A stretch of DNA of 47,883 nucleotides from Candidatus Cloacimonadota bacterium (GTDB lineage: Bacteria; Cloacimonadota; Cloacimonadia; Cloacimonadales; Cloacimonadaceae). The translations under genes were made by a program, and so were the position numbers. Shown piece by piece: positions 1 through 47,883 of this stretch; the first letter of the stretch is position 1; each line of letters starts with the position of its first letter. Below the pieces are notes generated by a model that saw only the letters and a list, made by a program, of their open reading frames with translations, did not search any database and was not told the origin of the DNA. The stretch spans positions 1 through 47,883 of the forward strand of contig DUNQ01000111.1 of the NCBI GenBank assembly GCA_012839325.1. The letters are read 5' to 3'.

Positions 1-1461
1 GCAAAAGCAAAGCTTCTGGCAAAAGGACTTCCCGCCTCTCCCGGCGCAGCAAGCGGACAGATCGTGTTCTTTGCTGAAGATGCCGAGAAATGGTTTAATG
101 ACAAGAAAAAGGTCATCCTCGTTCGCACCGAGACTTCTCCGGAAGACCTCCGCGGCATGACCGTCTCTGAAGGAATTCTCACCGCACGCGGCGGTATGAC
201 TTCCCACGCTGCAGTGGTTGCTCGCGGAATGGGCAAATGCTGCGTATCCGGTGCAGGCGGCATCTCAATCGATAGCAAAGAACGCACCATGACAGTGGAC
301 GGAAAGGTTCTCAGAGAAGGCGATTGGATCTCACTCAATGGCTCCACGGGACAGGTTCTCGAAGGAAAGGTGGAGACCCAAGCTGCCGAGCTCAGCGGAG
401 ACTTTGCCAAGGTCATGAACCTCGCTGATAAATATACCAGAATGAAAGTTCGCACCAATGCCGACACTCCGCAAGATGCGCTCGTCGCTCGCAAGTTTGG
501 TGCTGTGGGAATCGGACTCACCCGCACGGAACACATGTTCTTTGAAGGTGATAGAATCAAAGCCATGCGCGAAATGATCCTTGCTAAAGATGAAGCCGGA
601 CGCCGCAAAGCCCTCGATAAGCTTCTGCCCATCCAGCGCGCAGACTTTGAAGGAATCTTTGAAGCGATGGACGGACTTCCCGTCACGGTTCGCTTGCTTG
701 ATCCGCCTTTGCATGAGTTTGTTCCCGCCGAAGAAGCTCAGCAGGCTGAGATGGCAAAAGAGCTTGGACTCTCGCTCGACGAAGTCAAGACCCGTGTTGA
801 AGCCCTGCACGAGATAAATCCCATGCTGGGACATCGCGGTTGCCGCCTTGGAAACACCTATCCCGAAATCACTGAAATGCAGGCAAGAGCCATCATCGAA
901 GCTGCTATCAACGTGAGCAAAAAAGGCGTCAAAGTGCTGCCGGAAATCATGGTTCCCTTGATTGGAACTCTGGCAGAATTTGAGCTTCAGGAAAGCATCA
1001 TCCGCGCTACAGTCGAAAAGGTCTTTGCCGAAACCGGCATGAAGGTGGAATATCTCGTTGGCACCATGATTGAGATTCCCAGAGCTACTCTGCTCGCTGA
1101 TCAAGTCGCACGCCGCGCTGAATTCTTTAGCTTTGGCACAAACGACCTCACTCAGATGACCTTTGGATATAGCCGCGATGACGCTAACACCTTCTTGCCT
1201 ATCTACATAGAAAAGAACATCCTGCCGGCTGATCCCTTCCAGATTCTCGACCAAGAAGGCGTGGGACAGCTCGTGGAGATGGGAACCTCTCGCGGACGCA
1301 GCACAAATCCCGATCTCAAGGTTGGAATCTGTGGTGAACACGGTGGAGAGCCCAGCAGCGTAGAATTCTGCCACAAAGTGGGTATGGACTACGTCAGCTG
1401 CTCGCCCTATCGCGTGCCGATTGCTCGCCTCGCTGCTGCAATCGCTGCTATCAGAGACTAA
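1..1461 (+). CDS. ppdK: Pyruvate, phosphate dikinase, C-terminal part (5' end outside window)
   Basis: The reading frame is open from base 1, so the gene starts before the window; about 486 residues are visible of a family usually near 880-910. PPDK interconverts pyruvate + ATP + Pi and PEP + AMP + PPi in the cytoplasm. The visible part begins in the phosphohistidine swivel domain: [11 protein letters not shown] is followed by [16 protein letters not shown], whose His carries the phosphoryl group. The PEP/pyruvate-binding TIM barrel follows ([28 protein letters not shown]) and ends with the catalytic-Cys region [10 protein letters not shown]. In anaerobic fermenters PPDK commonly links glycolysis/gluconeogenesis to PPi energy. 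No strong poly-T terminator follows; a hairpin at 1481-1510 (9-bp stem with one G-U) lies after the stop. Identity is certain; only the start is missing. Confidence 0.97.
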
Positions 1462-1524
1462 ATTAGTTATATAAATAAGCCCGGGGTGGTGCCCCAAAAG
1501 CCCATCCCGGAGCGCTATCATGAA

Positions 1525-1554
1525 TTGTCTCTTGCGTAGTCGTTCAGATAATAT
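1525..1554 (+). promoter_or_regulatory. Possible sigma70-type promoter for rpsO-pnp
   Basis: TTGTCT (1525-1530) is followed after 18 bases by TAATAT (1549-1554), or after 16 by GATAAT (1547-1552). It lies about 100 bases before rpsO and after the ppdK-rpsO hairpin. The match is partial and is inferred only from sequence and position. Confidence 0.35.
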
Positions 1555-1655
1555 TGCTGGACAGAATGCAAGACGCAAATATCATGGTATCATAAATAAT
1601 TGCGGCTTGAAATATGAGCAAGTCGCAAAATAAAAGTAAATATCCGGGAGGATAC

Positions 1656-1925
1656 ATGTCGTTAACACCTGAGGCTAAAAAAGCTATCATGGCAGAGTTT
1701 AAACTCCATGAATCAGATACGGGTTCGCCGGAAGTGCAAGTTGCCTTGCTCACAAAGCGCATTAAGGACATCACTGAACACCTTAAAGTGCATACGCAGG
1801 ACTACTCCACACGTCGCGGACTTCTCAAGCTGATCGGGCAGCGCAGGCGCTTGTTGGACTATCTTATAAAGAAAGATATCAATCGCTATCGCGAACTGAT
1901 TAAAGCGCTTGGCATTAGAAAGTAA
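1656..1925 (+). CDS. rpsO: 30S ribosomal protein S15
   Basis: The product is 89 residues, the normal length for S15. S15 binds the central domain of 16S rRNA early in 30S assembly. Family landmarks are the N-terminal MSLTPEAKK, the [16 protein letters not shown] segment, the [15 protein letters not shown] helix and the RRRLLDYL(I)KK region. The ATG at 1656 was chosen because a strong ribosome-binding site (GGGAGG, 1646-1651) lies just upstream. An in-frame ATG at 1614 would add 14 residues ([14 protein letters not shown]) that S15 lacks. pnp follows, the common bacterial rpsO-pnp order. A terminator hairpin between them suggests that only part of the transcripts read through. Confidence 0.97.
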
Positions 1926-1957
1926 ACTCTCAGCCAAGATATTAAACGAAGGTTAAA

Positions 1958-1991
1958 GTGGATGTCCTGCGCTTTGCGGCATCCGCTTTTT
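1958..1991 (+). terminator. Rho-independent terminator between rpsO and pnp
   Basis: GTGGATGT (1958-1965) pairs with GCATCCGC (1979-1986) as an 8-bp stem with two G-U pairs. A further inner CGC/GCG pairing is possible. TTTTT (1987-1991) follows at once. It lies 33 bases after the rpsO stop. Confidence 0.75.
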
Positions 1992-2028
1992 CCTTATCAC
2001 AGACCAAACATGTTCCCGGGGGTAATTA

Positions 2029-2075
2029 GCAATAAGCAAAGGGGTTTAGTGGCTCGCAACGCTTTTGCCTATTGC
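2029..2075 (+). promoter_or_regulatory. Stem-loop in the pnp leader
   Basis: GCAATAAGCAAA (2029-2040) can pair with TTTGCCTATTGC (2064-2075): 12 positions with one A-C mismatch and a 23-nt loop, ending 38 bases before the pnp start. In enterobacteria a pnp leader hairpin is cut by RNase III and mediates PNPase autoregulation. A similar role here is inferred from position only. Confidence 0.4.
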
Positions 2076-2112
2076 TTCTTCTCCTCGGGCATGCCAAAAA
2101 CAAGGAGAAATA

Positions 2113-4350
2113 ATGCATAATTTTGACATTACACGCCGTGAGATCGACTTCCATGGTCGAAAACTCATAATTGAAACCGGCAAAATGGCTAAGCAAGCCA
2201 ATGGCAGCGTATATCTGCAGTTGGGCGAGACCTCTGTGCTCGTCACTGCAACCATGAGTAAAGATGCTGTCGAAAATCAAGACTTCTTCCCGCTTACCGT
2301 GGACTTCATCGAAAAGATGTATGCCTCGGGTAAGATCCCCGGCGGATTCTTCAAGCGCGAAGCAAGACCCTCAACGGATGCCACACTGCAAGCACGCGTC
2401 ATCGACCGCTCTATCCGTCCGCTCTTTGCCGATGGATTCCGCAATCAGGTGCATGTTGTGCTCACCGTTCTTTCCTATGACGGTGAAGTGGATCCCAGTA
2501 ATCTCGGTGTGCTCGGTGCATCGCTGGCTCTCTCAATCTCTGATATCCCCTTCCGTGGACCCATTGCGGGCGTCAGCGTGGGATACATTGATGACGAGCT
2601 GGTAATCAATCCCGATATCGCCGATATCAAAGAAAAATCTAAGCTCAATCTCACCGTTGCGGGCAGCGAAAGCTCCGTGGTGATGATAGAATCCGCAGCG
2701 CATGAGCTTTCCGAAGACATCATGCTGGATGCGGTTTACGCCGGTCATGAAGCCATTAAAGAGCTCTGCCGCGTGCAAGATGAGATCGTCTCAGTTTGTG
2801 GAAAAGAGAAGGTTGAAGTCCAGCTTGTTGGCTTCCCCGAAGAGCTTTTGACGGAAATGAAAGCCGAATATGGTGAGCGTATCGCCGAAATCAGCACCAT
2901 CTTGGGCAAGCAAGAAAGACAGGACGCCTTTGATGCACTCGAAGAAGAGATGCTTGAAAAGCATGCCGAAGCCGATGGTGAAGAACTCTTTGAAGAAAAT
3001 GAAAAGACCTATAAAGAGGTTTATGACGAGCTTATCCGCCAATATATGCGCTCATCCATCTTGGATAAACATGTGCGCGTGGGCGGACGTGGTTTGGACG
3101 AAGTTCGCGCCATCACTTGCGAAGTGGATCCCATCCCGCGCGTTCATGGCTCATCGCTGTTTACTCGCGGCGAAACCCAGTCTTTGGGAACTGTCACCTT
3201 AGGCGGAGCCGGCGATGAACAGATCATCGATACCCTGGAAGTGGAATATAAGAAAAGCTTCTACCTGCATTACAACTTCCCGCCCTATAGCGTTGGCGAA
3301 GCCGGACGCATGGGTGCAACGGGAAGACGTGAGCTCGGACACGGCAATCTCGCCGAACGCGCTATTCAATACGTTTTGCCGGATAATGAAAGCTTCCCAT
3401 ACACCATTCGCATCGTTGCCGAGACCTTGGAATCCAACGGTTCATCCTCGATGGCAAGCATCTGCAGCGGAAGCATGGCGCTCATGGCTGCCGGCGTGCC
3501 CATCAAGTCACACGTAGCAGGAATCGCCAATGGACTCATCATGGAAGATGGCAAGTATGTGGTTCTCACAGACATCATCGGCATGGAAGACCACCTCGGC
3601 GATATGGACTTCAAATGTGCCGGAACCGTGGACGGAATTACCGCCATGCAGATGGATATCAAGATCGACGGCATCACCAGAGATATCATGAAGATAGCGC
3701 TGGAGAAAGCAAGAGTTGCTCGCATTCACATCCTTGAAAAGATGAGCGCTTGCATTGAAGCGCCGCGCACAGATCTCGCACCCACAGCTCCCAGAATCGA
3801 AAGCTTCAAGGTGCCCGTGGATAAGATTGGCGAAATCATAGGGCCCTCCGGTAAGATGATCAAATCCATCATCGAATCCTGTCAGGTCGATATCAACATT
3901 GAAGACGATGGCACAGTGCGCATACTCTCGCCGGACAAAGCGTCTATCGAGGCTGCAAAAGAGATCATCACAGGAATCGCCATCGATCCCGAACCGGGCG
4001 ATAAGTTTGAAGGTCCCATCACTCGCATCGAGCCTTATGGCGTGTTCGTGAAGGTTCTGAACGGCGCCCGTGAAGGAATGGTGCACGTCTCGCAGATGCA
4101 CACCTCCAGAGTGGAGCATCCCGAAGATATGGTGAAACTCGGCGATGTAGTAAAGGTCGAAGCACTCGGCATGGACAGGGGCAAGCTTTCGCTTACCATG
4201 AAAGGCATCCCCGGCAATCCTGAGCTCGATCCCAGCAAGGCCGGACAGCGTCGTTCTGCTCCTCGCAGAGATGACAATCGTCGCGGCAGCAGAGACAGCA
4301 GAGACAACAGAGGACGCAGCGGTGGAAGAGATCGCTATCGTCGCAACTAA
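2113..4350 (+). CDS. pnp: Polyribonucleotide nucleotidyltransferase (PNPase)
   Basis: The product is 745 residues. PNPase degrades RNA 3'-5' by phosphorolysis and is a core degradosome enzyme in the cytoplasm. The order is a first RNase PH domain (GSVYLQLGETSVLVTATMS, FFPLTVDF), an all-alpha linker, a second RNase PH domain with FTRGETQSLGT and the acidic active-site segment MDFKCAGTVDG, a KH domain near residues 562-620 (IGEIIGPSGKMIKSI) and an S1 domain near 626-696. The last ~30 residues are rich in Arg, Asp and Gly, a likely flexible RNA-binding tail. The ATG at 2113 was chosen for its AAGGAGA site (2102-2108) and because MHNFDITR is the usual family start. An in-frame upstream start at 2065 has no such support. 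Confidence 0.97.
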   Translation: MHNFDITRREIDFHGRKLIIETGKMAKQANGSVYLQLGETSVLVTATMSKDAVENQDFFPLTVDFIEKMYASGKIPGGFFKREARPSTDATLQARVIDRSIRPLFADGFRNQVHVVLTVLSYDGEVDPSNLGVLGASLALSISDIPFRGPIAGVSVGYIDDELVINPDIADIKEKSKLNLTVAGSESSVVMIESAAHELSEDIMLDAVYAGHEAIKELCRVQDEIVSVCGKEKVEVQLVGFPEELLTEMKAEYGERIAEISTILGKQERQDAFDALEEEMLEKHAEADGEELFEENEKTYKEVYDELIRQYMRSSILDKHVRVGGRGLDEVRAITCEVDPIPRVHGSSLFTRGETQSLGTVTLGGAGDEQIIDTLEVEYKKSFYLHYNFPPYSVGEAGRMGATGRRELGHGNLAERAIQYVLPDNESFPYTIRIVAETLESNGSSSMASICSGSMALMAAGVPIKSHVAGIANGLIMEDGKYVVLTDIIGMEDHLGDMDFKCAGTVDGITAMQMDIKIDGITRDIMKIALEKARVARIHILEKMSACIEAPRTDLAPTAPRIESFKVPVDKIGEIIGPSGKMIKSIIESCQVDINIEDDGTVRILSPDKASIEAAKEIITGIAIDPEPGDKFEGPITRIEPYGVFVKVLNGAREGMVHVSQMHTSRVEHPEDMVKLGDVVKVEALGMDRGKLSLTMKGIPGNPELDPSKAGQRRSAPRRDDNRRGSRDSRDNRGRSGGRDRYRRN

Positions 4351-4374
4351 TCATATAAACTAACTAATAAATAT

Positions 4375-4420
4375 GCGGGCACGAAGCTCCGGGAACACTC
4401 AGACTCGTGCCCGCTCTATT
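4375..4420 (+). terminator. Hairpin after pnp, probable terminator, in the ahcY upstream region
   Basis: GCGGGCACGA (4375-4384) and TCGTGCCCGC (4405-4414) form a perfect 10-bp stem with a 20-nt loop. The following TCTATTAT is only a weak U-tract. Position (24 bases after the pnp stop) favours a terminator. As it lies only 25 bases before ahcY it could also affect ahcY expression. Confidence 0.6.
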
Positions 4421-4439
4421 ATAAAAAGATGGGGGATAA

Positions 4440-5843
4440 ATGGATTACAAAATAGCTGATATCAATCTCGCAGCTTTCGGGCGCAAAGAGCTGGAACTGG
4501 CTGAACAAGAGATGCCGGGGCTCATGGCGCTAAGAGAAAGATTTGGTGCACAAAAACCATTAAAAGGCGCAAGGATAAGTGGCAGCCTACACATGACTAT
4601 TCAAACGGCTGTGCTCATGGAGACCCTCGTGGAACTGGGAGCAAGCCTGAGATGGGCGAGCTGCAATATATTCAGCACCCAAGATCATGCTGCCGCCGCG
4701 ATGGTGGAAAAAGGCATCCCCGTCTTTGCCTGGAAAGGCGAAACCATCCCTGAATATTGGTGGTGCACATACAAGACTCTGAACTGGCCGGAAGGCGACT
4801 TTCACATGATCGTCGATGATGGCGGAGACGCTACGCTCATGATCCATGAAGGAGTGCGCCTCGAAAAGCTTTATCAAGAGAGTGGCAAGCTGCCCGCAGC
4901 CGATGGAGAAAGCGAAGAGTTCCGCATCATGCAAGAAATCATCCTGGAAAATCTCACAGAAAAGCCCGACAGATGGCAGAAGATCGCCGCATCCCTAAAG
5001 GGAGTGAGCGAAGAGACCACCACAGGTGTGCATCGCCTCTACCTATTGGCTCAAAAGAACGAGCTACTCTTTCCCGCAATCAACGTGAATGATAGCGTCA
5101 CCAAAAGCAAGTTTGACAACCTTTACGGCTGTAGAGAGAGCCTTGCAGATGGCATCAAACGCGGAACAGACGTGATGATAGCCGGCAAGGTGGTCATGGT
5201 TTGCGGCTATGGAGACGTTGGCAAAGGCTGTGCGCAAAGCATGCGCGGCTTCGGTGCAAGAGTGGTGATCAGCGAGATCGACCCTATCTGTGCCCTGCAA
5301 GCAGCCATGGAAGGCTATGAGGTTTGCACGTTAGAAGAGATGGTTTCCGAAGCAGATATCTTTGTCACCGCCACGGGAAACAAGGACGTGATCCGCACCG
5401 AACACATGCTCAAGATGAAGCACAACGCCATTGTCTGCAATATCGGACACTTCGATAACGAGATACAGGTGAATGAATTATACAGCCTGCCCTCAGTGAA
5501 GAAGATCAATATCAAGCCGCAAGTGGATCAGATTCAGATGCCCACCGGACGCAGCATCATCCTGCTCTCGGAAGGCAGATTGGTGAATCTCGGCAATGCA
5601 ACGGGACACTCATCCTTCGTGATGAGTTGCTCCTTTACAAATCAGGTTTTAGCCCAGATCAAGCTCTGGCAAGAAAGCCATGAAAACCAAGTTTACACCC
5701 TTCCCAAAGAGCTGGACGAAGAGGTTGCACGCCTGCATCTCGACAAGCTCGGCGTAAAGCTTACCAAGCTTACAGAAGAGCAAGCAGACTATATCGGCGT
5801 GCCCACAAACGGCCCTTTCAAGCCTGATCACTACCGCTATTAG
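4440..5843 (+). CDS. ahcY: Adenosylhomocysteinase (S-adenosyl-L-homocysteine hydrolase)
   Basis: The 467-residue product is full length. It hydrolyses S-adenosylhomocysteine to adenosine and homocysteine using bound NAD, removing the product inhibitor of SAM-dependent methylation. Seen are the N-terminal substrate domain ([25 protein letters not shown]), the [19 protein letters not shown] segment whose Lys and Asp contact substrate, the Rossmann motif [10 protein letters not shown], and the C-terminal NAD-contacting tail ending in [10 protein letters not shown]-rich stretch (GGGGG, 4431-4435) lies just before the ATG. The NusG-like gene starts nine bases after the stop, so the genes are probably cotranscribed. 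Confidence 0.97.
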
Positions 5844-5852
5844 AGGATAGCT

Positions 5853-6428
5853 TTGAGCAAGAACAAGCCCGTTATCATAGACGACCTCTTCGGTGAACTG
5901 GAAATCCCCGAAGAGCCGAAGAGATGGGTGGTTATCCACACTCGCCCGCGCCAAGAAAAGAAGCTGGCAAACTATTGCCGCAAATATGGCATACACTACT
6001 ATCTGCCCCTGCGCGAAAAGAGAAGAGTGTATGGCAGAAAGAAAGTGATGACCCAAATCCCCCTGTTTTCAGGCTATGTTTTCACCATACTCAACCACGC
6101 TCAAAAGGAGACGATCAAGCTCTCCGGCGCCGTGGCAAACTTCATCGCAGTTGACTATCAAGAAGAGCTGATGCAAGACCTCGCCGCCGTTCGCCGAGTG
6201 GTTCAAGAAGAGCCCGAGATCAAGCAGACGGACTGGCTTTCCAAAGGACTTGAAGTAGAATTGATAGACGGCCCCTTCAAGGGCATGAGAGGAGTGGTGC
6301 AATCCCAAAAGAAACTGGATGTAGTGCACATACAAGTCAACATCTTACGCCAATCATTAGATGTAGAATATAACCCTGCACATGTAAAAATCATCGGAGA
6401 ATTTGATACAGATAAGGAGAAACAATGA
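5853..6428 (+). CDS. NusG-family antiterminator paralogue (RfaH/LoaP/UpxY-like)
   Basis: The 191-residue product has a NusG N-terminal domain near residues 27-125 (KRWVVIHTRPRQEKKLANY, then PLFSGYVF) and a C-terminal KOW domain near 130-180 (VELIDGPFKGMRGVV). NusG proteins bind RNA polymerase across the cleft and suppress pausing. Specialised paralogues such as RfaH, LoaP and UpxY act on particular operons, often for polysaccharides. It is probably a paralogue rather than core NusG, because core nusG normally sits with secE and the rplK-rplA genes. The start is TTG at 5853 with GAGGA (5843-5847); no ATG is better placed. Its stop overlaps the epimerase ATG as ATGA, so translation is probably coupled. 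The target operon cannot be told from this window. Confidence 0.85.
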   Translation: MSKNKPVIIDDLFGELEIPEEPKRWVVIHTRPRQEKKLANYCRKYGIHYYLPLREKRRVYGRKKVMTQIPLFSGYVFTILNHAQKETIKLSGAVANFIAVDYQEELMQDLAAVRRVVQEEPEIKQTDWLSKGLEVELIDGPFKGMRGVVQSQKKLDVVHIQVNILRQSLDVEYNPAHVKIIGEFDTDKEKQ

Positions 6429-7369
6429 AAGTTCTAATCACCGGAGCTGCCGGCTTCATCGCATCACACCTGGCTGATGCTTGCATAGCACAAGGACACG
6501 AGGTAGTAATCGTGGACAATCTCCGCACTGGATACAAGCGCAATCTCAATCCCAAAGCCAAGTTTTATGAAATGGATATCTGCGATCCCGCCATCCATGA
6601 CCTATTTATGGAAGAGAAGCCGGACATCGTGGATCATCATGCAGCTCAGATCTCTGTTCCGCTTTCCGTGGAGGATCCGCTCACCGATGCCGAGATCAAC
6701 GTGAAAGGTCTGATCAACATACTCGAAGCATCCGTGAAAGCAGAGACCAAGAAGCTGGTATATATCTCCTCCGGCGGCGCAATGTATGGCGAAGCAACAG
6801 AGTATCCCACCACCGAGACCTACTCTCCAAAGCCGCTCTCCGTATATGCAATCAACAAGATGGTAGGCGAGGATTACCTCTATTTTTACAAAGAAACCTA
6901 CGGGCTGGACTACACGGTTTTGCGTTATGCAAACGTCTATGGCCCGCGCCAGGTATCACACGGTGAGGCAGGAGTGGTCTCGATCTTCGTAGAGAAACTG
7001 CTCGCAGATGAGACGCCGACTTTGAACTGCTACCCGGATGAACCACAAGGCATGATTCGCGACTATGTTTTCGTGAGAGACGTTGTGAAAGCAAACCTCA
7101 TTGCCTTCGAGAAAGGCAGCGGAGAAGCTTATAATCTCGGCACTTGCATCCCCACCAGCACACGCCAGCTTTATGACGAGATCGCCCGCCAACTGGGCAA
7201 AGAGATAGAGCCCACGCCGGCGCCCGCCCGCAAGGGAGACCTCAAACGCTCGCTACTGAATATAGACAAAGTAAAGCGCGAACTGGGATGGCAACCGGAA
7301 TACAGCCTCAGCGAAGGAATAGCCGAGGTGATAGACTATTACAAAGCCTTACAGAAAGGCGAGATATAA
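6425..7369 (+). CDS. NAD-dependent epimerase/dehydratase, UDP-glucose 4-epimerase-like
   Basis: The 314-residue product is an extended short-chain dehydrogenase of the NDP-sugar epimerase type. The N-terminal Rossmann motif is GAAGFIASHLAD. The catalytic Tyr/Lys pair is Tyr141 and Lys145 (YAINK), and a Ser-rich strand SSGGAMYGE supplies the third catalytic residue. YANVYGPRQ and the C-terminal GDLKRSLLNIDKVKRELGW are typical of bacterial galE-like epimerases. The start has AAGGAGA upstream and overlaps the NusG-like stop by four bases. It probably interconverts UDP-glucose/UDP-galactose or a similar pair for cell-surface sugars; the exact substrate cannot be read from sequence. A strong terminator follows. 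Confidence 0.88.
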   Translation: MKVLITGAAGFIASHLADACIAQGHEVVIVDNLRTGYKRNLNPKAKFYEMDICDPAIHDLFMEEKPDIVDHHAAQISVPLSVEDPLTDAEINVKGLINILEASVKAETKKLVYISSGGAMYGEATEYPTTETYSPKPLSVYAINKMVGEDYLYFYKETYGLDYTVLRYANVYGPRQVSHGEAGVVSIFVEKLLADETPTLNCYPDEPQGMIRDYVFVRDVVKANLIAFEKGSGEAYNLGTCIPTSTRQLYDEIARQLGKEIEPTPAPARKGDLKRSLLNIDKVKRELGWQPEYSLSEGIAEVIDYYKALQKGEI

Positions 7370-7387
7370 AAAGACAATTATATTGAC

Positions 7388-7425
7388 ACGGGGTGTGTAG
7401 TTTACTCTATGCACCCCGTTTTTTT
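7388..7425 (+). terminator. Strong rho-independent terminator
   Basis: A 13-bp stem (7388-7400 with 7407-7419, two G-U pairs) has a 6-nt loop and continues into a run of T through 7425. It ends the ahcY-NusG-epimerase transcript. The opposite strand has no U-tract after the hairpin, so it should not serve the converging gyr operon. Confidence 0.9.
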
Positions 7426-7529
7426 GTTGTGGAAAACTGGGCGCTTTCAGCCTCTGATATTGTATGCACCTAAATAGATAGTATATGAAAAGTAAGCAAG
7501 CCCTCTGAGCCAGCCCCCCGCTTGCATAT

Positions 7530-8093
7530 TTATTTAGCGAAGTAAACCTCTTTCCCAAAGATATCAATCATAAAGCTTTCTGACTTCCTAACCGCCGGAC
7601 TATAGAAGAGATACCCCTCTTTCATAGCGCCGGGCAAAAGCTCTCCAAAGCTAAACGCCGCACTCATGAGATTGTAATATCCATCCACATCCTTTTGCCT
7701 CTGATCGATGATGCCGGGGCTGTCGTTATGCATGGCATCCCACTGGCTGAGATATAGCCTTCTCTGATAATCTCCCAAGAGATAATCAATTGGAATATAA
7801 TCATATTGAAGCTTTCCTGCGACGATGCCAAATGCCTCCGCGGGAAGGCTTTTTTTTGTTTTACCGAGATTCTTAACTTGCAGATAGATAGGGAAATAGT
7901 TGTTTGACCCGATATCGCCCAAGCCCCGATAGCTCTGAGGACGGACTGCGACGATGAGACTATCGGTTTTCACGATCGCAAATCCATCTTCGATCTGATA
8001 GTCCCCGCCTTGGGGCCGGAAGGCTTTGTGAGCACATCCGGCACCAATCAGCAGGGTAAGACTGATTAACAGTATCTTAAGTTTATTCTTCAT
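7530..8093 (-). CDS. Small outer-envelope lipoprotein, unknown function
   Basis: The product is 187 residues from the ATG at 8093. It has a lipoprotein signal peptide: MKNKLKIL, a hydrophobic stretch, then the lipobox IGAGC with the modified Cys at residue 20. The mature part has no family I recognise; it contains short beta-like stretches (FAIVKTDSLIVAVRP, YFPIYLQVKNLGK), so a small beta-sandwich domain is possible. The start overlaps the gyrA stop by 11 bases. An in-frame start at 8120 would put nine residues before the signal peptide. It probably depends on gyrBA transcription. The pairing with gyrase looks incidental. Confidence 0.75.
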   Translation of the reverse strand: MKNKLKILLISLTLLIGAGCAHKAFRPQGGDYQIEDGFAIVKTDSLIVAVRPQSYRGLGDIGSNNYFPIYLQVKNLGKTKKSLPAEAFGIVAGKLQYDYIPIDYLLGDYQRRLYLSQWDAMHNDSPGIIDQRQKDVDGYYNLMSAAFSFGELLPGAMKEGYLFYSPAVRKSESFMIDIFGKEVYFAK

Positions 8094-10647
8094 CTTCTTC
8101 GGGTTTTGCCCCGATTTCATTCTTATATTCTTTAGGTTTTTTCTTCTTAGATTTCTTCAGCTCTTCCACTTCGCGATCGAGCTTAGAATCGTCCTCATCT
8201 TCCGGCGGAATGCGGGTGATATCACGAACGCTGTCATCGGCAGAGAGATTGATGAGTCTCACTCCCTGAGTATTTCTACTGATGACGGAGATATCTTTCA
8301 CAGCCTGGCGGATGATCATGCCTTCGCGGGTGATGATCATGAGATCGTCGTCTTCCTCGAGCAGCATGAGCGAGGCGAGTTTGCCATTTCGCTTGGTGGT
8401 TCTGAGTGTGATTACTCCCTTTGTGCCGCGATTGGTTTGCGGATATGCGGCGATGGAAGTGCGCTTGCCATAACCGTTTTCGCTGATTGCCAAGACGGTG
8501 GTCTGCGTGCTATCTTCATCTTCCATATGCTCCTCTGTCACCAAGCCCATAGAAATCACATAGTCCTTATCTCTGAGATTGATACCCTTCACGCCGCGCG
8601 TATTTCTACCCGTTGCGCGCACCTGATTTTCATCAAAGCGGTTGCTATATCCATTACGAGTAGCAAGCAAGACGTTATCTCCGGTGGATGAAATCTTGGC
8701 TTCGATGAGCTCATCACCTTCGCTGAGATTGATGGCACGGATACCGCCCGAACGCGGATTTGAATAGGCTTTGAGTAGGGTCTTTTTGACCAGCCCGTTA
8801 CGCGTGCACATCATGATATATTTATCTTCATCAAAGTCTTTCAGCGTAACGAAAGCTCTGATCTTTTCGCCTTCTGAGAAGCGGACAAAGTTCACTATTG
8901 CCTTGCCTCGCGCCGTTCTACTTGCCTCCGGGATTTCATAGACCTTAATCCAGTGGCACATACCGTGATCGGTAAAGAGCAGGATATATGAATGCGCACT
9001 TGCAACAAAGAGATATTGAATGAAGTCCGAATCCTTGAGATTGGATGCGCTCAGTCCCTTTCCGCCGCGACCTTGAACTTTGTAAGTATCAACAGGGAGA
9101 CGCTTTACATAGCCGTCATGCGTGATTGTCACAACCATCATATCATCGGCAATGAGATCTTCCATGTTGAAGCTGCCGCCATGACCTTCGAGTATGGTAG
9201 TGCGACGCTCATCTCCATATTTGGCCTTGAGTTCTAAGGTTTCTTCGCGAACCACTTCCATTCTCAGCTCACGTCTATCCACCAAGGCACGCAATCTCTT
9301 AATGAGAATCAAGAGTTCGTTATATTCTTTTTCAATCTTCTCCAGTTCCATGCCGGTGAGACGCTGCAAACGCATATCCAAGATAGCTTTAGCCTGAATC
9401 TCGGTGAGTCCGAATTTCTCTTGCAGAGCTTCATTTGCTTCCGGCGGAGTTTTTGACGCACGGATGGTGGCGATTACTTCATCAAGATGATCTAAGGCAA
9501 TGCGATAGCCTTCCAAGATATGCAGGCGAGCCTCGGCATTGCGCAGTTCAAACTGCGTGCGACGCAAGATTACGTCATGACGGAACTCAATGAAGTTCAG
9601 CACGAGTTCTTTCATGCTCACAACTTGCGGAATCGAATCGATAAGACAGAGGTTTATCACGCCGAAAGTGCTCTGCAATTGCGTGTATTTATAGAGCATA
9701 TTCAGCACTACATGCGCATCGTGATTACGTTTGATTTGGATCACCACTCTCATGCCGTCGCGCCCGGATTCATCGCGGATATCGCTGATGCCATCGATGC
9801 GCTTTTCTTTAACGAGATCGACCATGCGGTTGATCAGAAGCGTGGTGGTCACCTGGTAAGGAATAGAGCGGATGATCAGCCTTTCGCTATCATTGGGAAG
9901 GGTTTCCACATCCACTTCGCCGCGCACTACAACGCGCCCGCGCCCGGTTTCAAAATAGTCATGAATTCCATCCGTTCCCAGGATCATTCCGCCCATGGGG
10001 AAGTCCGGTCCTTTGATATATTTGAGGAGATCCAGGGGCTCAAGATCAGGATTGTCAATGAGCGCAACTATTGCATCGCTGATCTCGCTGAGATTGTGGG
10101 GCGGCATATTTGTAGCCATGCCCACGGCGATTCCCGAAGAGCCGTTTACGAGCAGGTTCGGCACTCGGCTGGGGAATACTTCCGGCTCTTTACGCGTATC
10201 GTCGTAGTTGCCTCTATAATCCACGGTATCTTTGTCCAATTCGGTGAGCATTTCCGTGGTGATTCTCTGCATACGCGCTTCTGTATAACGCATTGCGGCA
10301 GGCGGATCTCCATCGATTGAGCCAAAGTTTCCTTGTCCGTCGATGAGCTGATAGCGCATATTCCAGGGCTGAGCCAAACGCACCAGCGTGGGATACACCA
10401 CCTGTTCACCGTGAGGGTGATAGTTACCGGAAGTGTCGCCCGCGATTTTTGCACATTTTCTAAACTGTCCGCCCGGGCTGAGATTCAGCTCGTGCATGGC
10501 ATATATGATGCGTCTTTGCGAGGGTTTGAGCCCGTCCCGGATATCCGGCAGGGCACGCGCCACGATGACGCTCATCGAATAGTCAAGATAAGCTTGCTTT
10601 AGATATTCTTCTATTTGTGTTGGTATAATTCTTGGTTGATCTGACAT
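8083..10647 (-). CDS. gyrA: DNA gyrase subunit A
   Basis: The 854-residue product is the breakage-reunion subunit of gyrase, which negatively supercoils DNA with GyrB. The winged-helix and tower region holds the catalytic Tyr121 in AAMRYTEARM. The C-terminal beta-pinwheel begins with a GyrA box, QGRGGKG, near residue 526, which supports gyrase rather than topoisomerase IV. The tail is acidic and lysine-rich. A ribosome-binding site (GGAG) lies upstream, and gyrB ends 11 bases before the start. In the quinolone-binding helix, Gln82 and Pro86 stand where E. coli has Ser83 and Asp87 (HPHGEQVVYPTLVRLAQ). Confidence 0.97.
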   Translation of the reverse strand: MSDQPRIIPTQIEEYLKQAYLDYSMSVIVARALPDIRDGLKPSQRRIIYAMHELNLSPGGQFRKCAKIAGDTSGNYHPHGEQVVYPTLVRLAQPWNMRYQLIDGQGNFGSIDGDPPAAMRYTEARMQRITTEMLTELDKDTVDYRGNYDDTRKEPEVFPSRVPNLLVNGSSGIAVGMATNMPPHNLSEISDAIVALIDNPDLEPLDLLKYIKGPDFPMGGMILGTDGIHDYFETGRGRVVVRGEVDVETLPNDSERLIIRSIPYQVTTTLLINRMVDLVKEKRIDGISDIRDESGRDGMRVVIQIKRNHDAHVVLNMLYKYTQLQSTFGVINLCLIDSIPQVVSMKELVLNFIEFRHDVILRRTQFELRNAEARLHILEGYRIALDHLDEVIATIRASKTPPEANEALQEKFGLTEIQAKAILDMRLQRLTGMELEKIEKEYNELLILIKRLRALVDRRELRMEVVREETLELKAKYGDERRTTILEGHGGSFNMEDLIADDMMVVTITHDGYVKRLPVDTYKVQGRGGKGLSASNLKDSDFIQYLFVASAHSYILLFTDHGMCHWIKVYEIPEASRTARGKAIVNFVRFSEGEKIRAFVTLKDFDEDKYIMMCTRNGLVKKTLLKAYSNPRSGGIRAINLSEGDELIEAKISSTGDNVLLATRNGYSNRFDENQVRATGRNTRGVKGINLRDKDYVISMGLVTEEHMEDEDSTQTTVLAISENGYGKRTSIAAYPQTNRGTKGVITLRTTKRNGKLASLMLLEEDDDLMIITREGMIIRQAVKDISVISRNTQGVRLINLSADDSVRDITRIPPEDEDDSKLDREVEELKKSKKKKPKEYKNEIGAKPEEDEE

Positions 10648-10658
10648 CTATAACTCCA

Positions 10659-12578
<1,920 letters not shown>

Positions 12579-12650
12579 TTAAGCAATGTTAATGCCCAAT
12601 AAATTGAGCATGATTTATATTTTAATTTATTAAAACCTTTATCTTGTTGC

Positions 12651-12679
12651 CAGTTAAAATGATATGGCATTTCTGTCAA
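12651..12679 (-). promoter_or_regulatory. Probable sigma70-type promoter for gyrB
   Basis: On the minus strand TTGACA (plus 12674-12679) is followed after 17 bases by TAACTG (plus 12651-12656), about 95 bases before the gyrB start. The -35 box is perfect; the -10 box is weaker. Confidence 0.5.
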
Positions 12680-12835
12680 GAAATATTTAAAAATAAATAG
12701 AGTTGTAAAGGCTTGAAAAATAATGGCTTATGAATGCGTCGAAAAACAGTGAAAATCATCGATTTCATAAAGAGGAAAATCCCTGCCCAAAATCGATTCT
12801 TTATCCCGCCTTTTTGCCGTTTTATCCATGCCTTG

Positions 12836-12928
12836 CCTATAGGATTCTGCTCAGCTTCCGCCTATGATGTGCTCATGGCGATGACCATATCATGACCACA
12901 TCATGACCTGAACCCAATAGGGAAGCTA
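12836..12928 (-). repeat. 93-bp dispersed intergenic repeat, copy A
   Basis: Read on the minus strand, this segment aligns without gaps to 41389-41481 (+) at 81 of 93 positions. The core carries two and a half tandem units of about 11 bp (GGTCATGATGT, GGTCATGATAT, GGTCAT) and can fold: TGATATGGTCAT against ATGAGCACATCA. The outer parts also pair (AGCTTCC with GGAAGCT). It sits in the gyrB/oxidoreductase divergent region with no ORF inside, so it resembles a small palindromic repeat or MITE-like element. Confidence 0.8.
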
Positions 12929-13058
12929 GGGGTTGGAAGGGGATAAGAGATTGGAAAATCAAGCATTTAGCTCGATCAATTATAAGTTAAGCCCAAAACA
13001 ATGAACATTTCACGTTTCTTCATATTTAACCTTGTTTATAATTTCGCAAAAAATTATT

Positions 13059-13086
13059 TTGCAAAACTATCAAAGCGAGTTATAAT
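13059..13086 (+). promoter_or_regulatory. Probable sigma70-type promoter for the thiol oxidoreductase gene
   Basis: TTGCAA (13059-13064), 16 bases, then a perfect TATAAT (13081-13086). It lies 43 bases before the start codon. The box TTTTGCAAAA around the -35 is partly symmetrical with TTTCGCAAAA at 13043-13052, a possible operator. Confidence 0.6.
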
Positions 13087-13129
13087 TTATAATAAAATGA
13101 CTTGAATGCCATATCATGGAGGTAACCCA

Positions 13130-15595
13130 ATGGCCAAATATCTCATTGTTGGCGGAGTAGCCGGCGGAGCAACAACAGCGGCGAGGCTGAGACGTCTCGA
13201 CGAACATGCAGAAATAATTATTTTTGAGCGTGGTAGCTACATTTCTTATGCGAACTGCGGACTGCCATATTATATCGGCGGGATCATCGAAGAGCGCGAA
13301 CAGCTTTTTGTTCAGACCCCTGAGACTTTTAAAGAAAACCTAAATATCGATGTTCGCATCGAGCAAGAAGTAATTTCCATTAATAGAGAAGAAAAATCTG
13401 TCATGGTTCGCCGCAAAGACGGCACCGAATATAGCGAAAGCTACGACAAATTGGTTCTCTCACCCGGCGCAGAGCCGCTGAGACCTCCAATTCCCGGTAT
13501 CAACGACGAAGCGATTTTCACTTTAAGAAACGTTCCCGATACCGATAGAATCAAGGAATACACCGAGACAAATACCGTGCGCCATGTAGTAATCGTGGGC
13601 GCAGGATTCATCGGACTGGAAATGGCGGAAAACTTCCACCATCTCGGCATCAAGGTGACAATCGTGGAGATGGCAGAACAGGTCATGACTCCGCTGGATT
13701 ATGAGATGGCAGCTTTGGTGCATCGCCACCTCAAGACCAAAAATGTAGAGTTCTATCTCAAAGATGCAGTAGGCTCTTTCGTTCGCGAACAGAGTGGCTT
13801 GCAGGTAAAGCTCAAAAGCGGTAGAGTGATCCCCACAGACATGGTGGTTCTCTCAATCGGTGTGCGTCCTGATAGCAAACTCGCTGAAGACGCAGGTTTG
13901 GAACTGGGCTTGAACAAAGGAATTCGCGTAAACGAACACCTTCAGACCAGTGATCCGGATATCTTTGCTTTGGGCGACGCCATTGTTTTCCCAAACCCCA
14001 TCACGGGTAAGGAAGGGCATACCTATCTTGCGGGACCTGCGAACAAGCAGGGTCGCATGGTGGCTTGTAATATAGTAAAGCCGGGAATTCGTAAATATAA
14101 AGGCAGTATTAATACTGCGATTGCAAAGGTTTTCGACGTTACAGTAGCCGCTACGGGTATCTCGGAAAAGACTCTTAAAGCCCTTGAAATGCCTTACGTT
14201 GCCTCGATTATCCACGCGGGTAATCATGCGGGATACTATCCCGGCGCAGAGGTGATGAGCATCAAGATAGTCTTTGATCCTGAAACGGGTAAACTCTTCG
14301 GCGCTCAGATCGTTGGATTTGAAGGAGTTGACAAGCGTATCGACATGCTTGCCCACATCCTCAAACACGGCGAGACCATCTATGAAATGCAGGAAATTGA
14401 ACACGCTTATGCACCGCCTTTCTCCAGCGCAAAAGATCCCGTAAACATTGCGGGAATGGCAGCCGAAAACATTGTCACCGGCAGGGTGAAGATCATTCAC
14501 TGGGAAGAACTTAGAGAGATGGATAAAAATGATTATTATCTCGTTGACGTTCGCACGCCGGATGAATATGCTTTAGGCGACATCGACGGTAGCACAAATA
14601 TCCCCTTGCAGGGCTTTAGAGACCAATTGCAGCGCATTCCAAAGGATAGGACGGTCATAGTGCATTGTGCCTCCGGATTGCGCTCTTATTTTGCCGCTCG
14701 CATTCTCATGCAAAATGGATATGACGATGTTTATAACCTCAGCGGCGGATATATCACCTATGAAACCGCAACTCAGAAACAGAGTAATGAAGATATATTC
14801 TCTCAAGAACACGTGGGAATCGACGACCGTGTCTATCAGGGCAAGATTGCCGTGGATTCTTTTGAAGGCTCGAACGTGGTGGAAGTTAATGCCACCGGCC
14901 TGCAATGCCCCGGACCTATCATGCGCCTGAAAACCGAGATGGATAAGCTCAATACCGGCGATATTATACAGATAACTGCCAATGATCCGGGCTTCCTGAA
15001 AGACGTTCCCGCATGGTCGAACATGACCGGGAATACCCTCCTCGGAGTGGAATTGCATGGTAAGAATATCGTTGCCGCGGTGCGTAAAGGCGGCGGAAAA
15101 GCTCCCGCTGTAACTGCTCAAGGCAGTAAAAATAAGACTCTTATTGTATTCAGCGATGATCTGGATCGCGCGCTTGCTTCCTTCGTGATCGCAAACGGCG
15201 CTGCATCAATGGGTAAGAAGGTCACTATGTTCTTCACTTTCTGGGGACTCAACGTGATCAAGAAACCGGGTGCGGATAAGAGCGGTAAAGACGGCATGAG
15301 TAAGATGTTTGGCATGATGTTGCCCGGCGGAGCTTCTAAGCTGGGGCTTTCCAAGATCAATCTTGGCGGCATGGGCGCAAGCATGATGCGCAGACGCATG
15401 AAAGAAAAGAATGTTGACTCTCTGGAAACGATGATCATGCAGGCAAGAAAAGCCGGCGTTGAGATGATCGCTTGCCAGATGAGCATGGATATAATGGGTG
15501 TTGAAGCTCATGAGTTTATCGATGGCGTGACCATCGGCGGGGTAGCCTCCTATCTCGAAGAAGCTGAAAAGAGCAATCTCAACCTCTTCATATAA
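13130..15595 (+). CDS. CoA-disulfide/polysulfide reductase fused to rhodanese, TusA and DsrE-like domains
   Basis: The product is 821 residues with four modules. Residues 1-450 are an FAD/NAD(P)H disulfide reductase of the CoA-disulfide reductase type: FAD motif GGVAGGATTAARLRR, single redox Cys43 in YANCGLPYY, NAD motif GAGFIGLEMAE, second FAD motif FALGDA. Next is a rhodanese domain with catalytic Cys513 (VHCASGLRS), a TusA/SirA domain with Cys593 (GLQCPGPIMRLK), and a C-terminal DsrE-type domain with Cys782 (MIACQMSMDIMG). Each module keeps its sulfur-handling Cys, so a persulfide relay within one chain is likely, for polysulfide or sulfur-transfer metabolism. The ATG at 13130 has GGAGGT seven bases upstream and places Cys43 as in known CoA-disulfide reductases; an in-frame ATG at 13106 is less likely. 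It is transcribed alone. Confidence 0.92.
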   Translation: MAKYLIVGGVAGGATTAARLRRLDEHAEIIIFERGSYISYANCGLPYYIGGIIEEREQLFVQTPETFKENLNIDVRIEQEVISINREEKSVMVRRKDGTEYSESYDKLVLSPGAEPLRPPIPGINDEAIFTLRNVPDTDRIKEYTETNTVRHVVIVGAGFIGLEMAENFHHLGIKVTIVEMAEQVMTPLDYEMAALVHRHLKTKNVEFYLKDAVGSFVREQSGLQVKLKSGRVIPTDMVVLSIGVRPDSKLAEDAGLELGLNKGIRVNEHLQTSDPDIFALGDAIVFPNPITGKEGHTYLAGPANKQGRMVACNIVKPGIRKYKGSINTAIAKVFDVTVAATGISEKTLKALEMPYVASIIHAGNHAGYYPGAEVMSIKIVFDPETGKLFGAQIVGFEGVDKRIDMLAHILKHGETIYEMQEIEHAYAPPFSSAKDPVNIAGMAAENIVTGRVKIIHWEELREMDKNDYYLVDVRTPDEYALGDIDGSTNIPLQGFRDQLQRIPKDRTVIVHCASGLRSYFAARILMQNGYDDVYNLSGGYITYETATQKQSNEDIFSQEHVGIDDRVYQGKIAVDSFEGSNVVEVNATGLQCPGPIMRLKTEMDKLNTGDIIQITANDPGFLKDVPAWSNMTGNTLLGVELHGKNIVAAVRKGGGKAPAVTAQGSKNKTLIVFSDDLDRALASFVIANGAASMGKKVTMFFTFWGLNVIKKPGADKSGKDGMSKMFGMMLPGGASKLGLSKINLGGMGASMMRRRMKEKNVDSLETMIMQARKAGVEMIACQMSMDIMGVEAHEFIDGVTIGGVASYLEEAEKSNLNLFI

Positions 15596-15620
15596 AGTCC
15601 TCAAATCCCTAAGTAGTAAA

Positions 15621-15657
15621 AAAGGCGCAGATCGTTTTGACCTGCGCCTTTATTTAT
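15621..15657. terminator. Bidirectional terminator between convergent genes
   Basis: AAAGGCGCAG (15621-15630) and CTGCGCCTTT (15642-15651) form a perfect 10-bp stem with an A-run before and T-rich bases after. It can serve the oxidoreductase gene (+) and the M28 peptidase gene (-), which converge here. Confidence 0.85.
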
Positions 15658-15673
15658 ATCTGTATAATGTTGT

Positions 15674-18520
15674 TTAGAGTTTGATCACCTTGATGGCTGC
15701 TTGGTTTTTGCCTTGCTTGGCTTGGATGAAATATATGCCGGCGGGCAGCTCTTTGCCTCTTTCGTCGCAGCCGTCCCAGCTATATTCACGTTTGTTTTTG
15801 GAAGCGTCTATCTTGCGAACCCTCTGTCCCTTAAGGTTATAGATGCCGATGGTGATATCTTCTTCGCCCATTTTACGTTTTAGGGCAAATCTTATGCTAT
15901 CTTTGAAAGGGTTTGGATATCCCGTGCTGAAATATAACTCGGCGTTCATGTATTTGCTGATGGGGCTATAGGTATTTATATAGGTTAAATAGATTTCACG
16001 CATAAAGGCTTTGGCTTGGTGGAGAACGATGTTAGAAAGAGGAAAGCTGAGGAGGAAGCTCTGACCTTTTCCATATTTATTTGCCACTCCCACAGCCATG
16101 TCTGAAAGCATTCCCGGCATAGTTTCGGGATCATGATCGGTCTGGTAACTATAGATCAGATCTGCACTGTCATCCAAATTATAAGCTTCCACGCGGAGGA
16201 TATGTTCGTCGAAATCATTGCTCAGATAGGGGTAGGGAGTAAGATCACCAAGGTCTGTCCAATGTGATTTTGCTTCCTTAAACAAGGTGGTGGCGTGATA
16301 GCGGACTCCTTCAATGCCAAATACTTTGCGGATAAATTCATCTTCGTCGTATTCTTTGGGATAGTGCACCTGAGGGTTGAGCATTCTGCTGGGGAAATAG
16401 CTGCTGAATATCACATTCCCGCCGCTTTTGATGTAGGGTTCCAATACGCTTTGAATTTCCATAAAGCTCGTGGGGTAGAAGCTCGCTCTATGCCAAAATA
16501 CTAAGTCGTTGCGGCATATGTCTTCCAGCATAAGGGGGCGTTCTAATGCGCTGAGATTGATGCGTGGGGTTGTGTAACTCCCCAAAAGAAGGTCATAGAA
16601 ATCACGTGAAGTTTCACCATCGGAGAGGGGTGAAATATCACCTTTGTTATTGCCTCTGTCGTCGTTTATAATGATTATGCCGGATCTGAAATCCATGGGG
16701 CGGGAACTGACTATGTCACAGGGTTCACTCTCGTTTCCGTCTTTGTCCACCGCGGTCACATAGAAGTAATAATAATATGGTTCTGCGTAATAGTTAAAGC
16801 TGTCTTTTATGTACTCGCAATCTGTTACAAATCCTTTATTTATATATACATTATCAAGGTTTATTGCCTTCATATATACGTGATAGCCGGCGAGGTCTAA
16901 TTCTTCGTTTGGCTCCCAGCTAAGTTTTATTGCGTTTAAGATTGGCTCGGCTTTGAGGCTTTGCACCTGATTGGGGATGTTATTGGGGGTGGCATATACA
17001 TTTAGCGCATAGCTTTCATGTCCAAAAGCATCTACTGCGGTGACGGCAAATTTGTAGCGCCTGCCTTCACTTAATCCGCTTACTATAAACTCCTGTTTAT
17101 CCGTGGCTTGAGGAGCGTTTAGGAGTATGTCTTCGTCTTCGGCGCCGTGGTATATTCTATAGCTGTATTCGGGCTGATCTTCTTTGATCGTCCAGGTGAG
17201 ATAGATGCTCTCGCCATTGCCCACATCGCGCGGGGTAAGAGACATCAGGGAAGGCGGCATATTCGCAACAGTGATGGCGGCGGCAAGCGAGCTGCGCACC
17301 ACGCGTGAGCAATACTCAGGATCGAGATTGATCACAAGGTCGCTATCGCTGTGATAGACGGGGCTGAATTCCTTTTCCATGTAGAATATCGAGGGGAAGC
17401 CGCGCACCCAATAGGCATAAGAGTCGCTGCTTGCACTGTTTAGGTTTCCAAGTTCTGCGCTTAGATTTCCATATTCTTGCGCGAGAGACACAGCGTGGGA
17501 TGCAATGTGCTCAGAGCCGGTGTAAGGTCTGATCTGCACGGTGTTTAGGTTTACATTGTTTGCCACCATGTCGTGATTTATATAAAGATAGATGTTCATG
17601 TCTTCATCAAGGCACTTCTTGGCGTCATAGTGAGAGCCGTAAAGACCGAATTCTTCGGCGGCAAAGGTGATGAAGCGGATGCTGCGCAGAGGTTGGAAGT
17701 TGTTTTCAAGCATCACTCGGGCGATCTCGATCGTTGCCGCTACTCCGGAGCCGTTGTCGTCTGCGCCGGGTGCATGAACCATGGGATTTGTGTATGTAAT
17801 GCTGTCGTGATGCGCGCCTATTACTATGTGTTCATCGGGGTAAAGGGAGCCGGGGATCATGCCTACCACGTTGTATTGGTCTCTTGCGTCGTAGTTTGTG
17901 TCCCAGTCAAATTCTTGGATTTCTACATCCGAGAGCCCTATGCGCTGGAAAGTATTCTTGATCCAGGTGGCTACTTCATAGCGATTGTCCGCAAGAGCGT
18001 AGCGGGTTTGCATGTCTTCTAAACTCTGTATGTGAGATTCTATGCTATCGGCTGACACTTGGTTCACGAGGTTTACTATCTCCGGCACGATGTCCTTTTG
18101 CTCCGGCAGTTTAAAGCTATATTTGCTCTCTATTATGGGCTGATAGTCCATGAGAACGTAGTCTGCATTGGTCTTTGTGCGCAGGGCGATCTCGTCTAAA
18201 TGGGTTGCAAAGAGGGCGGTATCTTTTTCGCTAAAGAGTAATCTGCCATGGGGGACAAGGGAAGTAAAGCCTTGGGAGGGTGTATCTTGGATGAGGTAAA
18301 GCTTTTCATCGTGAGCAAGCGGGGGGAGGGCATGGGCTTCGGGCGGCATCTCGCCATCGCTTCGGAAAAGAATAAAGTCATGATTCAGATATAGTATCTC
18401 GGCGCCGGCTTTCTTGAGGGTGTTTAGCGCGCCGGGATCTCGGCTGATAAAAAGATGCGGCGAGGCAAAGCCCGGGCTGAAAATTATTAGGCTGAGAATG
18501 ATGAGTATAGTTCTTTTCAT
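15674..18520 (-). CDS. Exported M28-family aminopeptidase with FN3 and C-terminal sorting domain
   Basis: The product is 948 residues. It starts with a Sec signal peptide (MKRTILIILSLIIFSPGFAS). The M28 zinc-peptidase domain follows: VIGAHHDS near 236, APGADDNGSGVAAT near 255 and FAAEEFGLYGS near 288 give the His/Asp/Glu-Glu metal and base residues. It is followed by FN3-like repeats (WEPNEELDLAGYHVY and similar), a Rossmann-like segment (IIIINDDRG ... GGNVIFSSYFPS), and a C-terminal sorting-type domain (YPNPFKDSIRF; GIYNLKGQRVRKID; LPAGIYFIQ). Such domains direct export by the type IX system in Bacteroidota relatives. The start at 18520 has AGGAG upstream; a longer ORF from 18562 would put the signal peptide 14 residues in. 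It probably digests external peptides. Confidence 0.9.
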   Translation of the reverse strand: MKRTILIILSLIIFSPGFASPHLFISRDPGALNTLKKAGAEILYLNHDFILFRSDGEMPPEAHALPPLAHDEKLYLIQDTPSQGFTSLVPHGRLLFSEKDTALFATHLDEIALRTKTNADYVLMDYQPIIESKYSFKLPEQKDIVPEIVNLVNQVSADSIESHIQSLEDMQTRYALADNRYEVATWIKNTFQRIGLSDVEIQEFDWDTNYDARDQYNVVGMIPGSLYPDEHIVIGAHHDSITYTNPMVHAPGADDNGSGVAATIEIARVMLENNFQPLRSIRFITFAAEEFGLYGSHYDAKKCLDEDMNIYLYINHDMVANNVNLNTVQIRPYTGSEHIASHAVSLAQEYGNLSAELGNLNSASSDSYAYWVRGFPSIFYMEKEFSPVYHSDSDLVINLDPEYCSRVVRSSLAAAITVANMPPSLMSLTPRDVGNGESIYLTWTIKEDQPEYSYRIYHGAEDEDILLNAPQATDKQEFIVSGLSEGRRYKFAVTAVDAFGHESYALNVYATPNNIPNQVQSLKAEPILNAIKLSWEPNEELDLAGYHVYMKAINLDNVYINKGFVTDCEYIKDSFNYYAEPYYYYFYVTAVDKDGNESEPCDIVSSRPMDFRSGIIIINDDRGNNKGDISPLSDGETSRDFYDLLLGSYTTPRINLSALERPLMLEDICRNDLVFWHRASFYPTSFMEIQSVLEPYIKSGGNVIFSSYFPSRMLNPQVHYPKEYDEDEFIRKVFGIEGVRYHATTLFKEAKSHWTDLGDLTPYPYLSNDFDEHILRVEAYNLDDSADLIYSYQTDHDPETMPGMLSDMAVGVANKYGKGQSFLLSFPLSNIVLHQAKAFMREIYLTYINTYSPISKYMNAELYFSTGYPNPFKDSIRFALKRKMGEEDITIGIYNLKGQRVRKIDASKNKREYSWDGCDERGKELPAGIYFIQAKQGKNQAAIKVIKL

Positions 18521-18611
18521 AGCTTCTCCTGTAAAATAAAGTGGGTCAAAGGCAGGACGCAAGAGCTGCGGAGACTTCTTTCATCGCTTTTAGTGAAAGG
18601 CTTTCTCCCAT

Positions 18612-18640
18612 AAAAAAAAGGGCAGCAATATTTGCAGCCC
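18612..18640 (-). terminator. Terminator of the nucleotidase operon
   Basis: On the minus strand GGGCTGCAA and TTGCTGCCC (plus 18620-18640) pair with one T-T mismatch and a 3-nt loop, then eight T (plus 18612-18619). The hairpin touches the stop codon of the nucleotidase gene and separates it from the M28 peptidase gene. Confidence 0.75.
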
Positions 18641-20295
18641 TATTCTTTCATCCAGCGTGCCTTTATAGAGTTATCGTCACGCTTCCAGCGATTGTCTATC
18701 TTGCTGGTGACGGGTGATTTGTTTTTAAAATAGTGCACGATTGCATCGCGCAGGTTAATCTGCTGATTGTTGATATCTTCTTGTGGGACGTTCATGAGCA
18801 GGGTGAGCCCGGCATTGCCTTGCATGAGGAAGTCTGTGGTGGCAACCGTGTAAATCTTGTCGGGGTCCCAGGGCTCTCCGCCTATCATGAGTGAGGTGAC
18901 GCGGTCGAAGCTTGCTCGTTTGCGTGAATAGACAACGTTTACTCCGCTCACGATTAGTCCGGCGCGGCTGCCTTCAACGCGGGTTTCGATGATGCGCTTG
19001 AGCAATCTGCCGTCGCACTGGAAGGTGATCAGCAGGTTGTCAAAGGGCATCACTTCAAAAACATCTCTATAGGTGACGGCGCCGTTTTTGATCTCGGCTC
19101 TTACTCCGCCTAAGTTCAGGAAGGAGAAGTCTGCGTCAACCATGTAGCGCATGGCGTCCACAATCATGTTTCCCATAGGGGATTGAGCGTCCACGTTCGT
19201 TCTGGAAAGGTGGCTGCCGGCATAGCCCACAACCTCGTCCATGCCTTCTTCGGCAATGCTTACATAGTGTTCAATCAGTTCGCTGGACTCGGGGTCGGGG
19301 AAGAATTGGTCTTCAAAAAGGGTGACCATTGCGCCTTCGCGGATGGCGGGTGTTTCCCAGCCGCTGACCGTCTTGGTTTCGGGGTCTATCTTCAGCGTGA
19401 TAATGCCTAAGTTCGAGCCATAGGCATAGCCTTGGATTACCATCGTGTGCGTTACGGGATCAATCCAGGGTTCGGGGAAGCCTTTATGGATGTGTCCGCC
19501 TATGAAGAGATCTATTCCATCCACTTCGCGGGCGAGTTCTTGGGCGTCGTATCCCCAATTCGCAGTGCGAGTGGGATAGCGCGGATTGCCCTTGGCATCA
19601 TAGCGGGAGAGATATCCGGCTTCCGGGTCGTAAGGAAGTCCGGCGTGTCCCAGCACGATTACTAAATCTACTTTCTCTTCTTCACGGAGAATGTTCACAT
19701 AGCGCGTAAGGGCTTCTTTCTCGTTTACAAACTTGATGCCTTTGATGTTTTCCGGGAAGCTCATCAGCTCTGTATCGGTCGTGGTCATGCCTAAAATGCC
19801 TATCTTGAGCCCCATCCTGTTCAGCACGATATAGGGCTCGATATAGGGGAGAAGTTCATCTGTTTCGGCGTCCACTACGTTGCAGGAGATGATGGGGAAC
19901 TCAGCCAGTTCGAGCGTGGGGATGAGTTCATCTTGCATGATGTCGAACTCGTGGTTGCCCAAGGTCATGGCGTCGTAGCCTATGAGGTTCATAAATTCAA
20001 TTACGGACTTGCCTTTGGTGACCGTTCCCACGGGGCGTCCTTGGAAGAAGTCGCCTGCGTCCAAGAGCAGCGATTCACGATTTGGCGAGTGCCAGCTTCT
20101 TATCTCTTTGATCAGAGTTGCAGCAGATGCACCACCGCCTAATTGAGGAGGAAACTCAGGGTTCATGAAGGTTGCTTGAGCGCGGTCAATTCCGCCGTGG
20201 ACGTCGTTCGACCAAATTATATCAAGACGCAGATCTTCCGCGAGAGCCATGCCCAGCGTAAGTATCAGCGCAATAATAATTATATACTTTTTCAT
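18640..20295 (-). CDS. Exported 5'-nucleotidase / metallophosphatase (UshA-like)
   Basis: The 551-residue product has a signal peptide (residues 1-19, cleavage after GMALA). The metallophosphatase domain shows the di-metal motifs Asp31-x-His33 (SNDVHGG), Asp82 (LLLDAGDFF) and GNHEFD (Asn114-His115), with the later His motifs LGHAGLPYD and IGGHIHKG. The C-terminal 5'-nucleotidase domain follows (NVDAQSPMGNMIVDAMR; LNLGGVRAEI; MPFDNLLITF). UshA-type enzymes strip phosphate from external nucleotides so the nucleoside can be taken up. It is the last gene of a tight operon after two outer-membrane proteins (16-base gap). A GAGGT site precedes the ATG. Substrate (5'-nucleotide or 2',3'-cyclic nucleotide) is not decided by the sequence. 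Confidence 0.92.
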   Translation of the reverse strand: MKKYIIIIALILTLGMALAEDLRLDIIWSNDVHGGIDRAQATFMNPEFPPQLGGGASAATLIKEIRSWHSPNRESLLLDAGDFFQGRPVGTVTKGKSVIEFMNLIGYDAMTLGNHEFDIMQDELIPTLELAEFPIISCNVVDAETDELLPYIEPYIVLNRMGLKIGILGMTTTDTELMSFPENIKGIKFVNEKEALTRYVNILREEEKVDLVIVLGHAGLPYDPEAGYLSRYDAKGNPRYPTRTANWGYDAQELAREVDGIDLFIGGHIHKGFPEPWIDPVTHTMVIQGYAYGSNLGIITLKIDPETKTVSGWETPAIREGAMVTLFEDQFFPDPESSELIEHYVSIAEEGMDEVVGYAGSHLSRTNVDAQSPMGNMIVDAMRYMVDADFSFLNLGGVRAEIKNGAVTYRDVFEVMPFDNLLITFQCDGRLLKRIIETRVEGSRAGLIVSGVNVVYSRKRASFDRVTSLMIGGEPWDPDKIYTVATTDFLMQGNAGLTLLMNVPQEDINNQQINLRDAIVHYFKNKSPVTSKIDNRWKRDDNSIKARWMKE

Positions 20296-20311
20296 CTTTT
20301 ACCTCAAAAGC

Positions 20312-21736
20312 TTAGAAGCTATAGGAGATGCCGACATTCATGGTGATGAAGCTCTCTTTCACCTTGTCGGGATTTCCCCAGTCTCTATCCACGAGATCAA
20401 TATATCCTCTTGGCCAGAGTGTGTAATTTGCAGAGCCGGTGTAGATTTTGTCATTATAATAGCTATCCGGGAAGAGATCTAACGCCTGATATTCGCGGAA
20501 GCCGTAGCCGAAGCCGAGATCTACATTCAGTCCTTTTGTGATCTCAAATCCGGAGCCGCCGGTGATCATGGGCGTGACGATCTTCTTTACCATGGGTTTG
20601 AGCGGATCGTTGCTCGTGTTCCCCTGTTCGTCAGGGAAGAAGAGGTAGCTATTTGTGGCTTGGAAGCCCAGGCGCAGGGGCATGCGATGGATCACGTGAT
20701 GCTCCACTCCGCCATAGAAGTTTACCACGTCGTCAAAGAGCTTGTCAACGCCGGAATATTGCTCGTATTCTACGTCAAAATTGAAGATAGTGCGGGTGAT
20801 GTTGCGCGGGAAATAGGAGAAGCCGAGACGCATCTTGGCAGGCAGATCAAAATCGCCTTTAAGATCGTTCTCGATATCGAGCTCATCTGTATTTCTATAT
20901 GCATCGCGGTGAATGGTCTCTTTACCGGTTTTATCCAAGGAGGTTTTGGGGCTGTATGTGAATCCCACACCGTAGCGAGGGCCTATACGCAATGCGGTCC
21001 CGAGGGTGAGCTGAGCTCCGGAAAGCTCCCACTTTGCCAAGCGGTTGTATTCGGGAAGCACGCCTTCACCGGTTTGTTCCACTGCCCAGTCCGTCCAGCG
21101 AATACCTTTTTCTTGTCTTACATCTGCCGAGAGTAGGGCATAATCCACGCCAATACTTGCTTCATAATAATCTGAATAAGCGAAATTCACTCCGAGTGCG
21201 AGCCCGTTCTTGGTGAGCGTTCCCTTGTTTTCAATATCGTTCTGGGCGATCTTTTCGGGATATCCGTCGTTATCGGTATTTCTATCGTTGCGGATCTCCT
21301 CGCGATATTTGCCGTCAAAACTGAGGTAAGGCGTGTGATATGAAGCCATTCCCACTTTGAAATAACCAAAGTTCAGCGCGCCGTAAGCTGCAAAGCCGAA
21401 GTCCGAATAATTGTTGATATTTGAAGCGAGAACGGAGTCATCTATATATACGTCAAATGAGTTGTATAACGGCACCATACGCACATCCTCGGCGCGATTG
21501 ATCATCCCGCTGAGATAGAGCCCGGCATTGCCTTTGAGCTGTGTGATATTCGCAGGATTGTGGATGATTCCACCGAGGCGAACGTTGTTATAAACTCCCG
21601 CGGAGCCCATTGCGAGCGAGCGGGCATCGAAAGCTTTGTAAGCATGTCCAAACTGAGCATCACTGATGCTGAAGCCAAAGAGCGCAGTGCTGATAAGCAG
21701 CATTGCAACGACGATCAAAGATTTATGTGATAACAT
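20312..21736 (-). CDS. Outer-membrane beta-barrel protein, FadL/PorV-like
   Basis: The 474-residue product has a signal peptide, then the motif AFDARSLAMGSAGVYNNVRLGGIIHNPANI. This arrangement (a Gly/Ala-rich start followed by a NPA(N/A) turn) is typical of the OmpP1/FadL/TodX and PorV families. Alternating strands end in aromatic residues throughout, and the chain ends in ITMNVGISYSF, the terminal-Phe barrel signature read by the BAM machinery. FadL members carry hydrophobic substrates; PorV serves type IX export. It lies 12 bases after the HhH-barrel gene and 16 before the nucleotidase gene, so a role in nucleotide or nucleic-acid uptake is possible but inferred. Confidence 0.8.
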   Translation of the reverse strand: MLSHKSLIVVAMLLISTALFGFSISDAQFGHAYKAFDARSLAMGSAGVYNNVRLGGIIHNPANITQLKGNAGLYLSGMINRAEDVRMVPLYNSFDVYIDDSVLASNINNYSDFGFAAYGALNFGYFKVGMASYHTPYLSFDGKYREEIRNDRNTDNDGYPEKIAQNDIENKGTLTKNGLALGVNFAYSDYYEASIGVDYALLSADVRQEKGIRWTDWAVEQTGEGVLPEYNRLAKWELSGAQLTLGTALRIGPRYGVGFTYSPKTSLDKTGKETIHRDAYRNTDELDIENDLKGDFDLPAKMRLGFSYFPRNITRTIFNFDVEYEQYSGVDKLFDDVVNFYGGVEHHVIHRMPLRLGFQATNSYLFFPDEQGNTSNDPLKPMVKKIVTPMITGGSGFEITKGLNVDLGFGYGFREYQALDLFPDSYYNDKIYTGSANYTLWPRGYIDLVDRDWGNPDKVKESFITMNVGISYSF

Positions 21737-21748
21737 GTTTCCTCCATA

Positions 21749-24511
21749 TTAGAAGCGATAATCAAGGGAGAGGCGGATCGTATTTTCGCTATGTTCGACA
21801 CGCTCGAAATAGGTGAGATGATCAGCCAAGTTGGGGTGATTCGGATCGTTGTTCTGACGAATCCTAAGTTCTTTATCCTGATAGGTCTTATTGCGGAACT
21901 TCAGGTTTAAATACATATTATTTGAGATGCGGCTGGAGATGGTGATCCAGGCTTTTGCGCCTTTTTCGCCCATGAAGTCAATCTCCATATCTTCCCAATC
22001 CCAATGCGAGATGCCGTGCCCATACCAATATAGGAACGAGCCTTGCAGCTTCAGCGCAGGAGAGAAGTTGTGGGTATAATTCACGCAGATATAATCGCCC
22101 GTCATCAGCGTTTGAGCGGCAGCCATGGAGTTGTTTCCTCCTTCGGCAGGCCAGGTGAGGTTTGTGTATGGCGGGCTTTTAACTGTGTTGTAGCGATATT
22201 CCAGCTCAAGGAAGTCGCGGTTTGAGAGGAAGGTTCTCACGGCGACGGTGTATTCATTTGTCTTCGAGACTCCTCTATCGGCGAGATCGTCATAGCGATT
22301 GACCTGATTCTTATATCTGATTCTCATCGCCAATTGGAAGAGCGGACGAAACTCCAATTCGCTTTGGAATCTCGCGCTGCGGCGTCCATCGCTAAGCCTT
22401 TCCCAGAGGTCGAGATAGCTGCGGCCGATGGTGAAATAGTTGTTGAACTTATAGCGCGTCTCAAAATAGACTCCCCTCTCCGGCTGCGATTGATTTGAAT
22501 TGTTAAAGATATCGCCGATTGTGGGATTGGTGAGCGCATAGACGTTCTTTTCCAGCATGGTGTCGTCATAGCGTTCATGCTCCGAGAAGCTGTTGCTATA
22601 AGGGTTGTCAAAACCTATGTCGTAGTTTCTATAAAGTGTAGTAAAATAAAGGTTTTCATATTGAGTGTGCGCGCTGATGAGATATGCTTTGGGGTCGTCT
22701 CCCAGCTTGAAATCGCTGCCGTTTATGCTCAGCTCGGCATATTCGCCTTGGATGGATGTATTGCCTATTACTGTTCCGCCGTCGAAGCCTATCACTCTGC
22801 GATAGTTGCGCGCATAGTTATCCGTGAGCGTGCCATACATGGATGATATCTCGGCATTCAACGCCTTTTGCAGCTTGGGATAGTTGTAGGAATCTCTTAA
22901 GAGCAGCGGGAACATATCTCTGAAATCGGGCGTTACGAAATGCGCATTGTCATAGAGCGCGGTGTAGGTGGTAAAGCCCAGCCTGGTGCCGATTATGGGG
23001 CTAAATTGCAGATGGGTTCCCCAGAGCTTTTCGTTCAGAGCATCTCTGCGAGTAGCGAGGTTGATATATGGCATGGCATAAGCGTTATAGGTCTGTCCCG
23101 AGCCGGATATGGGGTTCAATTGCTCGTTGAAATAAGCCTCTGCCTGCAGCAAGGTATCGTTATCATAAGGCAAGGTGGGATTGATATAGCTAAAGAACTT
23201 ACGTTTGTGTCCCACGATTGGATCGCCGTTTTCATCGGTGTAATGAGCTGTGCCATCGATGAGCACGTAATCTACATCGTTGTCATCACGGAAGATCTCA
23301 CGATTCTCTTTGTCTAACATTACATAGCTGCCATCGGGGTGCACGTAGGCGAGCGCGTCTTTATCATCTTGTGAAACAAAGAAGGACGCACCGAAATTGG
23401 GATGAGAAAACTCTACCGCAGCGCCCCTGAGCGCATATTCCTTGGTGCGTGAGAGGTCGGGCGTGATGCCCATGATGCGCTTGCTAAAGCCAAATCCCGT
23501 CTTACGCGCGGAATAATAGTCGGTGTTTTCCATCACCAGTCCTTCGCCGAATGTTGCGCGATAGTGTCCCAGATAGGTCTTGAGGTTGCTGTTTGTCAGT
23601 CCCGGCAGCCTGGTGTTTTCATAGCCGACATAATACTTGGCATCGTTTATAAAGTCTCGCGCATTGCTCTTTAAAAGCCCCGCATCCGCTTTCTGTGAGA
23701 AGTGCATGATCCCCATCTTATAATTGCTGCCATAACGCATTCTCATCTTGAGCATGAGATCCGGCTGAATCTGATCCAAATCGAAGTATCCCCAATAGGA
23801 TAGACGCTTGTCGTGGGGGATGGTCACCCAGCTATTGGCATGCGTTTTGGGAACAAATGATTCCTTGAGCATGTTTTGCTGAGCTTCGTCGAAATAGCGC
23901 GTGTAATACTGCATTGAGATGTCAAACATCAGCCTGTTCTTCACCGGCGGCTCTTTGTAATACACATAGTTTCTGAGGTTTGTGTAGCCATAGTGAGAGA
24001 GCCCCATGGTGTTTCGCAGGTCGCGCATTTCAGAGATGGTGTCCCCGCGCGCAACACGCCTGAGTATGGCAACTGCATCCACTCCCGAGACGTTCGGCAA
24101 ACTCACCAGATCGTCATAATGCATACGGTTAACGTTCTGCGGCGTCATGAGATAATCTTCCCAGACGTCTGCCATTCCTTCGCTGGAGCCTTCACTGCTA
24201 TCAAGCCTTTCCAATAGCTCTTGAACCTCGCTGCGTCTCATTGCCACGTCGTCGCTTTCTATGTGCATAGATACGATTACCAAGGGCTTGAGGCGATTGA
24301 GTGTGTGCTGGTCGATGGAGGGGATTTCTCTTAGGTCATAGATGCTGTGCAAAATCTTCACAAAGGTTCGATATTCAAAGATGTCGCGTGCTTGCACTTC
24401 AGAGATGGGCAGCTCTCTGATCTCATCCAAAGTGGCTGTATTTAAGTCCACTTTAGCGCCGAGAATGCCCAAGACTAAAATGCTCAACAAAATCAAAACG
24501 AGCTTTTTCAT
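21749..24511 (-). CDS. Helix-hairpin-helix (ComEA-like) protein with a large predicted outer-membrane barrel
   Basis: The 920-residue product has a signal peptide (1-18) and then ComEA-like helix-hairpin-helix motifs: VDLNTATLDEIRELPISE near 20-40 and MHYDDLVSLPNVSGVDAVAI near 128-150. HhH pairs bind DNA without sequence preference. The remaining ~700 residues are rich in aromatic residues and alternating strands (YYTRYFDEAQ, MRMRYGSNYKM, LEYRYNTVK) and end in IRLSLDYRF, a terminal-Phe barrel signature. The arrangement suggests a barrel with a periplasmic DNA-binding plug. AAGGA precedes the ATG. It is the first gene of the operon with the FadL/PorV-like protein and the nucleotidase. Such HhH-barrel proteins are known in Bacteroidota-like genomes but, as far as I recall, without an assigned function. 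Confidence 0.8.
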   Translation of the reverse strand: MKKLVLILLSILVLGILGAKVDLNTATLDEIRELPISEVQARDIFEYRTFVKILHSIYDLREIPSIDQHTLNRLKPLVIVSMHIESDDVAMRRSEVQELLERLDSSEGSSEGMADVWEDYLMTPQNVNRMHYDDLVSLPNVSGVDAVAILRRVARGDTISEMRDLRNTMGLSHYGYTNLRNYVYYKEPPVKNRLMFDISMQYYTRYFDEAQQNMLKESFVPKTHANSWVTIPHDKRLSYWGYFDLDQIQPDLMLKMRMRYGSNYKMGIMHFSQKADAGLLKSNARDFINDAKYYVGYENTRLPGLTNSNLKTYLGHYRATFGEGLVMENTDYYSARKTGFGFSKRIMGITPDLSRTKEYALRGAAVEFSHPNFGASFFVSQDDKDALAYVHPDGSYVMLDKENREIFRDDNDVDYVLIDGTAHYTDENGDPIVGHKRKFFSYINPTLPYDNDTLLQAEAYFNEQLNPISGSGQTYNAYAMPYINLATRRDALNEKLWGTHLQFSPIIGTRLGFTTYTALYDNAHFVTPDFRDMFPLLLRDSYNYPKLQKALNAEISSMYGTLTDNYARNYRRVIGFDGGTVIGNTSIQGEYAELSINGSDFKLGDDPKAYLISAHTQYENLYFTTLYRNYDIGFDNPYSNSFSEHERYDDTMLEKNVYALTNPTIGDIFNNSNQSQPERGVYFETRYKFNNYFTIGRSYLDLWERLSDGRRSARFQSELEFRPLFQLAMRIRYKNQVNRYDDLADRGVSKTNEYTVAVRTFLSNRDFLELEYRYNTVKSPPYTNLTWPAEGGNNSMAAAQTLMTGDYICVNYTHNFSPALKLQGSFLYWYGHGISHWDWEDMEIDFMGEKGAKAWITISSRISNNMYLNLKFRNKTYQDKELRIRQNNDPNHPNLADHLTYFERVEHSENTIRLSLDYRF

Positions 24512-24663
24512 CGCATTTCCTTATAAATCTTGTCTGTTAATAAAAGCTTTATCATATTCATATTTCAACCGTTATATAGATTTTCACAATATATAAAGAT
24601 GCGATAATCTGTAAAGACTTATTTTGTGCTTTCGGTGATTTAATTAAAAAGCTCTGCAAAAAG

Positions 24664-24692
24664 AAAAAAGCCGCAGACTTGCCGCGGCTTTT
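24664..24692 (-). terminator. Terminator after the glutamate-semialdehyde dehydrogenase gene
   Basis: AGCCGC (24669-24674) pairs with GCGGCT (24684-24689), flanked by A-run and T-run, so it can work in either direction. It lies 17 bases after the dehydrogenase stop on the minus strand. Confidence 0.8.
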
Positions 24693-24708
24693 ATGATTGG
24701 ATTATGGC

Positions 24709-26328
24709 TTATCCCATGAAGGGATATTCGTAGTCATGCGGAGGGTTGAGGTTTTCTTTTACCGAGCGAGCGGAAACCCAGCGCTGGAGGTTCTGAGGAG
24801 CTCCTGCCTTGTCGTTTGTGCCGGAAGCTCTTGCACCGCCGAAGGGTTGTTGACCCACCACTGCACCGGTAGGTTTGTCGTTGATATAGAAGTTGCCTGC
24901 GCTGTGTCTGAGCGCGCAAAATGCGTGGTTCACAGCCTGACGATCCTGACCGAAGATTGCACCGGTGAGTGCATAAGGCGAGGTCTCATCACAGAGGCGA
25001 AGGGTGTCTTCAAAGTCCTCATCTTTATATACATATACCGTGAGTACGGGGCCAAAGATTTCCTCTTCCATGGATTTGTAGTGAGGATTGGTGGTCTTGA
25101 TGATGGTGGGCTCGATGAAATAGCCTTTGGAGTCATCATATCCGCCGCCTGCAATGATCTCGGCATCTTTTGCAGCCTTGGCATGGTCTATATAACCTTT
25201 GATATTATTGAAGCTGCTCTGATCGATCACGGCGCCCATGAAGTTCGTGAAATCAGTGATGTCGCCCATCTTGACCGTGGGAAGCATCTCTTGCATGTGT
25301 TTCCACCATTCGTCGTAGATGGATTCCGGGATATACATTCTGGAGGCTGCGCTGCACTTTTGGCCTTGGAATTCAAAGGCACCGCGCAGGGCTGCGACTG
25401 CCAGCGCGCGAACATCGGATGAGCTGTGTGCAAAGATGAAGTCCTTGCCACCGGTTTCGCCCACGATGCGCGGATAAGATTTGTATTTGGCAACGTTATT
25501 TGCACTACGTTTCCAGATATCCTGGAAGACCTCTGTGCTGCCGGTGAAGTGAATGCCGGCAAGTTCCGGGGAATCCACAATCGTGTCTCCTATCACTGCG
25601 CCTGAGCCGGGAACGAAGTTGATCACGCCATCCGGCAAACCGGCTTCCATGAGCAATTTCATCAGGAAATATCCGCTATATACGGATGAGCTGGCAGGTT
25701 TCCAGAGCACTGTGTTACCCATGAGCGCGGGTGATGAGGGCAGGTTTCCGGCGATCGAGGTGAAGTTGAAAGGAGTGATCGCAAAGATGAATCCTTCCAG
25801 CGCGCGATATTCGGAATAGTTCCATTCGCCTTTGGGAGAATACATGGGCTGTTGCTGATAGATTTGCTGGGCAAAATAAGTGTTAAAGCGCCAGAAGTCA
25901 GCGAGTTCACAGATCGCATCGATCTCGGATTGGTGAGCGGTCTTGCTCTGTCCGAGCATGGTGATAGCGTTAAACTTATAACGATACTTTGTGGTAAGCA
26001 ATTCTGCAGCTTTAAGGAAGATTGCACTTCTATGGCTGAAGGGCATGTTTTCCCAGTCTTTACGAGCTTTGCAGGATGCCTCGATGGCGTCCCTGATTTC
26101 CTTTTCGCCCACCTTATGGTAGGTTGCCAGGATGTGCTGATGATCGTGCGGGCAAACGCATTTGCCGGTGGATCCGGTGAAGACTTCTTTACCATTTATA
26201 ATGGCGGGGATTTCAAACTGTTGACTTGCAAGCTCCTTCAGGGCTTCTTCGAGGAGCTCCCTGTCTTTTGTTCCCGGTGCATAGGAATATACCGGTTCAT
26301 TTTGAGGTATTGGAACTGAATGGAACAT
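24709..26328 (-). CDS. 1-pyrroline-5-carboxylate / L-glutamate gamma-semialdehyde dehydrogenase
   Basis: The 539-residue product is an aldehyde dehydrogenase of the P5CDH type (RocA/ALDH4 group), oxidising glutamate semialdehyde to glutamate with NAD in proline, ornithine or arginine breakdown. It shows the NAD-binding FTGSTEVFQDIW, the general-base Glu291 (VGETGGKDF) and the catalytic Cys325 (GQKCSAASR). The N-terminal QNEPVYSYAPGTKDRELL and the ending PHDYEYPFMG are characteristic of this subgroup. AGGAG lies upstream of the ATG. It stands alone, back to back with the lysine cluster, which fits an amino-acid fermenter. No proline dehydrogenase is nearby. Confidence 0.92.
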   Translation of the reverse strand: MFHSVPIPQNEPVYSYAPGTKDRELLEEALKELASQQFEIPAIINGKEVFTGSTGKCVCPHDHQHILATYHKVGEKEIRDAIEASCKARKDWENMPFSHRSAIFLKAAELLTTKYRYKFNAITMLGQSKTAHQSEIDAICELADFWRFNTYFAQQIYQQQPMYSPKGEWNYSEYRALEGFIFAITPFNFTSIAGNLPSSPALMGNTVLWKPASSSVYSGYFLMKLLMEAGLPDGVINFVPGSGAVIGDTIVDSPELAGIHFTGSTEVFQDIWKRSANNVAKYKSYPRIVGETGGKDFIFAHSSSDVRALAVAALRGAFEFQGQKCSAASRMYIPESIYDEWWKHMQEMLPTVKMGDITDFTNFMGAVIDQSSFNNIKGYIDHAKAAKDAEIIAGGGYDDSKGYFIEPTIIKTTNPHYKSMEEEIFGPVLTVYVYKDEDFEDTLRLCDETSPYALTGAIFGQDRQAVNHAFCALRHSAGNFYINDKPTGAVVGQQPFGGARASGTNDKAGAPQNLQRWVSARSVKENLNPPHDYEYPFMG

Positions 26329-26719
26329 CTTTTCTCCTTATATATTCGTTTTTCATTTCAAAATCTTTAGTCGGCGTAAAGTGCATAATGATTTCAAATA
26401 TAGCACATAAAGCCGATATGAAGCGATTTAAAGCTTTGTGGACAGTCTAATTTGTCCCTGATTTTTGGTCAAGCTTTGTATAATACTTTCTTTCTTTTGC
26501 CTTTGTTTTTCGCTTTTTTCTGTATATATCTTCGGCGATATTATAGTTATCAAATCTCCACGCTGTATGCCTAATACAGGCTGTAATTAATAGCTAAAGC
26601 AATAGAAAGCCCGATTGCGGCAAAAACTTTTATAGTTGACATTTTCTTAAAGAACAAAATAGTGGGTAAACTGATATAAATACATAAAAATAATATAGCT
26701 TAGATGCCTGGAGGTATTT
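26329..26719 (+). other. Divergent intergenic region between glutamate-semialdehyde dehydrogenase and kdd genes
   Basis: 391 AT-rich bases with no visible gene. It contains an imperfect dyad TAATACAGG/CTGTAATTA (26572-26589), a possible operator, and a perfect -35-like TTGACA (26636-26641) with only a poor -10 (TAGTGG, 26660-26665). GGAGGT (26710-26715) is the kdd ribosome-binding site. I see no lysine-riboswitch-like structure. Confidence 0.6.
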
Positions 26720-27778
26720 ATGAAAACTGGCGGATGTCGCTATGGAACCCATCGCGTGGTGGAACCGCAGGGCGTTTTGCCCCAACCCGCGAACGTATTG
26801 AACAATGATATGACTCAGATCTGGGATAACGAACTTTTGATAGATGTTATCCGTTTGAACGTAGACAGTGCTTCTTTCCATCAGATCAAAAACAAGCTTA
26901 TTGATCAAGGACACAAAGATATTGAAAAAGCCTTTGGCGAGCACGCAATAGAGCTCACAGATCGCACCGGAAAGCACAAAAATGAAGATACCGGCAGCGG
27001 TGGAATGCTCATCGGACGCGTGGCAAAGATCGGCCCAAACTTTGAAATGAAAGACCAGATTGAAGTGGGCGATAAAGTTGCCAGCTTGGTCTCGCTTTCA
27101 CTCACCCCGCTCAAAATCAACAAGGTCAAGAAAGTTCTCTTAGACAAAGACCAAGTAGAGATCGAAGGGCAAGCAATTCTCTTTTCCAGCGGCATTTATG
27201 CCAAGCTTCCGGACGATATGGATGAAAACCTCGCGCTTTCAGTTCTGGACGTAGCCGGCGCTCCTGCACAGGTGGAACGCTTGGTAAAACCCGGAGACAA
27301 CGTAGTAATCATCGGCGCAAACGGTAAGAGCGGTGTGCTTTGCAACGCAGTAGCCAAAGAGCGTGCCGGAGTGGCAGGAAAGGTAATAGGCGTAGTGCGT
27401 AATCCTAACTACTTTGACACACTTAGAGCCACCGGCTGTGATGAAGTTGTCCTCGCCGGAGCAACCGACGCAATCACAATCAGAAATGAAGTTGCCCGCC
27501 TCACCGATGGCGAGATGGCAGACGTGGTGATCAACGTCGTAAATATCGAAGACTCCGAACTTCCCACCATTATGGCTGCAAAAGACCGCGGAGTGATCTA
27601 CTTCTTCTCCATGGCAACCTCCTTTACCAAGGCTGCTTTGGGCGCAGAAGGAATAGGCGCGGACGTGGACATGATTCTCGGAAACGGCTATGCACGCAAT
27701 CACGCTGCAGTTTCCATAGATCTGCTTCGTCGCAACCCCGTTCTCATGAAGCTTTTCCAAGAAAGATACATAGACTAA
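26720..27778 (+). CDS. kdd: L-erythro-3,5-diaminohexanoate dehydrogenase
   Basis: The 352-residue product resembles Kdd, which oxidatively deaminates L-erythro-3,5-diaminohexanoate to 5-amino-3-oxohexanoate with NAD(P) in lysine fermentation. The start MKTGGCRYGTHRVVEPQGVLPQPA, the SGGMLIGRVAKIG segment and the later Rossmann motif VVIIGANGKSGVLCNAVAKE fit the family and its length. GGAGGT lies four bases before the ATG. kamA follows 31 bases after, so the two catalyse steps of one pathway. The lysine 5,6-aminomutase (kamD/kamE) that must act between them is not in the window. Confidence 0.9.
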   Translation: MKTGGCRYGTHRVVEPQGVLPQPANVLNNDMTQIWDNELLIDVIRLNVDSASFHQIKNKLIDQGHKDIEKAFGEHAIELTDRTGKHKNEDTGSGGMLIGRVAKIGPNFEMKDQIEVGDKVASLVSLSLTPLKINKVKKVLLDKDQVEIEGQAILFSSGIYAKLPDDMDENLALSVLDVAGAPAQVERLVKPGDNVVIIGANGKSGVLCNAVAKERAGVAGKVIGVVRNPNYFDTLRATGCDEVVLAGATDAITIRNEVARLTDGEMADVVINVVNIEDSELPTIMAAKDRGVIYFFSMATSFTKAALGAEGIGADVDMILGNGYARNHAAVSIDLLRRNPVLMKLFQERYID

Positions 27779-27809
27779 ATATAATAAAGACAAGATATAA
27801 GGAGCAATT

Positions 27810-29054
27810 ATGAGCACGATAAAGATTCGCTCAATTGCCACCGACAAAGAGTGGAATGATTGGCATTGGCAGCTGAGGAACCGCATCACTGATGTGGACG
27901 AGCTGCGTAAATATATCAAACTCTTGCCGGAGGAAGAAGCCATATTTGCCAAAGAAGGCTTCTCGTTCCGTATGGCAATCACCCCCTACTACCTCTCTTT
28001 GATTGATCCCGAAAATCCCAACGATCCCATTCGTATGCAAGCAATTCCGCGCATTGAAGAAAGTGATATCGGAGTTTCGGACATGGCAGACCCGCTCAGC
28101 GAGGATGAAGATGCGCCCGTCCCGGGAATGACGCACCGCTATCCCGACAGGGTTTTGCTGCTCTTAACCGATCAATGCGCAATGTATTGCCGCCATTGCA
28201 CGCGCAGACGCAAAGCCGGCGAGCACGATGCGCCCATGCCGAAAGAGAATGTGGATCAAGCTATCGAATATATCCGCAATCATCCGGAGATTCGCGACGT
28301 CATCCTTTCCGGCGGAGACCCGCTCACCCTTGGTGATGAAAGATTGGATGAGATCCTCTCAAAGCTCAGCGAAATAGAGCACTTGGACATTGTTCGTCTC
28401 GGCAGTCGCACGCCCGTCGTCTTGCCCATGCGCTTCACAGATTCGCTACTGAATGTACTGAAGAAATACCCCTTTGTGTGGCTAAATACGCATTACAACC
28501 ATGCGCAGGAGATCAGCGATGAGGCAGCCGATGCCTTGGCTCGCATCGCCGGCGCGGGTGTTCCCTTGGGGAATCAAAGCGTTCTGCTGAAAGGGGTTAA
28601 CGACCATCCTGAAGTGATGAAAGCTCTGGTGCATAAGCTCGTGCGCAACCGCGTGCGTCCTTATTATATATACCAATGCGATCTCTCGGAAGGAATCACC
28701 CATTTCCGCACTCCCATTTCGCGCGGCATAGAGATCATCGAAGCCTTGCGCGGACACACCAGCGGGCTCTGCGTTCCCACCTTTGTAGTGGACGCTCCCG
28801 GCGGCGGCGGAAAGATTCCGGTTATGCCAAACTATGTGATTTCACAGATGCCCGGAAGAGTGATCTTGCGCAACTATGAAGGCTTTATCGCCAGCTACAC
28901 CGAGCCGGAATTTGAGCCTCAGAAAGATGAAGATTACACCGGACTCAGCCCCAAAGAAAGGGAAAGCTGTGAAGGCGTGATGAGCTTGCTCAAAGGCCGC
29001 CATGTGGCAATAGGCCCGGCTGAAACAAGGCGGAACAAGCGTCGTAAAGACTAA
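27810..29054 (+). CDS. kamA: L-lysine 2,3-aminomutase
   Basis: The 414-residue radical-SAM/PLP enzyme converts L-lysine to L-beta-lysine. The [4Fe-4S] cluster cysteines are Cys123, Cys127 and Cys130 (CAMYCRHC). The PLP lysine is Lys335 in GGGGKIPVMPNY. Asp291 (QCDLS) and Asp328 (VVDAPGG) match the aspartates that hold the lysine side-chain amine in the clostridial enzyme, so lysine is favoured over glutamate as substrate. AAGGAG stands before the ATG. The neighbours kdd and the KamB-like gene place it in lysine fermentation rather than in beta-lysine osmolyte synthesis, where ablB would be expected. Confidence 0.95.
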   Translation: MSTIKIRSIATDKEWNDWHWQLRNRITDVDELRKYIKLLPEEEAIFAKEGFSFRMAITPYYLSLIDPENPNDPIRMQAIPRIEESDIGVSDMADPLSEDEDAPVPGMTHRYPDRVLLLLTDQCAMYCRHCTRRRKAGEHDAPMPKENVDQAIEYIRNHPEIRDVILSGGDPLTLGDERLDEILSKLSEIEHLDIVRLGSRTPVVLPMRFTDSLLNVLKKYPFVWLNTHYNHAQEISDEAADALARIAGAGVPLGNQSVLLKGVNDHPEVMKALVHKLVRNRVRPYYIYQCDLSEGITHFRTPISRGIEIIEALRGHTSGLCVPTFVVDAPGGGGKIPVMPNYVISQMPGRVILRNYEGFIASYTEPEFEPQKDEDYTGLSPKERESCEGVMSLLKGRHVAIGPAETRRNKRRKD

Positions 29055-29077
29055 CAATACAGTTAGATATAAGTAAT

Positions 29078-30070
29078 ATGGATAAGCTGATTCCCATCGG
29101 GGCGGACAAAATCTTTGCCTTGGTGGGAATCAGCAAAAATTCGGGTAAAACCAGCGTATTAAACGCTATTTTGCAGGCTTTTCCGCAATATCGCTGGGCT
29201 GTTTTGAGCACGGGGATAGATGGGGAAGAGCTGGACGCGCTGTTTCAGACTCCGAAGCCGCAGGTCGCCCTCGCTAAGGGGAGTCTTTTCGTGTGTGATG
29301 AAGAGTCCCTAAAAGGCGGCGGGAGCGGAATACGGCTGCTTCAGCGCTTTGAGGATGTGGGCAGAATCCTCTATATAGCACGTGCAGAGCGGGATATCAA
29401 GGTTCGCATCACGGGACCTGCCAGCGTTAGCTCTCAGCGAAATATCATCCGCATCCTGCAAAAAGAGGGCGCGGACAAGGTGCTCGTGGATGGTGCATTA
29501 GACAGAAAATCCATTGCTCTCGATGAGGGGATAGATGCGCTCATCCTCTGTATAGGCGCGAGTTTCGGCAATATAGAGAGCATCAAAGAAGAGATCAGGC
29601 GGCTGATTATCATGAGGGATATTCCGCTGTTTGAAGGTTCATGCTATCTAAAGAGGCGCTTTGCCGCATCAAACGAGCTTTTAAGGCAACTGAGCGGAAG
29701 GTGGTTCAAGAGCGGAATCAAGAGCATATTAGGAGATGGCGACGCTCTGCAAGAGCTATTTGCAGAAGAGCTTGAAAGTCTCTATTTGCCTACTGCGCTA
29801 ACGGATGCCGTCTTTGAAAACCATCAAACTCAGCTGCGACATCTCAAGAGCCTCGTGATACGCCATCCTCAGAACTTGCAACTTTCGCTAACTAACCTCA
29901 ACAAACTGATGAGAATCACCCACGTGCAGAGCCTTATTCCCTTCAAGATAAAGGCCTTTGCCATCAATAGCACGGCGATCGGCGCGGCGCAACCCGCAGC
30001 AGATGAATATAGGCGCGAGATCAGGGATAGCTTCCCGGAGCTTAGGTTCATCGACATTATGGAGGTCTGA
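29078..30070 (+). CDS. P-loop protein, probable KamB-like lysine 5,6-aminomutase reactivase subunit
   Basis: The 330-residue product has an N-terminal P-loop, GISKNSGKTS (residues 18-27), then LSTGIDGEELDALF, PQVALAKGSLFV and KVLVDGALDRKS. From memory these fit the KamB proteins found in lysine-fermentation clusters, which act with KamC to reactivate the B12-dependent lysine 5,6-aminomutase. It starts 23 bases after kamA with no clear ribosome-binding site, so translation may be coupled. The CDF gene starts three bases after its stop. kamC, kamD and kamE are not visible. P-loop NTPase and cluster membership are firm; the KamB name is less so. Confidence 0.65.
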   Translation: MDKLIPIGADKIFALVGISKNSGKTSVLNAILQAFPQYRWAVLSTGIDGEELDALFQTPKPQVALAKGSLFVCDEESLKGGGSGIRLLQRFEDVGRILYIARAERDIKVRITGPASVSSQRNIIRILQKEGADKVLVDGALDRKSIALDEGIDALILCIGASFGNIESIKEEIRRLIIMRDIPLFEGSCYLKRRFAASNELLRQLSGRWFKSGIKSILGDGDALQELFAEELESLYLPTALTDAVFENHQTQLRHLKSLVIRHPQNLQLSLTNLNKLMRITHVQSLIPFKIKAFAINSTAIGAAQPAADEYRREIRDSFPELRFIDIMEV

Positions 30071-30073
30071 TCT

Positions 30074-30991
30074 ATGAAAGCAAGGGATAAACTGACTTCT
30101 TTTGTAGTGAATTTGGGCTTGATCTCGAATGTCCTGCTTGCTGTGCTCAAAACCCTTATCGGCATCTTCGGGCATAGTCCGGGCTTGGTGGCAGACGGGA
30201 TCAATTCCACTTCGGACGTCATTTATTATGTAGTGGTAAAGTTTTTCATGCATCAGGCGAAAAAGCCCGCCGACGTTGAGCATCCTTATGGGCATAGACA
30301 ACTGGAACCAATTGCGGCGATTGTAGTTGGAGCTTTTATTCTTACCACGGGGATCGCCATCTTTTGGGATAGCCTGAGAAAGGTTTATGTGCTCTTCTTT
30401 GGCTCCGGAACCGCACAGCTGGCGTCGCTTTGGGCGCTTGTGGCAGCCATCTTCACCATCCTACTCAAAATATGGCTCTACTATTTCACCCGTAAATCCG
30501 CAAAAGATACCAGTAATCTCACGCTCAAAGCGCTTGCAAGTGATCATATGAACGACATCATGGCAACCCTTGCCGTGATCATCGGAATCCTTGCCGGGCG
30601 CATCTTTGGTTGGTATTGGACTGATCCCATGGCGGGGGCAATCGTGGCGATATATATCGTGAAAACGGGGATTGAGATCATCGTGGAATCCTCCGGCGAT
30701 ATCATGGACAGAGTGCCGGATGAACAGTTTGGGCGCGAACTCAGGGATGTGGCAATGTCTGTGGATGGCGTTCGCAGCGTGGAAGAGATTGGAGTGCATA
30801 AGGTTGGCTCGTATTTTACACTAAATATCACCATTTGCGTGTCCGGAGATATTTCCATCGATGAAGGACACGATATCTCGCACAAAGTGGAAGACCGCTT
30901 GCTCGATCATTTCAAGGGCGATATCAATAGCGTTCACATCCATTACCACCCCTACAAAGTGCGTAGCATCAACAAAGGAAGAGATTTATGA
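30074..30991 (+). CDS. Cation diffusion facilitator (CDF) family transporter
   Basis: The 305-residue membrane protein has about six hydrophobic segments in the first ~210 residues and a cytoplasmic C-terminal ferredoxin-like domain (DVAMSVDGVRSVEEIGVHKV, HIHYHPY). The transport-site motifs DGINSTSD near the second segment and HMNDIMAT near the fifth carry the metal ligands. HPYGHRQLEPIAA is the family signature between segments 2 and 3. CDF proteins export Zn, Mn, Fe or Co in exchange for protons; the metal is not decided. GGAGGT precedes the ATG, and the stop overlaps the next start as ATGA. Confidence 0.92.
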   Translation: MKARDKLTSFVVNLGLISNVLLAVLKTLIGIFGHSPGLVADGINSTSDVIYYVVVKFFMHQAKKPADVEHPYGHRQLEPIAAIVVGAFILTTGIAIFWDSLRKVYVLFFGSGTAQLASLWALVAAIFTILLKIWLYYFTRKSAKDTSNLTLKALASDHMNDIMATLAVIIGILAGRIFGWYWTDPMAGAIVAIYIVKTGIEIIVESSGDIMDRVPDEQFGRELRDVAMSVDGVRSVEEIGVHKVGSYFTLNITICVSGDISIDEGHDISHKVEDRLLDHFKGDINSVHIHYHPYKVRSINKGRDL

Positions 30992-32229
30992 ATATCGGAA
31001 AACAAGTTTTACTCACAATTGTTATCATCATCTTGGCGATCTTCACCTTAGCCTCGCTGATTCCCAAAAAAGCTCGCGGCAGCGAGGTGGATGAATTCAT
31101 GCCAATAGTGGATCCCTGGGAAGTGCAAATTGTGCCTCCGGGGGGATCGATCTTCTCTGTCTTAAGCAATTTTGAACTGCCCGGAACCGAGATAGGAATG
31201 GTGGCTTATCGCTTTGGAAATCATATAGATGTGACCACCATACAACCGGGAGATACGCTCAAGGTAATACTCGATGAAAGCGGAGAAAAGATCTCGAAGA
31301 TGATGTTTGTTCAAGAGCCTACCGTGAGGCACCATTTTGAGGTCTTAGGCGATTCTTTGGCATATTTCAAAGAGGCGCTACCCGTGAAAAGACAAGAGAA
31401 AATCTTGGACGGAACCCTTGAGACGACGCTGGATGCAGCGCTACTTTCCTTAGGGCTCAGTCCTGCGGCAAAACAGAGCATCAACAACGGCCTTGAAGGC
31501 GAGATCAGCTTCCAAAGTGATGCCCGCAAAGGCGACAAGTTCCGCGTATTCCTGGAAGAGAGGATATTTGAAGGTAAGCCCTTGCCCGGCGCGAAGATAC
31601 TATACGTAAATTATGAAGGACAACGAGCCGGATTTCATGAGCTTTATCGCTATGAGCAAGACGACGAAAAGTCTGTGCTCAACGGCCTCTATAATAAGGA
31701 AGGCAAGAGCAATAATGCCTCCGGAGTGGGTTATCCGCTTGCCAGCATTCACGTGAGCTCGTCCTTCGGGCGCAGGCTCGATCCCTTCACCGGACGTTGG
31801 TCAACTCATAACGGGGTGGACTATCGCGCGCGCTCAGGAACTCCCGTCTATGCCGTAGCAAATGGAACGGTCACGCAAGCTCGTTATAACGGCGGCTATG
31901 GCAATGAGATAAGGATAAAGCACGCCAGCGGAATGATCACGCAATATGCCCACCTTTCCAGGATGTCTGTACGAGCCGGACAAACGGTCAAACGCGGACA
32001 GATCATAGGACGAGTGGGCTCAACCGGACGCTCCACGGGACCGCACCTGCACTTTGGACTCATCAGCGGGGGCAGATACATAAATCCCAATCAATTACGC
32101 ATGGTGGGTGCAGAGAAGCTCAACGACAAGCAAATGGCGGAATTTGCCAAGCAAAAGGAGAAGATCAAGCTTAGGATGGACAGGAAGCTCAACCCGCCGG
32201 AAGAACCGGTGGTGGCAAGCAAATCCTGA
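30988..32229 (+). CDS. Periplasmic M23-family peptidoglycan endopeptidase (LytM-like)
   Basis: The 413-residue product has one N-terminal membrane segment (QVLLTIVIIILAIFTLASL), a middle region with an OapA/LysM-like part (VTTIQPGDTLKVIL), then the M23 domain near 255-370. Zinc ligands are His274 and Asp278 (HNGVDY) and His355 of GPHLHFG, with His353 catalytic, so the site is intact. Such enzymes cut peptidoglycan cross-links during growth or division. The tail is charged and helical. The ATG overlaps the CDF stop, making it the end of the kdd-kamA operon although its role is unrelated to lysine. A terminator follows. Confidence 0.92.
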   Translation: MNIGKQVLLTIVIIILAIFTLASLIPKKARGSEVDEFMPIVDPWEVQIVPPGGSIFSVLSNFELPGTEIGMVAYRFGNHIDVTTIQPGDTLKVILDESGEKISKMMFVQEPTVRHHFEVLGDSLAYFKEALPVKRQEKILDGTLETTLDAALLSLGLSPAAKQSINNGLEGEISFQSDARKGDKFRVFLEERIFEGKPLPGAKILYVNYEGQRAGFHELYRYEQDDEKSVLNGLYNKEGKSNNASGVGYPLASIHVSSSFGRRLDPFTGRWSTHNGVDYRARSGTPVYAVANGTVTQARYNGGYGNEIRIKHASGMITQYAHLSRMSVRAGQTVKRGQIIGRVGSTGRSTGPHLHFGLISGGRYINPNQLRMVGAEKLNDKQMAEFAKQKEKIKLRMDRKLNPPEEPVVASKS

Positions 32230-32793
32230 CGCCCGATCGCTCCTAAAGATAAAGCAAAACAACAGCTATATATACGCCTTAAACCTGCAGCATGGATTTA
32301 AGGCGTATTTTTCTGTAGCACCATTTTATCTGAAAGCCACACGACAAGAGCGCATGCAGCAGATACAGCTCTGCCTTGTGGCTTTCACAATCACAATTAG
32401 CCTTAATTTTTCACAAATTTTCACAACTATACACTTATAAAAGAACTATAGAGTTTCGGCTGTTCTCACCATCAAATTTCGATTGGTGAAAAGAACCCTC
32501 TACTATTATATAGGAGCCCAAAACCCAAAATTATGGCCAAAAACGCGATTTATTTTTCATCTTGAAAATAGTCAGTTTTTTGAAAAGGGCTTAACACTAT
32601 GAATGAGCATGCTTTCCGAAGATGGTAAAAAGCGAAAGATTCTTTTGAGTCAGAAAATGTTATGTAAACTTGTAGCAATATTGCTGCATTTGTTTTTACT
32701 AAAAATCAGATTATTGGGCAGTCTTTACAGATTTAACTTGCCAAATTTGCCAAAGAATATTTTTTAGGAGACAAATGTTTTCGGACGGTGGTT
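32230..32793 (+). other. Long intergenic region with hairpins before the sorting-domain protein
   Basis: About 560 bases without a convincing gene. After the M23 terminator, GAAAGCCACA (32332-32341) pairs with TGTGGCTTTC (32377-32386), and GAGC (32348-32351) with GCTC (32368-32371). No U-tract follows, so this is a structured element rather than a terminator. A looser hairpin is at 32463-32497 and a perfect 12-bp palindrome AGCAATATTGCT at 32674-32685. The second half is markedly AT-rich. Confidence 0.55.
32272..32312 (+). terminator. Terminator of the kdd-kamA-M23 operon
   Basis: TACGCCTTAAA (32273-32283) and TTTAAGGCGTA (32297-32307) form a perfect 11-bp stem, extended by an A-T pair, followed by TTTTT (32308-32312). 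It is 43 bases after the M23 stop. Confidence 0.88.
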
Positions 32794-32816
32794 ATGAAAA
32801 GAATATTTCTGATTAG
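32775..32816 (+). other. Possible 13-codon leader ORF overlapping the next gene
   Basis: AGGAG (32766-32770) stands four bases before ATG at 32775, which opens MFSDGGYEKNISD and stops at 32816, inside the next gene in another frame. The ATG of that gene (32794) has no good site of its own. The short ORF may couple translation, or may be chance. Confidence 0.2.
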
Positions 32817-34359
32817 TGTGTTGCTGATATTGATCTTTACCTACTTGTCGGGAGAAGACCCAAATGAAGTAGAGAGAGACGTGATCGCGTATTGGAGTTT
32901 TGATATTGGTCGAAAATCTAATTCTTTTGAAATGTCTGAACTTATTCCCTCAGATATTGGAGAAGGGGAAATAAAGTGGATGGGCGAAGACCGTGTATCT
33001 GGACCAGGGACTGGATTAAATGTATTAGAAGGTTTTGTTATTGAAGGAATATATAATAAATGTATTGGTTACAACATATCAAGCGCAGTATCATCAAAGG
33101 AATTTTCCATATATTGTCCAATTGAATACTATGAAAATATAGAATTGAGCTATGCAGTGAAAAGATTTATAGGGGGATTTAATAAACATATAGTGTCTTT
33201 TCTTGACGCCTCAGATATCTATCAAGAAAAGTGCATATATGATTTACTTGATACAGAATACAATCTAAAGATTATAGATTTTTCTAATAATTCAGATGTA
33301 AATGATTTTTCGGATTTTACAGTTAAAATAATTCTGACAGGCAATTATAATGTTGATTCAGACTGCTTTACTCGTTTCGACAATATTCTAATCACCGGTA
33401 CACCCATACACCATTTCATTCCCAATAGACCCAACACCATTGCTAACACCACGATCACCTTTGATAAAGGCATGGCAGACAACATAACAGACTCAGAGGC
33501 AATCCCGTCCTTGCCAAATCCCAACATTGCTGCTGATGAAATGGAATCTCTCGCCCTGGACTTAAAAGGCGAAGGCCCATGGTATCTAACTCTACAAAAC
33601 GACAAAGAATATTGCGCATATCACCGCGGTGATACCTGGGTGGAAGTCGAGAAGTCCGATGATGGCTTCAAGATAGAGGTTGAGGCTCCCACGAACCGCT
33701 CAGCAAACAAACTCTTTATCGTCTTTTCCACGCAACAACCCACTTTACCGATAGAGCTTTCAAGTTTCAGCGTCTCTGTGACACAGGGCTCAGCGCCAAA
33801 AATCGCTTGGGAGACAGCCAGCGAAACCGCTCTAAACGGCTATTATGTGTTAAGATCAGAAAGCCCGCATCTCTTTTCAGCAGAAATAATAAGCCCACTC
33901 ATCTTCGCACAAAACAGCTCATTTTACACTACTTACGAACACGAAGACGAGACAGCCATCACCGGCAAGAAATATTACTATTGGCTACACGTTCTTGAGC
34001 TAAATCAGGCGGATTCCTATGCGGGTCCCATCGTGCTGCATTACCCGGAAGAGGAAACCCAGCAGCCGGAGCCCGTCTATCCCCTTACAAAGATAAGAGA
34101 TATCTATCCCAATCCCTTTAATCCCAGCACTAATGTAGCCTTTGAGCTCTCGCAAGACAATGAGGTAAGTTTCAAGATCTATAACCTCAGAGGCAAAGAG
34201 GTTTTACGCCTCGATAGCAAGCAATATTCTAAAGGGCTTCATCATATTTCTATTGACAGCAAGACGCATGATGGTAGAGAGTTGCCCGCAGGCGTGTATC
34301 TATTAAAGATGGATGCCGGCGGCAATAGCTATCTAAGGAAGATGACGCTATTGAAATAA
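32794..34359 (+). CDS. Secreted protein of unknown function with C-terminal sorting domain
   Basis: From ATG 32794 the product is 521 residues; a GTG at 32788 would add two. It has a signal peptide (MKRIFLISVLLILIFTYLSG) and an N-terminal region of no family I recognise (DVIAYWSFDIG suggests a concanavalin-like or jellyroll fold). An FN3-like segment follows (PIELSSFSVSVTQGSAPKIAWETASE; ALNGYYVLRSE) and then a type-A sorting domain (IYPNPFNPSTNVAFEL; IYNLRGKEVLRLD; LPAGVYLLKMD). It is therefore probably exported and held at or released from the surface. The first ~600 bases are AT-rich compared with the rest, as if the N-terminal domain had a separate origin. Start choice is uncertain because the only good AGGAG is 23 bases upstream. 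Confidence 0.8.
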   Translation: MKRIFLISVLLILIFTYLSGEDPNEVERDVIAYWSFDIGRKSNSFEMSELIPSDIGEGEIKWMGEDRVSGPGTGLNVLEGFVIEGIYNKCIGYNISSAVSSKEFSIYCPIEYYENIELSYAVKRFIGGFNKHIVSFLDASDIYQEKCIYDLLDTEYNLKIIDFSNNSDVNDFSDFTVKIILTGNYNVDSDCFTRFDNILITGTPIHHFIPNRPNTIANTTITFDKGMADNITDSEAIPSLPNPNIAADEMESLALDLKGEGPWYLTLQNDKEYCAYHRGDTWVEVEKSDDGFKIEVEAPTNRSANKLFIVFSTQQPTLPIELSSFSVSVTQGSAPKIAWETASETALNGYYVLRSESPHLFSAEIISPLIFAQNSSFYTTYEHEDETAITGKKYYYWLHVLELNQADSYAGPIVLHYPEEETQQPEPVYPLTKIRDIYPNPFNPSTNVAFELSQDNEVSFKIYNLRGKEVLRLDSKQYSKGLHHISIDSKTHDGRELPAGVYLLKMDAGGNSYLRKMTLLK

Positions 34360-34452
34360 GCACAGGATGCGAAAGACCATGCCGCGACGACTCTTGCCAA
34401 GACAGGGCAGAGCGAGCGCTACGCTTCCGCCAACAATTTATGGAGTAAGAAA

Positions 34453-37302
34453 GTGAAAAAAAGAGATATAGTAATCGTGCTCATGCTACTGATGACGGTG
34501 CTTTGGGCAAGCCCCAAGAAGGCAATTCATTCCCGCAAATATATGAACCTGCCCACAGCCGAGATTAAGGAGCCCTCCCGCGCGGATAGCCTCACCGGCT
34601 TCGACGTTCAGAAATATACCATCACGCTTGAGATCACCCAGGATCCAAACCACATAGAAGGCAGTGTGTTAGCGGAGGTTATCGCCACCGAGCCTCTCAG
34701 TCAGATAACGTATGAACTGGAGCATTTAACGGTCTCAGAGGTGAAGGTAGATGGCGATATCACCGGCTACACGCATGAGAACGGTTTGCTTAACATCCCC
34801 GTATCAGCTGCGATAGGCGAAAGCTTTGAAACCGAGGTCTTTTATGGCGGCACACCCCAGCTTTCAGGATCACCCTACAATGTTGGTATGTATATGCGCC
34901 CCAATAGTATATTCACGGTGAGCGATCCCGACGCAGCCCGCTTTTGGTGGCCTTGCTACGACCATCCCTGGGATAAGGCTGTGGTTGATCTCATCATCAC
35001 GATGCGCTCCGATTGGAAAGTTGCGGCGAACGGACTGCGCGAAAGCATCACAGACAATGGCGACGGCACTTCCACCACCATCTGGCGCGGCGAACATCCC
35101 ATGACCACCTATTTGGTTTGTATCACTGCCGGCGACTATGTGGAGATCCCGCAAACAGCGCTGAACGGTGAGCTTCCCATCATGAACTTTGTGAGCCCAC
35201 ATCAAGAACAAAGCGCCATTTACGATCTGGGCAGACTGCCGGAAATGATAGAATATTACAGCGGACTTTTCGGACTCTATCCCTTTGAAAAATATGGCAA
35301 TGCAACCGTGAACATGAGCACTTTCGGCGCCATGGAACACCAGACCATGACCACTTTGGGCAATTATATAATAGACGGTGTGCGCGGACACGAACTGACC
35401 GTGGCGCATGAGCTTGTACATCAATGGTTTGGCAATGCCGTAAGCTTCCTGGATTTCTATGACGTTTGGCTTTCCGAAGCATTTGCCACCTATGGCGAGA
35501 TGCTCTGGGTTGATCACACCGAAGGCTGGGAGGCCGCATGTGACTATGTGAGAAGCAGTTACCATGCTTACTACATGAGCTGGGAAAACGAGAACAATCC
35601 GCCCACGATCTACGACCCGCCCTTCAACCAATATTTTTACCCCCAATCCTATGAGAAGGCGGCATCCGTGCTACACATGCTACGCCTAAAATTCGGCGAC
35701 GACATGTTCTTTGAGCTTTTGCAGACCTATTTTGAGGAATATAAGCACGGCAACGCCGTCACCGCTGAGTTCCAAGCCATCGCGGAAGACATATATGGCG
35801 AGAGTTTAGATCAGTTTTTCCGGCAATGGATCTTCGGCAAAGGTATTCCGCGAGCAGAATATTCCGTCTGGCATCACCCCGACAGCAGCATACTCAAGAT
35901 AAACGCAAGAACCACAAGCACTTCAGCTACTGATTTCACGGTGGATATCCCATTTTTGATACAGACCGCGGCCGGCAGCGATTCACTTCTCGTTGTGGCA
36001 AGCCCCACGGGTGAGGTCAACCTCTTTGAAGGCATGAACGCACCCTTGGATTATAGCGCAAATCATAACAACTGGACACTTTTACGCGGACTCACAGGCA
36101 GCTCGATCTCGCTTGAAAGAGCCATCCCCATGCGCGATTCCGCCATGTTAGTTTGGCAAGAGATGCCCGAAGCAGTGAACTATTTGATACACTTCAAAAA
36201 GGACGGCGACGATGATTGGACGGAAATCTATGCCGCTCATAGTCCGTTGACAATAGAGAACTTAGATAGCGGCGAGGAGTATTTCTTCAAGATTTGCCCT
36301 GTCGATAACGAAGACTATTTTGGCATGCCATCCGAGATCAAAAGCTGCATTCCCGTGCCTTTTACGCTGAACCAAAACTTGCTCGTGGTGGACGAAACTC
36401 GCGACGGCGCCGGCACCCCCTTCAGCCCCGATAATGATCAGATTGACAGCTTTTATAGAGGGGTATTGGGCGAATACCACGGCGATGAATGGGATGTGGA
36501 CACGCAGGGACTTCCCGAACTCAGCGATTTAGCGAGCTATAGAATGGTTCTATGGCACGACGATGACTTCAGCCAAAACCAAGGGCACTTGGCGGAAAAC
36601 ACGCTCACAGCCTATGTTCAAGGCGGCGGACACCTGATCTTTTCCGGCTGGGGCAGCAGCACATATTTCAGCGATTTCTTCTTCGAGAGCGCAAGCGGCA
36701 GCGAGATAGAGATCTATTTTGACAATTCACCTTGTCTCAGCGAAGTAATCCCCTTAGAGATGCCTGCGCTTGAAGTAGATACAGATAAACTCGCACCCAT
36801 TTGGCAGGACATGCTTCCCAAGATCACCACCTTTGAAGGCGATTTTGAAACGCTTTATATCGCCGGGATGGACGAGAGCTTTGTCGGCGCGGATCGTCCC
36901 CTTGCTTTCAGGAGCAATCACGGCAGGCTCGCCTTCATGGGCTTCCCCATGTATTTCATGAAAGCAGAAGGGATTAGCCAGCTTTTGGAGAGCCTGATCA
37001 GCCCGCATTGGGTTGGCTGTGAAGACGATGTGTGCCCTCCGCTCGCCGCACAACTCAGCTGCTACCCAAATCCTTTTAATCCCAGTGCTACGATTAGCTT
37101 TGACCTTCCCAAAGATGCAGAGATTCAGCTGAGCTTATACAATCTCAAAGGTCAGCGGATCAAAGAGCTTTTCAAAGGCAGAAAACCCCGCGGCAGCCAC
37201 AATTTTGAACTGGACGGAAACGGACTTTCCAGCGGAATCTATCTGATCAGATTAAAAGGCGATAAGCTCAATCTGATGCGTAAGATAAGCATGATAAAAT
37301 AA
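34453..37302 (+). CDS. Exported M1-family zinc aminopeptidase with C-terminal sorting domain
   Basis: The 949-residue product has a signal peptide and then an M1 (gluzincin) aminopeptidase. The exopeptidase motif is GAMEH (292-296). The zinc site is HELVHQW with His319, Glu320 and His323, and the third ligand is Glu342 (WLSEAF). After ~residue 520 come an FN3-like domain (LVWQEMPEAVNYLIHFKK), a Rossmann-like module (NLLVVDETRDGAG ... GGGHLIFSGWGSS) and a C-terminal sorting domain (CYPNPFNPSATISFDL; LYNLKGQRIKELF; LSSGIYLIRLK). The start is GTG at 34453 with GGAG (34442-34445). It should release amino acids from external peptides, feeding the amino-acid fermentation suggested by kamA and the semialdehyde dehydrogenase. 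Confidence 0.92.
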   Translation: MKKRDIVIVLMLLMTVLWASPKKAIHSRKYMNLPTAEIKEPSRADSLTGFDVQKYTITLEITQDPNHIEGSVLAEVIATEPLSQITYELEHLTVSEVKVDGDITGYTHENGLLNIPVSAAIGESFETEVFYGGTPQLSGSPYNVGMYMRPNSIFTVSDPDAARFWWPCYDHPWDKAVVDLIITMRSDWKVAANGLRESITDNGDGTSTTIWRGEHPMTTYLVCITAGDYVEIPQTALNGELPIMNFVSPHQEQSAIYDLGRLPEMIEYYSGLFGLYPFEKYGNATVNMSTFGAMEHQTMTTLGNYIIDGVRGHELTVAHELVHQWFGNAVSFLDFYDVWLSEAFATYGEMLWVDHTEGWEAACDYVRSSYHAYYMSWENENNPPTIYDPPFNQYFYPQSYEKAASVLHMLRLKFGDDMFFELLQTYFEEYKHGNAVTAEFQAIAEDIYGESLDQFFRQWIFGKGIPRAEYSVWHHPDSSILKINARTTSTSATDFTVDIPFLIQTAAGSDSLLVVASPTGEVNLFEGMNAPLDYSANHNNWTLLRGLTGSSISLERAIPMRDSAMLVWQEMPEAVNYLIHFKKDGDDDWTEIYAAHSPLTIENLDSGEEYFFKICPVDNEDYFGMPSEIKSCIPVPFTLNQNLLVVDETRDGAGTPFSPDNDQIDSFYRGVLGEYHGDEWDVDTQGLPELSDLASYRMVLWHDDDFSQNQGHLAENTLTAYVQGGGHLIFSGWGSSTYFSDFFFESASGSEIEIYFDNSPCLSEVIPLEMPALEVDTDKLAPIWQDMLPKITTFEGDFETLYIAGMDESFVGADRPLAFRSNHGRLAFMGFPMYFMKAEGISQLLESLISPHWVGCEDDVCPPLAAQLSCYPNPFNPSATISFDLPKDAEIQLSLYNLKGQRIKELFKGRKPRGSHNFELDGNGLSSGIYLIRLKGDKLNLMRKISMIK

Positions 37303-37369
37303 TGCGCGGAACACGATTGTTCTTGACTATATCGGGCGATATATATTTTTGAGATAACATAAGATTTTA

Positions 37370-37876
37370 ATGAAGGCGGACAGCTTGAAAAAATTAGTAA
37401 TGATAATAGCAATAATGGCATGCTTTAGCGGCTTATTTGCCCAAAAAGGCCTGTTTAACATAAGATACGAAATGACCGCGCAAGAGGTGGACGAAGTTCT
37501 CGCTCGCGCCAGTTTTTACCCGCGTGAGAGCGAAAATAACGCAGTGAAATATTATAGCGATATGAGCCTCACGGTTTCGGCTATAATGGTGTTTTTTCAC
37601 CCCGATTCCGGCAAAGTCGTGGGCTGGTTTGTAAAATATCTGCCCGATCTGGGCGGGATGAATTACCATCTCATCATCGATAGAATCCAAAACATGCACG
37701 GCACAAAGAATCACATGGACGAAGATACCAATCAGCTGATCTGGTTTCTCACCGATGTGCGCACCCTGCACGTGATGTTTGGTCCCGATGGCAGCCTCAC
37801 AGCGCTTTATTATGATTCATTTTATTCCGATCTCTTTTCTTTTGGCTCGCCAAGTGAAGCGGAGATGAGTGATTAG
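37370..37876 (+). CDS. Small exported protein of unknown function
   Basis: The 168-residue product has a signal peptide (KKLVMIIAIMACFSGLFAQ) and a mature part of ~140 residues that I do not recognise. The mature part starts IRYEMTAQEVDEVLARASFYP, resembling the 'small change in a metal- or substrate-dependent fold' type of periplasmic protein only loosely, and ends in acidic residues. The ATG at 37370 has no ribosome-binding site. A TTG at 37385 (LKKLVMI) has AAGG upstream and may be the real start, shortening it by five residues. A terminator follows. Confidence 0.7.
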   Translation: MKADSLKKLVMIIAIMACFSGLFAQKGLFNIRYEMTAQEVDEVLARASFYPRESENNAVKYYSDMSLTVSAIMVFFHPDSGKVVGWFVKYLPDLGGMNYHLIIDRIQNMHGTKNHMDEDTNQLIWFLTDVRTLHVMFGPDGSLTALYYDSFYSDLFSFGSPSEAEMSD

Positions 37877-37914
37877 ACTCATAATAAATAGAGATTTTGA
37901 GTGCAAATAATTTT

Positions 37915-37946
37915 GGGATGGATAGAGAATATCTGTCCCTTATTTT
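37915..37946 (+). terminator. Rho-independent terminator
   Basis: GGGATGGATA (37915-37924) pairs with TATCTGTCCC (37930-37939), 10 bp with two G-U pairs and a 5-nt loop, followed by TTATTTT. It lies 39 bases after the small exported protein gene. Confidence 0.7.
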
Positions 37947-38125
37947 ATGATAAAAATATACATAATTCCGAATTTTCTTGACATTAAAATGAGATATTCT
38001 TTATGTTGACGGACAGAATAAAAAGGATTTGCCTCAGCGCTGAAAGAGGGGATAAGCCCATATATATCAGTGCATAGGGCAGATCATGAATAGATAGAAT
38101 ATAAACTTTCGGGAGAGAAAGGTTT

Positions 38126-40255
38126 GTGAAGCGAAAGAATGCAAAAGGACAAGAATTTAAAGTAAGCTCCGCAGAAGCTTTCCGCTGGATTTTGAGATAT
38201 GTAAAGCAAAAGCTGGCGGAACAGTTCAAGGTCGTAGCGGGAATCATCCTATATCTGATCTTCTTTCAGATATTAGTCTTGGGCACGCCCATACTCGATG
38301 CCGGAATCATCGGAATCGGGATTGTGATGGTGATTTTTGGGCTCACCCTCTTCTTGGAGGGTCTGCTTTTGGGGATTATGCCCATGGGCGAGGAGGTGGG
38401 AATACAGCTTCCTCAAAAGGCAAAATCTCGAACCATCCTCATAGTGGCATTGTTTTTAGGCATTGCTGCAACCTTTGCCGAGCCCGCCCTCGGAGTGCTC
38501 AAAACAGCCGGCAGCAGCGTTCAGGCATGGCGCGCACCCCTGCTTTATGTCTTCCTAAATAAACACTCCGCGCTTCTGGTGGCAGCAATCGCCATCGGAG
38601 TCGGACTCTCGATGTTGCTCAGCATGGTTCGCTTCATCAAAGGCTGGTCGCTAAAGCCTTTCCTCTATGTAATTCTTCCCACGATGATGCTTTTTTCCAT
38701 CCTCAGCCTCTTTCATCCCAATCTGCGCAATTTGCTCGGCTTGGCGTGGGATAGCGGCAGCGTCACCACCGGGCCGGTCACGGTTCCCTTGGTTCTCGCG
38801 CTGGGCATCGGTTTCAGCCATGTCGCCTCACAGGGTTCGGATAGTTCAGATGGCGGCTTCGGAGTGGTCACCCTCGCCTCGCTGATTCCCATGCTGATCG
38901 TGCTTTCAATGGGCTTTGCGCTATCTTTCAAGGTTCCGCTTCCCACCGGCGATGTCGAATTCTTTTCACCGGAAAATCCAAAGAGCGAATACGTCTTTCG
39001 CGATAGGGGCGAGATGGTGGATTATGCCATCTCAAATGCCTCGCTACCCGCGCAACTAACGCTCTTCGATGGGCAGATGCAGGGTCTTTTTGATTACGTT
39101 CGCGAGATCGCGCAGGATGACGATCGCATACGCGAAGTTTTCGGCTCTAAAGCAGGCTTCGGGGAATGGATATATCACTTTGGCAGTGAAGACTTTAAAG
39201 AAGAATTTGCACATATAATTGCGGACGACGCGGAGCAGGGCAAAAACGGCGCCATGAGCGGATTCAATTTCTGGGAATATCTCTGGCGCAACTTTGTAAG
39301 CGCAATCCGCGCCATCGTTCCGCTCACCATCTTCCTTTTGGCATTACTCTATTTCGTTCTCAGAGAAAAGCTTCGCAGGGCAGACGAGATCTTTTTGGGG
39401 CTGACCTTTGCCATCATCGGCATGACTCTTTTCGGCGGCGGAATAGAACTCGGTCTGGCAAAAATGGGCGACCAAGTGGGCTCAAATCTCCCCGTTTCTT
39501 TCACCGAGATGGAAGTCCCCGGCGGCACGCGCATGATCCAAGGCTTCGATGAATCCTTGGTATATCAATCACTTACACCTCAAGGCGAGACGGAGGAATT
39601 TTTCTTCCTAAATGAAAACGGCAAGCCCGCAGCGATAGTCTATGAAGCCGAAAATCATGACCCCGTTCAGGGCGTATATCGCTATATTCCAAAACGAGGC
39701 CCGCTATTTGGCAAGGGGAAATTCAGCATGTTAGGCATCATGGTTGTCCTGATATTTGCCTTCATCATGGGCTATAGTGCAACGCTCGCCGAACCCGCTC
39801 TCAGCGCGATGGGCATCACTGTCGAAGATGTCACTGTCGGCGCTTTTAAGAAGACCATGCTCATCCAAGCGGTGGCAATCGGAGTGGGCGTGGGCATCAT
39901 CTTGGGCGTCTCGCAAGTGATCTGGAACATCCATGTCTTCTATCTTTTAGGCCCCATTTATGTGGCTTTACTCATCGTCACCCACTTTTCCACGGAAGAA
40001 TATGTGAATATCGGCTGGGACAGCGCGGCGGTCACCACAGGGCCCATCACGGTTCCTTTGGTGCTCTCCATGGGACTGGGAATCGGCGGACAGGTGGGCG
40101 TCGTAGAAGGCTTTGGCATAGTGTCCCTTGTCTCTTGTTGCACAATAGTTTCCGTGCTCAGCATGGGTCTCTTTGTGAATCTCAGACGCAAGCGACTTTT
40201 GAATGTGATGCCCGAATCACCCAGCGAATTTGAAGCGGAGGATGTAGCAGCATGA
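38126..40255 (+). CDS. DUF1538-family membrane protein (two repeats), putative transporter
   Basis: The 709-residue integral membrane protein holds two DUF1538 repeats. Each ends in the same signature: WDSGSVTTGPVTVPLVLALG in the first half and WDSAAVTTGPITVPLVLSMG in the second, each followed by a GFG(V/I)V segment. Each half also has an (A/S)(T)xAEPAL motif (ATFAEPALGVL, ATLAEPALSAM). A soluble segment near residues 275-385 separates them. The internal repeat and polar motifs in membrane segments suggest a transporter with inverted or tandem repeats; the substrate is unknown. The start is GTG at 38126 with GGGAGAGAAAGG upstream. Its stop overlaps the next ATG by four bases, so it is coupled to a PII-like gene. 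Confidence 0.88.
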   Translation: MKRKNAKGQEFKVSSAEAFRWILRYVKQKLAEQFKVVAGIILYLIFFQILVLGTPILDAGIIGIGIVMVIFGLTLFLEGLLLGIMPMGEEVGIQLPQKAKSRTILIVALFLGIAATFAEPALGVLKTAGSSVQAWRAPLLYVFLNKHSALLVAAIAIGVGLSMLLSMVRFIKGWSLKPFLYVILPTMMLFSILSLFHPNLRNLLGLAWDSGSVTTGPVTVPLVLALGIGFSHVASQGSDSSDGGFGVVTLASLIPMLIVLSMGFALSFKVPLPTGDVEFFSPENPKSEYVFRDRGEMVDYAISNASLPAQLTLFDGQMQGLFDYVREIAQDDDRIREVFGSKAGFGEWIYHFGSEDFKEEFAHIIADDAEQGKNGAMSGFNFWEYLWRNFVSAIRAIVPLTIFLLALLYFVLREKLRRADEIFLGLTFAIIGMTLFGGGIELGLAKMGDQVGSNLPVSFTEMEVPGGTRMIQGFDESLVYQSLTPQGETEEFFFLNENGKPAAIVYEAENHDPVQGVYRYIPKRGPLFGKGKFSMLGIMVVLIFAFIMGYSATLAEPALSAMGITVEDVTVGAFKKTMLIQAVAIGVGVGIILGVSQVIWNIHVFYLLGPIYVALLIVTHFSTEEYVNIGWDSAAVTTGPITVPLVLSMGLGIGGQVGVVEGFGIVSLVSCCTIVSVLSMGLFVNLRRKRLLNVMPESPSEFEAEDVAA

Positions 40256-41364
40256 AATATAACAAAGTTAGCATGATAGTCAGCCGCGAGATCGGCAAGT
40301 CCATCGCCGAAGAGCTTTTTGCCTTTGGTATCCGGCACCATTTCAATGAGATAGGCAGATCTTCCATACTCAACAGAAAAACAGGTTTCTCCTCTTTCTT
40401 CAGCAAACCGGCGCTGATCAACTATCCCGTGGATATCCTCAGTTTCTTTGTGGAAGATGATGAAGATCGCGCCGTACTTAGTTATTTTGCAAAGAAATAC
40501 GATCTCCGCAGCCCCGGCAAAGGGAGTATCTTTAGCCAAGAGATCGAAGTCCTGGAAGTGCATAAAGAATATATGCAAAAACAGGAGCTGAGACTTAAGC
40601 ATAACGACAATGAAAATAGACTATTTAGAGATCTCACGGGCATCATCTGCGTGGTTCAACGCGGCGAGGGCGATAAAGTGGCAAGAGTAGCGCTGAATTA
40701 TGGCACCAGTGTGCCCGCTACCACTCACGGTGAAGGCTCCGGGGTGCGCGATAAACTCGGACTTCTGCGCATCACATTGCCCTCCGAAAAAGAGCTGATC
40801 AATCTCGTGCTCAGCCGCCACGATGCAGATGCGGTCATGGAACTATATATCAGCGAGGCAAAACTCGATGAACCCGGACGTGGCTTAGCTTACTCTTTCC
40901 CCATCAAATATGGGATGATCAATACCAAAATCTCGCGCAGTCAAGCTGAATCCGCGGCGAGCATAGAGCAGATGGTCTCTGCCATCGATTCACTGAAAGG
41001 CGGGATGGAATGGCGCAAATCCAGCCTCGAACGCGAGAGCTTTAAGAATAGGGAATTTCTCTATGACCTCGCGGAACTCAATCTCATCTGTGAGGAAGGG
41101 CGCGGAACCGAGCTCGTGGAGGCGGCGATGAGCAGCGGCGCACCGGGCGCAACCATCTGTAAGATACGCTATAATAATCTGGATAACGAGATGGAGACCC
41201 ATCGCAGCGTCAAAGAACTCTGCAAGATGATAGTGCCGGAAAGCCAAGTGCCGGAGATCTGTGAAGCGCTGAAAAAGACGGGCTGTTTTGAGAACGATGC
41301 CAAGGCTTTTCTATATAGCCTGCCCGTGCAGAAGGCATTTACATACAGGGCAAAGCGTTACTGA
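40252..41364 (+). CDS. PII-like signalling protein with three PII-type modules
   Basis: The 370-residue product appears to hold three PII-like ferredoxin-fold modules. Module 1 is residues ~5-105 (VSMIVSREIGKSIAEELFAFG). Module 2 is ~123-225 (GIICVVQRGEGDKVARVALNYG ... EPGRGLAYSFPI). Module 3 is ~268-368 (LNLICEEGRGTELVEAAMSSG ... AFLYSLPVQ). PII proteins are usually ~112-residue trimers, so one chain could give a pseudo-trimer. ATGA overlap with the DUF1538 gene suggests it senses a ligand and gates that membrane protein, as GlnK does with AmtB and SbtB with SbtA. Ligand and uridylylation sites cannot be assigned. The module count is read by eye. Confidence 0.75.
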   Translation: MKYNKVSMIVSREIGKSIAEELFAFGIRHHFNEIGRSSILNRKTGFSSFFSKPALINYPVDILSFFVEDDEDRAVLSYFAKKYDLRSPGKGSIFSQEIEVLEVHKEYMQKQELRLKHNDNENRLFRDLTGIICVVQRGEGDKVARVALNYGTSVPATTHGEGSGVRDKLGLLRITLPSEKELINLVLSRHDADAVMELYISEAKLDEPGRGLAYSFPIKYGMINTKISRSQAESAASIEQMVSAIDSLKGGMEWRKSSLERESFKNREFLYDLAELNLICEEGRGTELVEAAMSSGAPGATICKIRYNNLDNEMETHRSVKELCKMIVPESQVPEICEALKKTGCFENDAKAFLYSLPVQKAFTYRAKRY

Positions 41365-41388
41365 TACTTTTCCCATATAGCCTGCGCA

Positions 41389-41481
41389 TAGCTCCCTTAT
41401 TGGATTCTGGTCATGATGTGGTCATGATATGGTCATAGCCATGAGCATATCATAAGCGGAAGCTAAGCTGTATCTAATAGG
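41389..41481 (+). repeat. 93-bp dispersed intergenic repeat, copy B
   Basis: It aligns with the reverse complement of 12836-12928 over the whole 93 bases without gaps, 81 identical. The ~28-bp block of GGTCATGAT-type repeats is identical in both. TGATATG and CATATCA pair perfectly here. It starts 24 bases after the PII-like gene. Confidence 0.8.
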
Positions 41482-41550
41482 AGAGCAATCAGATATGCGG
41501 GCTATGCTTCTGAATTGGGTGTGTTAGTCATATAAATCACCTCTTATTTG

Positions 41551-41820
41551 GTAGGTTAACGCCCATGTTTTTGCGACCGGTATGGCAACGCCCCCGTTGC
41601 CATGAGCAAAAACAATCCACCCAAGCGGCTGGTCTGGCAACGCAGAACTTTGGGGCGGTAACATCTTGTTGCCGCATGCCCCCGTTGGATTCGATACGTC
41701 CCCGTATCGAGCTTTCTTTTAATGGTAGGTTAACGCCCCCGTTGCCATGAGCGGAAGACAATTCAACCAAGCGGCTGGGGTGGGAACGTCCCCGTTGCCA
41801 CGAGCGATCACCTGGCAGTA
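41551..41820 (+). repeat. Cluster of short palindromes with CCCC/TCCC loops
   Basis: Perfect hairpins ATGGCAACG-CCCC-CGTTGCCAT (41582-41603) and TCGATACG-TCCC-CGTATCGA (41691-41710) are followed by related ones at 41732-41743 (AACG-CCCC-CGTT) and 41771-41790 (one G-G mismatch). Longer blocks also repeat: GTAGGTTAACGCCC at 41551 and 41725, and CAAGCGGCTGG at 41622 and 41768. With the empty 41365-41550 and 41821-41895, the intergenic region 41365-41953 holds no convincing gene. A minus-strand ORF here looks like a by-product of the repeats. Confidence 0.65.
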
Positions 41821-41897
41821 ACAAAATCAAGTCCATAAATTAATCCCAATTAAACCCCAACCTCAATTCTCTAAAACAACTTATCCACAAAAATACA

Positions 41898-41925
41898 TTG
41901 ACTAAAAAAATAGAAATATTAGAAA
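41898..41925 (+). promoter_or_regulatory. Promoter cassette, kinase-FGE copy 1
   Basis: TTGACT (41898-41903), 16 bases, TAGAAA (41920-41925), within a 58-bp block (41896-41953) repeated before the next two copies. The block ends in AGGAGGA (41944-41950), a strong ribosome-binding site. Confidence 0.55.
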
Positions 41926-41953
41926 GGGGAGCAGCACCGAATCAGGAGGAAAG

Positions 41954-43915
41954 ATGCAGCTTCAAGCGGGCACTATTTTACGTGATTACAAGATAGAAGA
42001 TCTTTTAGGAGAAGGCGGCATGGGCACCGTCTATCTTGCCAAAGACAGCGTTAATGATAGGTATGTAGCTATCAAAGAGCTCAATCTTATACTGAAGGCA
42101 GATTCTGAATTGGTAAAAAGATTTCGCAATGAAGCAAAATTGCAGGCAAAACTTAGCCATGAGAATATCGTCAGTCTGTACAGCTTTTTTGAGCAAGATG
42201 GGCGTTATTATATGGCGATGGAATATGCAGAGGGCAGGACTCTAAAAGAAGTTATCAGGAAGACAGGCCCTATTCCTGAAGCCAGAGCTATAAGTATCTT
42301 AAAACAGGTTGTTTCCGCTCTAAAATATGCCCATGACATGGGGATAATTCATCGTGATATCAAACCTTCCAATATTATTTTAGACGATAATGATCAAATT
42401 AAAATCCTTGATTTTGGTATAGCGAGAGTTGTAGGAGAAAGAGGCCTTACGCAGACGGGACAACAAATAGGCACCTTAGCTTATATGAGTCCCGAACAGG
42501 TGCGATCTGAAAAAGACATAGATGGCAAGACGGATGTATATAGTCTTGGGGTGACGCTCTTTGAAATGCTAAGTGGACGTATGCTTTATGACCTCGATTC
42601 ACAAAGCGATTATGCAATTATGATTAGCATTGTGGAAACACCATTACCTGATCCAAGAGACCATTATCCGTACATTTCTGATAGCACAATTGAGCTTTTG
42701 GCAAGAATGACTGAAAAGGAAGTAGATGAAAGGGCTGACATCACTGAGATCGAATGTTGTTTGAGAGATCATAACGATGCTGAAGTGCTTGAGAAGAGCA
42801 AAGAAGATGAAGATGAGAATGAAGATGAAGACGAAATTTGGGAGGAAGCAGTAGAGTTAGCGGAAGATGTTGAGGAGGAAGAAGAATTACCGGAAGATTC
42901 ACATTCAGAATTAAATCATTACATATATCAAGATATATTAGAAAAGTTGAGAAGAATTAATGTTGTAATGAATGTTGAGAAACTTGATGATATTGTAAGG
43001 AATGTTGAGGAGCTTGAAGATACTGCTGAAGACGAGCCTCTCGAACAAAAGGTGAAGGAAACAGGATACATTAGTCCATTGTGGTTCATAGCATTAATAG
43101 TATTAATATTGTTAGGAATCGGTGTGTTGTTAAAGAGTTTTATTGCAATTAACAGGGATGACGACTATGTTTCAGGTAGCTATGAAGAAGATTTAGTCAA
43201 TTCCATGATATTTGTAGAAGGCGGTACTTTTATGATGGGCTCAAGTGATGGATATGACGATGAAAAGCCTATTCACGAAGTGTCTCTTTCATCATTCATG
43301 ATAAGTCAATATGAGGTTACGCAAAAAGAATGGTTAGAAGTGATGGGTTCTAATCCTTCATCATTCAAAGGCAGCCATCGGCCTGTGGAAAATGTGAGCT
43401 GGCATGACGCCATTGATTATTGCAATAAGAGAAGCGTCAAGGAAGGGCTAACACCTTGCTATAGTGGTAGTGGAAATAATATAGCTTGCAATTGGGATGC
43501 AAATGGTTATCGCTTGCCTACAGAGGCTGAATGGGAATATGCTGCACGCGGTGGAAACAAGAGCAGTGGCTATGAATACGCCGGGTCAAATACGCTTAGT
43601 GATGTCGCTTGGTATTATGGCAATTCTGGGGACAAAACTCATCAGGTTGGTCAGAAAAGCCCCAATGAACTGGGGATATATGACATGAGCGGTAATGTAA
43701 GGGAATGGTGTTGGGATTGGTATGGCGAATCTTTTTATGAGAAAAGTCCTATAAGAGATCCACGCGGATCAACAAGTTGGCGAGGAAGAGTGTTGCGTGG
43801 CGGTTCTTGGAAAAGCAGGCTTGACTTATACTGCATGGTCGCCTATCGTAGCACAAACACTCCTATTGTTGCGAGCAATGGTAGCGGCTTTCGAGTTGTT
43901 AGGACTTTCAAATGA
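41954..43915 (+). CDS. Ser/Thr protein kinase - transmembrane - FGE-fold fusion, copy 1
   Basis: The 653-residue product starts with a Hanks-type kinase: glycine loop GEGGMGTVYLA, Lys41 (VAIKE), catalytic HRDIKPSN with Asp135, DFG Asp153 and MSPEQ, so it should be active. Residues ~280-370 are an acidic linker. A membrane helix at ~375-396 would put the kinase in the cytoplasm and the C-terminal domain (417-653) in the periplasm. That domain has the formylglycine-generating-enzyme/SUMF1 fold: FVEGGTFMMGS, RLPTEAEWEYAARGG, GIYDMSGNVREW, VLRGGSW, GFRVVR. Only one Cys (627) is present where true FGE uses two, so it is probably a ligand-binding domain. Residues 620-644 (43811-43885) differ strongly from the sister genes. 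Confidence 0.92.
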   Translation: MQLQAGTILRDYKIEDLLGEGGMGTVYLAKDSVNDRYVAIKELNLILKADSELVKRFRNEAKLQAKLSHENIVSLYSFFEQDGRYYMAMEYAEGRTLKEVIRKTGPIPEARAISILKQVVSALKYAHDMGIIHRDIKPSNIILDDNDQIKILDFGIARVVGERGLTQTGQQIGTLAYMSPEQVRSEKDIDGKTDVYSLGVTLFEMLSGRMLYDLDSQSDYAIMISIVETPLPDPRDHYPYISDSTIELLARMTEKEVDERADITEIECCLRDHNDAEVLEKSKEDEDENEDEDEIWEEAVELAEDVEEEEELPEDSHSELNHYIYQDILEKLRRINVVMNVEKLDDIVRNVEELEDTAEDEPLEQKVKETGYISPLWFIALIVLILLGIGVLLKSFIAINRDDDYVSGSYEEDLVNSMIFVEGGTFMMGSSDGYDDEKPIHEVSLSSFMISQYEVTQKEWLEVMGSNPSSFKGSHRPVENVSWHDAIDYCNKRSVKEGLTPCYSGSGNNIACNWDANGYRLPTEAEWEYAARGGNKSSGYEYAGSNTLSDVAWYYGNSGDKTHQVGQKSPNELGIYDMSGNVREWCWDWYGESFYEKSPIRDPRGSTSWRGRVLRGGSWKSRLDLYCMVAYRSTNTPIVASNGSGFRVVRTFK

Positions 43916-43936
43916 TTGGCTCTAAGGTAATAACCA

Positions 43937-43964
43937 TTGACTAAAAAAATAGAAATATTATAAA
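43937..43964 (+). promoter_or_regulatory. Promoter cassette, kinase-FGE copy 2
   Basis: TTGACT (43937-43942), 16 bases, TATAAA (43959-43964), the best -10 of the set. It belongs to the 58-bp block 43935-43992, which ends in AGGAGGA before the ATG. Confidence 0.6.
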
Positions 43965-43992
43965 GGGAAGTAGCACCGAATCAGGAGGAAAG

Positions 43993-45585
43993 ATGCAGCT
44001 TCAAGCAGGCACTATTTTACGTGATTACAAAATAGAAAAGCTTTTAGGCAAAGGCGGCATGGGCACCGTCTATCTTGCCAAGGATAGCTTTTTGGAAAGG
44101 CATGTAGCTATCAAAGAACTCAACCCAATTTTGGCTGCAGATGCTGATCTCATCGCAAGATTTCGTAATGAAGCGAAATTGCAGGCTAAGCTAATTCATG
44201 CAAACATAGCCGTTCTCTATAATTTCTTTGAACAAGATGGACGTTATTATATAGTGATGGAATATGCTGAGGGCAGGACTTTAAAAGAAATCATCAGGCA
44301 AATAGGACCTATTCCTGAAACAAAAGCTATAAGCATCCTAAAACAGGTGGTTAACGCTTTAGAATATGCACACAGCATGGGGATAGTTCATCGTGACATC
44401 AAGCCTTCTAACATTATTTTAGACGATGATGATAAAGTTAAAATCTTGGATTTTGGTATAGCGAGAGTTATGGGAGAAAAGGGGCTTACGCAGACGGGGC
44501 AGCAGTTGGGCACGGTTGTATACATGAGCCCTGAACAGGTGCAAGCCGAAAAAGATATTGATGGTAAAACAGATGTTTATAGCCTTGGTGTCACTTTGTT
44601 TGAAATGCTTAGTGGGCACATACCTTATGACGTGAATACACAAAGTGATTTCGTGGTGATGACCAAAATTGTTAATGACCCATTGCCAGATCCCCGAGAT
44701 TATTATCCTCATATATCTGACAATGCGGTCAGCCTATTATCTGAAATGACGGATAAAAATAGAGAAAAGAGAATAAGTATAGAACAAATTACTCTTTTTC
44801 TTGGGAATGTAATTAGCTCAAGCTCTAAACAAAAAGTGGTGAAACAGGAAATAATTAAGCCGGTTAAAAAAGCAGATATGATATTGGTGGAAGGTGGCAG
44901 TTTCCAGGTAAGTAGTGGGATACGTAAACTATTCGGTCGTTCTGTTCAGATCAATGTTTCTTCTTTTTATATATGTAAATATCAAGTGACTCAAAAAGAA
45001 TGGCAGGAGGTGATGAGCTCTAAACCTTCATATTTCATAGGTGATAATCTGCCTGTTGAACAAGTAAGCTGGTATGACGCCATGGAATACTGCAATAAGC
45101 GTAGTATCAAAGAAGGGCTTACGCCTTGCTATAGTGACAGTGGCGATGGCATTACTTGCAATTGGGATGCAGATGGATATCGTTTGCCTACCGAGGCAGA
45201 GTGGGAATATGCTGCTCGAGGTGGCAATAAAAGCAAGGGTTATGAATATGCCGGTTCAAATATGCTTGGTAATGTTGCTTGGTATGCTGATAATTCTAAT
45301 CTAAGAACTCACCCTGTGGCCCAGAAAACTCCGAATGAATTAGGGATATATGATATGAGCGGGAATGTATGGGAATGGCGCTGGGACTGGTATGACAGTT
45401 CATGTTACAGCAAAAGCCCGAAAAGAGACCCACGCGATGCTGCAAGTAGGAAACATAAGGTAATACGTGGTGGTTCTTGGTTCAACTTCCTCGGCAACTA
45501 TTGCCGGGTTGCTTACCGCAACTATTTTACTCCTACTCTTAGGATCAACTATATTGGCTTTCGTGTTTCTAGGGCTATTAACTGA
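43993..45585 (+). CDS. Ser/Thr protein kinase - FGE-fold fusion without membrane segment, copy 2
   Basis: The 530-residue product has the same intact kinase (Lys41, Asp135, Asp153) joined by a short Lys-rich linker (QKVVKQEIIKPVKKADM) straight to the FGE-fold domain at ~296-530. There is no hydrophobic segment, so the whole protein should be cytoplasmic, unlike copies 1 and 3. The MGS motif of the FGE start is changed (SFQVSSGIRKLFG). The end reads RGGSW, a variable stretch (497-521, bases 45481-45555), then GFRVSR. Most variable codons end in C or T (TTC AAC TTC CTC GGC AAC at its start), as expected from AAY template codons. It sits 77 bases after copy 1. Confidence 0.92.
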   Translation: MQLQAGTILRDYKIEKLLGKGGMGTVYLAKDSFLERHVAIKELNPILAADADLIARFRNEAKLQAKLIHANIAVLYNFFEQDGRYYIVMEYAEGRTLKEIIRQIGPIPETKAISILKQVVNALEYAHSMGIVHRDIKPSNIILDDDDKVKILDFGIARVMGEKGLTQTGQQLGTVVYMSPEQVQAEKDIDGKTDVYSLGVTLFEMLSGHIPYDVNTQSDFVVMTKIVNDPLPDPRDYYPHISDNAVSLLSEMTDKNREKRISIEQITLFLGNVISSSSKQKVVKQEIIKPVKKADMILVEGGSFQVSSGIRKLFGRSVQINVSSFYICKYQVTQKEWQEVMSSKPSYFIGDNLPVEQVSWYDAMEYCNKRSIKEGLTPCYSDSGDGITCNWDADGYRLPTEAEWEYAARGGNKSKGYEYAGSNMLGNVAWYADNSNLRTHPVAQKTPNELGIYDMSGNVWEWRWDWYDSSCYSKSPKRDPRDAASRKHKVIRGGSWFNFLGNYCRVAYRNYFTPTLRINYIGFRVSRAIN

Positions 45586-45606
45586 TTGGTTCTCAGGTGA
45601 AAAACA

Positions 45607-45634
45607 TTGACTAAAAAAATAGAAATATTAGAAG
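45607..45634 (+). promoter_or_regulatory. Promoter cassette, kinase-FGE copy 3
   Basis: TTGACT (45607-45612), 16 bases, TAGAAG (45629-45634), in the 58-bp block 45605-45662. The ribosome-binding site is TGGAGGA. Confidence 0.5.
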
Positions 45635-45662
45635 GGTATGCAGCACCGAATCTGGAGGAAAG

Positions 45663-47435
45663 ATGCAGCTTCAAACAGGCACTACTTTACGTGATTACAA
45701 GATAAAAAAGCTTTTAGGTAAAGGCGGCATGGGCACCGTCTATCTTGCCAAGGACAGCTTTTTGGATAGGTATGTGGCAATTAAAGAACTAAATCCAATA
45801 TTAACAGCTGATGCTGACTTGATAGCAAGATTTCGTAATGAAGCAAAACTACAGGCAAAATTGACTCACCTTAACATAGTTAGCTTGTACAGCTTTTTTG
45901 AGCAAAATGGGCGTTATTATATAGTGATGGAGTATGCAGAGGGCAAGACTTTGAAAGAGGTCATAAGACAGACGGGTCCAATTACTGAAACAAGAGCTAT
46001 TGATATATTAAAACAGATTCTTTCGGCTTTAGAGTATGCTCATGGCATGGAGATTATTCATCGCGATATCAAGCCTTCTAACATTATTTTGGATGGAAGT
46101 GATAGAGTCAAAATATTGGACTTTGGCATAGCTCGAATACTTGGTGAGCGAGGTCTAACCCAGACTGGACAGCAATTGGGCACTGTTGCATATATGAGTC
46201 CTGAGCAAGTTAAAGCTGAAAAAGATATAGATAGCAAAACCGATGTGTATAGTCTTGGAGTGACGTTATTTGAGATGTTAAGCGGACGTATGCCTTATGA
46301 TTTAAACACCGAAAGCGATTTTGTGATAATGAACAAGATTGTTCATGATCGATTGCCTGATCCAAGGGATGATTACCCGTATATTTCTGATAAAAATATA
46401 GATCTTTTAGCAATAATGACAGAAAAAGATAGGCACAAAAGAGCAGATATCGTTGAGCTTGAACTGTATTTGAGTGGCAAGAACTATGTCGGAAAGAGCG
46501 AGAGAAGGAAAGAAATAGAAGCAAAAGAGGTGAAAAGGATTGATATTAAGGTGGATAGCAAAGATCCTGGTGATGCTACTGAAGAGGGACTTCATGTGCA
46601 AAAGAATAAGAAAGAAAGTAAGAATCTATTGTGGATAATCATTCTAATTTCAATCATATTAGGCGTCAAGATGTTTTCTAAGATTGATGTGTCAAAAAAT
46701 CATGGAGATAATGAAATCAATTCTATGATTTTTGTAGAAGGCGGTTCATTCGAAATGGGCTCAGATGACGGATGGGAGCTCAAAGAAAGACCTATTCATG
46801 ATGTAACTATTTCTTCATTTTGGATTGATAAGTATCAGGTGACGCAAAAAGAGTGGAAAAACATAATGCGCTCTAAGCCTTCAAAAATTAAAAGCGACAA
46901 CCTGCCTGTGCAATATGTTTCCTGGTATGACGCAATAGAATATTGCAACAAACGCAGTATCAAAGAGGGGCTTATGCCTTGCTATAGTGGGAGTGGTGAT
47001 GACATTACTTGCAATTGGGAAGCAGATGGCTATCGTTTACCCACGGAAGCAGAATGGGAATATGCTGCTCGTGGTGGAAATAAAAGCAGGGGTTATAAGT
47101 ATGCCGGTTCAAATACACTTGATGATGTGGCATGGTGTAAAAGTAATTCTCAAAATAAAATTCATCCCATCGGTCAGAAAAGCCCTAATGAATTAGGAAT
47201 ATATGACATGAGTGGTAATGTATGCGAATGGTGTTGGGATTGGTATGATGCCTCATATTACAGCAAAAGTCCAAAAAGAGATCCGCATGGACCCGATAGC
47301 GGCAAATCAAAAATACTACGTGGCGGTTCTTGGGAGTTTAGTGATGGAACCTGTCGAGTTGCGAAGCGCTACCCCATTCATCCTCTTAATTGTGATAGCT
47401 ATCTTGGTTTTCGGGTTGTCAGGGCTTTTAACTGA
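45663..47435 (+). CDS. Ser/Thr protein kinase - transmembrane - FGE-fold fusion, copy 3
   Basis: The 590-residue product has the intact kinase (Lys41, Asp135, Asp153), a short charged linker, one membrane helix near 320-337 (LLWIIILISIILGV) and a periplasmic FGE-fold domain from ~355 (FVEGGSFEMGSDDG ... GIYDMSGNVCEW ... RGGSW). The variable stretch is residues 558-581 (47334-47405), one codon shorter than in copies 1 and 2, followed by GFRVVR. The kinase part is closest to copy 2 in its N-terminal segment (DSFLDRYVAIKELNPIL). It should sense a periplasmic ligand and signal inward; the ligand and phosphorylation target are unknown. Confidence 0.92.
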   Translation: MQLQTGTTLRDYKIKKLLGKGGMGTVYLAKDSFLDRYVAIKELNPILTADADLIARFRNEAKLQAKLTHLNIVSLYSFFEQNGRYYIVMEYAEGKTLKEVIRQTGPITETRAIDILKQILSALEYAHGMEIIHRDIKPSNIILDGSDRVKILDFGIARILGERGLTQTGQQLGTVAYMSPEQVKAEKDIDSKTDVYSLGVTLFEMLSGRMPYDLNTESDFVIMNKIVHDRLPDPRDDYPYISDKNIDLLAIMTEKDRHKRADIVELELYLSGKNYVGKSERRKEIEAKEVKRIDIKVDSKDPGDATEEGLHVQKNKKESKNLLWIIILISIILGVKMFSKIDVSKNHGDNEINSMIFVEGGSFEMGSDDGWELKERPIHDVTISSFWIDKYQVTQKEWKNIMRSKPSKIKSDNLPVQYVSWYDAIEYCNKRSIKEGLMPCYSGSGDDITCNWEADGYRLPTEAEWEYAARGGNKSRGYKYAGSNTLDDVAWCKSNSQNKIHPIGQKSPNELGIYDMSGNVCEWCWDWYDASYYSKSPKRDPHGPDSGKSKILRGGSWEFSDGTCRVAKRYPIHPLNCDSYLGFRVVRAFN

Positions 47436-47621
47436 CTGGTTTTAGTACTCTGAAAATCTAAACTTAGTTGTTTACATTTCACATATTACAAGCGCAAGTC
47501 CTGAAAAGTACTATAATTAAAATATGTTATAAGGAAGCTGGCAAGGTGCCATGCGTATAAAAAATCTTGACTGAAATGATGTTAACCTAATGTTTGGGGT
47601 ATTGAAGAATCGGGAGGAAAG

Positions 47622-47777
47622 ATGCAACTTGAAACTGGCTCTGTATTGCGAGATTACGAGATAGAAAAGTTTTTAGGAAAAGGCGGCATGGGCACCGTGT
47701 ACCTTGCCAAGGATAGTTTTTTAGATAGATCTGTAGCTATTAAAGAGTTAAGCCCTTTATTAACGGCGGATGCCGAG
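47622..47777 (+). pseudogene. Fourth kinase-FGE gene, interrupted after 52 codons by an IS element
   Basis: ATG 47622 with GGGAGGA upstream opens the same kinase start as the other copies: MQLETGSVLRDYEIEKFLG, the intact glycine loop GKGGMGTVYLA, VAIKEL, and then LTADAE. At 47778 homology stops and an IS21-like end begins. The remaining codons read into unrelated residues and would stop within the element. Its upstream region (47436-47621) differs from the 58-bp cassette except for TTGACT (47567-47572), so this copy is older or separately derived. Whether the rest of the gene lies beyond the element is not visible. Confidence 0.85.
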
Positions 47778-47883
47778 TGTCGACGGAAGTTAAAAATGCA
47801 CCACAAACGGAAGTTTAAATTGCACCAGATTAAACTATCCATTATTAGTCCTCTTAACCTAAGAGTTAGGAGGAACCATGAAA
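47778..47883 (+). mobile_element. Left end of an IS21-family insertion sequence with the start of istA (runs off window)
   Basis: The element starts TGTCGACGGAAGT, with the TG terminus usual for IS21 relatives, and carries two tandem copies of a ~21-bp terminal repeat. It then leads to AGGAGG (47868-47873) and ATG at 47878, where the transposase istA should begin; only two codons (Met-Lys) are inside. IS21 elements encode istA (DDE transposase) and istB (AAA+ helper). Assignment rests on the terminal repeat type and layout only. Confidence 0.7.
47783..47827 (+). repeat. Tandem terminal repeats of the IS21-like element
   Basis: 47783-47803 and 47807-47827 are 21-bp direct repeats with a 24-bp period, differing at two positions (ACGGAAGTTAAAAATGCACC and ACGGAAGTTTAAATTGCACC). 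Multiple terminal repeats are the IstA-binding sites in this family. Confidence 0.75.

Follow-up and report, generated by a model that had tools for sequence, protein, structure and literature searches.

The three genes that follow one another on the minus strand of the window, by which we mean the whole 47,883-nt stretch of DNA from a Candidatus Cloacimonadota bacterium that was analyzed here, form an operon whose existence, wide conservation and non-random gene order could be confirmed. Judged from sequence, the three genes appear to belong to an outer-membrane system of at least five parts that is linked to the T9SS, since a pair of upstream genes recurs in front of the operon and the barrel gene is confined to SprA-positive genomes. 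The three-part system of an earlier note on this DNA would thus have been drawn too small, because PorV-family and OB-fold/LTD partners have to be added. As a tentative explanation, we suggest that this T9SS-linked system may gather extracellular nucleic acid, most likely DNA, as a source of phosphorus, nitrogen, carbon, and nucleosides.

Layout of the Operon

The open reading frames bear out the earlier description of three genes that are spaced by 12 and 16 bp and share one terminator (Table 1). All three deduced proteins start with a stretch that resembles a signal peptide by sequence. The terminator-like structure consists of an imperfect hairpin (18640–18620) and a following U8 tract, whereby the hairpin overlaps the nucleotidase stop codon by one base, the third of the codon. 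Folding yielded −19 kcal/mol and a z of −2.5, which was equalled by 3 of 200 shuffles. The structure was absent from the list of a consensus terminator scan, probably because of the mismatch in its stem. A terminator-like hairpin of its own at 24692–24666 sets the upstream gene apart from the operon, and promoter-like sites showed no excess over shuffled sequence. The closest named relative of the 920-aa protein stems from a Cloacimonetes MAG and presents 92% identity.

Table 1. Features of the operon in the window.
Feature	Position	Strand	Basis
HhH and large outer-membrane beta-barrel protein (predicted), 920 aa, signal peptide	21749..24511	-	ORF, HHH_3, model, conservation
12-bp gap, barrel gene/FadL-like gene	21737..21748	-	ORFs, sequence
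FadL-fold outer-membrane barrel (predicted), 474 aa, signal peptide	20312..21736	-	ORF, profile matches, model, fold search
16-bp gap, FadL-like gene/nucleotidase gene	20296..20311	-	ORFs, sequence
Exported 5'-nucleotidase (Metallophos and 5_nucleotid_C), 551 aa	18640..20295	-	Pfam, profile matches, residue census
Intrinsic-terminator-like hairpin and U8 tract	18612..18640	-	Sequence, folding

Conservation of the Barrel Gene and of the Gene Order

The gene for the HhH-barrel protein was detected in 115 of 124 Cloacimonadota genomes, and in 67 of the 70 better ones. It is essentially single copy in this phylum, multiple rows being mostly split matches. A profile search for the barrel was carried out with 386 genomes, i.e., 74 from Cloacimonadota, each at least 90% complete, and 312 others. 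Here, 70 of the 74 Cloacimonadota genomes contained the barrel, at least two of them in partial form; G049 and G060 were without it, and G069 and G081 gave HhH-scale matches only. Outside the Cloacimonadota, the barrel occurred in 32 of the 312 genomes, which fall into 20 families by the labels of the tool. In the phylum of G431 it was present in 22 of 24 genomes, with no match in G442 and an HhH-scale match only in G449.

Gene order in the Cloacimonadota was counted in 62 loci of named records, using those loci as denominators that leave room for the respective gene. The FadL-like gene comes after the barrel gene in 56 of 57 loci and the nucleotidase gene is in place in 46 of 48, with L080, L073, and L089 as exceptions, and the genes that flank the operon in the window are usually not kept. 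Outside the phylum, the FadL-like gene follows in 22 of 31 loci (L128–L130 showing a weak FadL-like match in one search) and the nucleotidase gene in 16 of 28, being missing from the other 12. Conservation of the gene order, which the earlier note had named as a check, therefore extends across the Cloacimonadota and to 32 genomes outside, far beyond close strains.

The 920-aa Protein Combines an HhH Region With a Predicted Large Barrel

Residues 20–77 of the 920-aa protein match HHH_3 (PF12836) with an E-value of 1.4e-10 and 41.6 bits, compared to a Pfam cut-off of 27. In an AlphaFold2 model based on 51 aligned sequences (pLDDT 78, pTM 0.76), a helical HhH region of residues ~20–190 is followed by a barrel of ~25 strands, which spans residues ~192–920 and thus reaches the C-terminus; the barrel that had been predicted for the HhH protein is therefore reproduced by the model. 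The closest folds of the barrel in Foldseek and VIA-align were FimD/PapC ushers, followed closely by Occ porins and MtrB. In VIA-align, where the rows for ushers, porins, and MtrB were looked at, FimD gave a Z of 17.1 and an rmsd of 5.4 with 366 aligned of 463 residues. Although the barrel finds its highest fold similarity among the chaperone-usher proteins (Z 16–17), no usher family was found among the Pfam matches of the 920-aa protein at E ≤ 1 and the sequence identity is ~10%. In this model, the usher and porin matches are evidence of a large barrel and not of a function. Solved relatives by sequence were found for the HhH part only, namely EEPD1 and ComEA.

HhH proteins contact the DNA backbone with GxG hairpins. 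Across 83 barrel members, GxG was present 0, 1, 0, and 6 times at the four hairpins, i.e., in 7 of 332 positions, and the same genome encodes a separate, canonical ComEA with four GIG hairpins. Because the motif is nearly absent, we rejected the HhH part as a DNA clamp, so that the DNA binding by a ComEA-like HhH domain, which the earlier note had assumed, loses its ground. For the HhH part, a role in structure or docking is more likely than that of a clamp. The 920-aa protein and ComEA have in common that HHH_3 comes after a signal peptide; ComEA, however, is small, has GxG hairpins and lacks a barrel, whereas the 920-aa protein has degenerate hairpins and a large predicted barrel. The curated ComEA models stayed under their cut-offs (TIGR01259, 25.8 of 152.35 bits; TIGR00426, 19.2 of 53.1 bits). 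The HhH region has a median net charge of −7, which says little, since the true ComEA domains of the same genome are near neutral as well (+1 and −1); net charge was therefore dropped as a test for DNA binding. The lumen charge deduced from strand parity was weakly positive (32 K/R and 20 D/E among 151 inward residues) with an uncertain parity and was not used.

The FadL-Like Protein and the Nucleotidase

The FadL-like protein of the window matched no Pfam family, Toluene_X included. PF03349 was matched by 27 of 49 aligned orthologues at E-values up to 0.1 (best 1.2e-11), and a profile search yielded matches to TbuX, BamG, and PorV. With the model of the protein (pLDDT 84), Foldseek retrieved as best folds BamG from three BAM complexes (9hiv_F with 1.2e-16; range to 5.8e-15) and FadL (1t16) with 1.5e-14. 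These matches, with a TM of 0.58–0.61 on the query, suggest a 14-strand barrel with an N-terminal hatch and agree with the earlier assignment to a FadL/PorV-like barrel. In the BAM structures 9HIV and 9HJM, a FadL homologue, BamG, is attached to BamA (PMC12578637). The arrangement proposed here is similar to BamA–BamG of Bacteroidota in that a FadL-fold barrel of 14 strands would partner another outer-membrane barrel, but the partner would be the large HhH-barrel instead of BamA, and no BamG model was matched by the window's protein in a scan of curated models.

The nucleotidase scores above the Pfam cut-offs for both PF02872 and PF00149, and its profile matches include 3ivd (E 1.4e-76), CD73, and UshA. 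Together with metal ligands that do not vary among the 45 Cloacimonadota copies, this substantiates the exported 5'-nucleotidase of the earlier note. The UshA equivalog NF007109 remained under its cut-off (202.6 of 600 bits). At the position aligned to GGDG, which we take to be the ribose-contact motif of CD73 and UshA, the window's protein has GNAG, and all 45 Cloacimonadota nucleotidases have GN[A/S]GL. From outside the phylum, 13 of 17 nucleotidases have a residue at the ribose-contact position, and it is Asp in none of these. Since the position of the ribose-contact Asp is lost, it might be that the substrate is not an ordinary nucleotide. Short copies in the outside-phylum loci L128–L130 lack several metal ligands in the alignment and may therefore constitute another metallophosphoesterase.

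Upstream Partners and the Link to the T9SS

A gene of ~290 codons precedes the barrel gene in 28 of 30 outside-phylum loci with room. Its product appears to belong to the PorV/PorQ family, as all 31 aligned proteins match NF033709 at E ≤ 0.01 (best 1.3e-27), one full NF033709 table giving 75 of 90 bits and thus a value below the cut-off, and as PorV is matched in the PDB with an E-value of 1.1e-9. A large secreted protein is encoded upstream in 25 of 28 such loci and has, as far as its tail domains suggest, a T9SS-like tail. In 26 of these large proteins, Pfam detected at E ≤ 0.01 the OB-fold PF01336 in 22, LTD in 12, DUF5689 in 10, and FlgD_ig in 16, and a nuclease domain was found in none of the 26; the set is without the contig-cut partners of L071, L074, and L079 and without that of L116, which was hidden by the ORF filter. 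The 26 proteins were compared with a control set of 27 further tailed proteins encoded in these loci, some of them products of additional tailed genes in the operons themselves, whereby L105:4832 and L121:3620 were left out of both sets as they are probably upstream partners themselves. The OB-fold was present in 22 of 26 vs. 4 of 27 proteins (Fisher p = 3e-7) and Por_Secre_tail at E ≤ 0.01 in 5 of 26 vs. 21 of 27 (p = 3e-5). LTD alone is not specific for the upstream protein because 7 of the 27 controls carry it. The profile of the upstream protein also matches the N-termini of the EEP-type proteins 9sf8 and 9sf9.

Within the Cloacimonadota, linkage of these partners to the barrel gene is seen in 8 of the 42 loci with room for the PorV-like gene, and in 7 of the 39 with room for the gene of the large protein. 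The barrels of these linked loci are all less than ~50% identical to that of the window, and elsewhere the pair is unlinked. A close PorV-like orthologue occurs in 64 of the 74 genomes (E ≤ 1e-84 vs. 1e-37 for the next paralogues). In the window's own genome the partner pair is located on contig C63, where the PorV-like gene stands 11 bp behind a gene of the large family that encodes 470 aa. The product of the latter reaches 206 bits to the large-family profile; its Pfam matches comprise FlgD_ig only, with no match to an OB-fold. The C63 pair adjoins genes for LspA, DksA/TraR, PNP, DivIVA, and thymidine kinase (Pfam-checked, L135). Nine of the 64 loci with a close PorV-like orthologue were inspected, and in their ORF lists a PNP-like gene was recognized by eye in 9 of 9 and a thymidine-kinase-like gene in 5 of 9. 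Because DivIVA, DksA, and LspA mark this neighborhood as a housekeeping block, the adjacency of thymidine kinase and PNP may be incidental.

The SprA translocon was found in 74 of 74 Cloacimonadota genomes. Outside the phylum, SprA (E ≤ 1e-30) is present in 75 of 312 genomes, which include all 32 genomes with the barrel, and the barrel is present in 0 of the 237 genomes that are not SprA-positive, whereby the comparison treats genomes as independent and its significance is inflated by shared ancestry. The genomes with the strongest SprA matches (G306, G422, G202, and G328) are without the barrel. The link to SprA would likewise be expected from a T9SS-associated apparatus for surface display or secretion that has no role in nucleic acid use, in which the task of the barrel, together with its PorV/FadL partners, would be to export the tailed LTD/OB protein or to anchor it. 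SprA–PorV and PorP-like proteins are precedents for such an apparatus, and it would be in line with the PorV/PorQ-family partner, with ushers as the closest barrel folds and with the unusual C-terminus of the tailed protein, which so seldom matches Por_Secre_tail. However, it leaves the conserved nucleotidase as well as the PLD and Ugp-like neighbors described below unexplained, and SprA already is the translocon in these genomes. We therefore consider it unlikely, but the strongest of the alternatives.

Further Neighbors and Competence Genes

In three genomes of one genus (L128–L130), a PLD-family gene is inserted between the FadL-like and the nucleotidase gene. In the L128 copy, which was the one scanned, PLDc_2 was matched with an E-value of 2.3e-23. 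NucT of Helicobacter pylori, a nuclease of the PLD family, has been implicated in both purine salvage and transformation (PMC5714352). The PLD protein in the operon of this genus is comparable to NucT as an exported member of the family, but NucT, although among its curated matches, stays far below the cut-off (50.2 of 211 bits), and the window's locus is without a PLD gene.

In several other groups, UgpB/UgpA/UgpE-like importer genes are located upstream of the operon, and UgpB was the best match for 4 of 4 binding proteins tested, all of them below the cut-off. These genes would suit a system that scavenges organophosphates rather than nucleic acid, in which a surface binder, pores, and a phosphatase feed a Ugp-type importer. 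Its substrates would be glycerophospho-, sugar-nucleotide, or lipid-derived. The 5'-nucleotidase family includes UDP-sugar hydrolases, which together with GNxG in place of the ribose motif would fit such a substrate, and a FadL fold suits lipid-like ligands. However, the UgpB-like cluster occurs in 5 loci only, other genes adjoin the operon of the window, and the OB-fold enrichment of the surface protein would be left without explanation, so that we regard this alternative as improbable.

Among 65 other co-directional neighbors scanned from the outside groups, no recurrent competence or nuclease family was found, and ABC importer parts were the most frequent families. These 65 were taken from 83 collected neighbor ORFs; those of L104, L129, and L130 (near-duplicates of L103 and L128), the L126 PAS kinase (scanned separately) and a 127-aa ORF of L119 that is cut at the end of the stretch were left out. 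ComEC was found in 101 of 121 Cloacimonadota genomes, including that of the window, where it occurs together with the canonical ComEA, and secretins in 72 of 74. Thus, the classical hardware for DNA uptake, in which a secretin is the usual DNA pore, is present apart from the operon.

In Riemerella anatipestifer, four non-classical genes are reported to be essential for transformation (PMC8459023). One of them encodes a DUF5689 protein, another a barrel next to it, and a third an HhH protein. RA0C_RS04915, RA0C_RS04920, and RA0C_RS02645 resemble the present system by providing a DUF5689 surface protein, a large barrel, and an HhH protein that act on DNA at the outer membrane. However, the Riemerella barrel has a CarboxypepD_reg domain and no HhH, the HhH protein is separate, and the pair lacks FadL, PorV-like, and nucleotidase genes. 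At L154 (G422), a barrel, a DUF5689 protein, and a divergent EEP nuclease lie side by side in a Riemerella-like arrangement. An hhalign comparison of the HhH-barrel with the L154 barrel (L154:8423-11302) gave a probability of 0.05%, with a single sequence on the L154 side that leaves room for remote homology, and no homology to a Riemerella-type transformation barrel was found in this way. As far as these comparisons go, the resemblance to Riemerella is thus in the parts and not in shared descent. An outer-membrane entry gate for natural transformation that hands DNA to ComEA and ComEC would be in keeping with ComEC and canonical ComEA in the genome, with the essential Riemerella genes and with DUF5689 in the large upstream proteins, but it is the least probable alternative, as the L154 barrel is not detectably related, the L154 DUF5689 protein aligns only weakly, secretins are widespread, the operon is without a competence gene and the HhH hairpins are degenerate.

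Discussion

Nucleic acid scavenging is favored here because of the OB-fold/LTD surface partner, the PLD gene, thymidine kinase and PNP, and the Ugp-like importers. A role in DNA use is weakened by the degenerate HhH hairpins, the lack of a nuclease domain in the partner, the lack of competence genes around the operon, and the classical uptake hardware encoded apart from it. The loss of the ribose-contact Asp, the 12 outside loci without a nucleotidase gene, and the missing OB-fold match in the large-family protein of the window's genome also count against nucleic acid scavenging. Of the DNA or nucleotide role proposed in the earlier note, the general idea thus gains from the partner genes, the PorV-family gene included, whereas its basis in DNA binding by HhH has been given up.

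From gene content, co-conservation, predicted folds, the intact metal site, and the restriction of the barrel to SprA-positive genomes we infer a complex, its substrate, the direction of transport, and each step of the following mechanism. A T9SS-secreted OB-fold/LTD protein, encoded on another contig in this genome, would bind nucleic acid at the cell surface, where a PorV/PorQ-family partner would hold it beside the HhH-barrel. The barrel of ~25 strands would admit the polymer or its fragments to the periplasm, and the FadL-fold barrel could act as an accessory subunit, as BamG does for BamA, or as a product channel. Nucleases would cut the nucleic acid, and the periplasmic 5'-nucleotidase would strip the phosphate, leaving nucleosides that are able to cross the inner membrane. 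The narrower proposal of a DNA importer that works independently of pili and secretins, with a T9SS-displayed receptor, a PorV-family partner, the HhH-barrel, and a dedicated nucleotidase, is rather doubtful.

Similar parts are known from DNA-degrading systems. The DNase ExeM combines LTD with OB-folds, and its activity depends on the OB region (PMC6085458), and secreted DNases have LTD and HhH as extra domains (PMC4486849). The DNA-degradation loci of Ca. Izemoplasma encode an LTD/nuclease protein next to other genes for DNA use, and nucleotidases are part of this lifestyle (PMC8289736). ExeM/Xds-type DNases, the Izemoplasma loci, and the present system share a large secreted protein that carries LTD and OB-folds, with nucleotidases and nucleoside use nearby. 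The present system differs by the absence of a nuclease domain from the upstream proteins scanned and by having outer-membrane barrels instead. No sequence family or paper that names the system was found in a search of open-licence literature, in which subscription journals are mostly absent, and we may be dealing with a nucleic acid feeding machine that is without a name in the literature searched.

To our knowledge, most T9SS-bearing phyla outside the Bacteroidota are known from genomes alone. A barrel with fixed partners, found in 70 of 74 Cloacimonadota genomes and in 22 of the 24 from another phylum, provides a candidate machine, receptor, and enzyme with which one can test how polymers like DNA get across the outer membrane when no pilus secretin is involved. 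If the proposed function is true, an undescribed outer-membrane importer for nucleic acid would be a core trait not only of the Cloacimonadota but also of many further groups that carry the T9SS.

Gene Neighborhood of the Operon

The terminator of the operon directly precedes the gene of an M28 peptidase with a type IX secretion system (T9SS) sorting tail, and comparison of the relatives' loci revealed that this gene is retained at the position behind the terminator in the closest relative only. Between the operon and a second T9SS-tailed peptidase, the genes of a P5C dehydrogenase, a zinc-type dehydrogenase, and lysine 2,3-aminomutase look like a lysine-fermentation cluster; the P5C dehydrogenase gave a TIGR01236 match above the cut-off. 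In the operon locus of the sister genome (L031), the FadL-like gene (10776–12388) is seemingly split over two frames in that assembly; it presents an ORF of 393 aa, with matches running on to 12388.

Features of the window and of contig C63 (locus L135) from the same genome
Feature	Position	Strand	Basis
gyrA-type and gyrB-type genes, 11 bp between	8083–12557	−	
829-aa protein in which pyridine-nucleotide-disulfide-oxidoreductase, rhodanese, TusA, and DsrE-like domains are fused	13106–15595	+	
M28 peptidase, T9SS sorting tail	15674–18562	−	domain matches
P5C dehydrogenase, then on the opposite strand zinc-type dehydrogenase and lysine 2,3-aminomutase	24709–34359		
M1 peptidase, T9SS sorting tail	34453–37302	+	domain matches
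709-aa protein, two DUF1538 (uncharacterized family) stretches	38126–40255	+	
Conserved block DivIVA–PNP–DksA/TraR–LspA–OB/LTD-family protein–PorV-like–small protein	L135:4395–9375		

A Common Tail of the Upstream Partner Proteins

The small protein that closes the L135-type block (about 95–115 aa) is present in most such loci opened. Alignment of the large secreted OB-fold/LTD proteins encoded before the PorV-like gene and the barrel yielded a common unusual C-terminal tail with the consensus GxYICHLE...PIVVGTxL, which stands where the usual T9SS type A tail would be. This tail may be the signal by which these proteins dock to their PorV-like partner.

Follow-up and report, generated by a model that had tools for sequence, protein, structure and literature searches.

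Probable orphaned, partly decayed DGR variable regions on tandem Ser/Thr kinases of a Candidatus Cloacimonadota bacterium

DGR-diversified Ser/Thr kinase-CLec variable proteins are known from cyanobacteria, where they have remote or orphan paralogs, and one such paralog, all3226, retains remnant homology between template repeat (TR) and variable region (VR) with no reverse transcriptase (RT) nearby (PMC7517822). Leftover FGE targets occur in Treponema denticola strains that carry neither RT nor TR, and HRDC is the accessory gene in that species (PMC4891356). In Thiohalocapsa PB-PSB1, CLec/FGE targets of DGRs, including remote ones, are fused to signalling or conflict domains, Pkinase among them (PMC10907252).

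The window analyzed here, a stretch of 47,883 nucleotides, corresponds to contig C113 in a bin of 2.0 Mb and 147 contigs, with a completeness of 94.9% and a contamination of 3.3%, and carries a tandem array of kinase-FGE genes. Like the cyanobacterial kinase-CLec proteins (PMC7517822), these genes place a C-terminal CLec/FGE-type domain on a Ser/Thr kinase and have dispersed paralogs; they differ in belonging to another phylum, in their tandem arrangement and in that no DGR was found anywhere in the genome. With the TvpA-type targets of T. denticola (PMC4891356; 2y3c) they share the FGE fold and a VR between RGGSW and GFR, and TvpA-type cassettes are also alike in having an HRDC accessory gene, which recurs in a related genome described below, and targets that persist without RT and TR; the T. 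denticola targets, however, are stand-alone proteins, often lipoproteins, with no kinase fusion. Thiohalocapsa PB-PSB1 is similar in its CLec/FGE domain fusions, including Pkinase, and in its remote targets, but its RTs and templates are present and diversification has been observed in natural populations (PMC10907252). Since orphan kinase-CLec proteins (PMC7517822) and leftover FGE targets (PMC4891356) have already been reported, the array belongs to a known type. We think it probable that its scrambled segments are orphaned, partly decayed DGR variable regions on kinases, apparently no longer served by a DGR. The genes and their variable regions are as follows, C74 being a contig of the same genome that encodes a stand-alone FGE paralog.

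41954..43915, + strand: copy 1, Ser/Thr kinase, transmembrane segment and FGE-fold domain, 653 aa (Pfam Pkinase 1.8e-63, FGE-sulfatase 1.9e-51; hydrophobic segment at residue 375)
43811..43885, + strand: putative variable region of copy 1, 25 codons, more decayed type (NNY 19/25; non-A mismatch 0.31 to best template)
43993..45585, + strand: copy 2, Ser/Thr kinase and FGE-fold domain without transmembrane segment, 530 aa (Pfam Pkinase and FGE-sulfatase; no hydrophobic segment)
45481..45555, + strand: putative variable region of copy 2, 25 codons, with the freshest apparent DGR imprint in the window (NNY 23/25; no K, M, Q, E or W; third bases 91% shared with C74, first and second 61%)
45663..47435, + strand: copy 3, Ser/Thr kinase, transmembrane segment and FGE-fold domain, 590 aa (Pfam Pkinase and FGE-sulfatase; hydrophobic segment at residue 323)
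47334..47405, + strand: putative variable region of copy 3, 24 codons, more decayed type (NNY 19/24; non-A mismatch 0.31)
47622..47777, + strand: fourth kinase copy, 5' end only (kinase match, 63% identity), interrupted at about 47777 by an IS-like end

The transmembrane segment of copies 1 and 3 sits between the kinase and the FGE domain. By sequence match, the DGR variable protein TvpA (2y3c, E 2.6e-41) comes nearest among solved structures. In an alignment of copy 2 with the solved FGE structure 6muj, the cysteine pair in the 6muj C-terminal stretch, which we take to be catalytic, lies opposite a gap and a Gly; in this alignment copy 2 lacks the two active-site cysteines of a catalytic formylglycine-generating enzyme. 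In other genomes, the FGE domains nearest to copy 2 share 55-58% identity with it, and no ortholog of the window kinases was found that would be near enough for a strain-level test. The C74 protein is probably secreted, and its nearest named relatives are from Candidatus Cloacimonadota bacteria. The IS-like end at 47778, at the contig edge, occurs three times in the bin. Upstream of the array, at 41549-41805, lies a 35-nt intergenic repeat in three imperfect copies (..AACGCCCCCGTTGCCATGAGC). Different C-terminal domains seem to be interchangeable on the kinase module: in genome G002, of the same genus, the tandem neighbor of a kinase-FGE gene (L274:7074-8573, G002:C56) has the same kinase domain and a different C-terminus, which by eye resembles a TonB C-terminal domain.

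A sequence-only reading of the window had proposed that the three FGE domains are scrambled after RGGSW and restored at GFR, and this is what we find, each stretch being 24-25 codons long and lying exactly where that reading had placed it; the different silent codons it had reported at fixed residues among the copies are likewise there. In a scan of all 24-column windows of a four-way FGE alignment (copies 1, 2 and 3 and the C74 paralog), the RGGSW-GFR stretch has the lowest identity of the domain (mean amino acid identity 0.37, vs a median of 0.68). The N-terminal stretch of the domain (columns 7-11 onwards) is nearly as variable, with an identity of 0.42, so low identity by itself is not unique to the RGGSW-GFR stretch. 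The window copies are scrambled in this stretch relative to the kinase-FGE of G002, and may have been so before the two species separated, since kinase domains are 74-82% identical both within and between the two genomes. In three other FGE genes of the genome, compared with their G002 orthologs, the stretch is as conserved as its flank. Separately, one FGE gene with a DGR-like VR (L004 and L029; G000:C13 and G002:C33) is nearly identical across two species, VR included (92% of amino acids, 96% of third bases), and thus has a frozen variable region.

Complete DGR cassettes, consisting of an FGE target, an accessory gene, an RT and a template repeat, are present in three genomes of the same genus (G002, G004 and G008). 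Their RTs carry the motif GLP[VI]GNLTSQ, the accessory protein of G004 is an HRDC-domain protein, and the template reads RGGxWNNNANNC[RT]V[AS]NRNNNN..., a pattern with AAY codons at the window's variable positions and other codons at the fixed C.VA.R. At RT-linked loci, VR and TR differ almost exclusively at template adenines. Other arrangements were seen in the same family: in two further genomes, FGE targets adjoining DGR RTs carry a fused caspase domain, Peptidase_C14 (L087:3373-5214 in G045 and L088:3106-5193 in G043), which suggests diversified sensors on cell-death-like effectors. In G009, two RTs with the SQ motif (L078 and L079, on G009:C48 and G009:C71) lie next to phage-like proteins; they may be prophage DGRs that serve a different type of target.

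The variable codons fall where the templates have AAY, and the pyrimidine third base is kept, strongly in copy 2 and C74 and weakly in copies 1 and 3. The codon bias that had been noticed in copy 2 holds up against its own flank (NNY in 23/25 codons vs 46/82, Fisher p = 0.0006). The corresponding counts are 21/23 for the C74 VR (p = 0.002) and, each against its own flank, 19/24 for copy 3 (p = 0.04) and 19/25 for copy 1 (p = 0.05); apart from copy 2, the individual copies are thus weak evidence, with copies 1 and 3 at p = 0.04-0.05 only. Pooled, the VRs of the window and C74 have 85% NNY codons, RT-linked VRs 87% and housekeeping FGE genes 63-65%, and the share of K, M, Q, E and W is 0.04, 0.005 and 0.16-0.21, respectively. 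The bias goes beyond amino acid choice: given the amino acids, 43 of 54 codons in the window and C74 VRs end in a pyrimidine, against 29-34 expected depending on the background, and 87 of 110 in RT-linked VRs, against 70 expected. Among housekeeping FGE genes this excess is absent in one family and marginal in the other; in the VRs it is weaker when set against the codon usage of other window genes (p = 0.005 pooled).

The VRs of copy 2 and C74 also share 91% of their third bases and 61% of their first and second bases, while their flanks share 64% and 83%. This is the inverse of ordinary divergence, and no other window of their alignment shows it as strongly as the VR (p = 0.005 for third bases, before correction for six pairs). 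Third bases kept while first and second bases diverge were not seen in the other five pairs. A housekeeping gene likewise changes more at template-A sites (p = 0.02); such an excess is thus in part a property of the fold, and we dropped it as evidence on its own.

With the VR left out, an FGE tree groups the window copies and C74 with one G002 kinase-FGE in a single clade (support 100/97), and this clade adjoins a target in genome G033 (84/73). With this modest support, the G033 target is the probable sister FGE domain. It is a stand-alone protein with a layout like that of C74 (41 of 116 aligned N-terminal residues are identical), an RT and template are located about 5 kb from it, and of the 15 mismatches between its VR and that template, 14 are at A. 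Measured at non-A positions, mismatch to the best template is 0-6% in RT-linked targets, 6-16% in the closest other FGE genes, several of which are in genomes without a detected FGE-type DGR RT, 20-31% in C74 and the window copies, and 38-52% in housekeeping FGE genes; for C74 and the window copies the templates come from other species, so that part of the mismatch is template divergence.

A different source for the scrambling would be ordinary mutation of an exposed FGE-fold loop under relaxed or diversifying selection. The bin yielded no DGR, the fold tolerates change at the variable sites, and the nearly as variable N-terminal stretch and the added change at template-A sites in housekeeping genes all fit such an origin. 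Ordinary divergence would not, however, preserve third bases while first and second bases change, and the housekeeping FGE genes have no such codon bias and are conserved between RGGSW and GFR. We regard this explanation as unlikely, and consider a DGR origin of the variable regions, as judged from sequence comparison, well supported.

Whether a DGR still serves them is a separate matter. As the sequence-only reading had said, the window holds no RT or template. That reading had named a genome with neither a DGR RT nor a near-identical template as evidence against itself, and within the limit of a 94.9%-complete bin this is what the search of the bin returned: no DGR RT, HRDC accessory gene or template. 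The sole RVT_1 match in the bin (L011, G000:C10:2-1432), at a contig edge, was rejected as a DGR RT because it is a Cas6-RT fusion with a CRISPR-type RT, and the G008 DGR RT as query found nothing else. Searches of the bin for a template repeat by pattern, by VR and by inferred template matched only the VRs themselves and chance sequences. The accessory-gene search of the bin covered the HRDC type; the best match to the G004 protein (E 0.002, 26% identity, within a 624-aa frame) was taken as chance. One exact-pattern scan of IMG/VR for a phage-borne template gave no match, which excludes that pattern only.

The VRs could still be diversified in trans by a DGR absent from the assembly, located on unassembled chromosome or beyond the IS-bounded contig edge; the bin is incomplete and in 147 contigs, the contig ends within the IS-like element beside the array, and trans diversification is reported elsewhere (PMC10907252). 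Against this stand the negative RT, accessory and template searches and the three other FGE genes that are equally conserved in stretch and flank relative to G002. Silent differences among the VRs moreover mean that a single template could not serve all of them now. We judge continuing diversification in trans quite unlikely. Gene conversion or recombination among the copies is barely credible: the genome has several closely related FGE genes with common leaders and a tandem layout, but no two copies have a tip in common, and exchange would equalize first/second- and third-base similarity, contrary to the base-position pattern.

The proposal of a DGR therefore stands as to origin, through the same-genus templates, the third-base signature and a probable sister that is a retroelement-served target, and is unsupported as to an active, DGR-served VR, no DGR RT or template having been found in the bin and the non-A positions being no longer near any known template. 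With no such element found in this genome, the most likely view is that the copies inherited their variation, which is by now largely fixed and no longer being generated.

For orphaned variable regions of this kind, we propose that mutagenic retrohoming would have diversified an ancestral FGE domain, close to the stand-alone C74 protein, using a template in which the positions now variable were AAY codons. The diversified domain would then have been joined to a Ser/Thr kinase and the fused gene multiplied in tandem, the retroelement being afterwards lost or diverged out of reach; this order of fusion, duplication and loss is our reconstruction. The copies would retain different scrambled tips, now drifting and presumably selected as ordinary sequence, with the imprint seemingly freshest in copy 2 and C74 and most decayed in copies 1 and 3. 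More tentatively, the array may be a bank of tandem kinase receptors and an instance of domesticated DGR output: retrohoming would have made the tips, which were fixed and kept as a heritable repertoire once the retroelement was gone, and copy 2 and C74 would have been reached by homing in trans when their FGE domains were already divergent.

The genes would thus encode a kinase family whose binding surfaces differ but are now fixed, with copies 1 and 3 anchored in the membrane and copy 2 in the cytosol, and in which the kinase fusion may couple a variable binding surface to phosphorylation. Because copy 2 is without a transmembrane segment, an outside-in sensor cannot hold for all three copies. 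Within one bacterial family there is a graded series from RT-served VRs through orphans to decayed ones, kinase fusions included, and the fate of retroelement-made binding surfaces after loss of the retroelement becomes testable. The codon third-base signature suggests that DGR ancestry can be exposed where neither RT nor template survives.
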